Part shown: piece by piece, positions 1 to 62,574 of the stretch
Layout of the letters: the number at the start of each line of letters is the position of its first letter
How positions within the stretch are numbered: position 1 is the stretch's first letter
The notes under the pieces: generated by a model
Database searches by the model: none
What the model saw: only the letters and a program-made list of their open reading frames with translations
What the model was told of the DNA's origin: nothing
Assembly (NCBI GenBank): GCA_015039365.1
Contig: WION01000304.1
Coordinates: forward strand, 1-62,574
Direction: 5' to 3'
Length of the DNA stretch: 62,574 bases
Origin: Amanita rubescens
Taxonomy: Eukaryota > Basidiomycota > Agaricomycetes > Agaricales > Amanitaceae
Made by a program: the position numbers and the translations under genes

Positions 1-931
1 CTCCGCTCCGAAAAACGCAACAGCTATCGCCAGTTCATATTCGAAGATATTCTCTGCCGCCACGGAGCCATAGAAGTCATTGTCACCGACAACGGAACGC
101 CATATGTAGCTGCTCTAGAAGTCCTCCGCCACCGATACGGTATCAACCACATCCGAATATCCCGTACAACTCACAGGCCAATGGCATCGTCGAACGCCGA
201 CATTTTGACGTCCGAGAATCTCTCATCAAAGCAGCTGACGGCAAACCCGAGAAGTGGAGCCAAGTCGCGCCATCCGTATTCTGGGCCGAGCGCATTACGA
301 TACACCCATCCACCGTTACAGTCCATACTTCATCGCCCACGGAACCGAGCCGACACTGCCCCTCGACATCTCGGAAGCCACTTACCTCTGCCCGCCGATC
401 ACATCCGAGCTCTCGAGACAGGACTTGCTTGCCCACCGTGCCCGACAGCTACAGAAACGTCCGGCCGATCTCAAAATCATCCGCGACAAAGTCTACAAGT
501 CCCGGCTTAACGCCGTTCGCAAGCTTGAGCAGCGCTTCCAGCATACGATCAAGAACTTCCGCTTCAAGAAGGGAGATTTAGTCCTCGTCCGTAATAACAA
601 GATCGATATGGAACTCGATCGTAAAACAAAACCCCGGTACCTCGGACCGATGGTCGTTATCCGGAAAACCCAAGGAGGATCGTATATACTCGCCGAGACC
701 GATGGAACCCTTTCTAAGTTACGGTACGCAGCCAAACGTTTAATTCCTTACCGATCACGCAGTATTGCACCGGGTGAGCGGCTTTCACAATTACTTAATA
801 GATCCGATGAGGAGCTTTATACGATGACACACGACTCGCCCGACGAAGCCTCCCTCGCTGACGGCGATGGTGATGGTTTCATTAATGAGGCACTAACGGA
901 GGTCGATGACCTACCCGAGTCTGAACTCTGA
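1..931 (+). pseudogene. Ty3/gypsy retrotransposon pol, integrase C-terminal part (frameshifted)
   Basis: This is the distal part of an LTR-retrotransposon polyprotein: the second half of the integrase catalytic core and the C-terminal DNA-binding region. It starts before the window. Three reading frames are needed. The first (from base 1) carries the core segment with VIVTDNGTPY, whose Asp is the second catalytic acidic residue. A second (about 165-310) carries the hallmark NSQANGIVERRH. The third (about 310-931) carries YSPYFIAHGTEPTLP and a basic tail with the sequence KFKKGDLVLV in degenerate form. The frame changes lie near 165 and 310, so the copy is dead unless they are sequencing errors. 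It is GC-rich, unlike the Helitron downstream. Family assignment to Ty3/gypsy is firm from the integrase motifs; the lineage is not determined. Confidence 0.85.
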
Positions 932-1041
932 ATGCTCCGAGGATATGCATATAGTTTTCGCTACAAAGTACAGGTACATTCGTTTAATCACTTCTTATTA
1001 CAGGAGCCCGCGACGAGCACCGAACCCGAGTCCTCCGAATC

Positions 1042-2240
1042 CTACGCCTTGCCCTTGCCCTTGCCCTTGCCCTTGCTCTTCGCCTGAGGAACCTCCTCGG
1101 CCATCTCCTCCCTTAGCTCCTTCATGTCTGCCTGCAGGTCCTCCACCGACCGCTTGTAAAGGTCCTGGAATCTCGTCAGCTTCCTCTCCAGCCTGCCGAT
1201 ACGATCCTCATAGCCCGCCTTCGTCTTACCCGCTCCCGAACCGCCTTCAGAACCCGTCTCCACGTCACCGGCCTCCTTCAGATCCGTCTTGCTACGCCTA
1301 CGCGGAGGTTGCTCCTCCGGACTACTCCCAACCTCGATCTTCCGTTTATCCAACCGAGACGGCGTCTTCACCGACGAGCCCGATACCCCAAGTGCGCCTA
1401 CACCTCGCGCCAAGGACGACGGAATGCTCTTAGCAGCCGACGACCGACGCTTGAGGATCGCACGACAGGAGCATCCGCACCAGGCATGGCGCACCTTACC
1501 TTCTTCGCTCGACAGAGATCGCATGCCGTATGGTCACCGGAGAAGACACAGGCCTTATTCAGCCTTACGCAAGTTTCGCAGCGCTGCGATTCGGGCATCA
1601 GCTGAGGGACCGCGACATAGTCCATCACCAACGTACCTGTTGAAGGGAAATCAACTCTGAACCGACAGCCGGAGCGACCTTACTACGTTAGTACGAGGCC
1701 TCGGTGCAGGTCTCTTGAAATCGACGACTGGCACTTCTGGGACAGTTTGACGGCCAGCAGGCGCACCCGCATGCGACGACCTTTCTAGGACGCTACTTCG
1801 CGCAACCGAACCGGAACTGATATGGCTCGCAGAGTCCTCTGGACGCAAACTCGCCCCGGAGGAGGACCTTGCCAGGTTCACCGTTGTACTAAGTTCTCGT
1901 AGACCGACGCCGAGCTTATCGTACTGGACGAGGCCATCCGTGATGACTGAAACAAGCTTTGTCGTTGACCCCGCATCTGCAAGCTCCCGGCTATACGTCC
2001 GGATCTTCTCCTGGACACGATTAGTTTCCGCCAACGACAACGTACCCCTTACTCACCACGTCGTTCTTCGCCAGCTCTAGCCATTTCCGGACATCCCCCT
2101 CATTGCTCAAGTTTACTTCCCCCTCTGGCACATCCAGCAACTGCTCGCCAAACGCCTCGATGTGCTTGTCCAGCTTGCGCGCTATCAGCTTCGTGACACT
2201 GCTCCCACCGCCTGCGGATACGGCGACATGATTGTAGAAG
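1042..2240 (-). pseudogene. Antisense zinc-cluster-like gene lying downstream of the gypsy pol
   Basis: Open segments at 2240-2060, 2040-1651, 1631-1398 and 1524-1042 on the minus strand look like pieces of one gene. The 1631-1398 segment holds CETCVRLNKACVFSG followed by CDLCRAKKVRCAMP, a paired C-x2-C-x6-C layout resembling a fungal zinc cluster. The next segment is basic and low-complexity, then has a Leu/Glu heptad-like region (RIGRLERKLTRFQDLYKRSV) and a Lys/Gly tail. Segments 2240-2060 and 2040-1651 are plausibly joined by an intron beginning GTGAGTAAGG; the join between the zinc segment and the tail needs a frameshift. It lies between pol and a possible 3' LTR on the opposite strand, so it may be an additional antisense ORF of the retroelement or a captured gene. 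No function is assigned. Confidence 0.45.
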
Positions 2241-2339
2241 AGGAAGAGAAGAACCCACCCTCCACTCCCCTCTATCTCTTATCGCCCTCTTATCTCCTCG
2301 GACCTGACCAGGAGGTCAGTATTAAAAGACCCCGGGAGG

Positions 2340-2867
2340 TGTAACGAGCCGGTTCCGGCTACGTTGGAACCGAACACCGAAGCGCACCGCATTCCGATTC
2401 TCGGCATCACATCACGCATCACGGAAGCTTCCGAAGTCAAACCTTCGCGCCAACGACCTTCGGCCACATTCCGACAGGGCCATTCCCGCAACTTGAGCGA
2501 TATTCGAACGCAACGGGGCACCTAGACGCGCACGGACCAACGGACTCGGAGGAAGGCTCGTCGCAGGTAAGCCTCATGTCCTCGTAGTATATATACGGCA
2601 TTGTCTGTAGTAGTTGGACATCAAATATACAGCCGGTCTCACTTCCGCTCTCTTTCTCGTTCCCTTGCGTCCGATTTCCGTTCTCCTTCTCGCTCGGTGA
2701 CTCGGTCACCGTTCCGTTCCTTCTCCTTCGCTCTCGGCACTCTATCGCACTTAAGCACATCGGTCAGACCTCCGTAGCCCCTTTGGCCGAACACTGTTCC
2801 ACGTCGGCCTTCTCTTTATTGTTTCACCGAACTAATACCTTTGTTACCTTAAACCGTTGTAACGACA
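2340..2867 (+). repeat. Possible 3' LTR of the gypsy element
   Basis: A purine-rich run (AAAAGACCCCGGGAGG) at about 2324-2339 could be a polypurine tract directly before a TG-starting segment (TGTAACGAGCC). A TATATATA box lies near 2588 and a TG...CA end is possible at about 2867. There is no second copy in the window to confirm the ends, so the coordinates are a proposal. Confidence 0.3.
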
Positions 2868-2888
2868 ACGGCGGTCTTGAGCGTTCAT

Positions 2889-3260
2889 GTGTGAAGACAA
2901 CATGACCGACCAGCCAAAGGCTGTTGGTCCGGGGCCCATAACCTGATGAAGTTGGTTTCTCCCGTCATGGAGTCCAACGCAGCAGCGCAGCGCATGTGAC
3001 TGAGTAAGGAACCGACTTACTGTGAAGGTAGGAGTGTGTGTGGGGGACTTTATAGGAGCTGAGGCTCAACTATAAGATGTGGAGATGAGAGTAAGAAGTT
3101 AGGAGGGAACGATGAATTGTTCCTCCTTATATATTGTCTGAGATACAAATAAGTGTAAACTATGTTATCTACGGACCTTATCCTATTGGATGATAAGGTG
3201 TGTATTGTATTACACAGCTATCGTCATATTGACTCATCATATGACAATATGTGAGTCATA
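2889..3260. repeat. Second LTR-like AT-rich segment ending in an inverted repeat
   Basis: The segment begins TGTGTGAAGAC and ends at a near-perfect inverted repeat at 3230-3258 (TGACTCATCATAT against ATATGTGAGTCA). It holds TATA-like and AATAA-like motifs near 3050-3150. It could be a solo LTR in either orientation. The minus-strand coding remnant at 4407-4756 stops exactly where the inserted transposon (3280-4406) begins, so this segment may be that element's 3' part. Confidence 0.3.
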
Positions 3261-3279
3261 GCGTATCATATGAACTATA

Positions 3280-4406
3280 GGCAATGGCGCAGATACTTTT
3301 ACAGATACTGTCCACTGTATCTGTATCTGTCCCTTCAAGGGTAAGTATCTGTGCAGTCACAGATAATCCATGGATAATCCACAGATACATCCACAGATTA
3401 CCCAAGGGTTTATAGCCATTCAGCAAGTTTGTACCTAGACTAGTAGTAAGCTATGTCGTAGTAGTTTAAGTGTTCAGACAGTATTTAGTTAACTCTATCT
3501 CAACCTACACATCATCTAAATGTGCCACTGCTTCTACATCTTCATTTCTTACAATGACCATAAGCTCAAACATACTGGAAGTGCATGTGTTGACTTAACT
3601 GAAAGCCAACTATGGGTTAGGGAAAGCACAAGATGCCCACAGCTGAAAAGCCTGCTGTTTCACACCCTTCAGACAGAATAATAAAGTAGTTATTTATACC
3701 CATGACAACCCTTATGTCAATCATGGGTCTGGGCCAGGACCACTGCACATGGCATCCTGTTAACATCCTGGAGAAGGACAGAAATTATATCAGTACCTAT
3801 GGCATGAATGCCATCCATCTGTGATAGCTCAAGGATGAGAAGATGGTTAGCACTATCAATGGTTTTAACCTTGAGACTGAGCCAGATGACAAAGCTGAGA
3901 TTCATCTTCAGCAGTTATTGGAAGACAAGAATTTTGAATGGTGTACTATGGCATGATCACCACCACTTCCCTTGCAAATGATGCACATGAGATTGGCTGT
4001 ATCATTCATAGCTTAAGACACTTTTGCAAAATTCTGGTGGTGGAACCATGGAATTTGGTTCAAGATTCGGAAAACTAACAATGCTGGAAGATGTGCAGCT
4101 GGTAGATCTTTGAGAAGCTATCCCTCAGCTTAACAGCTTCAACAAGAAAACAATGCTTCTGTCATGCATGCACTTGTGCAGCTACAGCCAGGCTCAGGTC
4201 ACCCAGGCCATATATAGGCACCCTACTAACAAAGCTAGGAAATGTGAAGAGAGTTAGCAGTTAGGGTGATCTCTGTGCTTTTAGCATGAGATTTGAGGTT
4301 AACAGATAGTCACAGATTACAGATACCTCTGACCAGTATCTGTATCTGTCCTGTCAAGGGTACTTATCTGCAATCTGTACAGATTACCTGTATCTGTGCC
4401 ATTGCC
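3280..4406. mobile_element. 1.1-kb DNA transposon with 17-bp terminal inverted repeats, decayed
   Basis: The left end (3280-3296, GGCAATGGCGCAGATAC) and the reverse complement of the right end (4390-4406) match at 16 of 17 positions. TA flanks both ends and is the only visible target duplication. Subterminal blocks containing GTATCTGTATCTGTCC followed by TCAAGGGTA occur near both ends (about 3320-3350 and 4340-4370) in the same orientation. On the plus strand, broken coding pieces read NGFNLETEPDDKAE (about 3860-3905) and, in a shifted frame, SLANDAHEIGCIIHSLRHF (about 3970-4030), so it once coded for a protein, probably a transposase. The superfamily is not resolved: TA suggests Tc1/mariner-like insertion, and no 8-bp duplication is seen. 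Confidence 0.7.
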
Positions 4407-4756
4407 TACTGGTAGAGCGTCAACAGTCCCTTTTATCCAAGTAGGGGTGTTGAAGTATTCGTTAGGGACAAAGTCTTGTGTTTCGGATGCTATCCAATGT
4501 TCTGTGAGGTGATCAAATCTGATGTGCTGTTCCTGAAGATATAGATCTGCGAAGTAATAGTATGATTCGTTCGGAGGTCTAGTTTCTTTTTGTGGTATCC
4601 AGAATTCTTGTTCTTTAACTGGATTTCCTCCTAAATCTTCCCAGATTCATTTTGCACCGTTTAGTCTGATGTAGTATCCGTCAAGAATGTAGTTCCCTTT
4701 ACGGTCTCGTGTAGCTCTGTTTGGTGGAGCTCTCCAATCCGTTTTGACAACATGGC
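4407..4756 (-). pseudogene. Retroelement-like coding remnant interrupted by the 3280-4406 transposon
   Basis: The minus strand reads open for about 110 codons with one internal stop. Recognisable stretches are TDWRAPPNRATRDRKGNY, YFADLYLQEQHIRFDHLTEHW and FVPNEYFNTPTWIKGTVDA. Joining the two flanks of the inserted transposon at its TA gives a stop codon immediately after the ORF. It lies just inside the LTR at 4800-5306 in the same orientation, so it may be the start of a gag-like gene; this is inference and no domain is recognised. Confidence 0.45.
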
Positions 4757-4799
4757 CAGTAACCTACAGGCTGGCTTTCCGGAAGTTCGTCAAAGTGTG

Positions 4800-5306
4800 T
4801 GTTATCAAATGCCAATGAATCGATGTTCAGGCTTATTGATAAGTTCGACTTAATTGTTACGAACTCGTTAATCTCAACCTAAGTTGCAACGACAACTCTA
4901 GTCACGATTACAAGTCTTAAGTCAAACGTTAAGATTATAAGTTCAATACTAAGTCAAGGCGTTGACTTAGGATCTGAGGACGATTGTGGTAGATGAGTTA
5001 AGAGTAAGGTTATATTGCCTGACGACAATAAACAGCTAAGTCGAACTTAGGGTTCGACTCTAGAATACATGCGGTATTTATACTAGCAAGTACAATGAGA
5101 CGTACTAATTAATGAATAATGGTAAGTGCGAAAGTAAGTACAAGGACGGCATCATATGTGGAACAAGGGATGGTATAAGTAAAGAAACGAGCTTGTCCGT
5201 ATGAATCGAGCATAAGGGGTGAGACGGATAAGGTATGCATAAAGAAAATAAACATGTCCGACGTATCATGTAAGCATAATGCGGGAGTCCGTACCGTGTT
5301 GTAACA
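4800..5306 (-). repeat. LTR, 507 bp, TGTTA...TAACA
   Basis: The segment is bounded by the 5-bp inverted ends TGTTA (4800-4804) and TAACA (5302-5306), the usual form of a long terminal repeat. It is AT-rich and stop-filled. The coding remnant at 4407-4756 would lie just downstream of it on the minus strand, which makes it a candidate 5' LTR. No second copy or target duplication is present here. Confidence 0.5.
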
Positions 5307-5369
5307 CTACCTGTCCCGCGTGGCCCGTTCGAAGCTTCCAGCACTCCAGCTGAAAAACACCCTCCTCTC

Positions 5370-6458
5370 TAGTGTTTCTATTTCCAGTCCTGCAGGACCG
5401 AAAAAGACCGGAACCGGACCGGACCAGGACCGATTTGGACCGGACTGCGGTCTCAGGTCTTGGCAGGTCCAAGGGCAGTCTGGTTCCGGTCTTTTTAAAA
5501 TTTTAAAATCAAAAAACCGCAAAAGACTGGTCCAGACCGGTCTAGACCACTCATAGTAAAGGGTGACCAGTACAGTTGTATTCTACCATATTTTAGCTTT
5601 TTTTTGAGCACTCAAACGTCCAAAACGGTTGAGATCTGAGCTTACAATGGTAACTTTTGTTTGAAGCTATATATAATTTGTGAATATTGTTGTTGCAACA
5701 CTCCAAGTAAGAAATTCTGAACATGGTTAATCCAACTATGTTCTAGTACATCCAAGTTATTTTTTGACCCATCAGCTATAGGAAATGGCTAACATTTGAG
5801 GTAGTATGATCTTGGGACTCTCTTTGGCACTCTCTTTGGCACTCTCTTTGGCTATGTTTGGCAGTCTCCTAGTATTGTCAAAAGTGGTTCATGTGGCTTC
5901 CCTAGAGTGCAGGTGGGTGTGAGAGGGAGTGTGAGAGGGTGCAGTTGGTCCAATGGAGTATAGTTTATCAGTGGGAGGGTGAGGGTCAGCAACAATGGGT
6001 TTCATTCTCACTAGTTGGTGATCTCTTTGGTGATCTCTTTGGCAATGTTTGGCGCTCTCCTGACTTACCTGGAGTGCAGTTGGGTGTGATATATGAGAGG
6101 GTGAGGGTTAGCAACACTGGGTTTCACATGTGATGGCATGGCTTATACTATTATATTGATATTTATGTTGTCTTTTGTAGTTTTACATCAATTTCAACAT
6201 TGCAATTAATTGTATGGGAGCCATAGGGACATGGAAAACAATGTAAGGACTGGTCTAGACTGGTCCAAGACTGGTCCAAGACCGGTCCTGGTCCAGACCG
6301 GTCCTAACCAGTCTTTTTTCTGAATTTAGACCGGTCTAGCGGTCTTAAGCGGTCCGGTTCCAGTCTTTTTGATATCAGGGACACCCTGGGACCGGTCCGG
6401 TCTCGGTCTTTCCTAAAAAGGCAATAAAGACTGGACCAGACCGGACTTTAAAACACTA
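5370..6458. mobile_element. Non-autonomous hAT element with 8-bp target duplication
   Basis: The ends TAGTGTTT (5370-5377) and AAACACTA (6451-6458) are inverted. They are flanked by a perfect 8-bp direct repeat, CTCCTCTC (5362-5369 and 6459-6466), the duplication size of hAT transposons. Both subterminal regions are packed with ACCGGTCC/GACCGG-type motifs in both orientations (5395-5560 and 6245-6450), typical transposase-binding clusters. The interior (5580-6240) has no transposase ORF and contains internal direct repeats (CTCTTTGGCA runs near 5815-5855; duplicated GAGTGCAG...GGGTGTGA blocks at about 5905 and 6070). It therefore depends on an autonomous hAT elsewhere. Confidence 0.85.
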
Positions 6459-6704
6459 CTCCTCTCTCCGCATCCACTGGCACAATCTTCTACACAGTCG
6501 AGTGGTGGAGCGCTGCGGGGCCAGTGCATCACACTGAGACCACCATATCCATGATATTGAGCTCGGTGGGACGGCGATGACACGGTCGGATGGTTAGGTA
6601 GGGTTAGGTGCAGGACTCGGACTTCAGTGTTATTCTCACGCACGGTTCAGGTATTAAATAAACATGTTGAACGTTCGACTTTGCATCCTCATGCTTGTCT
6701 CTTC

Positions 6705-6960
6705 CCACAAACATTCCTGCCACACCTAGCTCTCTCTGTGGTCCACAATGCGGACGTGCCCACCTGTTAGCTCCCTGCTGCACCTGGTCCTCAATGTGGA
6801 CACACCTGTTCTCCCTGCCGCACCTAGCTCTCTGTGGTCCTCAATGTGGACATGCCCACCCTGTTAGCTCCCTGCCGTACCTAGCTCTCTCTCTCTCTCT
6901 CTGTGGTCCTCAATGCAGACACACCCACCTTCTGCCCGTTCCTAACTGCATAACCCTGCA
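6705..6960. repeat. Minisatellite, about 65-70-bp degenerate unit, about 4 copies
   Basis: The block CACCTAGCTCTCT..GTGGTCCTCAATG..GGACA..CCCACC..GTTAGCTCCCTGC recurs about four times with length variation from a CT run. Open frames through it are products of the repeat. No coding function is apparent. Confidence 0.7.
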
Positions 6961-7049
6961 ATCGCGCCCTCTCTGCCCGTCAAGTGACTTGACAAGCATT
7001 CTCCACTCACCATTAGCCACTTCCCCTAGGGCTTCATTAATTTATTAAT

Positions 7050-7640
7050 AAGCCATGCATCTACGTACTGAGTCTTTATACACCATATATATGTATATAT
7101 ATGTATCCTCTATATAAGCTGCAATGAGAGTTTGTCGCCATGAACCTGAATGACCTGTGAGAATGGGCTGAGGTAGGATGAATTAACCTGGTGTATTTCA
7201 CTGTAATTATGTTAATTTACACATAAAATGGGTAGCAGTTAGGGACTGCCCTGAAAAAAGATTGCACCTAATTACGGGCAATCAGAGGTAATTACCCATA
7301 ATTGTCAGTTTGCCATTTTCCTGATGATGGCTCCCTATTCCGAGGCCGTAGTGAAACGAAGGCTTCGGTCTTATGCCGGTGAGGTCGCGCGGGCACTTGT
7401 AACGCTGTTAAGATACCGGTAACTTCCGGGATCTATACGTACAAACAAACCAATTAGACGCCTGCTACTTCAACTTGAAAGTCTTTGTTTGACGATATGC
7501 TAAGTCCACCCCCATCAGCGGGCTATCTCAACCTATAGCAAGGCCTTGAAACATAACTCTGATGCCGAACACTGGTGGAGGCATCAGTTGTATCGGGTAG
7601 CCAGCTAGGCTTGGCGCCGGCTAGCTGAGTAACCGGAGCC
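7050..7640. other. Non-coding stretch, unclassified
   Basis: A short TATATATGTA run lies near 7085-7105. A CG-rich block begins at about 7330 (GATGGCTCCCTATTCCGAGG) and could be the end of another retroelement, but no LTR ends, poly-A tail or coding frame can be supported. Confidence 0.3.
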
Positions 7641-7929
7641 AGAGCTATTTGATTGGCTCTTGAGCCATCCCCTTGCCCTGCGTCGTCTGCCCCACTCGAC
7701 ACTCACCCTCGCTCTGTCCTTTTACCCTCGCACACGGCGCTGGTGCGCCCAAAGCACCTATCCCCGCTTCAGCCCCGGCTCATCTCTCTGCAACCCTCGT
7801 TCGCCATCTCACGCTCTCATCCCCAACCGGGCACAGTCCCCAACCTGGCACAGTCTATAAAACTCGCCTGTACTCTCTGTCTGTCTCGCATTCGCATTCT
7901 CGGCTCCGACCCGCTCTCTTGCTCTCAGC

Positions 7930-8440
7930 CGCGGCCCATCTATCGTGTTCACTGACATCCTTGGCACTGCCACTCACCCGCTCTCTCGCGTTTGCATTCG
8001 CAGGTCAAACACGCTCTCTTGCTCTCAGCCGTGGCCCATCTCTCTCATGTTCACATCCTCAGCACTGCCACTCACCCGCTCTCTCGTGTTCGCATTCGCA
8101 TTCGCAGCTCCAACCACTCTCAACCGTGCCCCATCTCTCTCGTGTTCACATCCTCAGCACTGCCACTCACCCGTCTCTCACCCGCTCTCACCCACTCTCT
8201 CACCCGCTCTCTCATGTTCGCATCCTTGCACTGCCACTCACCGCTCTCTCGCGTTCACATTCTCAGCTCCAACCTCGGTCTATCTCTCTCGTGTTCACAT
8301 GCCGCTCACCCGCTCTCTCGCGTTCGCATCCTCAGCACTCACGCTTTCTCACGTTCACATCCTCAGCACTGCCACTCACCCGCTCTCTCATGTTTGCATC
8401 CTCAGCACTGCCACTCACCTACTCTCTTGCTCTCTTACTC
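7930..8440. repeat. CT-rich minisatellite (CACTCACCCGCTCTCTC units)
   Basis: A degenerate unit of about 45-50 bp with CACTCACCCGCTCTCTC, GTTCACATCCTCAGCACTGC and variants repeats about ten times. All three plus-strand frames stay open for long stretches because the sequence lacks stops, giving Ser/His/Leu-rich translations. This is composition and not evidence of a gene. Confidence 0.75.
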
Positions 8441-8638
8441 TCAGCCCTGCAAGCCTCATCCATTCCCCAACTTGTTCATATATCATGTAGAAATAATATG
8501 TAATAAAAATTTAACCCTCGTAAAAGTTGGAAATTACATAGTATGTGCTACCCCACATGTAACTTCGTGAGTGAGAGTGAAATCACGTCTGACAATGACG
8601 AAGCCCACCACGACCAAGGCGGCACAGCATTGGTGACG

Positions 8639-8742
8639 TCCAGCGCGGGACTGAATTACATAATCAAACTGCGGCTCAGATCTAGCATTAAGCAGCGCGG
8701 GACTGAATTACATAATCACAATGCAGCTCGGATCTAGCGCTG
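8639..8742. repeat. Tandem duplication of a 52-bp unit
   Basis: The unit CAGCGCGGGACTGAATTACA...GATCTAGC occurs twice back to back (about 8641-8692 and 8693-8742) with a few substitutions. It lies just left of the AT-rich Helitron and may help mark the old sequence flanking it. Confidence 0.7.
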
Positions 8743-9333
8743 CCATACGGTATCATCACTTTGCCTTGCAACCACCACTGTGATAACTAGCGTGTGTCTT
8801 GTACATCTTCTATACCTGGCTTGATGTGATTGCTTTACAGGATGTTTGTACTGCAGCTTCTGAACACTTTGCACTCCATGAAGATAGTGCTGCTACTAGT
8901 ATCAGCAGCAGCCTTGATATTACAAGGACAACTCCTTTGCTTTCCTGTGAGTCTTACTGTTTGCAATTATGCAATTGAGCATTTATTGTATCCAAGGTGT
9001 TGTATGTCCCTACTATACCTGCACATTCTGCATCTGGTGTGCTGTTCCAAAATGGGTTGATATTGCTAAATGGTATGTCTGTGTGCACATCACAGCCCCA
9101 AATATTATTTAAATTAAGTTCACATATTTCATGTGCTTAGCAATGGCAATGGTTATAACCATTCTCTCTTGTACTTATTGTTGCTGGAATTTTGAGCACA
9201 TCATGGATTGTTTCTATGGTATTGATGCTGGTGTGCCATTCTTTTTTCATTTGCAGATAATAAATTCTTATAAACTACTTTGCTTCTCAATATCAGACAT
9301 GTGCTTGGCATTACACTGGATACTGCATCTGAA

Positions 9334-9735
9334 TGCCTTTGTGGTGTGTGTGAATGCCTTTATGGTATATATGAATGCCCTGGTGGTGTATGTGAATGCC
9401 TTTATGGTATATATGAATGCCCTGGTGGTGTATGTGAATGCCTTTATGGTATATATGAATGCCCTGGCAGTGTATCTGAAAGCCTTTATGGTATATATGA
9501 ATGCCCAAGTTTATCTGAAAGCCTTTATGGTATATATGAATGCCCTGGTGGTGTATCTGAATGCCTTTATGGTATATATGAATACCCTGGTGTATCTGAA
9601 TGCCTTCATGGTATATATGAATGCCCTAGTGTATCTGAATACCTTTATGGTATATATGAATGCCCTGGCAGTGTATCTGAATGCCTTTATGGTATATATT
9701 AATTCCCTGATGGTGTATATGAATGCCATTATGGA
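9334..9735. repeat. 39-bp minisatellite in the Helitron 5' region, about 10 copies
   Basis: The unit TGAATGCCTTTATGGTATA followed by TATGAATGCCCTGGTGGTGTA repeats head to tail, with some units shortened by 6-9 bp. The length changes keep a multiple of three, so two plus frames stay open across it, giving NAFMVYMNALVVYV-type repeats. Whether it is ever translated is unclear. Confidence 0.85.
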
Positions 9736-9738
9736 TAT

Positions 9739-11202
9739 ATGAATGCCCTGAATGCCTTTATGGTGTATAAAACAGTGCTGAATGCTATCATGCCATATAA
9801 TATGCTGATTGCCATTATGCTATATACTATGGCATTTACTGGATATAATTTTACTCTGCATCATTGGAGTGCTGTAATATGCCATATTGGTGTCCTGATC
9901 ATTGCTGTTGCCTTCAGAATTCCTACTCATCACCATTGGAGTGTTGTAATGTGCCATAAAATTGGTGTCTTGAGTGTTGCCATTTCTTTCAGTGTTCCCA
10001 CTCTACATCATTGGTGTGTCACAATGTGTGTCATTGGTGTCTTGACCATATCCCTGGTCTTGCTATCTTGTCTCTTGCAATGCAAAGTTGCAGCTCCTGT
10101 CACTGGAGGGCACAGAACACGCATCATTAAATATATGGATATCTCTGCTTTCATAAATGGCAGTACATCAAACAAATGCTCAGATATAGAAACAAAGGAA
10201 TTTTGTTTCATTGATTATGTTGACATGAGCAATAACAATCAATATTATGCAGAATGCTATTTGCAGGTAAAACTTCCTATGCATGAGCTTATTCAATTTG
10301 TGCCAGTTGCACAAGCACGGCAACTTGCAATAATGCATGGTCTTGAGGCTGGATGGAGAACATCAGTAGCACAATTAAAACTATTGTTTAAAGATCATAT
10401 GACATGCAACATCTGCCATTCACATGTCACCATTCTCTCTGTAGTCAACAAAACTGATGAGGAGAAACAGTTACTTCGACAACAGACACAACAGAGAGTT
10501 GCTAAACATCGTGCTAAGAAAAACAATTTAGATTTTGATACTTGTGATCTTGCTTCTATTTTTCCTCCACAACCTGTAGACAAGAAGCTTTCCCTCAAAA
10601 TCATTAATGCATCTTGTTCTAAACTGAAGCCTGAAACATTTGAGGAGAAAGGATGTGCTGTATGTGGCCAACTTGTTTCTATTGCATCTCTCAGCAGGCT
10701 TTCTGCTGTAAAGAACTACCTGCATATTCTGGAAGCACCAGGCTTTACCAGACAAGAAAGGTACAAAGCCTCTGATAAGATCTGTGAATTTCCACATGCT
10801 ATTGATCATTCTTGTCAGCAAATATGCAATTCATGTCGTGCAGCTCTGCGCTTAGGAAATGTCCCAAGATTGGCTCTTGCAAGAGGCTTATGGTTAGGAC
10901 AAGTTCCCAAGGTCCTCTTTGACTTGCACTATGTGGAAAAAATGTTAGTTGCCAGAGTTAGGCACAGTATCTGCTCTATCCGAATTGCATCAGGAATGAG
11001 AAAAATGAAAGCACATGCCATTGCATATCAGCAACCTGTACCCAAAGTATATAATATTCTTCCTCCCCCAAAGGCAGATATAGAAGAAGTCCTTGCTATC
11101 ATGTTTACTGGACCATGCAAGCCTACATCAACAGATTTCCAAAGAACACCATTTCTTGTGAGGCGAAATCATGTAAAACTTGCTCTTGAATGGTTGATTT
11201 GA
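9739..11202 (+). CDS. Helitron N-terminal ORF with DUF6570-like region
   Basis: The 487-codon frame corresponds to the N-terminal part of an agaric Helitron protein. Positions about 170-260 resemble the conserved start of these proteins (LPMHELIQFVPVAQARQLA, then CNICHSHVTIL). Cys pairs follow (CAVCGQL, CNSCRAAL). The last 130 residues match the DUF6570 pattern seen upstream of Rep (VPRLALARGLWLGQVPKVL; RIASGMRKMKAHAIAY; PVPKVYNILPPP; VRRNHVKLALEW). The first 130 codons are low-complexity, and upstream introns are likely, so the true start is uncertain. The frame stops at 11202, 13 bases after the next ORF opens. Family members continue straight into LNHxDYxD, which is exactly what the overlapping ORF encodes, so the two were one protein before a one-base change. 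Confidence 0.8.
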   Translation: MNALNAFMVYKTVLNAIMPYNMLIAIMLYTMAFTGYNFTLHHWSAVICHIGVLIIAVAFRIPTHHHWSVVMCHKIGVLSVAISFSVPTLHHWCVTMCVIGVLTISLVLLSCLLQCKVAAPVTGGHRTRIIKYMDISAFINGSTSNKCSDIETKEFCFIDYVDMSNNNQYYAECYLQVKLPMHELIQFVPVAQARQLAIMHGLEAGWRTSVAQLKLLFKDHMTCNICHSHVTILSVVNKTDEEKQLLRQQTQQRVAKHRAKKNNLDFDTCDLASIFPPQPVDKKLSLKIINASCSKLKPETFEEKGCAVCGQLVSIASLSRLSAVKNYLHILEAPGFTRQERYKASDKICEFPHAIDHSCQQICNSCRAALRLGNVPRLALARGLWLGQVPKVLFDLHYVEKMLVARVRHSICSIRIASGMRKMKAHAIAYQQPVPKVYNILPPPKADIEEVLAIMFTGPCKPTSTDFQRTPFLVRRNHVKLALEWLI

Positions 11203-14200
11203 ATCATGCTGATTATGAGGATGTTTTAATCTCAACTGCTAATCTTGATGAGTATCCAGAAGATATGCCTCCTGTAAGCATTGAGTATAAACAAATGATG
11301 CACAATAAAACTCCTGAAGGGACTAGTGTCCATGATATGGAAGAAGAGGATGGAACTACAGATGGGCAATGTGCCTTCACTGTCCATGGTCTTACAGGTG
11401 AAGAATTTAACATCATGTCAATTAACACTGTCAAAGTAAAATCATTACAACATTTAAATTCACAAGGTAAATTTCTAGCAATAGGTCATAGTAAAGAACC
11501 AGAATCCATTTGGAATAATCCTCAGCTATATCCACAAATGTTTCCTTGGCTGTTCCCCTATGGTCTTGGAGGGGTAGGCACTGTTGGTGGCTTGTCTGAT
11601 AAGGAGCACAAAAAATGGCTTTTAATGTACCATGACAAAAGGTTTCAGACAGATCAAGATTTCCCCTTCATAGCTTTCAGTCATGAGCAGATAAAAACTG
11701 CATCTTCCCAAAGTTTTCTCTTGGCTGATAAAGCTGTATTTAATGATATCAAGGAGAGAATACTAACTCTAGATAATAATGTTCTACAATCATTATTAGA
11801 ACGCATGAGTAAACATGAGCTTGTGAAGCCAGAAACAGAAGAAGAAGAGAAGTGCTTTAAATTAATTAGAGATCTTGATCATGTAGCAGGTCCAGTAAAA
11901 GGATCAAATACTAGTAAAAAATGGATGAGAAATGAGATTTGGTCTTTGATATATCATAGGGGAGCTCCATTCTGGTACATAACAATCTCACCTGCTGATG
12001 TGAAGCATCCCCTTTGCATCTACTTTGCTGATAATAAAGAAAAGTTTGAAGTTGAAATATTACCATATGATGAACGCATGAGATTGATATGCAGAAATCC
12101 AGTAGCAGGAGCACGCTTTTTTGACTTCCTTGTGAAATTATTTATCTCTGATATTTTAGGATTTGATTCAGAACATGCAGGTCTATATGGTGATGCAAAT
12201 GCATACTATGGCACTGTTGAACAGCAGGGAAGATTAACACTTCATCTGCATATGCTCATATGGCTCAGAGGAAATTTAACACCACAAGAGATGAGAGAAA
12301 AAATCTTAGATCAAAACTCTGACTGGAGGAAACACTTGATATCCTGGCTTGAAAGTTGCCATATTGGAGAGTTCATGACAGGCACCCAAAATGAGGTGCT
12401 TGCAAGTGTAGCTGAACATTCCAAGCAGGAATCATATAAAGACCCTACTGAAACATTGCCACAACAACCACCACCTTTGTGTGACTCTAAGCATCCTCAA
12501 AATAAGTGCTGTAGCAAATGTGATGATTTAACTAAATGGTGGAAGTATTTTGACAATGTTGTTGATGACCTTATCAGCAAGTCTAACATACATAATTGTG
12601 AAAGGGGTACCAACAAAGATGGTTCTGTGAGCAAGAAATATGCATCATGTAAAGACAACAAATATGGTAAATGTAAAGCTAGATTCCCACGTCCAATCTT
12701 TGAACAAACAGAAGTTGATCCTGAAACAGGTGGATTAACAATAAAAAAATTTGAAGCTTGGATCAACTTTTTCACTCCTGTTCTCACATATATCATGCGT
12801 TGCAATACTGATGTGACATGCATGTGGTCAGGTACTGCATTGAAGGCTGTTATTGTATATGTTACTGATTACATCACCAAAACTGGTCTCAAGACACATG
12901 TTGTGTTTGAAGCAATAAGAAGTGTATTTGACAAACATACTGACATAATAGGTAGCTCATTATCTGAGAGAGAGAAAGCCAGGAAGCTTATAAACAAGAT
13001 TGTGAATGCTCTTTCCACAAAAACAGAAATGGGTGCACCTATGGTTTGCATGTACCTTCTGGGCAATCCAGATCATTACACTAATCATAAATTTATCCCT
13101 TTTTACTGGCATGCATTTGTACTTGAGGCCCAAAGACCTTGGAAGGAAGTTGACCCATCAACACATGCAGACAAAGTTACTTTAATCAGAACAAAGAAAC
13201 AAATTATTGGCTTTTCTCCTGTACATGATTACATCTACAGACCTTCAGAGTTTGACAATATGAATTTGTATCAATGGATACTCCAATGTGAACGCAGAAA
13301 ATATAGATTGACATATGGAAAGCATGGGTGCAATCCTGAACCTTTAGATGCAATGGAATTCACTGATTTGAATTTACATGAAGATAGTAAAGCCAATGAT
13401 GACTATTCAGACATCACAATGGACAATGATTCATCAGAATTTAGTGATGGTGAAGAACCAGCCATTAGTGACATCAGTGAAACTGAAACTTCTGATCCAG
13501 CTGATCTCAGTGATACTGACATTTTAGTGAGAGATATTCCCAGTAATCTCCCAAAGAATATGTATAGATTTAAAAATAAGCATCCTCTTTATGAAACACA
13601 CATAACTGTTCTTAAACCTTTGGAACCAACTACAGTTGTCAATTTTATAGGACGCATCCTTCCTAGATGTGATCAGGGTGACAGAGAATTTTATTGCCTC
13701 ACAATGTTGGCACTGTTCAAACCATGGCGCACAGGCTTTGATCTAAAGATAAAGACAAAATCTTGGGATGAAACATTTAATGAGCATGAATTCACAAAAA
13801 GAGAAAAACAACTGATGAGGAATTTCAACATCAAGTATGAATGTTTTGATGCACGTGATGATTTCCGAGCTCAAATGAAGGCAGGTGCCATTCCTAATGA
13901 GTGGCCTATCAATTGTTTTGATACCAGTTATGAAGATGATGAATTAAACTCAGATCATCATCCATATGTTGACCCTAACAGTGGTGACTTACTACAAGAG
14001 CCAGATAATGAAAAACTATGCAAATCTGAATTGAACCGACAAAAAGAAGCTAAAGAAATCAAAGATGTCTTGCAAAGAACTGGGTGGCTGGATGAAACAC
14101 CTGAAATTACCCCTTATTCTGATTTTTGTCAAGTCAGTAAAACCTGTCACTTGCCTCCTGCATCATGGAAAGCAATATTGCAAGAAAAAAAGAAAACTGT

Positions 14201-17045
14201 GTTTGAGAGCAGAGTAAGGAACACATTCAACTCAAAGCAAGCCCCCCTTGAATCATTCCCACCAAATGTTGTGAGAGTTACTGACAAGGCTTATTTAGAA
14301 AAGAAATTTCATACTACAAAGCATAATAACATGATAGATACTATATCCCAAGAGTACAGTCTCAATGATGAACAAGATAGAGCATTTAAAATCATAGCTA
14401 ACCATGTTGTCATGCCAAATTCAGAGCCCTTGAAGATGTATATAGGTGGAATGGGTGGAACTGGAAAATCCCGGGTACTTAGTGCTGTATCAAGCTTCTT
14501 TGAAAGGAGGGGTGAGGCACACAGATTTATAATAACTGCACCAACTGGAAGTGCTGCAGCATTGCTGTCAGGCTCAACATATCATTCTATCCTTGGAATA
14601 AATGATATGAGCAATGAAGCTCAGGCTACCAAAACATTGATGCGGGTGCGAACCAACTTACTGGGAGTAGATTATATTTTTTTGGATGAAGTTTCAATGC
14701 TATCTTGTCATGATATATATAAGATCAGTGCACAGTTATGCAAAGTAATGAATAAACCAACTGTACCATTTGGAGGCTTCAATATGCTCTTTGCTGGTGA
14801 CTTTGGACAGCTACCACCACCTCTTGGCAATGAAAGTGTTGCATTGTATAGCAGAACTGTTGGCCAGTCAGGAGCATGGAAAAAAGCACAGGAAATGGCA
14901 ATTGGTAGAGCATTATGGCATCAAGTTAATACTGTTGTTATCTTGAGACAAAATATGAGACAAAGAACTCAGTCTAAAGATGATGATAAACTGCGCAAGG
15001 CTTTAGTGAATATGAGACATAAGGATTGCACTCTTGCAGACATACAGTTCCTCAGATCACTTATTACATCTTCACTTCCTGGTAAACCTTCCATAACTGA
15101 CCCTAACTTCAGATTTGTATCAATAATAACTGCCAAGAATGCACAAAAGGATGAAATAAATAAACTTGGATGCCAATTATTTGCACAACACACTGGACAG
15201 CAATTAGTTGACTTTTATTCAGAAGATACCTTGAAGCACTCTGAAGGCATTGAAAAAAGAAGAAAAGCAAGCAAAAAAAGGGTAACCAAGCTTAATATTG
15301 CACATCAAAAAATATTATGGGACTTACCACATTCAAGTGCAGATAAGCCTGTTCCTGGTAAGCTTTCAATTTGCATGGGTCTCCCTGTCATGATCAAATG
15401 TAATGTAGCTACTGAGCTATGTATTACAAATGGACAGGAAGCAACCATTGTTGGTTGGCAATCAACAGTAGGACAACATAATCAGCAAATGTTAGATGTC
15501 CTGTTTGTGAAATTGAAAGCACCACCAAAGTCTATACAAATAGATGGACTACCAGAGAATGTTGTACCACTGACAAGATCCACAGTATTTATTACATGTA
15601 AATTACCAGATGGAAGCACAGTATCTGTCTCCAGATCTCAAGTTGAAGTTTTACCAAACTTTGCTATGACAGACTTTGCATCACAGGGGAAGACAAGACC
15701 AAATAACCCAGTAGACCTGAACAATTGCAGATCCCATCAAGCATACTATACTGTTCTTTCTCGAAGTTCTACAGCAAATGGCACAATTATTCTACAAGGC
15801 TTTGATCCAAAGATGATAACAGGAAGAGCTTCAGGTGCATTAAGGCAGGAATACCGTGACCTCGAACTGCTTGATGAAATCACAAAATTGCGCTACTTAG
15901 GTCAACTATCAAGTTCAATAAATGGAGACAGGCGTAATGCATTAATTCATGAATTTAGAATGGAGAAGGGCATGGATTATGTACCAAGCACAGTGCATTC
16001 ATCCATTAAATGGGGCAAAAATGATCCTATGCTTGATCCTATAGCAGATGACTTGCTGTGGAAGGTTGTGACAAAAGAGTCAATACCTAATTCATCATCT
16101 AAAATGGACATATCTAATTCCATAGCTTTTGCTCCATCCAAAAGCAACAAGAGAAAAGAAATCACACAAGGGGAAGAACATAGAGCAAAGATCTGTAAGA
16201 CAAGTTCAACTGCTAGAAGTAATGGTGATAATGCAAACATTAATGTGCAGTCTTTGACTCCAATAGGGACTACATGGGACCAAAATAGCTGTGCTTATGA
16301 TGCTATATTGTGCATAATACATGCAGTCTGGTCCAGTAATAAATACTTCTACACTGACTTATTTAGAAACATGAATGATATTTTAGGCAACTTGGCTTCC
16401 AACTTTGTAAAGCATGCATCAGGAATCAAGACTTTGGAATCCACAAGAGATGATATAAGACGCTATTTACATCAACTTCGTCCATCCCATTTCAGATGGG
16501 GGCAATTTACTTCAATATCAAGACTAATTGAATATCTACTAACAATACCAACCACTGCCATCCAAAGTGATTTTGTGTGCAAGAATGATCACATTTCAAG
16601 AACAAGAAGAACCAACAATACCTGCTGTCTACTTACAATAGGGTCAACAATGTCTAGATCTATTGCAGGTTGGATGCAAGATCTGAAAGAGGAATCCAAT
16701 TTAACTTGTACCTCCTGCCCAGAGAAGATGGCAATTATTCATCAATTTCTTCTTCCATTACCATTTATAGCCATTGATTTTTCAACCCAGCAGCTTCACA
16801 TTGATCACAGTTTCTGTATATATGTTAACAATGAAGAATTTAAATATGAACTACGAGGAGTTGTGTATTATGGAAATTCACATTTTACATCACGTGTTGT
16901 AACCAATAATGGCATGATATGGTTTCATGATGGGTTAGCCACTTGCCAATCCTTATTGTATGAAGGCACAATTCAAAACTTTGCAGACTCATTAAGCTTA
17001 TGCAGGGGCAAAGAAGCCTTGGCAGTTATTTATGTTAAAATTTAA
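11190..17045 (+). CDS. Helitron Rep/PIF1-like helicase with C-terminal cysteine-protease-like domain
   Basis: This 1951-aa protein should nick and unwind DNA for rolling-circle transposition. The order is: linker continuing DUF6570 (1-30); Helitron N-like domain with YPQMFPWLFPYGLGG (about 110); HUH-type Rep with the two metal-binding His in LHLHMLIW (about 350) and the Tyr region YVTDYITKTGLKTHV (about 556); a variable acidic segment (about 730-790); PIF1-type helicase with Walker A GGMGGTGKS (about 1085), TAPTGSAAALL, a DEVS Walker-B-like site and SVSRSQVEVLP; then, beyond the usual helicase end, a domain from about 1690. That domain has WDQNSCAYDAI (candidate nucleophile Cys about 1700) and GNSHFTSRVV...WFHDG (candidate His about 1896 and Asp), the Cys-first, His-last order of USP-type deubiquitinases. 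OTU domains are known in plant and animal Helitrons; this one does not show the OTU signature. The ORF is uninterrupted and AT-rich. Confidence 0.9.
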   Translation: MVDLNHADYEDVLISTANLDEYPEDMPPVSIEYKQMMHNKTPEGTSVHDMEEEDGTTDGQCAFTVHGLTGEEFNIMSINTVKVKSLQHLNSQGKFLAIGHSKEPESIWNNPQLYPQMFPWLFPYGLGGVGTVGGLSDKEHKKWLLMYHDKRFQTDQDFPFIAFSHEQIKTASSQSFLLADKAVFNDIKERILTLDNNVLQSLLERMSKHELVKPETEEEEKCFKLIRDLDHVAGPVKGSNTSKKWMRNEIWSLIYHRGAPFWYITISPADVKHPLCIYFADNKEKFEVEILPYDERMRLICRNPVAGARFFDFLVKLFISDILGFDSEHAGLYGDANAYYGTVEQQGRLTLHLHMLIWLRGNLTPQEMREKILDQNSDWRKHLISWLESCHIGEFMTGTQNEVLASVAEHSKQESYKDPTETLPQQPPPLCDSKHPQNKCCSKCDDLTKWWKYFDNVVDDLISKSNIHNCERGTNKDGSVSKKYASCKDNKYGKCKARFPRPIFEQTEVDPETGGLTIKKFEAWINFFTPVLTYIMRCNTDVTCMWSGTALKAVIVYVTDYITKTGLKTHVVFEAIRSVFDKHTDIIGSSLSEREKARKLINKIVNALSTKTEMGAPMVCMYLLGNPDHYTNHKFIPFYWHAFVLEAQRPWKEVDPSTHADKVTLIRTKKQIIGFSPVHDYIYRPSEFDNMNLYQWILQCERRKYRLTYGKHGCNPEPLDAMEFTDLNLHEDSKANDDYSDITMDNDSSEFSDGEEPAISDISETETSDPADLSDTDILVRDIPSNLPKNMYRFKNKHPLYETHITVLKPLEPTTVVNFIGRILPRCDQGDREFYCLTMLALFKPWRTGFDLKIKTKSWDETFNEHEFTKREKQLMRNFNIKYECFDARDDFRAQMKAGAIPNEWPINCFDTSYEDDELNSDHHPYVDPNSGDLLQEPDNEKLCKSELNRQKEAKEIKDVLQRTGWLDETPEITPYSDFCQVSKTCHLPPASWKAILQEKKKTVFESRVRNTFNSKQAPLESFPPNVVRVTDKAYLEKKFHTTKHNNMIDTISQEYSLNDEQDRAFKIIANHVVMPNSEPLKMYIGGMGGTGKSRVLSAVSSFFERRGEAHRFIITAPTGSAAALLSGSTYHSILGINDMSNEAQATKTLMRVRTNLLGVDYIFLDEVSMLSCHDIYKISAQLCKVMNKPTVPFGGFNMLFAGDFGQLPPPLGNESVALYSRTVGQSGAWKKAQEMAIGRALWHQVNTVVILRQNMRQRTQSKDDDKLRKALVNMRHKDCTLADIQFLRSLITSSLPGKPSITDPNFRFVSIITAKNAQKDEINKLGCQLFAQHTGQQLVDFYSEDTLKHSEGIEKRRKASKKRVTKLNIAHQKILWDLPHSSADKPVPGKLSICMGLPVMIKCNVATELCITNGQEATIVGWQSTVGQHNQQMLDVLFVKLKAPPKSIQIDGLPENVVPLTRSTVFITCKLPDGSTVSVSRSQVEVLPNFAMTDFASQGKTRPNNPVDLNNCRSHQAYYTVLSRSSTANGTIILQGFDPKMITGRASGALRQEYRDLELLDEITKLRYLGQLSSSINGDRRNALIHEFRMEKGMDYVPSTVHSSIKWGKNDPMLDPIADDLLWKVVTKESIPNSSSKMDISNSIAFAPSKSNKRKEITQGEEHRAKICKTSSTARSNGDNANINVQSLTPIGTTWDQNSCAYDAILCIIHAVWSSNKYFYTDLFRNMNDILGNLASNFVKHASGIKTLESTRDDIRRYLHQLRPSHFRWGQFTSISRLIEYLLTIPTTAIQSDFVCKNDHISRTRRTNNTCCLLTIGSTMSRSIAGWMQDLKEESNLTCTSCPEKMAIIHQFLLPLPFIAIDFSTQQLHIDHSFCIYVNNEEFKYELRGVVYYGNSHFTSRVVTNNGMIWFHDGLATCQSLLYEGTIQNFADSLSLCRGKEALAVIYVKI

Positions 17046-17335
17046 AGGAAATCTTTGTGAAAATTTGCTACATGAGTAAGAACATAGTACTGCAGCTAGG
17101 CAGCATAACCTCTCTGCAAAGGACATCAGATTTAGTAGGAAATTCACTTGGCTCCTAAAGCTATGTGGCTAACACTAGGCTAAAGTCTCTCATTACTCCA
17201 ACTGCCCACTGAGAACCCAAAGCTAACCTTTAAGCCAGCATTTTTATAATTTAATAATTAGTAGTGCCTTGCAGCATGGCAGACATTTATGCCAGACCTA
17301 TAGACACATTGACTACTATCAGCCTTAGTAAATAC

Positions 17336-17650
17336 ATGGCCTCGGATCTGCCACTTGGTGGCCCACATCTACAAGTTCCCGCCGACCCCGAACTGTTCTC
17401 TTTCGAGACATGGATCAAACAACCGAATGGGCCTCCAGACTTGATTTGGGAACGCGTGACAAAAAAAACAAGTCGATTCATCATACACTACATGTCGGCC
17501 AAATATAAAAAAAAAAAGAACACGATAAATTCAAGACAAGCGCGATACATAGGAGACATTCTGGTACTTAAACTGCACAAGAACGTCGTAGTTGACGTTA
17601 CAGATGAAGAAGGAAGAAATGGATTAAAGTACCTAGATGAAATTTTTTAA
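17336..17650 (+). CDS. Small protein of unknown function, tandem sister A (104 aa)
   Basis: Function unknown; no domain recognised. It shares with the next gene the pattern (E/D)xFSxxxWIKxPNxPPxxxWxRVTK...(Y/F)IxHYM...RYIGDIL(V/M)LKL...VVxVTD...LDxxF, at almost the same length, so the two are tandem duplicates. It is probably a cytosolic single-domain protein; there is no signal peptide or membrane segment. I chose the ATG at 17336 because the copies align from there; an in-frame upstream ATG at 17276 adds 20 residues that probably derive from Helitron border sequence. The Helitron ends within about 80 bp upstream, so the original promoter may have been displaced. A lysine-rich run (KYKKKKN) stands where the sister has a Ser-rich loop. 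Confidence 0.6.
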   Translation: MASDLPLGGPHLQVPADPELFSFETWIKQPNGPPDLIWERVTKKTSRFIIHYMSAKYKKKKNTINSRQARYIGDILVLKLHKNVVVDVTDEEGRNGLKYLDEIF

Positions 17651-18174
17651 TTCACGTTTGTTGCAGCCTGACAATAAATTCTGAACATACCGACGGATCT
17701 CGGCTACATCCTGATCTGGAAAAAGCGAGCTCCATCTTCTTGTTCTTCTATTCGCTCCTTCATCATGTCGTTCCTAGCCTCAACACATTCTCTGCCAACC
17801 CCATTTTTTTTTCAAATTGTAGACTCAAGAGTGACGCGACGGACGTCTCAGTCCGTTTCAATTGATCAACAGCAATCCCCTTTTTTTTGAAAACCGTCAC
17901 CCTCAAAAAAAAATTTGGCGCGGTACATAAATACGTCTGGTCGTTTTTTTACCCTCAAACCCCTTATCATCGTTCAGCCAAGTCACTCTCATGATGCGAA
18001 GAAGAAACGTTATTCCTTTTGACTTCCTGGAGGCTAATAGTTCGTTCATTGCTGCAACTGTTTGGGATGAAGACAACGTATGTTTATTAACATTGTTCGT
18101 TGATTTTCCCTCATGCTTCATAGAAACATGGTCGCGTTGGAATTTATATAACGAACAAATGGACTTCACCTCGC

Positions 18175-18492
18175 ATGGTTCCGGTTCCGTTTAAAGAACC
18201 CATGCAGTCTACCGATGCACGCGCTTCACCAGACTTTTTTTCATTGGATGCGTGGATCAAAGTCCCGAATACGCCCCCACATTTTTATTGGACTCGTGTT
18301 ACAAAACAGTGTGACAATTATATTGTGCACTACATGATGGCGTCCACGCATTCCCTTTCCAACAGCTCCTTGACAACCCGTATCGAATATATAGGCGATA
18401 TTTTGATGTTGAAACTTCAAGGCGATTTGGTTGTTAACGTTACCGATGCCGATCTTGATCACGCTATGGAAGTTTTGGACGATTTCCTTTAG
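18175..18492 (+). CDS. Small protein of unknown function, tandem sister B (105 aa)
   Basis: Partner of the preceding gene, about 520 bp further on in the same orientation. It has FFSLDAWIKVPNTPPHFYW, RVTKQCDNYIVHYMMA, RIEYIGDILMLKLQG and VVNVTDADLDHAMEVLDDF. The conserved Trp, the PNxPP turn and the YIGDIL/VTD blocks suggest one compact alpha/beta domain with an amphipathic C-terminal helix. It has no introns. Divergence between the sisters is high (roughly 40 percent identity by eye), so the duplication is not recent and both frames have stayed open, which argues for selection. It could belong to a lineage-specific family. Confidence 0.6.
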   Translation: MVPVPFKEPMQSTDARASPDFFSLDAWIKVPNTPPHFYWTRVTKQCDNYIVHYMMASTHSLSNSSLTTRIEYIGDILMLKLQGDLVVNVTDADLDHAMEVLDDFL

Positions 18493-19028
18493 TTTTTTGT
18501 CTATGGCGATATGATGTAATAATCCTTCAGTCTGTTCCTCACAAAGTTTCTATTGCTCCCTCACGATCAAGGTCTTCATCAGCGTTAACGCTGTAGACGA
18601 AATCTTTTAAATACCGACTTCTACTTTGTGAACATATTATAGTTGCGGGATTTGCGGCACTCGTGCCGCGCTACGCGAATTTATTCGAGATCGTCCTGAC
18701 GCCATGTTGGTGCACTTTTCCCTGCATTTGCATTTGTTGACTTTTGCCCGCTTCTCGTCTCCAGAGCTCCGACTGGTCCGCGCACTGTTGGATCAGTTGC
18801 TCCGCTGCTCAGCGCTCATCCGTTACAGAAGTAGATTTTACATACAGATTTAAGCATTTGGTTAAATAACTACAATAAAAAAATCACTTGCCAAAAATGG
18901 GGGACGATCTGACACGTGACTCATACTAATAGCACCTCATCAAGTTTTGGTCACCTTGACCTTTGGGTACTGCTGGTACGTGGTCCATTAACACGTACAA
19001 CTCGTGCTTCATCCTTGCCCACACCAGA
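18493..19028. other. Intergenic region
   Basis: Host-like base composition with an A-rich run near 18875. No supported coding frame or RNA gene. It should hold the terminator of the small gene and the promoter of the gene starting at 19029. Confidence 0.5.
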
Positions 19029-20626
19029 ATGCTTTGTCGTCGGCCCGTCCAAAATATCAAACCACTGCACCATTGCAGGTTTAAATGGATCGCCCTCACC
19101 AGGCGCGACAAAATTGCTTTGCAACTGATATACCAGAAAATCACTCGTCTTGAACGGAGCGAGAGGGTGGACATATCAGCTGCACTGAGGCCACCCAAAA
19201 AGTACGTCGCCCTCTCCAACCGCACTCCACGCTCCGCTGACCATTGATGCTTAGCTATTTGAATGGGTTCACCGTGCCTCCGAAAATACACAACTTCAAT
19301 TGGCTGCTAAGGGACGGAACCATCCCCAGAGGCAAAACTCCCTATAGGGCACCACCGGAAGCGCACGAATCGCACACAATGGTATTGTTGGAAGGCCGCT
19401 ACCTTACAAAACAGGGATTAGGTCGAATACCCACGCGCGAATACGCCTATCGGATAGTCCGGTCCACAGATGTTGAAAAGCTAGTCAAAAGGTTCAACTC
19501 TGCCACTGCCCCAGAGTTCTTCTTGGATGCCATTGAGAATTCAACATGGCCGTTGATCAAAGAGCTGAAACGCGAAATGAGAGAGAAAGAGGAACTCCCT
19601 CAAGCGCAGGAGATGGTAGACAACGAGGAGCCGCTACCCGACGAGCAGGCAGACTCAATGACGAGCGCATCTCGAAACGCGTCTTTAGAAAAAGCTGCCC
19701 TACGAAAAGTCTACCTGCCCCTTCTCGAAACCGATCCCTTCTTCCGACCCATCCTAACGCTCACCGTCCCCACGCGCCCGATAGCCATCGCTCTAACCCA
19801 ATTTTGCAAAGCCCTCATGCACGGTACCATGTTCCACACGTACATTGCCAAAAACGGCGCAATGATTAGTACGAAACTCACTGCCAAAATGAAGCATTAC
19901 TCCCCTTGCCTCATCGTCGAAGACCACCAGCTCAACAGCGAGGGATCCGAAAAAGAAAAGGGAAAAGAAAAGTATCACATCAAGTCGAGGAGGTTGAGGT
20001 TGATGAGGGCGGCCGAGATGACGTATCAGCTTGCCGAGTTTGTCGTTGCTGCCAGGGGCGGATTGAAGGGTATAAACCAGGTGCTCAAGAAGACGCGTCG
20101 GGGGACGACGAGGAATCAGCTCCGGATAGGCGAGCCTGCCGCCGATATCGTGATCGATGTCGGGATTGGAGGATCATCTTGGTGCGAGGTGGACTATGAT
20201 TACGACAAATGGGTAGCCGAATATCGGGACGCGGTCGATAGGTTGAACAACCAGTTCCTGGATATAATGGAGATGACCGAGGATCAGTACTCCACGCCGA
20301 TCATGTTGCACAGACTGGATGATTTTGGACGGCGGTACGATATGGAGACGGAGGCGTTGGTTCCTTGGCCTGAGGCGTTGAAAAACGAGATGCCGGCCAG
20401 TCTTCACGAGTTTAGGAAGATGGTGGACAGGAAGGTGAGGCTGGAGGAAAATTTGAAGTATAAGCCTCCCGGGTTGGAGCTGCAGCAGTTGAGGGAGCGG
20501 ACTTTAGAATTGAGTCAGAAAAAGGAAGAGTTGATCATGGAGGCGTTGGCGTATTTCGAGAAGCATAAGCTGGAGATTGCAATGTGGATGTGCAGGACCG
20601 AAGCTCACGTCACGTATTTTTCGTAG
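19029..20626 (+). CDS. Probable mitochondrial protein of unknown function (two exons)
   Basis: I propose exon 1 at 19029-19201 and exon 2 at 19255-20626, joined across an intron (GTACGTCGCC...CTGAC branch...TTAG) in matching phase. The N-terminus (MLCRRPVQNIKPLHHCRFKW) is rich in Arg and lacks acids, as in mitochondrial presequences. The body has PPKIHNFNWLLRDGTIPRG, a His-containing HESHTMVLLEGRYL, a long acidic linker (about residues 170-210), basic stretches and a Gln/Glu-rich C-terminal helix (QQLRERTLELSQKKEEL). No enzyme motif is recognised. Length is about 510 aa. Mitochondrial location is an inference from the presequence only; the alternative start at 19247 would remove it. Confidence 0.6.
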
Positions 20627-20924
20627 AATAGACAATATTATACTTAATAATATCCTCAAGGCGGGTGTATTCATCAATAAACTTGAAATACGCAACTACA
20701 ACGCCAGGCATCCAAGATACGAAAATTAATACCTTCCTGCCGTCAGACCATCCGCATCAAGAGTTATGTAGGGGGTAAAGAAAAGAGAGGGAGCGCAACG
20801 AGTGGAAGCGTGTTACTGAGTGAGGAAGGGTATATTATAAGGAGGGAACAAAGTCAAAAAAGGAATACGTCGAACATAGGCTAACAATGGAAACGTGCGG
20901 CGACGACGGGCAGTCTAAGATTAT

Positions 20925-22417
20925 TCACCGCCTGCCAGTGCTACGACCATAGCCAACTTGCAGGGCATCGAGCTCAGCTTCGAGCTGCTTGATCGCGCTG
21001 TGAGCGAGCTCAAGGTCCTTGTTCAGACGGTCACGCTCAGCGATAAGCTTTTGGTGAAACGATAAAAGTCAGCATTTATAAAGGATATCAAGGGCTAGAA
21101 GGGCCGGCTGACCTGTTGCTCCCAATGTCTAAATCTGGCCTCCTCAGCCTTGACCTGCTCAGTGAACTTCCTGCGCAGCTGTTCTTCCTCCTCCTTAAAC
21201 TTGGGGTTCTCAAGCCGCTTGACTTTGGGTTCGCCGAACTTGCGTGTCTCCATTTGTTGCTGCCTATAGTTTTCATAGTGGAGCTCCTCCGTTGTTGAGA
21301 TCAAGTCCAACATATGCGTTCTGATGAGGAGAGACCGCAACTTCTTGAAGTCACAGTGATTTTCGTTCTCAACTGCGATGAAACATGAACACAGGGTCGC
21401 GGCATCAACCGAATCAAATACCTTCTGCAACACCCCAAATATACTCTCGGCCTTTGACGGTACGACCGTCGAGCGTCTTGACGTCCTCGGTTGATCCAAT
21501 AATGGAGAAGGGGATGGCATCAATCAAGATGCGGGCGTGTTCAGCACCGGCCTCGTCGTCGGTCTCAATGGGCGGGGTATAGATACGGATACCCTGAGCC
21601 GTAATAACGTCACGAATCTAGCATAGACACGTCAGGCTTGCATAAACAAAGCACGGAACTCCTAACGTACGCGCTTCTTGAAAGTTTGCAAATCACGTTG
21701 CGTGAGAGTATCAGCCTTTGCGATGACGGGAATAAGGTTGACCCGGTTCCCTAGGCGTTTCATAATTTCAATGTCTAGAGGCTTAAGGCTAATATTCCGA
21801 ACACGACGGCGTTAGAAGAGAAGACTGTAAAATGATTTTGATGGTACATACGTGTGCCCTGTGGGGCGGATGAAGTACAGGCAAGCGTGGACACGCAAAT
21901 CCGTTTTTTCGCTCCTCTGAGGCTGCTGCTCCTGACGCATATAGGCCTCATGCTGGTCGTCAATGAACTCCACGATAGGGAGCCAAGAGTCTCGATTGTT
22001 GACGTAGTCGCCGAATCCAGGAGTGTCAATGACCGTGAGCTTCACCTTGAACTGCTTCTCTTCAAGCTCTGCCTTGATTATTTCAACCTCGGTGAGCTTG
22101 TCAAGTTGCTTGTTGTGACGCTTGGTGTAGTTCTTGGCGGGAGAGAGTTCGGTTGAAAAGAGGGTATTGATGAGCGTGGTCTTTCCCAGCCCGGACTCGC
22201 CTGAGTTCTCGCGTCAGAACGACGTGTGGAATGAAAGAGAAAAAAGGAGGACTCACCAACAACCATGATGGTGAAATGAGCCCCCCGCTTTGCGACGATT
22301 TTGTGCCTCTAAAGTGGGAATATGAGTGTTTGTAGAAAGTAGGACGGGTTAGTGAGTGACCTGGTTAGGCAGGTTGGCAATGCCAATGCCGTCTGTGATG
22401 GGAGCGGGGGAAGCCAT
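20925..22417 (-). CDS. CDC12: Septin, Cdc12 type
   Basis: A GTP-binding cytoskeletal protein that polymerises with other septins at the bud neck and at septation sites. Seven exons fit GT-AG rules: 22361-22417, 22257-22308, 21852-22200, 21671-21788, 21422-21617, 21114-21372 and 20925-21047. The N-terminus has [20 protein letters not shown], the Cdc12/AspC signature. G1 is GESGLGKT, G3 DTPGFG, G4 AKAD; the septin unique element lies at [20 protein letters not shown]-terminal coiled coil follows ([40 protein letters not shown]). All key motifs and splice phases are intact. It faces the GTPase gene at 23.0 kb tail to head; there is no functional link between the two. Confidence 0.93.
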
Positions 22418-23034
22418 ATGGAGGAGTCAAACGACGAGCGAAAAAGTCGACGAGCAAAATCGTTTGAGAACAACTATTTGCTTCTGTTTGTGTCGTGGCG
22501 CGATGCCAGTAACGTGACATGCGTCGATCATCGATTCATCACCGCAACCCACGATCGTTTCGTTTTTGACGGATGGCATTTATTGCGACGAATACGTTCG
22601 AGATACACATATGGCCTGTGACGGAACTCACGCATCTTAGCCCACCACATCCGAAACAGCGAGTCCAACGTGCTTCAGCTGTGCCGCCTCCATCGTTAAT
22701 GAACCCACTGCTGAGCCTGGTACGGCCACGAGCATGTTAAACACCAAGACCACCAAGGTGAGTCACCATTATAACAGGTTCCAGTAGCTAACAACGGCCT
22801 CTCCAGTTCGACAATTGTAAGAAATCCTGTAAACTTGGCTTTTACGTGCTCGACGCAATCACGAGGGGTCTTGCCTGCGTTGTCTGAGCCTGAATCCGAG
22901 GAAAAACGATCAAAGGGTAGGCCTGGTAAAGGCATGAAGAGAAGAGCGTGCGGTGAGGAGTCCGAGGACGGGGTGTACGTTGCTCCGCCTGATTGATTGA
23001 AATTTGAAGTTGACACCGGCCAATTGAAAGCAAC
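22418..23034. other. Intergenic region with one weak ORF
   Basis: This spans the CDC12 upstream region and the 3' end of the GTPase gene. A minus-strand frame at 22696-23016 (106 codons, starting MSTSNFNQSGGATYTPSSDS, Ser/Pro-rich) uses host-like codons and could be a small gene or an exon, but no domain or second exon supports it. Confidence 0.35.
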
Positions 23035-26000
23035 TTATGTAGGTCTATCCACTAGTAAATCCACGCCAAAAGCTAGGACTGGTACCCCGTGAATTACGAG
23101 GCATATATTATTATCATATACACTAGTACTGAATGACTCATGGTTGGGATCAAGGCCAAGCTCAAGGAGGTAGTACAATGCTGGGTTGAGTATCTGGAGA
23201 TTCACAACATACACCAATTCCTTAGCTATTGTGAGATTGATATGAGACTATCATTACATTTAAGTGTTCAATTGACATATACTTTCAGGAGAAAACTGGG
23301 TCTTTGTTATACATGACATTAATCTATATCCAAACATCCAAATAAATATGAGTTCAATGCAAAGGTAATACACCACCTGAATTACATACCATCAATGTGA
23401 GTCACCTGCCAATAGAGTAAGGTGACCAAATCTTGATAACCAGAGTGCATAGAGTCAAGAGTAATATCACTCTTCAGCTTCTGAACATAGCCTCTTTGCT
23501 TGTATTGATCCGAGGCTTCTATGACTGATGGCAGAAATGGTTTATTGATCCAAAAGGATAGCTTGGCAATGATAATAATGGCTTGAGAGATTAAACATAA
23601 ATACATTGAATGAAAGGAGTAATTTACAAACTAAAACTTGGCAACTAGTAGGCTTTTGCAATAGCATGAGCTGTGCACTGCCCTCCAAAAAAATGAAAAA
23701 TACCTTGAGTGCAAAGTTATCTGGCTCTTGCATGTCTCCAAACATGGAGGAAAGTCCATGCTGCACTGTATGAGAAAGAGTAAAACATCCCAAGTTTCAT
23801 CAAACCTACAGACTAGCATGCAAATCAATATGAAAATCAATACATTATGTACTAGCAGTGCTCACCTGGAAATCCAGGAAAGTCATATAAGTGAGAGAAA
23901 TGATCATATGACAAGGCAGTGGGTAAGGTGAAATGAAATCTTACAATCTATGAGAATGTAAAATGAAGACATGGAAAAAATATGTCAAGACACTCACTTT
24001 CTGATATGTATATGTATGTAAATATCAATCATTCATGAGTTGAGTATGCTGAGAATGGAGGTCAGAAATATGTGATGTCACTCACAGACTGTTGCCCATA
24101 GGAAAAGATGTGAAACTGCCTTTCACAAAATGTGCAATGCAACTCACAGCCTGTTGGTCATAGGAAAAAATGTGATGAGACTGCCTTTCATAAAATAGCA
24201 ATGTCACTCACAACCTGTTGATTATAGGAAAAGATATGATGTGAAACTGCCTTTCACAAAATGTGCAATGTCTCTCACAAGCTGTTGGTTATAGGAAAAG
24301 ATGTGATGAGACTGCCTTTTCACAAAATGTGCAATGTCACTCACAGTCTGTCAGTCATAGGAAAAGATGTGATGAGACTGCTGGGCTTTCACAAAATGTG
24401 TAATGTCACTCACTTGCTGTTGGTCATAGGAAAAGATGTGATGAGGCTGCCTTTGACAAAATGCCACTCACTTGCTGTTTGTGATAGGAAAAGATGTGAT
24501 GAGACTGGGTTTCACAGAATGTGCAATGTCACTCACAAGCTGTTTGTGATAGGAAAAGATGTGATGAGACTGCCTTTCACAAGACATGCAATGTCACTCA
24601 CTTCCTGTTGGTCATAGGAAAAGATGTGATAAGACTGCCTTTCACAAAATGTGTAATGTCACTCACAAGCTGTTTGTGATAAGAAAAGATGTGATGAGGA
24701 CTACCTTTCACAAAATGTGCAATGTCACTCACTTCCTATTGGTCATAGGAAAAGATGTGATGAGACTGCCTTTCACAAAATGTGAAATGTCACTCACAAT
24801 CTGTTGGTCATAGGAAAAGATGTGATGAGACTGCCTTTCACAAATGCACAATGTCACTCACAGCCTGTTGAAGATGTGCTGAGACTGGCTTTCACAAAAT
24901 GTACAATGTCACTCACTTGCTGTTGGTCATAGGAAAAGATGTGATGAGACTGCCTTTCACAAAATGTGCAATGTCACTCACCAGCTGATGTTCATAGGAA
25001 AAGATGTGATGAGACTGCCTCTCACAAAATGTGCAATGTCACTCACAACCTGTTGGTCATAGGAAAAGATGTAATGAGACTACCTTTCACAAAATGTTCA
25101 ATGATACTCACTTTCTGTTGGCCATAGGAAAAGATGTGATGAGACTGCCTTTCACAAACTTGATGTGCAATGTCACTCACAAGCTGTTTGTGATAGGAAA
25201 AGATGTGATGAGACTGCCTTTCATGAAATGTGCATTGAATATCACTCACTTGCTGTCCGAAGTCATAGGAAAAGATGTGTTGAGACTGCCTTTCATGAAA
25301 TGTGCATTGAATATCACTCACAGCCTGTCAGTCATAGGAAAAGATGTGATGAGACTGGCTTTCACAAAATGTGCAATGTCACTCACTTGCTGTTTGTTGA
25401 TAGGAAAAGATGTGATAAGACTACTGGGCTTTTACAAAATGTGCAATGTCACTCACTTGCTGTTGGTCATAGGAAAAGATGTGATAAGACTGCCTTTTAC
25501 AAAATGTGCAATGTCACTCACTTCCTGTTGGTCATAGGAAAAGATGTGATGAGACTGCCTTTCACAAAATGTTCAATGTCACTCACTTTCTGTTGGTCAT
25601 AGGAAAAGTTGTGATGAGACTGCCTTTCACAAAATGTGTAATTATTAATGTGACTCACAAGCTGTTGATCATAGGAAAAGATGTGATGAGACTGCCCATC
25701 ACAAAATGTGCAATGTCACCACTCACTTGCTGTTGGTCAAAGGAAAAGATGTGATGAGACTGCTTTTCACAAAATGTGCAATGTCACTCACAACCTGTTG
25801 GTCATGGGGGAAGATGTGATGAGGCTGTCTTTCACAAAATGTGCAATGTCACTCACTTGCTATTTGTGATAGCAAAAGATGTGATGAGACTGGCTTTCAC
25901 AAAATGTGCAATGTCACTCACTCGCTGTTGGTTGTAGGAAAATATGTGATGAGACTGGCTTTCACAAAATGTGCAATGTCACTCACAACCTGTTGGTCAT

Positions 26001-29000
26001 GGGAAAAGATGCGATGAGACTGGCTTTCACAAAATGTGCAATGTCACTCACAGCCTGTCAATCATAGGAAAAGATGCGATGAGACTGGCTTTCACAAAAT
26101 TTGCAATGTCACTCACTTCCTGTTGAAGATGTGCTGAGACTGGCTTTCACAAAATGTACTGAATGTCACTCACTTGCTGTTGGTCATAGGAACAGATGTG
26201 ATGAGACTGGCTTTCATGGAATGTGCAATGTCACTCACATATTGCTAAGTTGGTCATAGAAAAAGAGGTGACAAGACTGCCATTCAAAAAGTGTGCAATG
26301 TCACTCACATATTGCTGTTGGTCATAGGAAGAGAGGTGATGAGACTGACTTTCACAAAATGTGCAATGTCACTCACAGATTGCTGTTGGTCATAGAAAAA
26401 GAGGTGATGAGACTGACTTTCACAAAATGTGCAATATCACTCACTGTCTGTTGGTCATGACGAAAGATGTGATGAGACTGCCTTTCACAAAATGTGCAAT
26501 GTCACTCACAAGCTGTTTCTGGAAAAGATGTGATGAGACTGCCTTTCAAAAAATGTGCAATGTCACTCACAGGCTGTTTGTGATAGGAAAAGATGTGATG
26601 AGACTGCCATTTGGCAAAATGTGCAATGTCACTCACAGCCTGTCAGTCATAGGAAAAGATGTGATGAGACTGCCTTTCAAAAAATGTGCAATGTCACTCA
26701 CTTGCTGTTGGTCATAGGAAAAGATGTGGTAAGACTGGCTTTCACAAAATGTGCATTGAATGTCACTCACAAGCTGTTTGTGATAGGAAAAAATGTGATG
26801 AAACTGCCTTTCACAAAGTGTGCAATGTCACTCACTTGCTGTTGATCATAGGAAAAGATGTGATGAGGCTGGTTTTCAACAAAATGTGCAATGTCACTCA
26901 CTTGCTGTTTGTGATAGGAAAAGATTTGACTAGACTATTTTTTATAAAATGTGCAATGTCACTCACTTCCTGCTGGTCATAGGAAAGGATGTGATGTGAG
27001 ACTATCTTTCACAAAACATGCAATGTCACTCTCACTTTCTGTTGTTCATAGGGAAAGACGTGATGAGGCTGGGTTTCACAAAATGTGCAATGTCACTCAC
27101 TTCCTGTTGGTCATAGGAAAAGATGTGATGAGACTGGCTTTCACACAATGTGCTATGTCACTCACAAGCTGTTGGTCATAGGAAAGGATTTGATGAGAAT
27201 GCCTTTCACAAAATGTGCAATGTCACTCACAAGCTGTTGGTTATAGGAAAAGATGTGATGAGACTGCCTTTCACAAAATGTGCAATGTCACTCACAAGCT
27301 GTTTGTGATAGGAAAAGATGTGATGAGACTGGAAATGTGAAATGTCACTCACTTGCTGTTGGTCAGAAAAAGATGTGATGAGACTGGCTTTCACAAAATG
27401 TGCAATGTCACTCACTTTCTGTTGGTCATAGGAAAACATGTGATGAGACTGGCTTTCACAAAATGTCTCACTCACTTGCTATTTATGATAGGAAAAATGT
27501 GATGAAATAGCCTTTCACAAAATGTGCAATGTCATTCACCAGCTGACATTCATAGGAAAAGATGTGATAAGGCTGGTTTTCACAATGTCAGTGGTCACTC
27601 ACTTGCTGTTGGTCATAGGAAAAGATGTGATGAGACTGCCTTTCACAAAACTGCAATGTCACTCACAAGCTGTAGGTCAGAAAAGATGTGATGAGACTGG
27701 CTTTCACAAAATTGCAATGTCACTCACAAGCTGTTGGTCATAGGAAAAGATGATGAGACTGGCTTTCACAAAATGTACAATGTCACTCACTTGCTGTTGG
27801 GCATAGGAAAAGATGTGATGAGACTGCCTTTCACAAAATGTGCCATGTCACTCACCAGCTGATGTTAGGAAAAGATGTGATGAGACTGGCTTTCACAAAA
27901 TGTGCAATGTCACTCACTCGCTGTTGGTCATAGGAGAAGAGGTGATGAGATTGGCTTTCACAAAATGTGCAATGTCACTCACTTGCTTTTGGTCATAGGA
28001 AAAGATGTGATGAGACTGCCTTTCACAAAATGTGTAATTTGACTCACAAGCTGTTTGTAGTAGGAAAAGATATGATGAGACTGCCTTTTCACAAAATGTG
28101 CAATGTCACTCACAGCCTGTTGGTCATAGGAAAAGATGTGATGAGGCTGGGTTTCACAAAATGTGCAATGTCACTCACTTGCTGTTGGTCATAGGAAAAG
28201 ATGTGATGAGACTGGCTTTCACAACATGTGCAATGTCACTCACTTCCTGTTGGTCATGGCAAAAGATGTGATGAGACTGCCTTTCACAAAATGTGCAATG
28301 TCACTTGCTTCCTGTTGATCATGGAAAAGTTGCAATGAGACTGCCTTTCACAAATTGTGCAATGTCACTCACAGATTGCTGTTTGTGATAGGAAAAGATG
28401 TAATGAGACTGCCTTTCACAAAGTGTGCAATGTCACTCACAGATTGCTGTTGGTCATAGGAAAAGATGTGATGAAACTGCCTTTCACAAATTATGCAATG
28501 TCACTTGCTTTCTGTTAGTCATAGAAAAAGATGTGATGAGACTGCTGCCATTTACACAATCTGCAATGACACTTACTGTCTGTTGGTCATGGGCAAAAAG
28601 CTGTGATGAGACTGTCTTTCATAAAATTTGCAATGCCCTCACTCCCTATCAACCATAGGCATTGAATGTGTGATGAGACTGCATTTCAGGCAAATGTTAG
28701 TGTTACTCACATCCTGTCAGTTGCAGGGAAAAATGTATTGAAATGCTTTTCAGAAATATTTGCAATGTTACTTACATACTATTGGCCAAAGTTTTGATAC
28801 GGTCACCTGTTGAACCACTAAATTGGCACTAACCCACTACATTCATAGGAATACATAGATGTGATTCCACTACTCTTCACAAACTTGCAAACATGCACCA
28901 CTCACCATCTGTAGAACAAAATAAATTCTCCTGTAGCAGAGTGGCCAGCATTACTCACTGCCTTTTAGAATGGAATAAGCATCATGAGTTGGGAAAAAGA

Positions 29001-31189
29001 AACCAATTCCACCAACCTTCTTTGGTGAATTATTTCATATGATGAATTCACTATGTCAAAAAAGTATCACATACATCCTATTTGTTTAATAGCTTGTAAA
29101 GAGGCTTTGAAAAGGAGAAATCCTTACTGTCTGTTGTTTGGGGCAAGATGTAATGTTTATAAGCAGACAGCAAGAAAATGTCACCTACTTGCTGTTATCA
29201 ATTCAATGAAATTTGTTGAGATTCTCTTTCACATAACAGCATGTCACCAACTTTCTGTTGTTCATTGAGTTCAAATATCTCATAATCTGCACAAATATCA
29301 ATGTTGCTTACTTTCTTTAAGCAGGTCACAGATGTTGTGTGAGGCAGTGTTGTATTACTTACTCCCTGTCCATGAGAGATCAGGTTGCCAGGTCTGCTTA
29401 CAATGATAGATTAACTCACTTTCTATTGATGCATCATAGGTCAAAATATCAAAAATCAAAATTGATTGATGTCACCACTCACTTCCTGTAGAGAGTCATG
29501 ACTTCTGATGACAAAGTTGGAAGCATTACTCACAAACTGTTGTCATGAGACAATAAATCAGACCAATGCTAGTTCAATGTCACTTACCAGCTGATATCAA
29601 CTTAACATCAGATTCTGCCCCCAAGAATATGATCAGAGCTAACCTGCACTTCACTCAGTTGTTCATTAGCCATCTAAAGTATAAGTAATCTTGTTTTCAT
29701 GTTAAGGCATTGCAGTGCTACTTACCTCCAGACAAACATATTGCAAGCATTTATCATTCCACATGAAGGCCACCTACCTCTGACCTGTCCACCTGTTGCC
29801 ATTTAACTTTCATATGTTTATGTGCAGTTTAACAACAATGCATACCCAGAAATGTGGAAATTTTGAAATAACTATGAGAATGACATCATTCCATGTCTCA
29901 TGTTCATGTTTCAGAACATGTCTGAGCCATGTCAATGTCAGTAAGTGGCATTTGAATGTGACCCTCACTGAAGTGCAGATTTAACTGAAAGGTCCAGATT
30001 ATTCATTTGTGTTGAAACAAATAGCTGATGCATGCTGTCATCATCTATTGCATTAGCAGTTTGCTGAGTTAATTCAGCACAATTCTTCTCTGGTAAATCC
30101 ATGTCTATGAAGCAACATTATTCCCATTTTTCAGGAGGAAATACTTGTTATCACCTTCTAATAGCACATATGCCTTGGGAGGATATTTGGCATTCAAAAC
30201 TTTAGGAAGATAAGTATTCTGAAAAGTGGTTTCAGCAATTTCCCTGGCTCTCTCCCACTTATCTTCATGATCATTTGCATCAGTCAAGTTGACAAATTCA
30301 CTGGCTATTTGACCATCAAATTTAGTGAATATAACCACCAAAGGAACTGTAAAGGAAATATTTGCTAGTCAGTACACTGGAGATTAGCACTTAGTAGATT
30401 TGGTGGCAATTTGGGCAATGGAAAGGTCAATAATCTGTCCAAAACCAACAAGATGAGATATGAATTCATTAGGATTTACCTCTGCCTGTCCCTTTATTAA
30501 AGAATTCAAGTTCTGCAGGTAGAATGGGACGAGGGCTGTCCATGGGTATACAGTACCTACAGGAAGCCAGGTTATTGCAGAGTTGGTCATGTAAAGGGAT
30601 AAAGCAAGATACCAAATTGCATGCAGCTGATTCTTCAGCTCAGCTTCTGCAGACTTCTTTTCAATGAACTTCCAAGCCATCTCCAATTCCACAGTTGAAC
30701 CAGATTCAAAACCCTTGGAGTCATGGAAGACAAAGTTGCTTCCAGGGTATGTAATTTGATGTTCAATATCATGCAGGCCTCTCTGTTATCATTGCATGTA
30801 TGATGTGAATGGGTATACAGTATATATACATTATTATCTGACTCACCTCAAGTGATGGCATCAAATGCATCATAGACCATTTAAGCTGATTACCTGCAAA
30901 TAACTCAGCATTCAAAGGAAGCACAAAACTGAGTCTGGCTTACCATACTTGTTGTATATGGAGGGCTTTGTCCCCATTGCTACACCACAAACCTTCTCAA
31001 GGATGGTTGTCTTGCCTGCATTAGCCCTCCCAATGACAAGGATGCAAAAGTGTGGGCACAGATAATGTTCCTTGAGCATTTGAATATGTGTCTCAACTGG
31101 ATCTGATGATACACATCAGTCAAGAATTCACAATGCTGAGACACATAAGTTAGCCCACTCAAAGAAGGTGCACCAGTGGTAGCTGCCAT
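23035..31189 (-). CDS. P-loop GTPase-domain protein with about 88 one- or two-codon exons
   Basis: The 5' exons encode a G domain: 31174-31189, 30944-31102 (G1 GRANAGKTT), 30847-30893, 30613-30782 (G3 region FHDSKGFESGS), 30480-30556, 30155-30346 (G4-like FTKFDG), 29969-30104, then a 7-nt exon (29778-29784) and a 30-nt exon (29644-29673, MANEQLSEVQ). About 88 exons of 3 or 6 nt follow between 29.59 and 23.94 kb. The 3' exons are 23704-23760 (HGLSSMFGDMQEPDNFALK), 23390-23480 and 23035-23225, ending at a TAA. Phases agree at every larger junction: 16 nt ends phase 1, 136 nt ends phase 2, and the 7-nt exon restores phase 0 for the whole array and the first 3' exon. Predicted protein is about 485 aa: GTPase, coiled-coil-like middle, helical C-terminus. 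The family is common in agarics and its role is unknown. The locus is AT-rich and almost CpG-free. Transcription is not shown. Confidence 0.8.
23945..29586 (-). repeat. Array of intron-plus-codon units (about 65 bp each, about 88 units)
   Basis: On the minus strand a unit reads GTGAGTGACATTGCAC...CTTTTCCTATGACCAACAG plus a codon, then the next GTGAGT. The usual unit is 62 nt of intron and 3 nt of exon. Codon positions include 24086-24088 TCT, 24599-24601 GAA, 25108-25110 AAA, 26767-26769 CTT, 27533-27535 CTG, 28895-28897 ATG and 29359-29361 GGA. Five units carry 6 nt (CAATAT twice near 26.23 and 26.31 kb; CAATCT near 26.37, 28.37 and 28.43 kb). From about 24.08 to 28.7 kb the units are nearly identical; from 28.7 to 29.6 kb intron sequences have diverged but the AG-codon-GT arrangement persists. 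Donors are mostly GTGAGT, with GTAAGT, GTATGT and two GC donors (near 28.30 and 28.50 kb). Confidence 0.88.
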
Positions 31190-31506
31190 GACTTTAGGAT
31201 CAAAATCAGATTGTTTGACTGAGAGGGCAGTGAAAATGAAATGCTCACCAGAGACAACCTTGGAAAAAGTAGTGATAGCCAAAGTAGTGTGTAAATCAAT
31301 GTGTGTCAGAGAGTCAAAGTCCTTGGCAGAGGTGATGGGTGATGTGCTTCAAGGCTCTGGATTAGGAGACCAGCAGGAAATAGTGGTGAGTTCGATGACG
31401 TGGCTTGACCAAGTTGACCTACTAGTAGTATGTCATAATGTGGTGTAGCAAGTTGAGATAAAAGAGATACCCGATCTGAGCTGGTTAGTTGAAACGATGC
31501 GTTTGG
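31190..31506. other. Upstream region of the GTPase gene
   Basis: Composition shifts back from CpG-free to host-like at about 31380. The minus-strand frame is open upstream of the proposed start at 31189 to about 31282, so a longer N-terminus is possible. No promoter element is recognised. Confidence 0.4.
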
Positions 31507-31920
31507 TCAAGATTTGGCAGCGCGCAAAGCAATTGGCACGGGTACAAGCGAAATCGAGTGGTACGTCTGGTCAAAGGGCAGAGTGAGAGCACCGTCCCAA
31601 GATAAGCTCACGAGGCAGCACTGACCCCCAGGAACCAGGTTACTCTCAGGCCTAATTGTACGTATTTGGATAACTTCTTCTGGCACCACTGTAAGTGTAA
31701 CGCAACGATATGGTCGCGCTTACCAAGCACGTATGACGTCAGACATTTTGGAACCACTCCATCAAGCAAACCACTGGACCCCTCCCGAACTTTCTCCTGC
31801 CATCACAATCCACTCATCATGATCCCCCATGAATACAGGAAACCCGCAGGGTATGTTAATACGGCAATGATCATGCGGCGCTGCAGCGGCGGTTTCCATT
31901 GCAGTAGTAAGGGAAGCCAT
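31507..31920 (-). CDS. Hypothetical gene or exon pair
   Basis: A terminal exon is plausible at 31507-31692: a good acceptor (TTACACTTACAG) is followed by VVPEEVIQIRTIRPESNL and a stop after RAAKS. Upstream, a frame starting at 31920 (MASLTTAMETAAAAPHDHC) uses host-like codons but stops at about 31762, and I could not join the two in phase. No domain is recognised; it may be a decayed gene. Confidence 0.3.
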
Positions 31921-34900
31921 GGTTCAATACGGTGACTGGGCAAGGACTGCATGAGGACAGCTTCACTGGTGGGTGTCATCTGTTCAGACTGTTCTCCGTC
32001 TTTTTTCCTCTTCAGTACCTCCCCAGAGTCCCCACCCCCGCCTACACCACACAACCCTCTATTCAGACACCTCTCAACGCGTGTAGAGTTGAGATAGATT
32101 TGGCGATCTGTTGAGACGAAGGAGCAGGCGCGACATCACACGGTTCACGCGCTTGAGCACCGAATCGCTTATCCCCTCATATGCAGCATCTATCGCGTTT
32201 TAGAGGAAGATAATGTGTACGTGGGGAAAGACTATGAAGCACCAATTGAGGCGACGAGGCTGCATTGTCTTGGGTGGCGCTATGCAGACTCGTGTTCAAC
32301 ATGGGAAGCAAGAGCTGTGGAGTCGACCGGGAGCTTGGCAACATAGTGATCATCGTTGCTCTGTGCTTTAATAACGCTCACCTGAGGACCAGATAGTTCA
32401 AACACATCAACAACACGGCACGTAACGCCCTATGCATTCGACGCTGGATTCTGTGCATACCAAAAAAAGGCCGGAAGGAAACATTACGCTATTCTTCCTC
32501 TCATTACGGGCGATTCAAAGTCGCTCCTCCATCGCTCTTATGATGTACATCAGGATTAACAGTGATAGCGGCATTTGCCACTAGTCACGACACGCGTCAT
32601 TCAACGTTTGGGACCCGCCGGACAGAGCGCGAACACGGACACCTTACGATACCGCACCAATGCTAATCAAATCGCTTGTTTGCAACCCCAGTACAGGAGA
32701 CGAAACCATGGGCTCAGGCTGCTCAGGGTGCTAGTATTATACGCGTCAATCTATTCAGCATGCCTGTCGGTATCGGCATCACGATCATCTTGTTCTCATA
32801 TTCTATCCCTGCATACTACTTTTGTGGTGGCAGTTTCCCTGTTAGGGTGGTTTCTTCTGAAGTCCCTTAATACAGGGAGACGAGTGCGTCATTGTCATAC
32901 TTTGCTCATCTGTTTCTCAGCATGCCAATATTTGCACAGGCGGCAAATCTTGTTACTTTTAATTTAGTCCACGTTCACACCATCTCGCGCAAGGGAAGGA
33001 AACGAGGATGACAGGAGATCGCGCGGCCTTCGCGGGAAATGAGAATTCTATTACGAAGGTTCTAATATACGAAGAGGTTCAATGATCGGACTCTTTCTAG
33101 CCAAGGCCTTCACCGAGTCTGTAGTACCGTGCGTGATAGAAACTAAGAAACATATATCAAGTGGCGTGCGGCGTCGTAGGAATGCGATATATAAGATGCC
33201 TGACGTTCACTTGGAGTCTGAAGTGTTCGATGGTTGTCTCTGCGACCTCGCATCGAAATTCACTTCTCGTCAACCTTGGGGTTCGGCACTACCCAGTTTG
33301 CGTCGATGATATGTCCCTCTGTCAGGACTCTGGGGAGAGATACATGGGAATAGCCTAACTCTCACTATAGAAGCGGTCTATAGAAGCGGTGGAAGGGGCT
33401 GGAGTAGCGGGACAGGAGAAGTTGGAGGGAAAGGATAGTACGACAGTGAACTGTGAGAAGTACAAATTTTCCGCGAGTTTTTTGAGCTTCCGGTACCGAA
33501 TAGTTCAACATTTTAGCTTTGTCGCGAAACAAGTCGAGTAGCTTTGTCGCGGGCCAAGTCGAGTATCTGTGCCGTTTTTGCAAATCCGTCCCAGCGTTTT
33601 TCGTCTCTTCGAGTGTCATCCACTCCAATGCCGTCGCAATGCGCCTACCAAACTGCGCGTCTCCCATACAACTCGAGATCCACAGCAAGAATACGTATGT
33701 GTGTCAGTTTTTCGCCGTGTAATGTTAATTGTTTCGCTACAGGGAGCAACGGGCCATTGCAACTTTGAAAGTTCGAGTCTCAGATGTGTTTTTTAGATAT
33801 GTTGCTTCCATTTCGTGTAACGTTTTTTTTCTTTATTACTCCGAATGCTGCACGCTCAGCAGGGGCAGAGCCTTCAGCAGGCGAGGAGGCAAGTTATGAG
33901 GGTGAGGCATTGATACCCAGTTAAGATGGTCCAGAGGGTTGAGGCGAGGTAGTCTATTCGTTCAGGTGGTTTTCGGGTCGAGGTGGTGAAGTGGGAATGG
34001 TAGGAACGAATGATTTGGGCGGTGGATAATCAGCCACGGGGCATCGGCAGTGACTGTGCATCAAGATCAGGTTTCATAACTAGACCAGACGACGCAGACA
34101 CTGACCAGACAGTTTTTTACTTTGGAGGAGGAGAACGGGGACCCAGAGTTTTCTTGAGATCGTGAATGGAGGCTTGCGATGTTGGTGGTGCCTGTGCTTG
34201 TGGTCGGAGAGGTAATGGCGGTGGCGGCATGGTGGCCCCATGAAGTGTATATGGGACGTATGAAGCTGAACTAGTTGGGCGAAGTGGGAAGGGCGATATC
34301 AAGATCGATGGGAAGAAGAGTCTGCCGTTAAGGGATGAGGATAGGAGTGAGAGGATGGATGTGCAGTGGCGGTGGATCCGGTTTGGTGTGTGTGGCAGAG
34401 AGGCTTAGCATGTGCGTTGTCGTCTCGTCTCGCATTTTTAAAAAGGAGTATATATGCGTGCATTCTGACCGTGAAACGATGCATTGTTTGAAGAAACGTA
34501 AGATTCAGGTGCATACCCCTCCCGTCGCACTAAAATCTGCGCCGAACACTATCCCGTATTGGCGGCGACATTCTTCTCGAAGCTATGGAGCTCTCTCTCG
34601 AACGATTCGTTGGCAAGGCGAGCGATGCTTCTTGCTATGGCCAGTAGAGTCAGGCGGGGGGGTTGTTTGAAGTAGCGGACGCGATGTGTTGCAGACTAGG
34701 TGTGGACTATATCTTGATATCCAACAGATGTTGGGTGCCTTGCGGTCATCAAAGATAACTAGATAACTGCTCAGTGGAAGCTTCACGAAAAGCACGCATA
34801 CACACCCAATCTTAGCCTGACGCTTCCTTCGCTCCGTGAACTGGAGACCCTTTGTAACTAGGTCCTGCGTAGTATGAGGTGCACGTTCGCGCAGCTGTCC

Positions 34901-35960
34901 GCAGTTACCCTACTTGAAGGTTTGGCCTTTGCGCAGGTGTATAGGAACGACGACCGCATTGGCCCAGGTCCTGGCGACGTTGGGGATGGTGTACCACAGT
35001 CTATTTGAGTAAGACTAGAGAGTGGATGGAGCGGCGAAACACCGGTAGTAATGTGCAGGGCCCTGCTACAAGCCGTCGTGCCCCAGCTCCAGGGCCCTCG
35101 AAGTCGCTGAACGGCTCTGTAGGGCTCGGCTTGCGCAGAGGAAGCCAAGAGCCGGGCCATCCAGCCGCGGCTTTCCGAGGGGTTGTCGAGTGGGAGGGGG
35201 TGTTTGGGCAGGTGGTGAGGATGGTGGTTAGAAGGGATTGGCGGTGGATGAGGGTGAGCCGGGCCTTCGTTCGGATGGTTTCTACGTTACGCTGAAACTG
35301 ACGCCCCCGCGTTTGTAGCACTAGTGGTTCCAGATCCAGCCTTTAAGTTGGGAGAGGTGAGAGTGAAGGAAGGAGGTCGAGGAGGTTGGGGGACGATATA
35401 CTCTATGTAGCTGGACAGATGCGGTGGAGAACCAGCAATTGAATCATGCATCAATTCCTTGGATTCTAGAGACGAGCTTCGAGGACAGAATTTCGGCAGG
35501 ACTTGATACGGAAGCGAAAAAATTCGTAGCTGATGCTGGGATGTTGGCTAGTATCAGGGGAGCCGGATGTCGCCCTTTGCATGGCCCACTTGTTCGATGA
35601 CTGTGTTATGAGCGGCTGGGATCGCCATGAGCAAGAGCAATACTTACAGGAAACACGAAGTTGCGCATTGGAAGCTGAAATCTCGCTGGTTACATCGTGT
35701 CCAAAGCGGTAACTTACTATTCTTGGAACTCAACGCCTGGGAAGTAAGCGTCCCATCACCGTTGGGTCTTTTTACGCGATCATCGTTTACATCTATGATG
35801 AAGTATATTTTTGAAGGCTTAGAGATGTAACTGTTGCGCTGTATTATTCTGCGCTACTGGCGTACATGGCTATGGATTACATTGAAAAATGGGGCGGGAG
35901 TACTAATGCCCCTATTTGAAGTCTAAGTGACGTCACAGTACTTCAGTCACAACTCATTTT
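31921..35960. other. Gene-poor region
   Basis: Several open stretches could be exons, but none forms a supported gene. 32676-32870 (+) contains a hydrophobic run (FSMPVGIGITIILFSYSIPA). 33365-33688 (-) reads like real protein (RRIATALEWMTLEETKNAG). 34117-34302 (-) is Pro-rich. 34858-35321 (-) has two overlapping frames. A 26-bp tandem duplication containing AGCTTTGTCGCG lies at about 33515-33565. Composition is host-like; decayed genes or fast-evolving exons are equally possible. Confidence 0.4.
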
Positions 35961-35978
35961 TTGTTTCAGTCAGTAGAG

Positions 35979-36497
35979 ATGCCTCGTCGGAATCGAAAAC
36001 GCAATTCAAAGGCAAAACGAGCTCGGCGTACTACTCGCGGGGATACTCACTCGAATCATTTGCACACTGTTCAGTCAGGGAATGCCAGTGAAGTCCGTGG
36101 TGCCGTTGCCATGTCTCTAGGAAACAACAGCCCCGTCACCAGTTCTCGTGCCAGTTCTCCCGAGTCGTCCGCCCATGCATCGCCTATCTATAGTCTCCCT
36201 CCAGAGCTCCTCTGCGAAATATTTATTCTTGCCCTGCCCACTGACGAGGAGGTTCGCGAGAGGCCGCAAATTTACCCTGACCCGGCGTTAACACATCCTT
36301 TCATATTCTGTGCAGTTTGTTCACTCTGGCGGTCTCTTGCTTTTTCCACACCGCAACTCTGGCAGCGGGTGTTTATCTATGTCTCACCCCTGGGCCCAGG
36401 AGGCCCACGCCGGGCTCAAATAGACCCTGCCATTCAGTGGATCAGGCGGGCTTGCTCGCTGCCTATAACAATACACGCGATAGAGCGTGATTTTTGA
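35979..36497 (+). CDS. F-box protein, truncated
   Basis: F-box proteins present substrates to SCF ubiquitin ligases by binding Skp1. After a basic, low-complexity N-terminus (RRNRKRNSKAKRARR, about residues 1-70 of the frame) comes the agaric-type F-box: IYSLPPELLCEIFILALP, then PFIFCAVCSLWRSLAFSTPQ and LWQRVFI. The frame ends at 172 aa from the ATG at 35979 (178 from 35961), whereas members of this family usually run to 450 aa or more with leucine-rich repeats. Following sequence in a shifted frame stays weakly protein-like for about 100 bp and then has stops, so the gene is probably truncated. It has no introns. Confidence 0.7.
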   Translation: MPRRNRKRNSKAKRARRTTRGDTHSNHLHTVQSGNASEVRGAVAMSLGNNSPVTSSRASSPESSAHASPIYSLPPELLCEIFILALPTDEEVRERPQIYPDPALTHPFIFCAVCSLWRSLAFSTPQLWQRVFIYVSPLGPGGPRRAQIDPAIQWIRRACSLPITIHAIERDF

Positions 36498-37427
36498 TGC
36501 GAGGGATCTTTAGCTCCCACTGTTGTATCACTTCTCGATGGAGAACTTGAGTGGACTACCATTGTACGCTAGCTTGAGGAGCAGAGGGACGATAGGGGAG
36601 CCGGGAGAGGTGACGAGAGTACTGAGCCACGTCGGATCTTCTGGTACTTGCAACGCGTCACTATTCATGTTTAGTTTCACACTAGGTTCCTGTAACCTTA
36701 AGTAACGTAACTTGAGCGAAAAAAAAGACAACGAAAAAAGCACTACTCACCACACTCCTCGACTTTTCCTGCTCTTTTTCAACGTCCAATCCAACTACGT
36801 TGGCAAAAGTGAGCGAGATTCCCAAGTTCTATTGCCATCGTCAGCGTGAGAGGATGCCCCGTTCACAGCAAAGCGGACAGATATGGCGTTCATCCACCCA
36901 GTCAGGGAGTATGGATTTTTGACACGGGCGCGATGCGAAAGAAAGGTTGCGACCCACAACGAGTCGGTCTGTATCTGGACCATAAGATGGACTACTGGAT
37001 TTGAATTTTGCCAGCAGCCAAGGAGAGATCCAAGCGTACCGTGCGTTGGACGAGCGGCTATGGAGTACGGGTGACCCTCTGTTGGCAGCAGAGAGAGGTT
37101 CCATTCGGATGGGTCCGTGAGGGAAGGAGGAAAGTCGAAGTTGCGGTAGGGAGCTCGAGAAGATAACCGATGCGGTAGAGTTGAAAAGCCTGGAACTACT
37201 AGACTCTCACCGTCGAGCTGCAACCGGTTTGTTTCGTTTTGACGTAGTAGTTAGTGTATATATACAGCCCTGTACTACGAGACTGGGGAGTCAGTCTTGC
37301 GATAATCTTGTACATAGTACACTCTACCACTATGAATCTCATCCTCCTTTCCTCTCCCTTCGTCATCACCCGTGGTGACCTTGAGATAGTGTGGAACGTA
37401 CTATTTTAAGCCAAAAATCCTGATGAC
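36498..37427. other. Intergenic region
   Basis: Apart from the eroded F-box continuation near 36.5 kb, no coding frame is supported. The 36795-37223 minus frame is not protein-like. It holds the terminator side of the NACHT-WD40 gene. Confidence 0.4.
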
Positions 37428-40400
37428 CTATGGTGTATAACAGTGAACCCAACCAAGACCTATCATGGCCTGACAAAAGTCAACAGTGGCAAATCCAGAA
37501 CGAGAAATGATGAGGATGTTGAAAGGTGAAAGCAATCCAACTTCTTGTGGCACCCACATAAGGCAGTTTTGCCCCTGAGAAGAAATAATCCAATTTCTGT
37601 TTGTCAGATTCCAAGGAAAGTACTGATAACAAATCATCAGCACATCCCACTTGCAGACTTGTCATCAGAGCTCACAATCTGCATCCCATCACTCAAAAAC
37701 GCGACCGAATTGACCCGCTCGGTGTGGCCCTTCAGCTCCTTCAGCTCCACACCTGTCGACGCATCCCACACTCGCACAGAGTTGTCATACGAGCCAGACA
37801 CAATCCGCGTCCCATCGCTCGAAAACGCGACCGAAAAGACCAACTCGGTGTGGCCCTTCAGCTCCTTCAGCTTCACACCTGTCGACGCATCCCACACCCG
37901 CACAGACTTGTCATCCGAGCCAGACACAATCCGCGTCCCATCGCTCGAAAACGCGACCGAATTGACCCACCCGGTGCGGCCCTTCAGCTCCTTCAGCTCC
38001 ACACCTGTCGACGCATCCCACACCCGCACAGACTTGTCATCCGAGCCAGACACAATCCGCGTCCCATCGCTCGAAAACGCGACCGAAATGACCCACCCAG
38101 TGTGGCCCTTCAGCTCCTTCAGCTCCACACCTGTCGACGCATCCCACACCCGCACAGAGTTGTCATACGAGCCAGACACAATCCGCGTCCCATCGCTCGA
38201 AAACGCGACCGAAATTGACCGACCCGGTGTGGCCCTTCAGCTCCTTCAGCTCCACACCTGTCGACGCATCACACACCCGCACAGAGCTTGTCAGACGAGC
38301 CAGACACAATCCGCGTCCCATCGCTCGAAAACGCGACCGAATTGACCCGACTCGGTGTGGCCCTTCAGCTCCTTCAACTCCACACCTGTCGACGCATCCC
38401 ACACCCGCACAGACTTGTCAGACGAGCCAGACACAATCCGCGTCCCATCGCTCGAAAACGCGACCGAATTTGACCGACCCGGTGTGGCCCTTCAGCTCCT
38501 TCAGCTCCACACCTGTCGACGCATCCCACACCCGCACAGACTTGTCAGCCGAGCCAGACACAATCCGCGTCCCATCGCTCGAAAACGCGACCGATTTGAC
38601 CGACCCGGTGTGGCCCTTCAGCTCCTTCAGCTCCACACCTGTCGACGCATCCCACACCCGCACAGACTTGTCATCCGAGCCAGACACAATCCGCGTCCCA
38701 TCGCTCGAAAACGCGACCGAATTGACCGACCCGGTGTGGCCCTTTCAGCTCCTTCAACTCCACACCTGTCGACGCATCCCACACCCGCACAGACTTGTCA
38801 TACGAGCCAGACACAATCCGCGTCCCATCGCTCGAAAACGCGACCGAATGACCCGACCCGGTGTGGCCTTTCAGCTCCTTCAGCTCCACACCTGTCGACG
38901 CATCCCACACCCGCACAGACTTGTCAAACGAGCCAGACACAATCCGCGTCCCATCGCTCGAAAACGCGACCGAAAAGACCCACCCGGTGTGGCCCTTCAG
39001 CTCCTTCAGCTCCACACCTGTCGACGCATCCCACACCCGCACAGACTTGTCAATACGAGCCAGACACAATCCGCGTCCCATCGCTCGAAAACGCGACCGA
39101 AAAGACCGACTCGGTGTGGCCCTTCAGCTCCTTCAATTCCACACCTGTCGACGCATCCCACACCCGCACAGACTTGTCATCCGAGCCAGACACAATCCGC
39201 GTCCCATCGCTCGAAAACGCGACCGAAAAGACCGACTCGGTGTGGCCCTTCAGCTCCTTCAGCTCCACATCTGTCGACGTATCCCACACCCGCACAGAGT
39301 TGTCAGACGAGCCAGACACAATCCGCGTCCCATCGCTCGAAAACGCGACCGAATTGACCTTCCCGGTGTGGCCCTTCAGCTCCTTCAGCTCCACACCTGT
39401 CGACGCATCCCACACCCGCACAGACTTGTCATCCGAGCCAGACACAATCCGCGTCCCATCGCTCGAAAACGCGACCGATCTGACCCAGTTGGTGTGGCCC
39501 TTCAGCTCCTTCAGCTCCACACCTGTCGACGCATCCCACACCCACACAGAGCCGTCATCCGAGCCAGACACAATCCGCGTGCTGTCCCCTGAAAATGCAA
39601 CAGCCAAGATTATTCCCCCAGCTGGTACCGTCATCAATGGCAAATCAATACTACTGCCTTTGGTATGCGTAAAGACAGGGATGCGAGTGAATTGGTTTTT
39701 CCACTTCCGAGAGAGACTAGTTTCCCGCAACCATGTTGCCAACGCCGAGATGTACAGATGCGGTGTCGAATCGGCAGCCGGGCTCCCAGCAAAATAGGTA
39801 GCAAAATTGGCAGCTTCACGAAGGTCACGTGCCAATTCCGAATAACTGTTCCCGCACTGACCGACACCGTTAGTTCTTGCAGGACAACTCAAGCCTTGCA
39901 ATCCATACCTTCAATACCCACTGACGTGCATGCTGAAGCATTGGGGTACACTGATTGCATAATCCAAGTAAATTCATACCCTCGATCCAGAACAGGACAC
40001 GAATTTGGAGGAACTCCGAAATGCAGCAACGAAGATTATCAGTATTGATCGCTGACTGGGGTGACGGCAAGTGGTGAGTCCAGTGGCGAGATGAGTACCT
40101 AAGAACATCATTGATGTTCTGGTCAACATGCTTAGACAGCGCAGCGGCGTTGTCGCGGTCGAACAGGAAGGATGAAGTTATATCACCCATGTTGAATCGC
40201 AAACCGGACTTCATGACGCCGAAGCAAGATTCACCAAGAAGATTGTGGTGGGCTGGTTCGTTACACGAAAACGAAAAGTTCTTCTCACCAACGCTGAAGT
40301 TTGACCGGGCTGGATCAAAAATGAAGTCGGGGAACGAGGCATGGTACCAAAAAACCCGATCGCCTTGGGTATATAGCACGGCATGGAGATTGTCCAGAAC

Positions 40401-42666
40401 GGCCCGCGCGGCTTTATTATCATTGTCTGCGATGAGTGCAGCAACGGTAGAGGTGGATGTGCGTTCAGCCGTACATAGGTAGGTATATAGGATACGCAAT
40501 CGGCGAGTCAAGAGCTTTCCTTTGAACTTTGAAAAGGCGTCGTGCATAATTTGCCGGTATAATATGTCAATTAATAATGTAGCATCACTTGCAGAAGTCG
40601 GTTCGTATGATTTGGAAAGGAGATCATCAAGCATCTCGATCTGCTCTGCAATGGAGATCGAGTCATCCGGGGTCAAGTACCTCACCACCGTGGCAGCGTA
40701 GATGAACAGACCGCCTGCCTGTTGTCCAACCTTGGCCAGCTTTGGATTGCCGGCAAGCATTGGCAGCTTGATGTTCAAGTACGTCTTGATGTCTGACTTC
40801 GCCTTTTCTACCGGCACATCCTGTAGACGACAGACAGCCTCGGACACGAAGGACTGGCAGAGTGTAACAATTTTAGGATCTGAACGACTCGTCACGAGAA
40901 ACTTCAAGCCTCTGAGATCAAATTCGTCGATTGCTGTAAGTAGGTCACGCAGAAATGCTGACCCTCCGTTGTCCATGATCTCGTCGAGAGCATCGATGAC
41001 AATGAGGTAGGGTGGTAGTTTAGGGGAGCGTGTCGCTTCGGACAGTTGCCAAGGTCCAAGAAGAAGACTCTTTATCTGGCAGGAGACGTCGTGATTGACT
41101 GCGTCGAATTTGTCGGCAACATGCAAAGCGTTTGCATACGATTTGCATTTACGAGCAAGCTGGTAGGCGATGGTGGGAAGGATACGGGTCTGGCCTTGCG
41201 TTTCTTGGTATTGTCGTGAGCAGAAAAAGTTGCCGCCCAAGACGGTGAGCTCGTTGGCTTCACCATCCTTCTCGAAACGTTTGGCTATGGTATACGCAAT
41301 TGTGGTTTTGCCGGAGCCAGCTGGACCAGTCAGCCAGAAGACACGCGGGCTTCCAGATGAGCGATCATTAGCCCATTTGATAATATCTCCCAATATCTTG
41401 ACACGCGTTCCGTCCGTGCACATTTCACGCTTCACGCCCTGCTCTTCGAGAACAGTTTTGTGGTCAGCCTTCTCGGAGGGACGCAGACGTTCCAGGGCCG
41501 CTTTCTGTTCAATCAATCAGTGACGGTCACAAGCCAGGAAACCGAGATACTTGCCTTGATGTCGCCGTGTATCATGTTCGCCGTTTTCTGGATGCTGTTC
41601 GACATTTCGAACTCGGAACGAACAATGAGTCAATACATAAGCTTAGATGAATATAAGAGCATGCACCTGGAAAGACATCGTAGCATCATTTACGCATTCA
41701 AAAATCTTCCTGATCTTCTTCTGGTATTCTTCATGGTCTAGCGTCTGTGCGACCAGCGATTTACTGGCGAGGTCCTTCAACTTCTTCATTTCTTCCTGAA
41801 GGATCCTAGACGGTGACGTGCTCGTCATGACATACCACTTAGCGCAAGGAGGACGACGTACTGTTTGAGTCTCTCCATCTCCTGTTCGGCAGCCTCCGGA
41901 ATACCAATAGTTATAGTTCTCTCCACAGCTAGGATTCTATTTGCCGTTTCTACGAGACGTTGTTCAAGCTCGTCCTTGTTGTCTCCGACCGCCTAAGATA
42001 ATAGTCAGTCTGTGCTCAAGATACAGAGACGACGACCCACATCTTTTATCTCGATGATAGCCTTGGCAATGGAGAACGCCACCTTGACTGGATTAGTACC
42101 GACACAGTCCGGCACCTTCTTGAGAAGCATTTGCATGAACCGCGAAGCTACTCCAAGACCTTCTGTTGTAGTCGCCTTCCAATCCGAGACTGGCGTTTGA
42201 GAATGGGTCGACGCTGGTTCTTCATTACGAGTCGGATTTCGCGGCCGTGCTCGAAGTCAATTCTCAGACGCGACGACCGAGCGTACTGCAATCCCACCTT
42301 GAACAGCGGAACCCCGCAGATCCGGAATGCTTGATGAAAGATGTTCTACTGACTGGAAGGGGGTGGTAGGACCTGGATGGTAGGCTGAGTCCGGTAGATC
42401 TGTGAGGTAGAAATCCATACCCTGATTCAAGGTAGCATCGGTGCCTGGAGAGTGTTTGAGTCGGATAAAACTAAGATGGGACCAATATACTTACTTGAAC
42501 CCGTCGGCCCTGCACTAGGATCGTGAGCGCCAGATGCGTAGGAGATGGAAACCCGAGTTGAATTCGACGAGCTAGCCGAGGCGCTGGCTGATTTGTGCCT
42601 CTTAATAAGGGGCTTTAGGAGCGTCTTGAATATCGTTCGTGCAGTGCCTTTACGTCGGTCGGCCAT
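37428..42666 (-). pseudogene. NACHT-WD40 NOD-like protein (NWD type), frame-disrupted
   Basis: NACHT-WD40 proteins are fungal STAND NTPases; some act in non-self recognition. The start at 42666 (MADRRKGTARTIFKTLLKPL) leads through short exons with an N-terminal helical domain (LGVASRFMQMLLKKVPDCV; DELEQRLVETANRILAVERT; LKDLASKSLVAQTLDHEEY) to the NACHT exon 39909-41516: Walker A GPAGSGKTT, Walker B LIVIDALDE, sensor-like FLVTSRSDP. An intron at 39857-39908 joins it in phase to HLYISALATWL and 16 WD40 units of 42 aa (about 39.6-37.65 kb; typical GSDDKSVRVWDASTGVELK). A tail (SPFNILIISRSGFATVDF...WVHCYTP) ends at 37428. Net-neutral +1 changes at five units and one more near 37650 break the frame, so it is either a recent pseudogene or carries sequencing indels. 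Confidence 0.85.
37660..39610 (-). repeat. Sixteen 126-bp WD40-encoding repeats, nearly identical
   Basis: The marker ATCCGCGTCCCATCGCTCGA (plus strand) recurs about every 126 bp from 37805 to 39449, with variant end copies at about 37680 and 39575. Spacings are 126 except 128 (38183 to 38311) and 127 (38311-38438, 38438-38565, 38691-38818, 38944-39071). Most differences cluster at a few codons, mainly the (S/R/F)SVAF-preceding GW/ESV/GSV residues and the SDD/SYD/SAD position, the surface turns of WD40 blades. Confidence 0.9.
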
Positions 42667-42910
42667 GGAGAGAGACACAAGCGCCGTGACGCGTGACGCG
42701 TTGCAATGTTATAAGAGACTTACAAGGGGCTATAAGCTGCTATAAGCGGGCATTTCTGTGAAATAGTTTGTTTCTGTGTTCCAATGATAAAGTTACGTTC
42801 GTAGCACGCGGAATGGCAAAGTGAGTGTACTATTTTGGGTAGTGTGGCTGTGCAGATTAGTAATCGACCGTGACCAATGACATTTTGAGTCAAGTCAATC
42901 CACCACAATA
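42667..42910. promoter_or_regulatory. Shared divergent promoter region, NACHT-WD40 gene and PRP43
   Basis: The two start codons point away from each other, only 244 bp apart, so this short interval must contain both core promoters. No clear TATA box or named operator is seen. Confidence 0.5.
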
Positions 42911-45769
<2,859 letters not shown>

Positions 45770-47193
45770 AGTTCACTTTTGTGCTTGAATAGACGTTCGC
45801 GCGCGGTCAGCCGTGCTCGTGATCCGCGAAAGAGACTTATATGTAACAGGAGAGAACAGGAGTCGTCGAGCGACCAGTTTGTGTTTAGCGAGCTTGTGCC
45901 CTGGCCCCCCTGGGTCACATGGACGACGAAATGATGATTGTCGCACAATGATGGAGTCCAAATGTTTTTTCCGAATTCATTTTGGACTTCAAGTTAACCG
46001 GCGTCCGGTTTCATAGTGATTACTAATCCTCCGGCGTGCACGTCAAGTCGTGCCAATCATGCTCGTGGGCTATGAATATCAAGCTCCAACTTGGAGCTAA
46101 CTATCGTCAACTGCTAAAAGCAGCATAATGGATTGGACAGCCTTGATAAGGGTCTGCACTGCGAACAAACCAAGGCTTTGCGCAGCAGGACGCGGCTGCA
46201 GTTGTTTACCCGTATTTTGCGGCGGGCGATGCAAGTTCTCAAGAGCTCCACCTCTCAATCATAATCATGCATCAAAACGCAGGGGGAAAGGGTGGCTTGA
46301 TTGCAAGACCCACGAGCGTACTTGTTTAGAGATGAGGCTGGAGGTATGAGGAGGCGGGGTAGACGGGCAATGTAACGGTTGCTCTACACTTCACCTTGAA
46401 AAACGAACTGAAGTGACGGAAAGTGATTCGGCCCGGATCATTTCCCCGTAATCTCCACACGGAACGTTTTCTTGCCGGAGAAATCACCCCACGGGCTTAG
46501 GAATCACCTGGAATCACATACGACCTGATACGACCTCACACGACCTCATACGACGCGACAGGTACCAGCAGGTACCGCGTGCCCCTCTTTTTTTTCTAAT
46601 TGACTCAGCGACACAGGCTGATACAGGTGCTCCACATGTATTTCTGGGTTCCACGGCGTATTGAGCAGTGGCACATGGACCTCGGCTTCCTGCGGCTGCA
46701 TGAGGCAAAAGATTTTGGCTTAACCGGCGTGCCTGGTTGTTTGAGTCAGCTTCTCGCGATGAGCTAGAGGACAACAGGTATGTAAGCCGTCTAGCCTAGG
46801 AAGGTTGCTATTGGAGGCTAAACGTGATTCTCCACAGATGCGCTATTAAGACGGGCGTATCGTTCTGCGACTGCGGGAACGCATAATGCAGATAGATCAC
46901 AGGAATACGTGCGTGCTGTACTGATATCCTTGAAAATAATGAATTGGTCTCGTGCCAGCGAATGGTTTCTCATTGTTTCTCATCGCTTCGGGTTTGATGG
47001 TAGCCTGATGGAGATATCATCCGGTTGCTTACCGAAGAAGCCTTTCCGTAATGCTTGAGATCAAGATGCATGTCAAAAGAATTGATCGAAACAAAAATGG
47101 GCGGTATATAATTGGATGGTTTGTGGAGCAAAACCGTTAGAACGGCCCCCTTCTTCCACCCCTTCTCACTTGACGCCTACTTGTTTAACGACC
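45770..47193. other. Intergenic region
   Basis: No supported gene. A short tandem motif (ATACGACCT-type, four copies) lies at about 46520-46560. The Cys-rich frame at 46128-46349 has no partner exon or domain. It contains the PRP43 3' flank and the transporter promoter. Confidence 0.45.
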
Positions 47194-49647
<2,454 letters not shown>

Positions 49648-49888
49648 TTTATGTGTATCATACCCCGGAGTACTCTACATCTGCAACCCCTCGTCAGAAA
49701 TCGTGTATTCAGCTGTACATAGAAACCACTACTACTATTTATGGAACGTGTATCGCAAATTTTATTTCAATTAGTATTTGGCAAACACAACTGCTTTAAA
49801 CATCGGCGATAACCGAGTCGAGTCAGCGAATCATTATCTCTGCTTCTCGCGCTGCAAATACCACAGCTCCGCCATCCGATACCCCTCA

Positions 49889-51615
49889 ATGGCATCCCCA
49901 GAGGAAAAATACGAACTTATTGAGAGAAGATTGCCGGAGGTTCTAGGCGGCGAATCTATAAAGGCTATCCTTGCAGAGGGGCGCTCGCCAAAAGCTTATT
50001 GGGGTACGCGTGACATCTATCCTCGATGCGAACATGGTAATGCTCAACATTATCAACAGGAACGGCACCTACAGGTCGTCGTGAGTGATACACCCCCGAG
50101 TCACATCCGAGCCTTTCTCTGATTCCGTTTATCAAGCTCATATCGGTTATTTCGTAGCCTTGACAAAGATCGCTGATTTTCTTCGTGCTGATGTTGAGGT
50201 ACGTCGATTCTTCTCCAGTCCTGCGCTATTCTCTGCAGCCTGTCCATATTGCGATCTATGAACAGCGTTGATAGGGAATCATGACGCATTCATAGGGCGG
50301 CGCGCTAATTCATACTTTATTCTTTTCTTCGTCAAGATGACGATTCTATTAGCAGGTAAGCGCATGATTCCTCTTTTCAGGAAATGCTGGCGATCAGATG
50401 ATTCAGCCCTGCCTCCTTTTAGACAAATTTGCTAATCATTTCAATTAGATGTTCATGCGTTCTTGGATAACCTCAAAGCCCCCCTTGAACTCGTCGCATA
50501 CCGAACAAAGTACTACAAGCATCTCCTACTTGCCGTCTTCACGTCGCTCGGCATCCCAACTTCCAAACTACGCTTTGTGGAAGGGTCATCTTACCAGCTG
50601 ACGAAAGAATACAACCTCGATAACTACAAGCTTTGCGCTATCGTTAGTGAACATGACGCGAAAAAAGCCGGTGCCGAGGTAGTGAAACAAGTGGAGAGTC
50701 CGCTGCTGAGTGGACTACTCTACCCGGGCTTACAGGCGCTTGATGAGGAGTATCTAGGGGTGGACTTTCAGTTCGGAGGTATTGACCAGGTAAGCGGTGC
50801 TCTGGTTTTATGGATCAACTCTGACCCCTGGAGCTAAGCGGAAAATATTTACCTTTGCGGAACTTTACCTTCCTAGGCTCGGGTACCGCAAGCGTGCCCA
50901 TCTGATGAATGCCATGGTACCCGGGTTAGCAGGCGGGAAAATGTCGTCATCCGATCCCAATTCGAAGATTGACTTCCTTGACACGCCCGAACTTATTCGT
51001 AAAAAGGTGAAGGCGGCCTTTTGCGAGGAGGGTAACGCAGAAGACAATGGTCTTCTGTCGTTCGTCGAGGCAGTTTTGATCCCTGTCAGCCAACTTAGAA
51101 TTGACCGTCTAAAGGGAGATAGTTTTTTGGAGAGCGGATTGGGCGATCAGCGGCCATTCATTTCGGACAACGCACCCGATGGGACCGTCTTCTCCATAGA
51201 ACGGGATGAGAAGTTTGGCGGCCCATTGAATTATAAGTCATTCTCGGAGTTGAAAGACGATTTCAAGGAGAAGGTAATACACCCGAAGGATCTCAAGGGT
51301 GCTGTAGGGAACGCAATTGTTGGGTTGCTAGAACCTATTAGGAAAACATTTGAAGAGAATAAGGAGTGGAAAGAAGTCGAGAAGCTGGCGTATCCAGATC
51401 CGAATGCAAAACCCGAGAAGAAAAAGAAAAAGGTACGACTATGAACTTCTTTGTAACGGGACCTGAGTTGAACAAATGTGTAGGAAAAAGTTTATCACCC
51501 TCCTCCCCCAGGCAAGGGCAAAAATGTCAAACCCGTAGAAGAGAATGGAGAAGCACAACCCTCGCCAGCGGAAACAAAAGGGGAGCAGGTAGAACAACCT
51601 GTGGTAGCTTCATAG
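49889..51615 (+). CDS. TYS1: Cytosolic tyrosyl-tRNA synthetase
   Basis: Charges tRNA-Tyr with tyrosine in the cytosol. The ATG at 49889 gives [21 protein letters not shown] 15-nt exon (50060-50074) supplies part of the ATP-site lead-in, joining WG to TAPTAHIGYF (HIGH-class motif; exon from 50137). An exon at about 50325 gives MTILLA, followed by [20 protein letters not shown]. Also seen: [36 protein letters not shown] and the second class I motif [16 protein letters not shown] Lys-rich C-terminus ([19 protein letters not shown]) ends after a last intron at TAG 51613-51615. All introns are GT-AG in phase, and the gene looks functional. The 15-nt exon shows this genome splices very short exons even in a housekeeping gene. 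Confidence 0.93.
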
Positions 51616-51791
51616 ATATGAATGAAATATACTTTCGTGCGTTCATTAGTTCATTGATGTTATATGCTGTTGTATCCAGTAAAATAGTCGTGAATATAAA
51701 TACCTATGCATATTAGATGCGTACATGTGTACTAGACAAATGATACAATATAATTCGTCATCGCGCCATCCTTCCTCGTTCCTTTCTGACA

Positions 51792-53107
51792 CTAAACCAA
51801 TGCGTCATCTTCCCAAGATATTTTCCAAGGCAATGCCTCGACACATAATCTGATCTGTTTAAGAGTTGCTAGCGGGTCGTAATTTGCCGCGCGGCAGTCT
51901 GTGCTAGGACATTTCGCCCTGAAGCAAGACACCAACTCCGGCCAAAGTTCGTCATCGGATCTGCCACACCTCAAGGGTACGACATTATCAACTGCGTCGA
52001 TTTTCTCACTGGAACATTCTGGCGGTGGCACTACCAAGGCAGCTAGTAAGGTATCGCCAGACGGTCTTGCCCCAAATTCGGCCATCATTGTCTTCTTCAA
52101 AGCATCCCAAGGCGAGTTATCAAGTTTTGCGTACCCGCATCGTAGACAACTGTAGTTGGGACTTGAACCAATTAAGCACCGAAAATAAGAACGACGCGTC
52201 GAAAGGGGGCTTACTTGTTACCAGCTGTGAATCTCTCTGGATCGTCAACCAGCTCCCTGAACGCTTCACACCTCCGTCTCCGCAAATCAACGAGCAATTC
52301 CAAGTCCTTGTTGGTTGCCATGAACATAATCATGTCGTTCTCTCCATCTCCTTGTTTCTCTGGCTTACCCTTTCGTATTTCTTCCCATTGTCTCTTGAGC
52401 TCATCCATTTTCAGGGCAAGCAGGCTGGCTGCAGCGCGCTCAGCTTCTTCCCTCCACCGAAAGTGTCGAGAAAGCACATAAACACGTAAGGGATCGCTAC
52501 AGAAAAACCCAGTGAGGGCCTCTGGCTTGTCCTGCGTTGAAGGAAATGTCATCGGAGGTGGAATGAACGAGGATGATGAAAACGATGAAAATGGTGAAAA
52601 TGGACAGAATGGGGAATTGGGGGAGAACAGTTGCACTCCACCCCCTGCGCGTGAGCCATTGATTACGCTGCGAATTTGAGAGATAGGTCCTGGAGTGTCC
52701 CACTTCTCGGCGAGGAAGAGGAGGCGGGTAAGCATCGGTAGAGAAAGCGAATGCAACGGTTGCGGTGGCGCCTTTCCAGTTACAAGGGGCAAAATGTAGG
52801 AGAGAAGGAGTGTCGGTTCATAGATTGGAATGGTTACAGCGGTGGAAGAAGATCCAGCTTCGTAGGTAGATCCCCCGCGTTCCTCCTTGAGTGGCACAGA
52901 TGCTTTTGGTTGAGGAAGGCTGAATATCGTTTGGAACAGGCCAGACGTGGCGCGAAGGACGTATGAATGGACGCGGAATAATATGCCCTCGGTAGAACGC
53001 AGAATAATATCTGCTTCTGGAGAGGAGAAACGAGGATGGTACGATTGAGTCTTCCTGAAAGCTATGGGAGTTGCCAACGTTGAACAGACAGCGACAGCAC
53101 CGCTCAT
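51792..53107 (-). CDS. BTB/POZ-domain protein
   Basis: BTB domains mediate dimerisation or Cullin-3 binding. From the ATG at 53107 (MSGAVAVCSTLATPIAFRKT; an in-frame ATG at 53143 adds 12 residues) the BTB fold begins SPEADIILRSTEGILFRVHS, then YVLRATSGLFQTIFSLPQP and a Ser-rich insertion, LLLSYILPLVTGK and TRLLFLAEKWDTPGPISQIR. The helical C-terminal half has LRVYVLSRHFRWREEAERAA and LELLVDLRRRRCEAFRELVD. An intron (GTAAGC...CTACAG) leads to a second exon with CLRCGYAKLDNSPWDALKK and the Cys-containing FRAKCPSTDCRAANYDPL, ending LPWKISWEDDALV. The paired C-x2-C and C-x4-C could bind zinc (inference). This architecture is common and multicopy in agarics; partner unknown. Confidence 0.85.
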
Positions 53108-53143
53108 GGCTGATGTAGTTGGATATCCGGGAAAACGATGCAA

Positions 53144-56100
53144 GCAGTAGGCCGGGGCTTAAGAAGGGCGTGTTGGCAGGCATGCAAGATTCTGGTTATA
53201 TGGAACCCGACACGTGCGCCGCAGGATAGTTGTTTGTGAAGCTATGGTGAAATGCGGAGGCTTCGCCGTGCCTTGCTTACAGAGCAGCCGTCTTCGTCGA
53301 TTTTAGTGGAAGACCGCAGATCATTTTTGAGCTTGATTACTACTCACCATTTACCGAGCGTAGGTAGCCGGGGCCATGATGGATACTCACTGATACACAT
53401 CATGCTGGAACATGCAGTCTGCGCGCGTATGGTGTTGCATCGTGTTGGAAGTTACCTTTTGAACGCTTCGCGGAACAGGGGTGGAACCCTGCCAGGCCTT
53501 GTCAGGGTGGACGGACTTGAATCTATTTTTATCCGCACGCGACAGATAATTTTCCGAATGGGGAAATGATTAATGGCCCTTGACGTCAAGGCTCGGTTAT
53601 ACCATACGCGCCAAGAACTCGTGTACATCGCAAGACAAGTTTGATGATCCTGTAGTCCAACAGTAGAATCCTAACTTGGGCCGCAGTTTGGTGTGTGATC
53701 TATGAGGTAGTTGAAGAGCAAAACTATCTAATTTTCGTATCTGACTGACCTCTTCACCTAGGGCCCAATGCACCTTTGGCATGCTTTTATCTAGGACCGC
53801 GAAATGCTCGTACAATCTCTGTTCACGGATCGATAAAGAATTGGCGGTTATCGATCTGTAATTGTGACATTCATATTATGGCGCACATGAACGGGATGCG
53901 GCTCAGGCATGAAGGTTCGGGCTTAACTGTCGCCCTGGATGTCCAGACGTAATTACGGCCATGCCCTCGAAACGTACCCCACCTCCAGCTGGAGAAGCCA
54001 CCGGCCACCGAGGAGGACGAATTTGATGGATCGAAGAGATTTCAAGGGATACTGAAGACGCATTGCCGCTACGCGGCATTAGTGGACGTAGAACTCGCCC
54101 ATCTTCTGTAAAAATACAATCGACGGCGAACTTCAACTTCCTCCTGTAATCTGCTTGCTTCTGACATTCGTGATCAGGTTCATCTTGCGTGTGCTACTGC
54201 TTTGAATCCGCAGTGAGCTACCACTATCACTGTCATGGTCCACGAGTCGTTCGCCGACGCAACCATGACACGCTTTTTGTGAGCACATCCGGATAACTTT
54301 CCTTTGATTCGGTCGAGGCTCCCGTGTCAATTTTTACGGTCGCAATTCGCTCCCTTTGCTTATACAGCCATTCATGGCACCGGGTTACTGTATAATTGTG
54401 GATGAGAAGAGATTCCGAAGGATCCTGAATGGTCCAGCGTGATTCTGTATAGCTCCCAGAATTTTAAGCCTACGACATTTGAAGTTAGGAGAAAGGAGCG
54501 AAAATGAAGAATGGACGGCGAACAGCATGGGTGGCACGTTAGTGATTGTTATCAACTCTTCCCCCTAACGTGGACACCAGTATTCGCACCATTGGCCGAC
54601 AAAAAAAGTTGGTCAAATACAAACCTTTTCCAAGGATATTACTAGATCGTTTGTGGACTAGTTATAAAATTTTATATCAATATATTTCATGCATGCGTAC
54701 AGGTCTCGGATGGAAGCACATGCACTCACCTTTTTTGTGGTTATCTGCGCCACATCGTGTGAGGACTATTTGTGGCCCTGAATGCATAGGTTCCCCGGTT
54801 CATAATACTCAAATTGGACAACTGTTTGAGGATCTCACGAGCCCGCAAGAAGACAACCAGTAACAGCGCAGCGAATTGAAATCACGGGCAATTGGCACTT
54901 GCTTGACATGACTACTAGCCATTCTTACTAAATCTGTGAAGGTTAGGAGTTTCTGACCCTTTGGCAATCGCAATGGCAGGAGCATCAATACTACCAGGCC
55001 TCAAGTTAATGACGAAGACCACGCGGGGACTGTTAATCACTTCGCCGCATCAGAACAACACGTTTAGACGTATGTATGATCGTCGCTAAACGCCGATATC
55101 TCTCCTTTCCGGGAGAATGGCCAATATTTGTAAAAAATGGGAATAAAGCTCATGCGTAGCTTCAGTGTGTTCATATATACATTCGCGATATCCCAGCGGA
55201 GCCTTGCATTGTCGACCGTAAGAATCGGCATTGCATTGAAGGGGCTAGACTGTTACGATCAAACAAGAACAGAAGCAATTCAGCGTCGGCAGATAGACGT
55301 ACTGCTGTGCTTTCGTCCGAATGACATGGTGAATGGTTGCTGCCTAAGTCATTGAAAGGGGTTAAGCACGGCAGCGCCCAAATAGATTAATGCAACACGA
55401 GATCCTAATTCTGATCCGGCATGAGGCGGTTCGGGTGCTCCGAAAATCTTAGTCTACGGAGTACATATTCGTTCGGTTGCTTGTTCTTTTCGGGGCGGAA
55501 GCGAATATAGAAGGGAAGTCGGATCAGGGATACAGTGTGAACCATTTATAGTCTGTTGGCGTCGCTAACCCTGCAGGCTAAGAGCTTAGAGACCTCCCAA
55601 AGAGGTTTAGTGGAGAAACGCCGTGGGTTTAATGATCATGACCTATATGCAAAGAAGCTAGGAATACTTACAGTCCACATAGCGCATCAAACTGCGAATT
55701 TAGCTTCATTCACTGGATGTCATGCCTAGGCGTATTCTGAGGGCTTATCGCGGTGGGTTTGGGCTGCACTGGTCTTTGATGAAGATTGCAACGGAGACAT
55801 TGGAAACATATTTTGTCATTTGAGGGTTTCTGTCTGACAAGGACTGGGCATCTGCTCTGATGAGCAGGATTACTTTAACTATAATCAGTTTGATTAAGAT
55901 GCATGGAAGAAAGGAAGCTGGGACCAATTGATTGTATTCCTTCACGTGGCTGGGAACATGTGAAATTTCGCTGCCGAGCATAGTTGACGCTTACATGATT
56001 TGTCATAGGAGCTGTGCAGCCATGACACTTGGAAGCGAATGATCATCGCATACCAATTTTAACAAGGTAAGAGGGATCCGTCAAGATGGCGTGTTTATAA

Positions 56101-57691
56101 CTAGTAGTCGTTTTGTAACGAAAGAAGAACTGCAGGAAACAAGAGAGGTTTTGAAGGGGATATTGATGTGAACAGTGGCTCAATTCCTGGCCCCTGGCGT
56201 AGTATCTTCTTATCGACTTCCGAGGTCAGGCGGCCGCCAGTATTGAGAGCATTCTGCCTATATCAGATAGGTATGACTGCAAGTGCCGCCGAAGGGACCT
56301 ACAAAGCAGAAATAGTATGCGAACACTCATGCATTCGGGGTCCTCGCTTACAGGTATTCCGCACATGGCCGATGCTTCTTCAGCACCGCGCTAAAGAGAG
56401 ACTAAACGAGAACGGGCTGTTTGTCTTGCGGGTGCTCGAACATATTTCGTCATGCTAATATCACGAGGCTGAGCGATGATCTCCGACTCCAGTGATGCCA
56501 AAAATATCGCTACCGTTGTGAGATTATTAGGAAGCACGGACAGGGCAACGGCTCTTCGGACTCCATCAAGGCAAACCTGGCCAACATTACGCGGATATCT
56601 ACGTCAAAATGACTGGTGGTTCGGCCGATGGGTAATCGCGCGTTACTACGCGGAATGTTTATCATACCTTTCGAGCAAGCTTTCATCCCGCCTAACCAGG
56701 CACTGTAGTATTTCGTACATTCTTATCAGTTATTTGTGGTGTTTGCAGTGTCTTGCGCTGATATTTACCCAAGTCCATCCGACGCGCAAAGAAATCATAG
56801 GTAAACACTGACGTGGTTTAGTACGCTTCGCACCGATCAGGTAGATGGGTAAGCCGGTGCTAAATGTGCTAAATTCGGCCCGGAATCATAACGCTAGCCT
56901 CGCATGCTATGTAGGCCCTAAATTGGGTTATAGTTTGCACTCCATGCCCGAGGCGAAACTTTACTTTACAACAAGTCTTGCAGGGAAAATGATAGTCTAA
57001 CGATGCGTGCACCATTACTACCAAGAACGGTCGTCACGATTCAATTACTTGCCTTTCAGACGATAAGAAATCAATTGGATTTTGAAGTGCCATGCTTTGC
57101 AGGGTTAGAATCATGATTCTCTTTCCCTCGCTAATCGTGTTGCTTGATGCTGTTTTTCAACGTCTCACCTGCGTCCGACTGGAACCTCGCCGCTCTTCAT
57201 TTTTCGACTTGCTGGCAGTGCTGGCTGTTTATGATAAAAATCTAAAATTCCCACCTTCGCTTTGGGACACGGATCAGTCGTGCAAGTTGCACATGATAAT
57301 TTCAGGGCGTCGACGGATCGGAGCGAAATGTGACCTCGTGAGATTTTTTAAACGGGATCATGCGATCAATACTCCCAACTGGTGGCTTACCCATTACCCC
57401 GGAACCAATAAGGGACATGCTTCGGTGCGGGAAGTTTATGAGATCATATAATTCTCCCGCTGATAAATCAAATAAGAATTCAATGAGGCTCACGAACAGT
57501 TGGATCACATGGAATCGAGAAAATCGCGCGGATAGCAATTATATTGAACGAAGTGAGTCCGAATAATTTGGTAAACATATAACACGTAACATTATACATA
57601 CTCCTGTGATCACTACTGAAAATACAATACATTAATATACGATTCCGCGTGGCGCTGGAGATCACTCCGGGTTCCATGCACCATCCCTACT
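53144..57691. other. 4.5-kb stretch without a supported gene
   Basis: Open frames are short (below about 120 codons), lack domains and do not chain with splice sites. Composition is host-like and no tandem repeats, LTR ends or TIRs were seen by eye. Candidates looked at and not accepted include 53252-53569, 56168-56458 and 57092-57451 on the plus strand. Non-coding RNA or very degenerate genes cannot be excluded. Confidence 0.5.
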
Positions 57692-59293
57692 TCATTCGTT
57701 CTTCATAGTTTCTTCTGCGAGGCTACGTGCTTGCTGCCCATACTTATTCCTGTAGAAAATGATGTCGCCCTCATCTTCGATGAAGAGGCATTGAGTAAAG
57801 CTACGATGAAGCGCACGGAACGAGTTCTAAGCTTGTTTATGAGGATCATTCGGATGAACGTTGTCAAAGTCTCTCACCGTTGAATCATAATTGTAGTCTT
57901 CTTTCAGAACTTTTTTGATCGCCTCGGTGACTTGTGGCTGGTTGTCTTCCAATAGCGCATCGTTGATAAGGGGCTTTTAAAAAATCAGAGATTGCTTACA
58001 GAAAGGTATGGTCGAAAATAAGTGATGGGAAATCTGCGGATATCAATCTGTCAGTAAACGTAAAACTGGAGCGAGGATAACTAACGTGGTCATGAGACAC
58101 GTTGTGGAAGAAGAATCGGCCTATCCAGCCTAGAAGCGGACGATCGACAGTGGACAAAGCGCCTCTAAGGAACGACCATTCCTTCCGCCTGTAATGCGGG
58201 ATGGACGGGTCAGAATGGTGTAAATACGTGAGCATGACAATCCAATGATGAGTCAGCTAGGACATCGTCAGTACAGTGTATGAGTTATGCAATCAAGATT
58301 TTACAATGTAGGGCACGCCGTATAGCATCACAAACTTGGCAAGTCCAATCTTAGTTGCCCACGTGTATAATACGAAAGACATGGCAATGAGACCCATGTC
58401 CGATGCAATAATGCCATATCTTTCTTCTGGTTTGAACAGCGAAGAATACGGCGAGAAATGCTGGCGCATTATAAATATTTAGCGTTCAAAGATAAGGATT
58501 CAACTCACATTAGTGCCCCGAGGATGTCTCGGACTACCCATGGTATCCATGAAGAGGTAGATTTGCCACCCCAGGAGTTGCATGATCATCATTCGAACTA
58601 GAGTGTAGAGGGGAGTTTCCTCGAGGATCTCGTGATAGTCTCTGAATTCTGCAATATTCGCGGGAGGTAGCTTATAATTGGATCGTGTACGTGGAACGTA
58701 ATTTTCATCGCGTTCGATCGACATAGTCGCTTGATGGTGGGCCCTGTGAGATGATCTCCAAGCAAAATATGGAGCAAGAACGGCCTACACTTGCGTATAT
58801 GAACTGCGCGGATCATGCTGAGCAAAAGAACCTACAGTGTGAAACGTAAAGCCAATGGTATGATTAATCCATGCATGGGGTGATAAGTTACCATGACCGG
58901 CCTCGTGTGAGAGGCACCAACAAGCAGCGAAGGCCACGCCCTGCCAATACCAATAGAGCGCCCATAGTGTCCACTTGACTGCGATCGCAACTGTGTGGAC
59001 TTTGACTTTATGGGCAAACCAGGCAGAAAAAGGGTCAATGCGGACACCGAACTCGTAGAAGGCAATAACGCAAAGCAAGTCTCTCGCGGCATAATACAGG
59101 CCCTTAAGCGTGCTTTTCTGAAAGAGATGTTGAGGTACGACGGCACGTATTTCTGCTAGCGTGACCTGAAAGGCGCATTAGACGGCTCAGCTCGATAAGT
59201 CTGGTGCAGACGTACATTGGTAGGTTTGAAGGGTTTGGTCAAGCGCCTCTGATATTCAGGGCTATCGCGGAATAGAGATATCGATGAAAGCAT
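57692..59293 (-). CDS. Membrane fatty-acid desaturase, delta-12 type, copy A
   Basis: An endoplasmic-reticulum di-iron desaturase, probably converting oleate to linoleate. Start 59293 (MLSSISLFRDSPEYQRRL); after an intron comes VTLAEIRAVVPQHLFQKSTL. The three His boxes are HEAGHG, HRAHH (in WRSSHRAHHQATMSIERDE) and, across an intron, HDHISHH followed by LFSTIPF. Transmembrane pairs lie before box 1 and around YGIIASDMGLIAMSFVLYTW. Conserved TYLHHSDPSIPHYRRKEW and the C-terminal GDIIFYRNKYGQQARS are present. All iron-binding His are present and the exons splice in phase. It faces away from copy B, 1.18 kb apart. Delta-12 specificity is inferred from overall similarity; related delta-15 or acetylenase activities are possible. 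Confidence 0.85.
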
Positions 59294-60473
59294 CGAGTAG
59301 GAGAACGTGGGGCGGCCGAGAACTCCGCCGAACACCGTCTTTTAAGCGATTACCTTGTGAAATTTGGCATGCCAATCTTGTACGTATCATATTCGTTTGA
59401 TAATTCGTCTTCTCCTGCCAAACCATTATGGGGTGGCCTCCTGGATAAGTTAGGATTCGGTACCAAAGCTGCGGACCCCGAGAACCGCTGATTCCCCATT
59501 AGCGGGATATGAAAATCGGCTATCTGATTTGCTTACTCTCGACGGAGGCTGTTCCATAATTATGATGGATTTAATGCATATCATTGTATATCTTTGAACA
59601 GTAGTGAAACGTATGCGGCCGTGGGTGTGCGCTGAACAAACGTGTATCAAAAAGGGTATTACTGTTTTTGAACATTTGGTTCTTGCCCAGTTTTATTGAT
59701 CTGGGGTTATCTGCTCTCCGAGATCCCTAAAATCTGAAAACAGAGAAAAAAATTCAGGGAGAAGCAGAGATCGATGAGCAACAGACTCTGAGTTTGAAGC
59801 TGTGTATATTACATAATTACCAAAAGCGGAATTCGCTGGCTACGTTCAACGTCGAAGGTTGTTATTATTAGTTCACCGTTTGCTTGGATCTGCCGGCATG
59901 TTCCTGTGCAGAACCGAGATTCCCGTCGAATCGACAGATTTTCATGCCAGTCCCATACCAGTAAGTACAGGCTGTGGATTTTAGCCACACTCCCCGACGA
60001 TTACACCATAATCAGTTACTGCCGGAATGATGTCTATCTATCCCACTCTTCGAAGCTCGCTCAAAAAGGCGCTCCCAAGCCCCAAACCACGAAAGGCCGC
60101 AAATCGAGATCATGTCCGCCTCCGATGGCTGTTCTGTTTAAATATTTGCTCATCGTGCGTATCATCTGCGGAAGTCAGGTTCTCACGTATGCTTTGCGAT
60201 AATTCAGGAGCAAATATAGCTATATCGAATGGGGACGATTCCGGAAAGTCTTGTGGCGCGGACTATGGGTGAAAATCATTGCCGTGAAACATGTATAGCT
60301 ACTCTGTTCTGTTCGATCCGATGAGGAACCAATGCAGCGAAATTGAACAAACACGACACACGCACTTTCGCTTAGGCTATATAACAGGCAGTTTCCACGC
60401 GCCAGGTACCTCAAACAAGTGCTAGAACCTCCTCTAGTGTTACGTTTCCTTCCGTTGAACCAAAGTCTAAATC
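59294..60473. promoter_or_regulatory. Shared upstream region of the two divergent desaturase genes
   Basis: This 1.18-kb interval separates two start codons pointing outward and must hold both promoters. No coding frame is supported. A TATA-like TATATAAC sits at about 60378-60385, some 90 bp before the copy B start. Specific lipid-response elements are not recognised. Confidence 0.45.
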
Positions 60474-62250
60474 ATGCCAACCGAGGACCATAATCGCACC
60501 TCCACCCAAGCCTATTCGGAAGAGGCGCTCCCTCCATTCACGCCGTTTGACTGGTAAGCAGGGTGTCGGCAATAGTCTTCACCGCGTTTGACGTGAAATT
60601 TGTCAGGTCTATGAAGCAAATCAGAGATGCCATTCCACCGCATTTGTTCATTAAAGATACGAGAAGAGGATTACTATACTTTGCTCGTGATCTCTCGATG
60701 GCCGCTTTTGCTTGGAAAGCGATGGTGCTCACAGAAGCATGTTTAACACGCGAAGATGTGCGCCAAGCGCTGTCCCCGTCCATAGCGAAGTTCTCGCTGT
60801 ATGCTATGTGGTTGATGTAGTGAGTGTAAAATTAGAATAACCACTTCTGGTTTCACATATTTTCGCCAGTTGGTGGTTTCAAGGGCTAATATTCACAGGA
60901 CTATGGGTCATTGGCCACGAAGTAAGTTTCCAGTGGAGTATTTTACGCAAGAGCTAATTGTTCCTGAAGTGCGGTCACGGCGCTTTCTCCGATTACGAGA
61001 TCATTAACGACGCAATTGGATTTGTAAGTTTTCTTTTTGACGCACCTACTATCTGTGAACCGCGACGCATGTGCTAGACCATCCACACCATCCTATGGAC
61101 GCCGTATTTTAGCTGGAAGATATCCCATCACCGCCACCACTCAAACCATGCGTCAATGGAACGGGATGAAGTATACGTACCAAAAACGAGGGCAGACCTT
61201 GGTATTCTGGATGATGGGTCCGGGAAAATTGACTACGACGAAATATTTGGTGATACACCCCTATACACGTTATTCATGCTTGTTCGTCAGCAGCTCCTGG
61301 CATTCCCGACATATCTTCGTAAGTACCTGTTCGGGCTGTATCATCCGCGACTAACCTTCTCCAGTTTACAACGTATCGGGACAGAAAGGTTATCCTAAAG
61401 GAACAAACCATTTCAATCGTAAGTATGGTTTGCGGTCAGTCACCAAAAGAATGATATGAACAAATATGGTAGCATATTCTGTTTTATTCACAGCAGAACA
61501 GCGGAATGCGGTTATATTGTCAAATGTAGCAATCGCCGTGATGGCCTGGATAGTCTCGGATGCTTGTGCAGTTTACGGTACTCTGCAGGTGATCAAGTAC
61601 TATGTGATACCCTGGCTTTCGGTTACGCATTGGTGTAAGCACTGCCTAAGCTTTCATGTGATGGGCTCAGCTGACTTATTAGCATAGTCATCATGATCAC
61701 GTATCTACACCATACCGATCCCGTCTTGCCGCACTATCGCGGCAAGGAGTGGAACTTCCAAAGGGGTGCCGCTGCCACAGTTGATAGAGACTTTCTTGGA
61801 TGGCAAGGCCGTTTCTTCCTTCATGATGTCGCTCATTATCACGTCATACATCATGTATGTTTGCCTATCAATCTTGACACTTCTGATACTGACTTGTTCC
61901 CGTGGCCAGTTCTTTCCCAAGATGCCCTTCTGTGAGTTTCTACCGCTTCTCCTCGGAATCCGACTAGAATATCGAACGCATAACAGACCATGGACCGGAG
62001 GCTACCCAATACCTGAAGGCAATAATTGGTGATCATTACGTTCGCTCCGATAAACCAGCGTTCAAAGCTCTCTGGGATAACTATAATAATTGTCAATTCG
62101 TAGAAAACGAAGGTATATGAAATCAACAAACTCTGTGCTTAAATTGATCGAAACTGATGTACAGGTGATATTCTTTTTTACCGTGACAAGAAAGGACAAG
62201 CTATCCGAAGACCAGTTGATCAGTATATGTCGAGGAAGACATCAATCTGA
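60474..62250 (+). CDS. Membrane fatty-acid desaturase, delta-12 type, copy B
   Basis: Same enzyme class as copy A. The ATG at 60474 gives [20 protein letters not shown]; an intron then leads to [20 protein letters not shown]. His boxes: HECGHG (split by an intron after HE), HHRHH (in [19 protein letters not shown]) and HVIHH preceding an intron and FFPKMPF. Further conserved parts: [60 protein letters not shown] and [16 protein letters not shown]; stop at 62248-62250. Roughly eight introns, all GT-AG. The two copies differ strongly outside the boxes, so the pair is old, and both appear functional. Compared with copy A, box 1 has Cys where A has Ala (HECGHG against HEAGHG). Confidence 0.87.
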
Positions 62251-62574
62251 TCCTTGATTTGATTGATACACCACTCAGGGTTCACGGTCATAAGCATCGA
62301 TAATTATTAATGTATATTAAGTTCAATACCGTCTCGGTTTCTATCAAACCTTGTCATTCCTTATTGTCTCCATTTGTGCAGGTGCTGTTGTCTAGGCGGC
62401 GAAGCCTTGCATCGTTGCCTGGAATGGAAGGTGTTATGTAATATATTATTACACAAACAATAAAACAAAAAGCTTTGCCAAACAACGTCTCTTTGTTTTC
62501 TTTGTTCTCGCGTTAGCAACCGTACTTTGTCTTCGTGTCATTGTCTGGCCACTTATTGTAATGGAATATAAATA
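62251..62574. other. 3' flank of desaturase copy B
   Basis: AT-rich, with an AATAAAA-type signal at about 62459-62465 that could direct polyadenylation. No further gene starts before the window ends. Confidence 0.4.

Follow-up and report, generated by a model that had tools for sequence, protein, structure and literature searches.

Can a long chain of exons, each a single codon in length, be part of a protein-coding gene, and how would the codons of such a chain come to vary? The question is raised by an array on the minus strand of the window, the whole 62,574-nucleotide stretch of Amanita rubescens DNA that was analysed. The probable answer is that the array is part of a GTPase gene family in which one-codon exons, separated by introns mostly of about 62 nt, are spliced into a continuous variable-loop peptide that is diversified by recombination.

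Structure of the Array

A splice-chain parse that permitted exons of 1–24 nt and gave no weight to exon length recovers 89 short exons in unbroken succession on the minus strand between window positions 29590 and 23945, in good agreement with the initial annotation, which had counted about 88 units in tandem. As parsed, 80 exons are 3 nt long, six are 6 nt, two are 7 nt, and one is 9 nt. Both 7-nt exons consist of AAA or GAA with a GC donor (GCAAGT), and one 6-nt exon and the 9-nt exon carry an extra AG directly 5′ of the final triplet. Reread in this light, the array comprises 84 one-codon and five two-codon exons (CAATCT three times, CAATAT twice), the latter matching the five 6-nt exons already noted in the annotation; the chain of 282 nt, or 94 codons, contains no phase-0 stop. 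Every unit carries a full donor and acceptor of its own, 3 nt apart. Thirty dinucleotide shuffles of the same stretch never yielded more than three 3-nt exons or a run longer than two, and four other stretches of the window, read on both strands, yielded at most two.

Two parts of the array can be distinguished. The leading part (28643–29590) contains 17 one-codon exons, parsed as L F E K G K K Q T D K A M W Y D G, with diverged introns. The variable part (23945–28642) contains 72 units, 67 of one codon and five of two, closing with AAA ATT (K I); its introns are mostly near 62 nt and mutually alike. Tandem Repeats Finder delimits a homogeneous stretch at 24460–28643 with a period of 65 and 64 copies; the first 17 or so units are diverged.

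The Host Gene

Exons encoding a G domain (P-loop GRANAGKTT, DSKGFE, and TKFDG in translation) are separated by ordinary introns at 30153–31079, also on the minus strand. Two of them, 30606–30788 and 30153–30350, were recovered by protein search, and this part of the gene is 95% identical to the deposited A. rubescens protein P0001. Four further exons precede the array on the same strand: DMDLPEKNCAELTQQ...SALQ (29969–30104), read from the sequence, where deposited models usually end; HVLKHEHETWNDVILIVISKFPHFW (29846–29921), with a similar peptide in P0019, P0021, and P0044; a parsed 15-nt exon, VDRSE (29778–29792); and a 30-nt exon, MANEQLSEVQ (29644–29673), the final ordinary exon, whose peptide adjoins the array peptide in P0044 (MANKQLSEAQWFEHGKK). 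Beyond the array, still on the minus strand, the parse places an extra one-codon exon, TCT (23810–23812), 3′ of a zero-length AG/GT site at 23866/23865. It is followed by the exon HGLSSMFGDMQEPDNFALK (23704–23760), in which FSMFG is common to P0121, by a 25-nt exon, PTSCQVLV (23628–23652), where P0121 has STCQIIVA, and by the last exon, SIIIIAKLSFWINKPF..., which runs to the stop TAA (23382–23581). All 22 deposited models examined end before the array peptide, 15 of them at SALQ, SALR, SALW, or SAIQ and the other seven within a few dozen residues.

The host genes form a GTPase family whose predicted fold is like those of dynamin-like and immunity-related GTPases, the likeness lying in the G domain and the C-terminal helical domain predicted for P0064. 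Foldseek placed BDLP first for this protein, followed by GM4951 and Irga6/IIGP1, and VIA-align placed GM4951 and Irga6 at the top. Pfam gave zero families above the cut-off for four relatives, and the resemblance to immunity-related GTPases is one of fold only. GIMAP- and Toc34-type GTPases are absent among the fold-search rows shown, which carries no weight as proof. The window chain is rich in Q, L, E, and K, but the idea of a coiled coil was rejected: hydrophobic periodicity was not above that of shuffles in eight of nine arrays, the one exception being L013 (p 0.02).

Arrays in Other Loci of the Family

Arrays are present in all 26 of the other family loci that were fetched, 20 chosen by array similarity and six otherwise. 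Those six (L029–L032 and L033–L034), reached through the G-domain and C-terminal exons, all have an array. The locus count leaves out L001–L008, which overlap later and longer loci, and L035, which overlaps L022; contig ends cut L018, L027, and possibly others, and the core finder placed a wrong start in L027. In the 25 parsed loci, which show the many in-frame exons far below normal size of microexon genes in the broad sense, 1250 of 1317 exons are exactly 3 nt long and 1279 are a multiple of three. This length is kept where introns show little similarity. The introns of L031 share about 60% identity, compared with 50% for shuffled introns, and its exons are still 3 nt; in L033 and L034, respectively, 49 and 52 exons have this length, with introns visibly unlike between units. 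Irregular lengths occur in L021, with 17 exons of 1, 2, or 4 nt amid near-perfect introns, and in L011, with five of 2 or 4 nt; these are either assembly faults or frame breaks.

Across the genome, 1063 acceptor–donor junctions with 0–12 nt between them were found, and a reversed-pattern control gave none. Among the 100 junctions listed, 45 of which come from the single array C13, the gap is 3 nt in 95, 2 nt in three, 4 nt in one, and 6 nt in one. A phage collection returned zero matches.

Evidence for Coding

The triplets of the arrays avoid stop codons. One stop is found among 1250 one-codon exons in the 25 loci, where 76 would be expected from base frequencies, and the avoidance is strongest in the proposed phase (1/1316 in phase 0, 5/1291 in phase 1, and 141/1291 in phase 2). 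Codon use is also distinctive. Arginine is CGA in 163 of 182 array triplets but in one of 20 cases in a pair of ordinary exons from these genes, and glycine is GGA in 111 of 115 versus 18 of 114. In L011 the codons are mostly C-N-A, varying at the second base.

The chain that splicing would produce is found joined in related proteins. A query made of window letters only, the 43 residues before the array and the first 17 one-codon exons in phase 0, is identical to P0044 at 41 of 60 positions (68%, ungapped, E 5e-23 in a set of 121 proteins). Because the window exons and leading codons match P0044 without a gap, the chain exists joined as protein. The same query matches P0021 over 59 residues (64%, ungapped, E 7e-22), and its matches to P0036, P0121, and P0064 also extend well into the array part. 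When four leading chains were compared with nine chosen proteins, ungapped and in phase 0, L012 agreed with P0021 at 14 of 17 residues, L034 and L033 with P0036 at 13 and 12 of 17, and the window with P0044 at 11 of 17; shuffled queries reached at most 8–9 and other phases at most 6. The L034 chain was read from its second exon, the first not having parsed as 3 nt, and one 7-nt exon was reduced to its first triplet. A composite tail query covers 83% of 81 residues against P0021 at 82% identity (E 2.4e-31), a figure unaffected by the dozen P0044 residues in that query, which inflate the P0044 value (83% over 100%) and leave it unused. In P0121 both ends of the array are joined (INWFEEAKQDADDERDFF...DKIFSVFFSMFGG).

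The joined peptide was seen only in proteins of other JGI contigs, which may be cDNA or genomic and may come from another species; the short ones among them are probably cDNA. When P0044 was compared with the genome of the window, none of the matches listed extends past residue 242, and its array peptide begins at 253. A contiguous copy of the array in the same genome was found neither with a degenerate pattern allowing two mismatches nor in one protein search, nor among the matches listed in a second.

The proposal in the initial annotation that the one-codon exons are coding thus draws support from four lines: retention of the 3-nt length, scarcity of phase-0 stops, conservation of the leading codons, and the joined peptide elsewhere. 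For the window array, whose splicing we infer from the DNA, the coding reading is a supported one. The family of arrays, the hypervariability of codons in young arrays, and the GTPase host gene go beyond what had been annotated.

Nearly Invariant Introns and Variable Codons

In the 19 of 25 arrays for which diversity could be calculated (the remaining six have too few units of equal length), intron diversity is 0.000–0.104 per site versus a mean exon diversity of 0.30–0.69. One 62-nt intron occurs in exact copies, 344 of them in 19 of the 25 parsed loci and 352 genome-wide, and sits between different codons. The triplets flanking one intron often differ from each other. The leading codons, conversely, are largely conserved across loci while their introns drift.

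Closely related copies illustrate the contrast. L020 and L022 differ at three of 973 leading intron bases, yet six of ten aligned variable codons differ, with no change in 620 intron bases, in a comparison whose aligner favors equal codons. For three pairs with leading intron divergence of 0.3–1.7%, the variable codons changed number 6/10 (L020/L022), 17/22 (L012/L020), and 17/28 (L010/L013). Other arrays are quiet. Between the window array and L009, 54 of 61 aligned variable codons are kept, and exons (10/183) and introns (210/3792) have changed at an equal rate; the window array is therefore not hypervariable now. Among L017, L018, and L019 no codon differs in aligned units, and L019 is one unit longer; L018 and L019 lie on contigs other than that of L017, and the three could be haplotype copies.

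Origin of the Variation

These patterns are best read as a coding minisatellite in which an intron is the constant part, one codon is the cargo, and recombination likely rewrites the cargo in frame. In the window, the spliceosome would remove every intron to give the 94-codon chain, which would likely form a variable loop of the GTPase. Less certainly, cassettes of intron plus codon may be duplicated, deleted, or replaced through unequal exchange or gene conversion within identical introns. Such events would leave the frame intact, since splicing removes the sequence in which the joints lie. Old arrays, that of the window among them, would then drift, their introns diverging while exon length and frame are retained. 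The variable loop might serve in non-self recognition, which is a guess.

A trace of recombination is seen in L014, where a run of units has the new codons CGA CTA CTA and one 4-nt exon, CTTC. In the same run two rare intron variants, common to the sister loci L013 and L015 at those units, have been lost, and outside it six rare intron variants are retained. Elsewhere, CTA is found mainly in L011 (13 of 19), an array that includes CGA CTA CTA. In L019 a segment of about 17 units is present twice, rare introns included. Two simple sources of the variation were rejected. Codon runs common to unrelated arrays average 2.52 over 224 pairs versus 2.45 after shuffling, and four of the pairs reach p 0.02 or less, about the level of chance; neighboring codons are more alike than chance (p below 0.05) in only three of 21 arrays. 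Since both measures are near chance, neither exchange of large blocks between unrelated arrays nor tandem duplication of single units is the main source.

It is unlikely that real one-codon exons are instead altered by a mutator aimed at exon triplets, although such an agent would fit the lack of codon blocks common to unrelated arrays, the second-base variation in the C-N-A codons of L011, and the large codon differences between near-identical gene copies with introns almost unchanged. A mutator should generate stops unless these are selected away, and the arrays have one in 1250 codons; in L014, moreover, codons and rare intron variants are altered in the same run of units.

There is less to recommend a quite different balance of forces, in which purifying selection conserves each codon and concerted evolution homogenizes the introns. 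This would account for identical introns, for the 54 of 61 codons kept between the window and L009, and for the agreement of L017 with L018 and L019 at all aligned codons. It is nevertheless improbable, given that most variable codons differ between copies whose leading introns diverge by only 0.3–1.7%.

An introner-like element that inserted the same 62-nt intron at each codon boundary of a pre-existing, uninterrupted variable stretch would explain an identical intron between different codons at many loci. This origin is very improbable: insertion is no cause, unless selection followed, of the difference in Arg CGA and Gly GGA use between arrays and ordinary exons; 344 of the 352 exact intron copies lie in parsed arrays; and the layout is no different in old arrays, whose introns have diverged.

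The units are in tandem and partly homogeneous, and the deposited gene models examined end before them, as they might if the array were a non-coding satellite within a single large intron, its splice-like motifs copied with the repeat and never translated. That exons stay 3 nt long between introns of little similarity, that one stop is seen instead of 76, and that the array peptide adjoins upstream-exon sequence in other proteins make this hardly credible. Scarcely any weight can be given to an assembly or polishing artefact, with introns made alike by tandem-repeat consensus and codons as noise, which the odd exons amid the near-perfect introns of L021 might suggest, since noise would not avoid stops in one phase, all aligned codons of L017 are matched in L018 and L019, which lie on other contigs (though possibly as haplotype copies), and diverged arrays are not homogeneous.

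Significance

The preferred reading, recombination among intron-bearing cassettes, offers a new answer to the problem of rapid protein variation without frameshifts. It is likely that the layout lets recombination change single amino acids of a protein in turn with the frame intact. A fuller version, to which we give an even chance, is that the hypervariable segment is held as single-codon cassettes, each a codon with the same 62-nt intron, that recombination edits residue by residue and the spliceosome erases the joints, a frame-proof way of writing peptides probably used for non-self recognition.

If spliced as predicted, the transcript of the window gene must undergo about 100 splicing events that involve 3-nt exons. 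It would then be a test of intron recognition where exon sequence is nearly absent, and the skipping of a unit would remove only one residue. The layout also suggests why gene predictors end short of the arrays.

Comparison with Known Systems

No array of one-codon exons was found in the literature searched, which covered few subscription papers and no preprints. In the papers found, exons of 1–3 bases are single oddities; the Amanita chains number about 20 to 90 and occur in 27 of 27 loci examined. A 1-nt exon is reported in Arabidopsis (PMC4674806) and in Fusarium CYP621A (PMC12940212) and a 3-bp micro-exon in Drosophila homothorax (PMC7392893), apparently one per gene in each case, in contrast to the chains of Amanita.

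The bicycle and megacycle genes of aphids form a rapidly evolving family rich in very small exons. Megacycle is reported to have more than 100 microexons and to encode about 2000 residues (PMC9168663); by our arithmetic its exons therefore average tens of bases. The passages on these genes make no mention of exons of a single codon or of tandem introns that are nearly identical (PMC9168663).

The HYP effectors of potato cyst nematodes resemble the arrays in having conserved flanks around a hypervariable domain whose units are reshuffled without loss of frame. There a single exon is reported to encode the whole variable domain, with a motif of 5–6 residues as the unit (PMC11228951), whereas the Amanita array is not a single exon: its unit is one codon and its constant part an intron.

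Introners share with the arrays the presence of many near-identical introns in one genome but are reported to insert into many genes (PMC9860276, PMC4457414), whereas the exact Amanita copies are nearly all tandem in one family. Dispersal over many unrelated genes was not seen, as judged from exact copies only (344 of 352 in parsed arrays). Nor are the units stwintrons, in which one intron interrupts the splice signal of another; every unit has a complete donor and acceptor. The tandem near-identical units and array-wide homogenization of a minisatellite are both found, except that old arrays such as L031 are not homogeneous.

Recombination also shuffles TAL effector repeats and minisatellite variant repeats, in which every tandem unit joins a constant segment to a small variable one. 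The constant segment is translated in TAL repeats and non-coding in minisatellites. In the Amanita arrays, by contrast, an intron takes its place, and the protein would keep the variable residue alone.

The array and its host gene

An array of short exons runs on the minus strand from window position 29590 down to 23945, as a repeated series of acceptor, 3 nt, donor and an intron of about 60 nt. A dynamic-programming splice-chain parser, which scores splice sites and intron length alone and allows exons of 1–24 nt without favouring any length, finds 89 consecutive units here. Once two GC donors and two doubled acceptors are allowed for, the units amount to 84 one-codon and 5 two-codon exons, or 94 codons with zero stops; 30 dinucleotide shuffles of the array yielded at most three exons of 3 nt.

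The contig belongs to a eukaryotic assembly of 75.7 Mb. The host gene is up to 95% identical to deposited Amanita rubescens proteins, and translation upstream of the array gives a G domain with a P-loop, DSKGFE and TKFDG. The genome contains at least 273 matches to the G-domain exons, and the last exon has at least 150. None of the 22 deposited models read, from A. rubescens and A. brunnescens, reaches the array peptide; 15 end at SALQ, the residues closing the exon at 29969..30104 (minus strand), or at its equivalent. Many family members occur in the genome as equal-scoring pairs or trios on separate contigs; the assembly may have left haplotypes uncollapsed here, and such copies are usable for allele comparison.

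A zero-length AG|GT site (23866/23865, minus strand), which may be a recursive-splicing point, separates the last array exon from the one-codon exon that follows. A scan places such a site at the same position in six older loci (the window, L009 and L029–L032), and one is visible by eye past the last array exon of L033; none was found in L034, and the remaining loci have no match to the scan pattern.

Elsewhere in the window, an NLR-like gene on the minus strand (37637–41516) combines a NACHT domain with about 15 adjoining 126-bp repeats, almost identical to one another, which code for WD40 repeats. Domain matches also identify a Helitron on the plus strand (9703–17045), with Helitron_like_N and PIF1 helicase domains and a preceding frame that matches DUF6570, and an open frame on the minus strand (21098–21523) that encodes the C-terminal portion of a septin domain. 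A 21/42-bp tandem repeat (9330–9750) lies ahead of the Helitron.

Exon length across the family

Loci of the same GTPase family were sampled from the genome, 20 by similarity to the array and six by G-domain and C-terminal exons. Arrays are present in all 26, including the six chosen independently of array similarity, where their presence was not built in by the selection. Twenty-five loci were tallied: the window, all 20 chosen by array similarity and four of the other six. Of their 1317 array exons, 1250 measure exactly 3 nt and 1279 have a length divisible by three. The other 38 include six 7-nt forms, explained by a GC donor, and 17 from a single locus, L021 (G000 C749), where exons of 1, 2 or 4 nt stand amid near-perfect introns; these reflect either misassembly of a tandem repeat or decay of the gene. 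L033 contains 49 exons of 3 nt and L034 contains 52, both being diverged members with introns visibly unlike from unit to unit; in another old array, L031, mutual intron identity is 60%, against 50% for shuffled introns.

The triplets as codons

Several observations support the view that the triplets are codons, joined in phase 0 after predicted splicing. Across the 25 loci the joined triplets contain one phase 0 stop (in L026), against 76 predicted from base frequencies, and 5 and 141 stops in phases 1 and 2. The leading triplets, those of the first 17 or so units, are largely conserved across loci, typically WFEQGKKETDREIKYDG, while the introns between them drift.

Proteins from other JGI contigs carry the joined peptide. 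P0021, P0044, P0036 and P0121 are each a single open frame on a JGI contig of 1.1–1.9 kb that lacks the introns of the exons covered, which points to cDNA. A query built from window letters only, with 43 ordinary-exon residues followed by the first 17 one-codon exons, aligns along its full 60 residues with P0044 (68%) and along 59 with P0021 (64%), in both cases crossing the array border uninterrupted; its match to deposited models such as P0019 stops at the border. When the leading chains of four loci were compared with nine proteins, 14, 13, 12 and 11 of 17 residues were equal, against at most 9 for shuffled queries and at most 6 for wrong phases. Among the matches listed, P0044 is at most 89% identical to the window genome and has no match past residue 242; it thus probably comes from a related species, and the P0044 array peptide, which starts at 253, is not seen contiguous in the window genome.

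In the parsed loci the array triplets use nearly a single codon for each amino acid, the third base being A in 59% and T in 33%. By comparison, A or T closes 58% of the codons in two ordinary exons from these genes, where other Arg, Gly and Lys codons are also more frequent than in the arrays; old arrays have AGA beside CGA (8 and 17). The bias may arise in part from avoidance of C before the donor and of NAG, which would create a second acceptor.

Variable codons and invariant introns

Equal-length units were numerous enough for comparison in 19 of the 25 arrays; there, per-site differences are 0.000–0.104 for introns, against a triplet mean of 0.30–0.69. One 62-nt intron recurs letter for letter in 344 copies in 19 of the 25 loci, and 352 times genome-wide. 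Even between gene copies with near-identical leading introns, the variable codons can mostly differ: L020 and L022 have 3 of 973 leading intron bases and 6 of 10 codons changed, and L012 and L020 have 16 of 972 leading intron bases, 17 of 22 codons and 2 of 1364 variable-part intron bases changed. No aligned codon differs between L017 and either L018 or L019. The window array and its relative L009 differ by 5.5% in both variable-part introns and exons; these two arrays are older than the hypervariable ones.

A cassette of one intron and one codon is the likely unit of change. Exchange, duplication or conversion events with both ends inside identical introns would insert, delete or replace whole codons, and since the joints would be spliced away with the introns, the reading frame would be kept. 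Direct hints of such events come from two loci. A run in L014 has three new codons and has lost two rare intron variants common to its sisters L013 and L015, while six rare variants are retained outside the run; in L019 one array segment is present twice. Codon runs shared between unrelated arrays are no longer than expected by chance, which counts against large-scale block exchange, so that much of the codon turnover must come from small tracts or from a triplet mutator. Stops would then have to be purged by selection.

Comparison with known systems

The literature consulted reports single exons of 1–3 nt, genes rich in microexons, and hypervariable genes whose motifs are shuffled within one exon. 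The literature searched yielded neither a chain of one-codon exons nor a gene whose coding repeat has an intron as its constant part.
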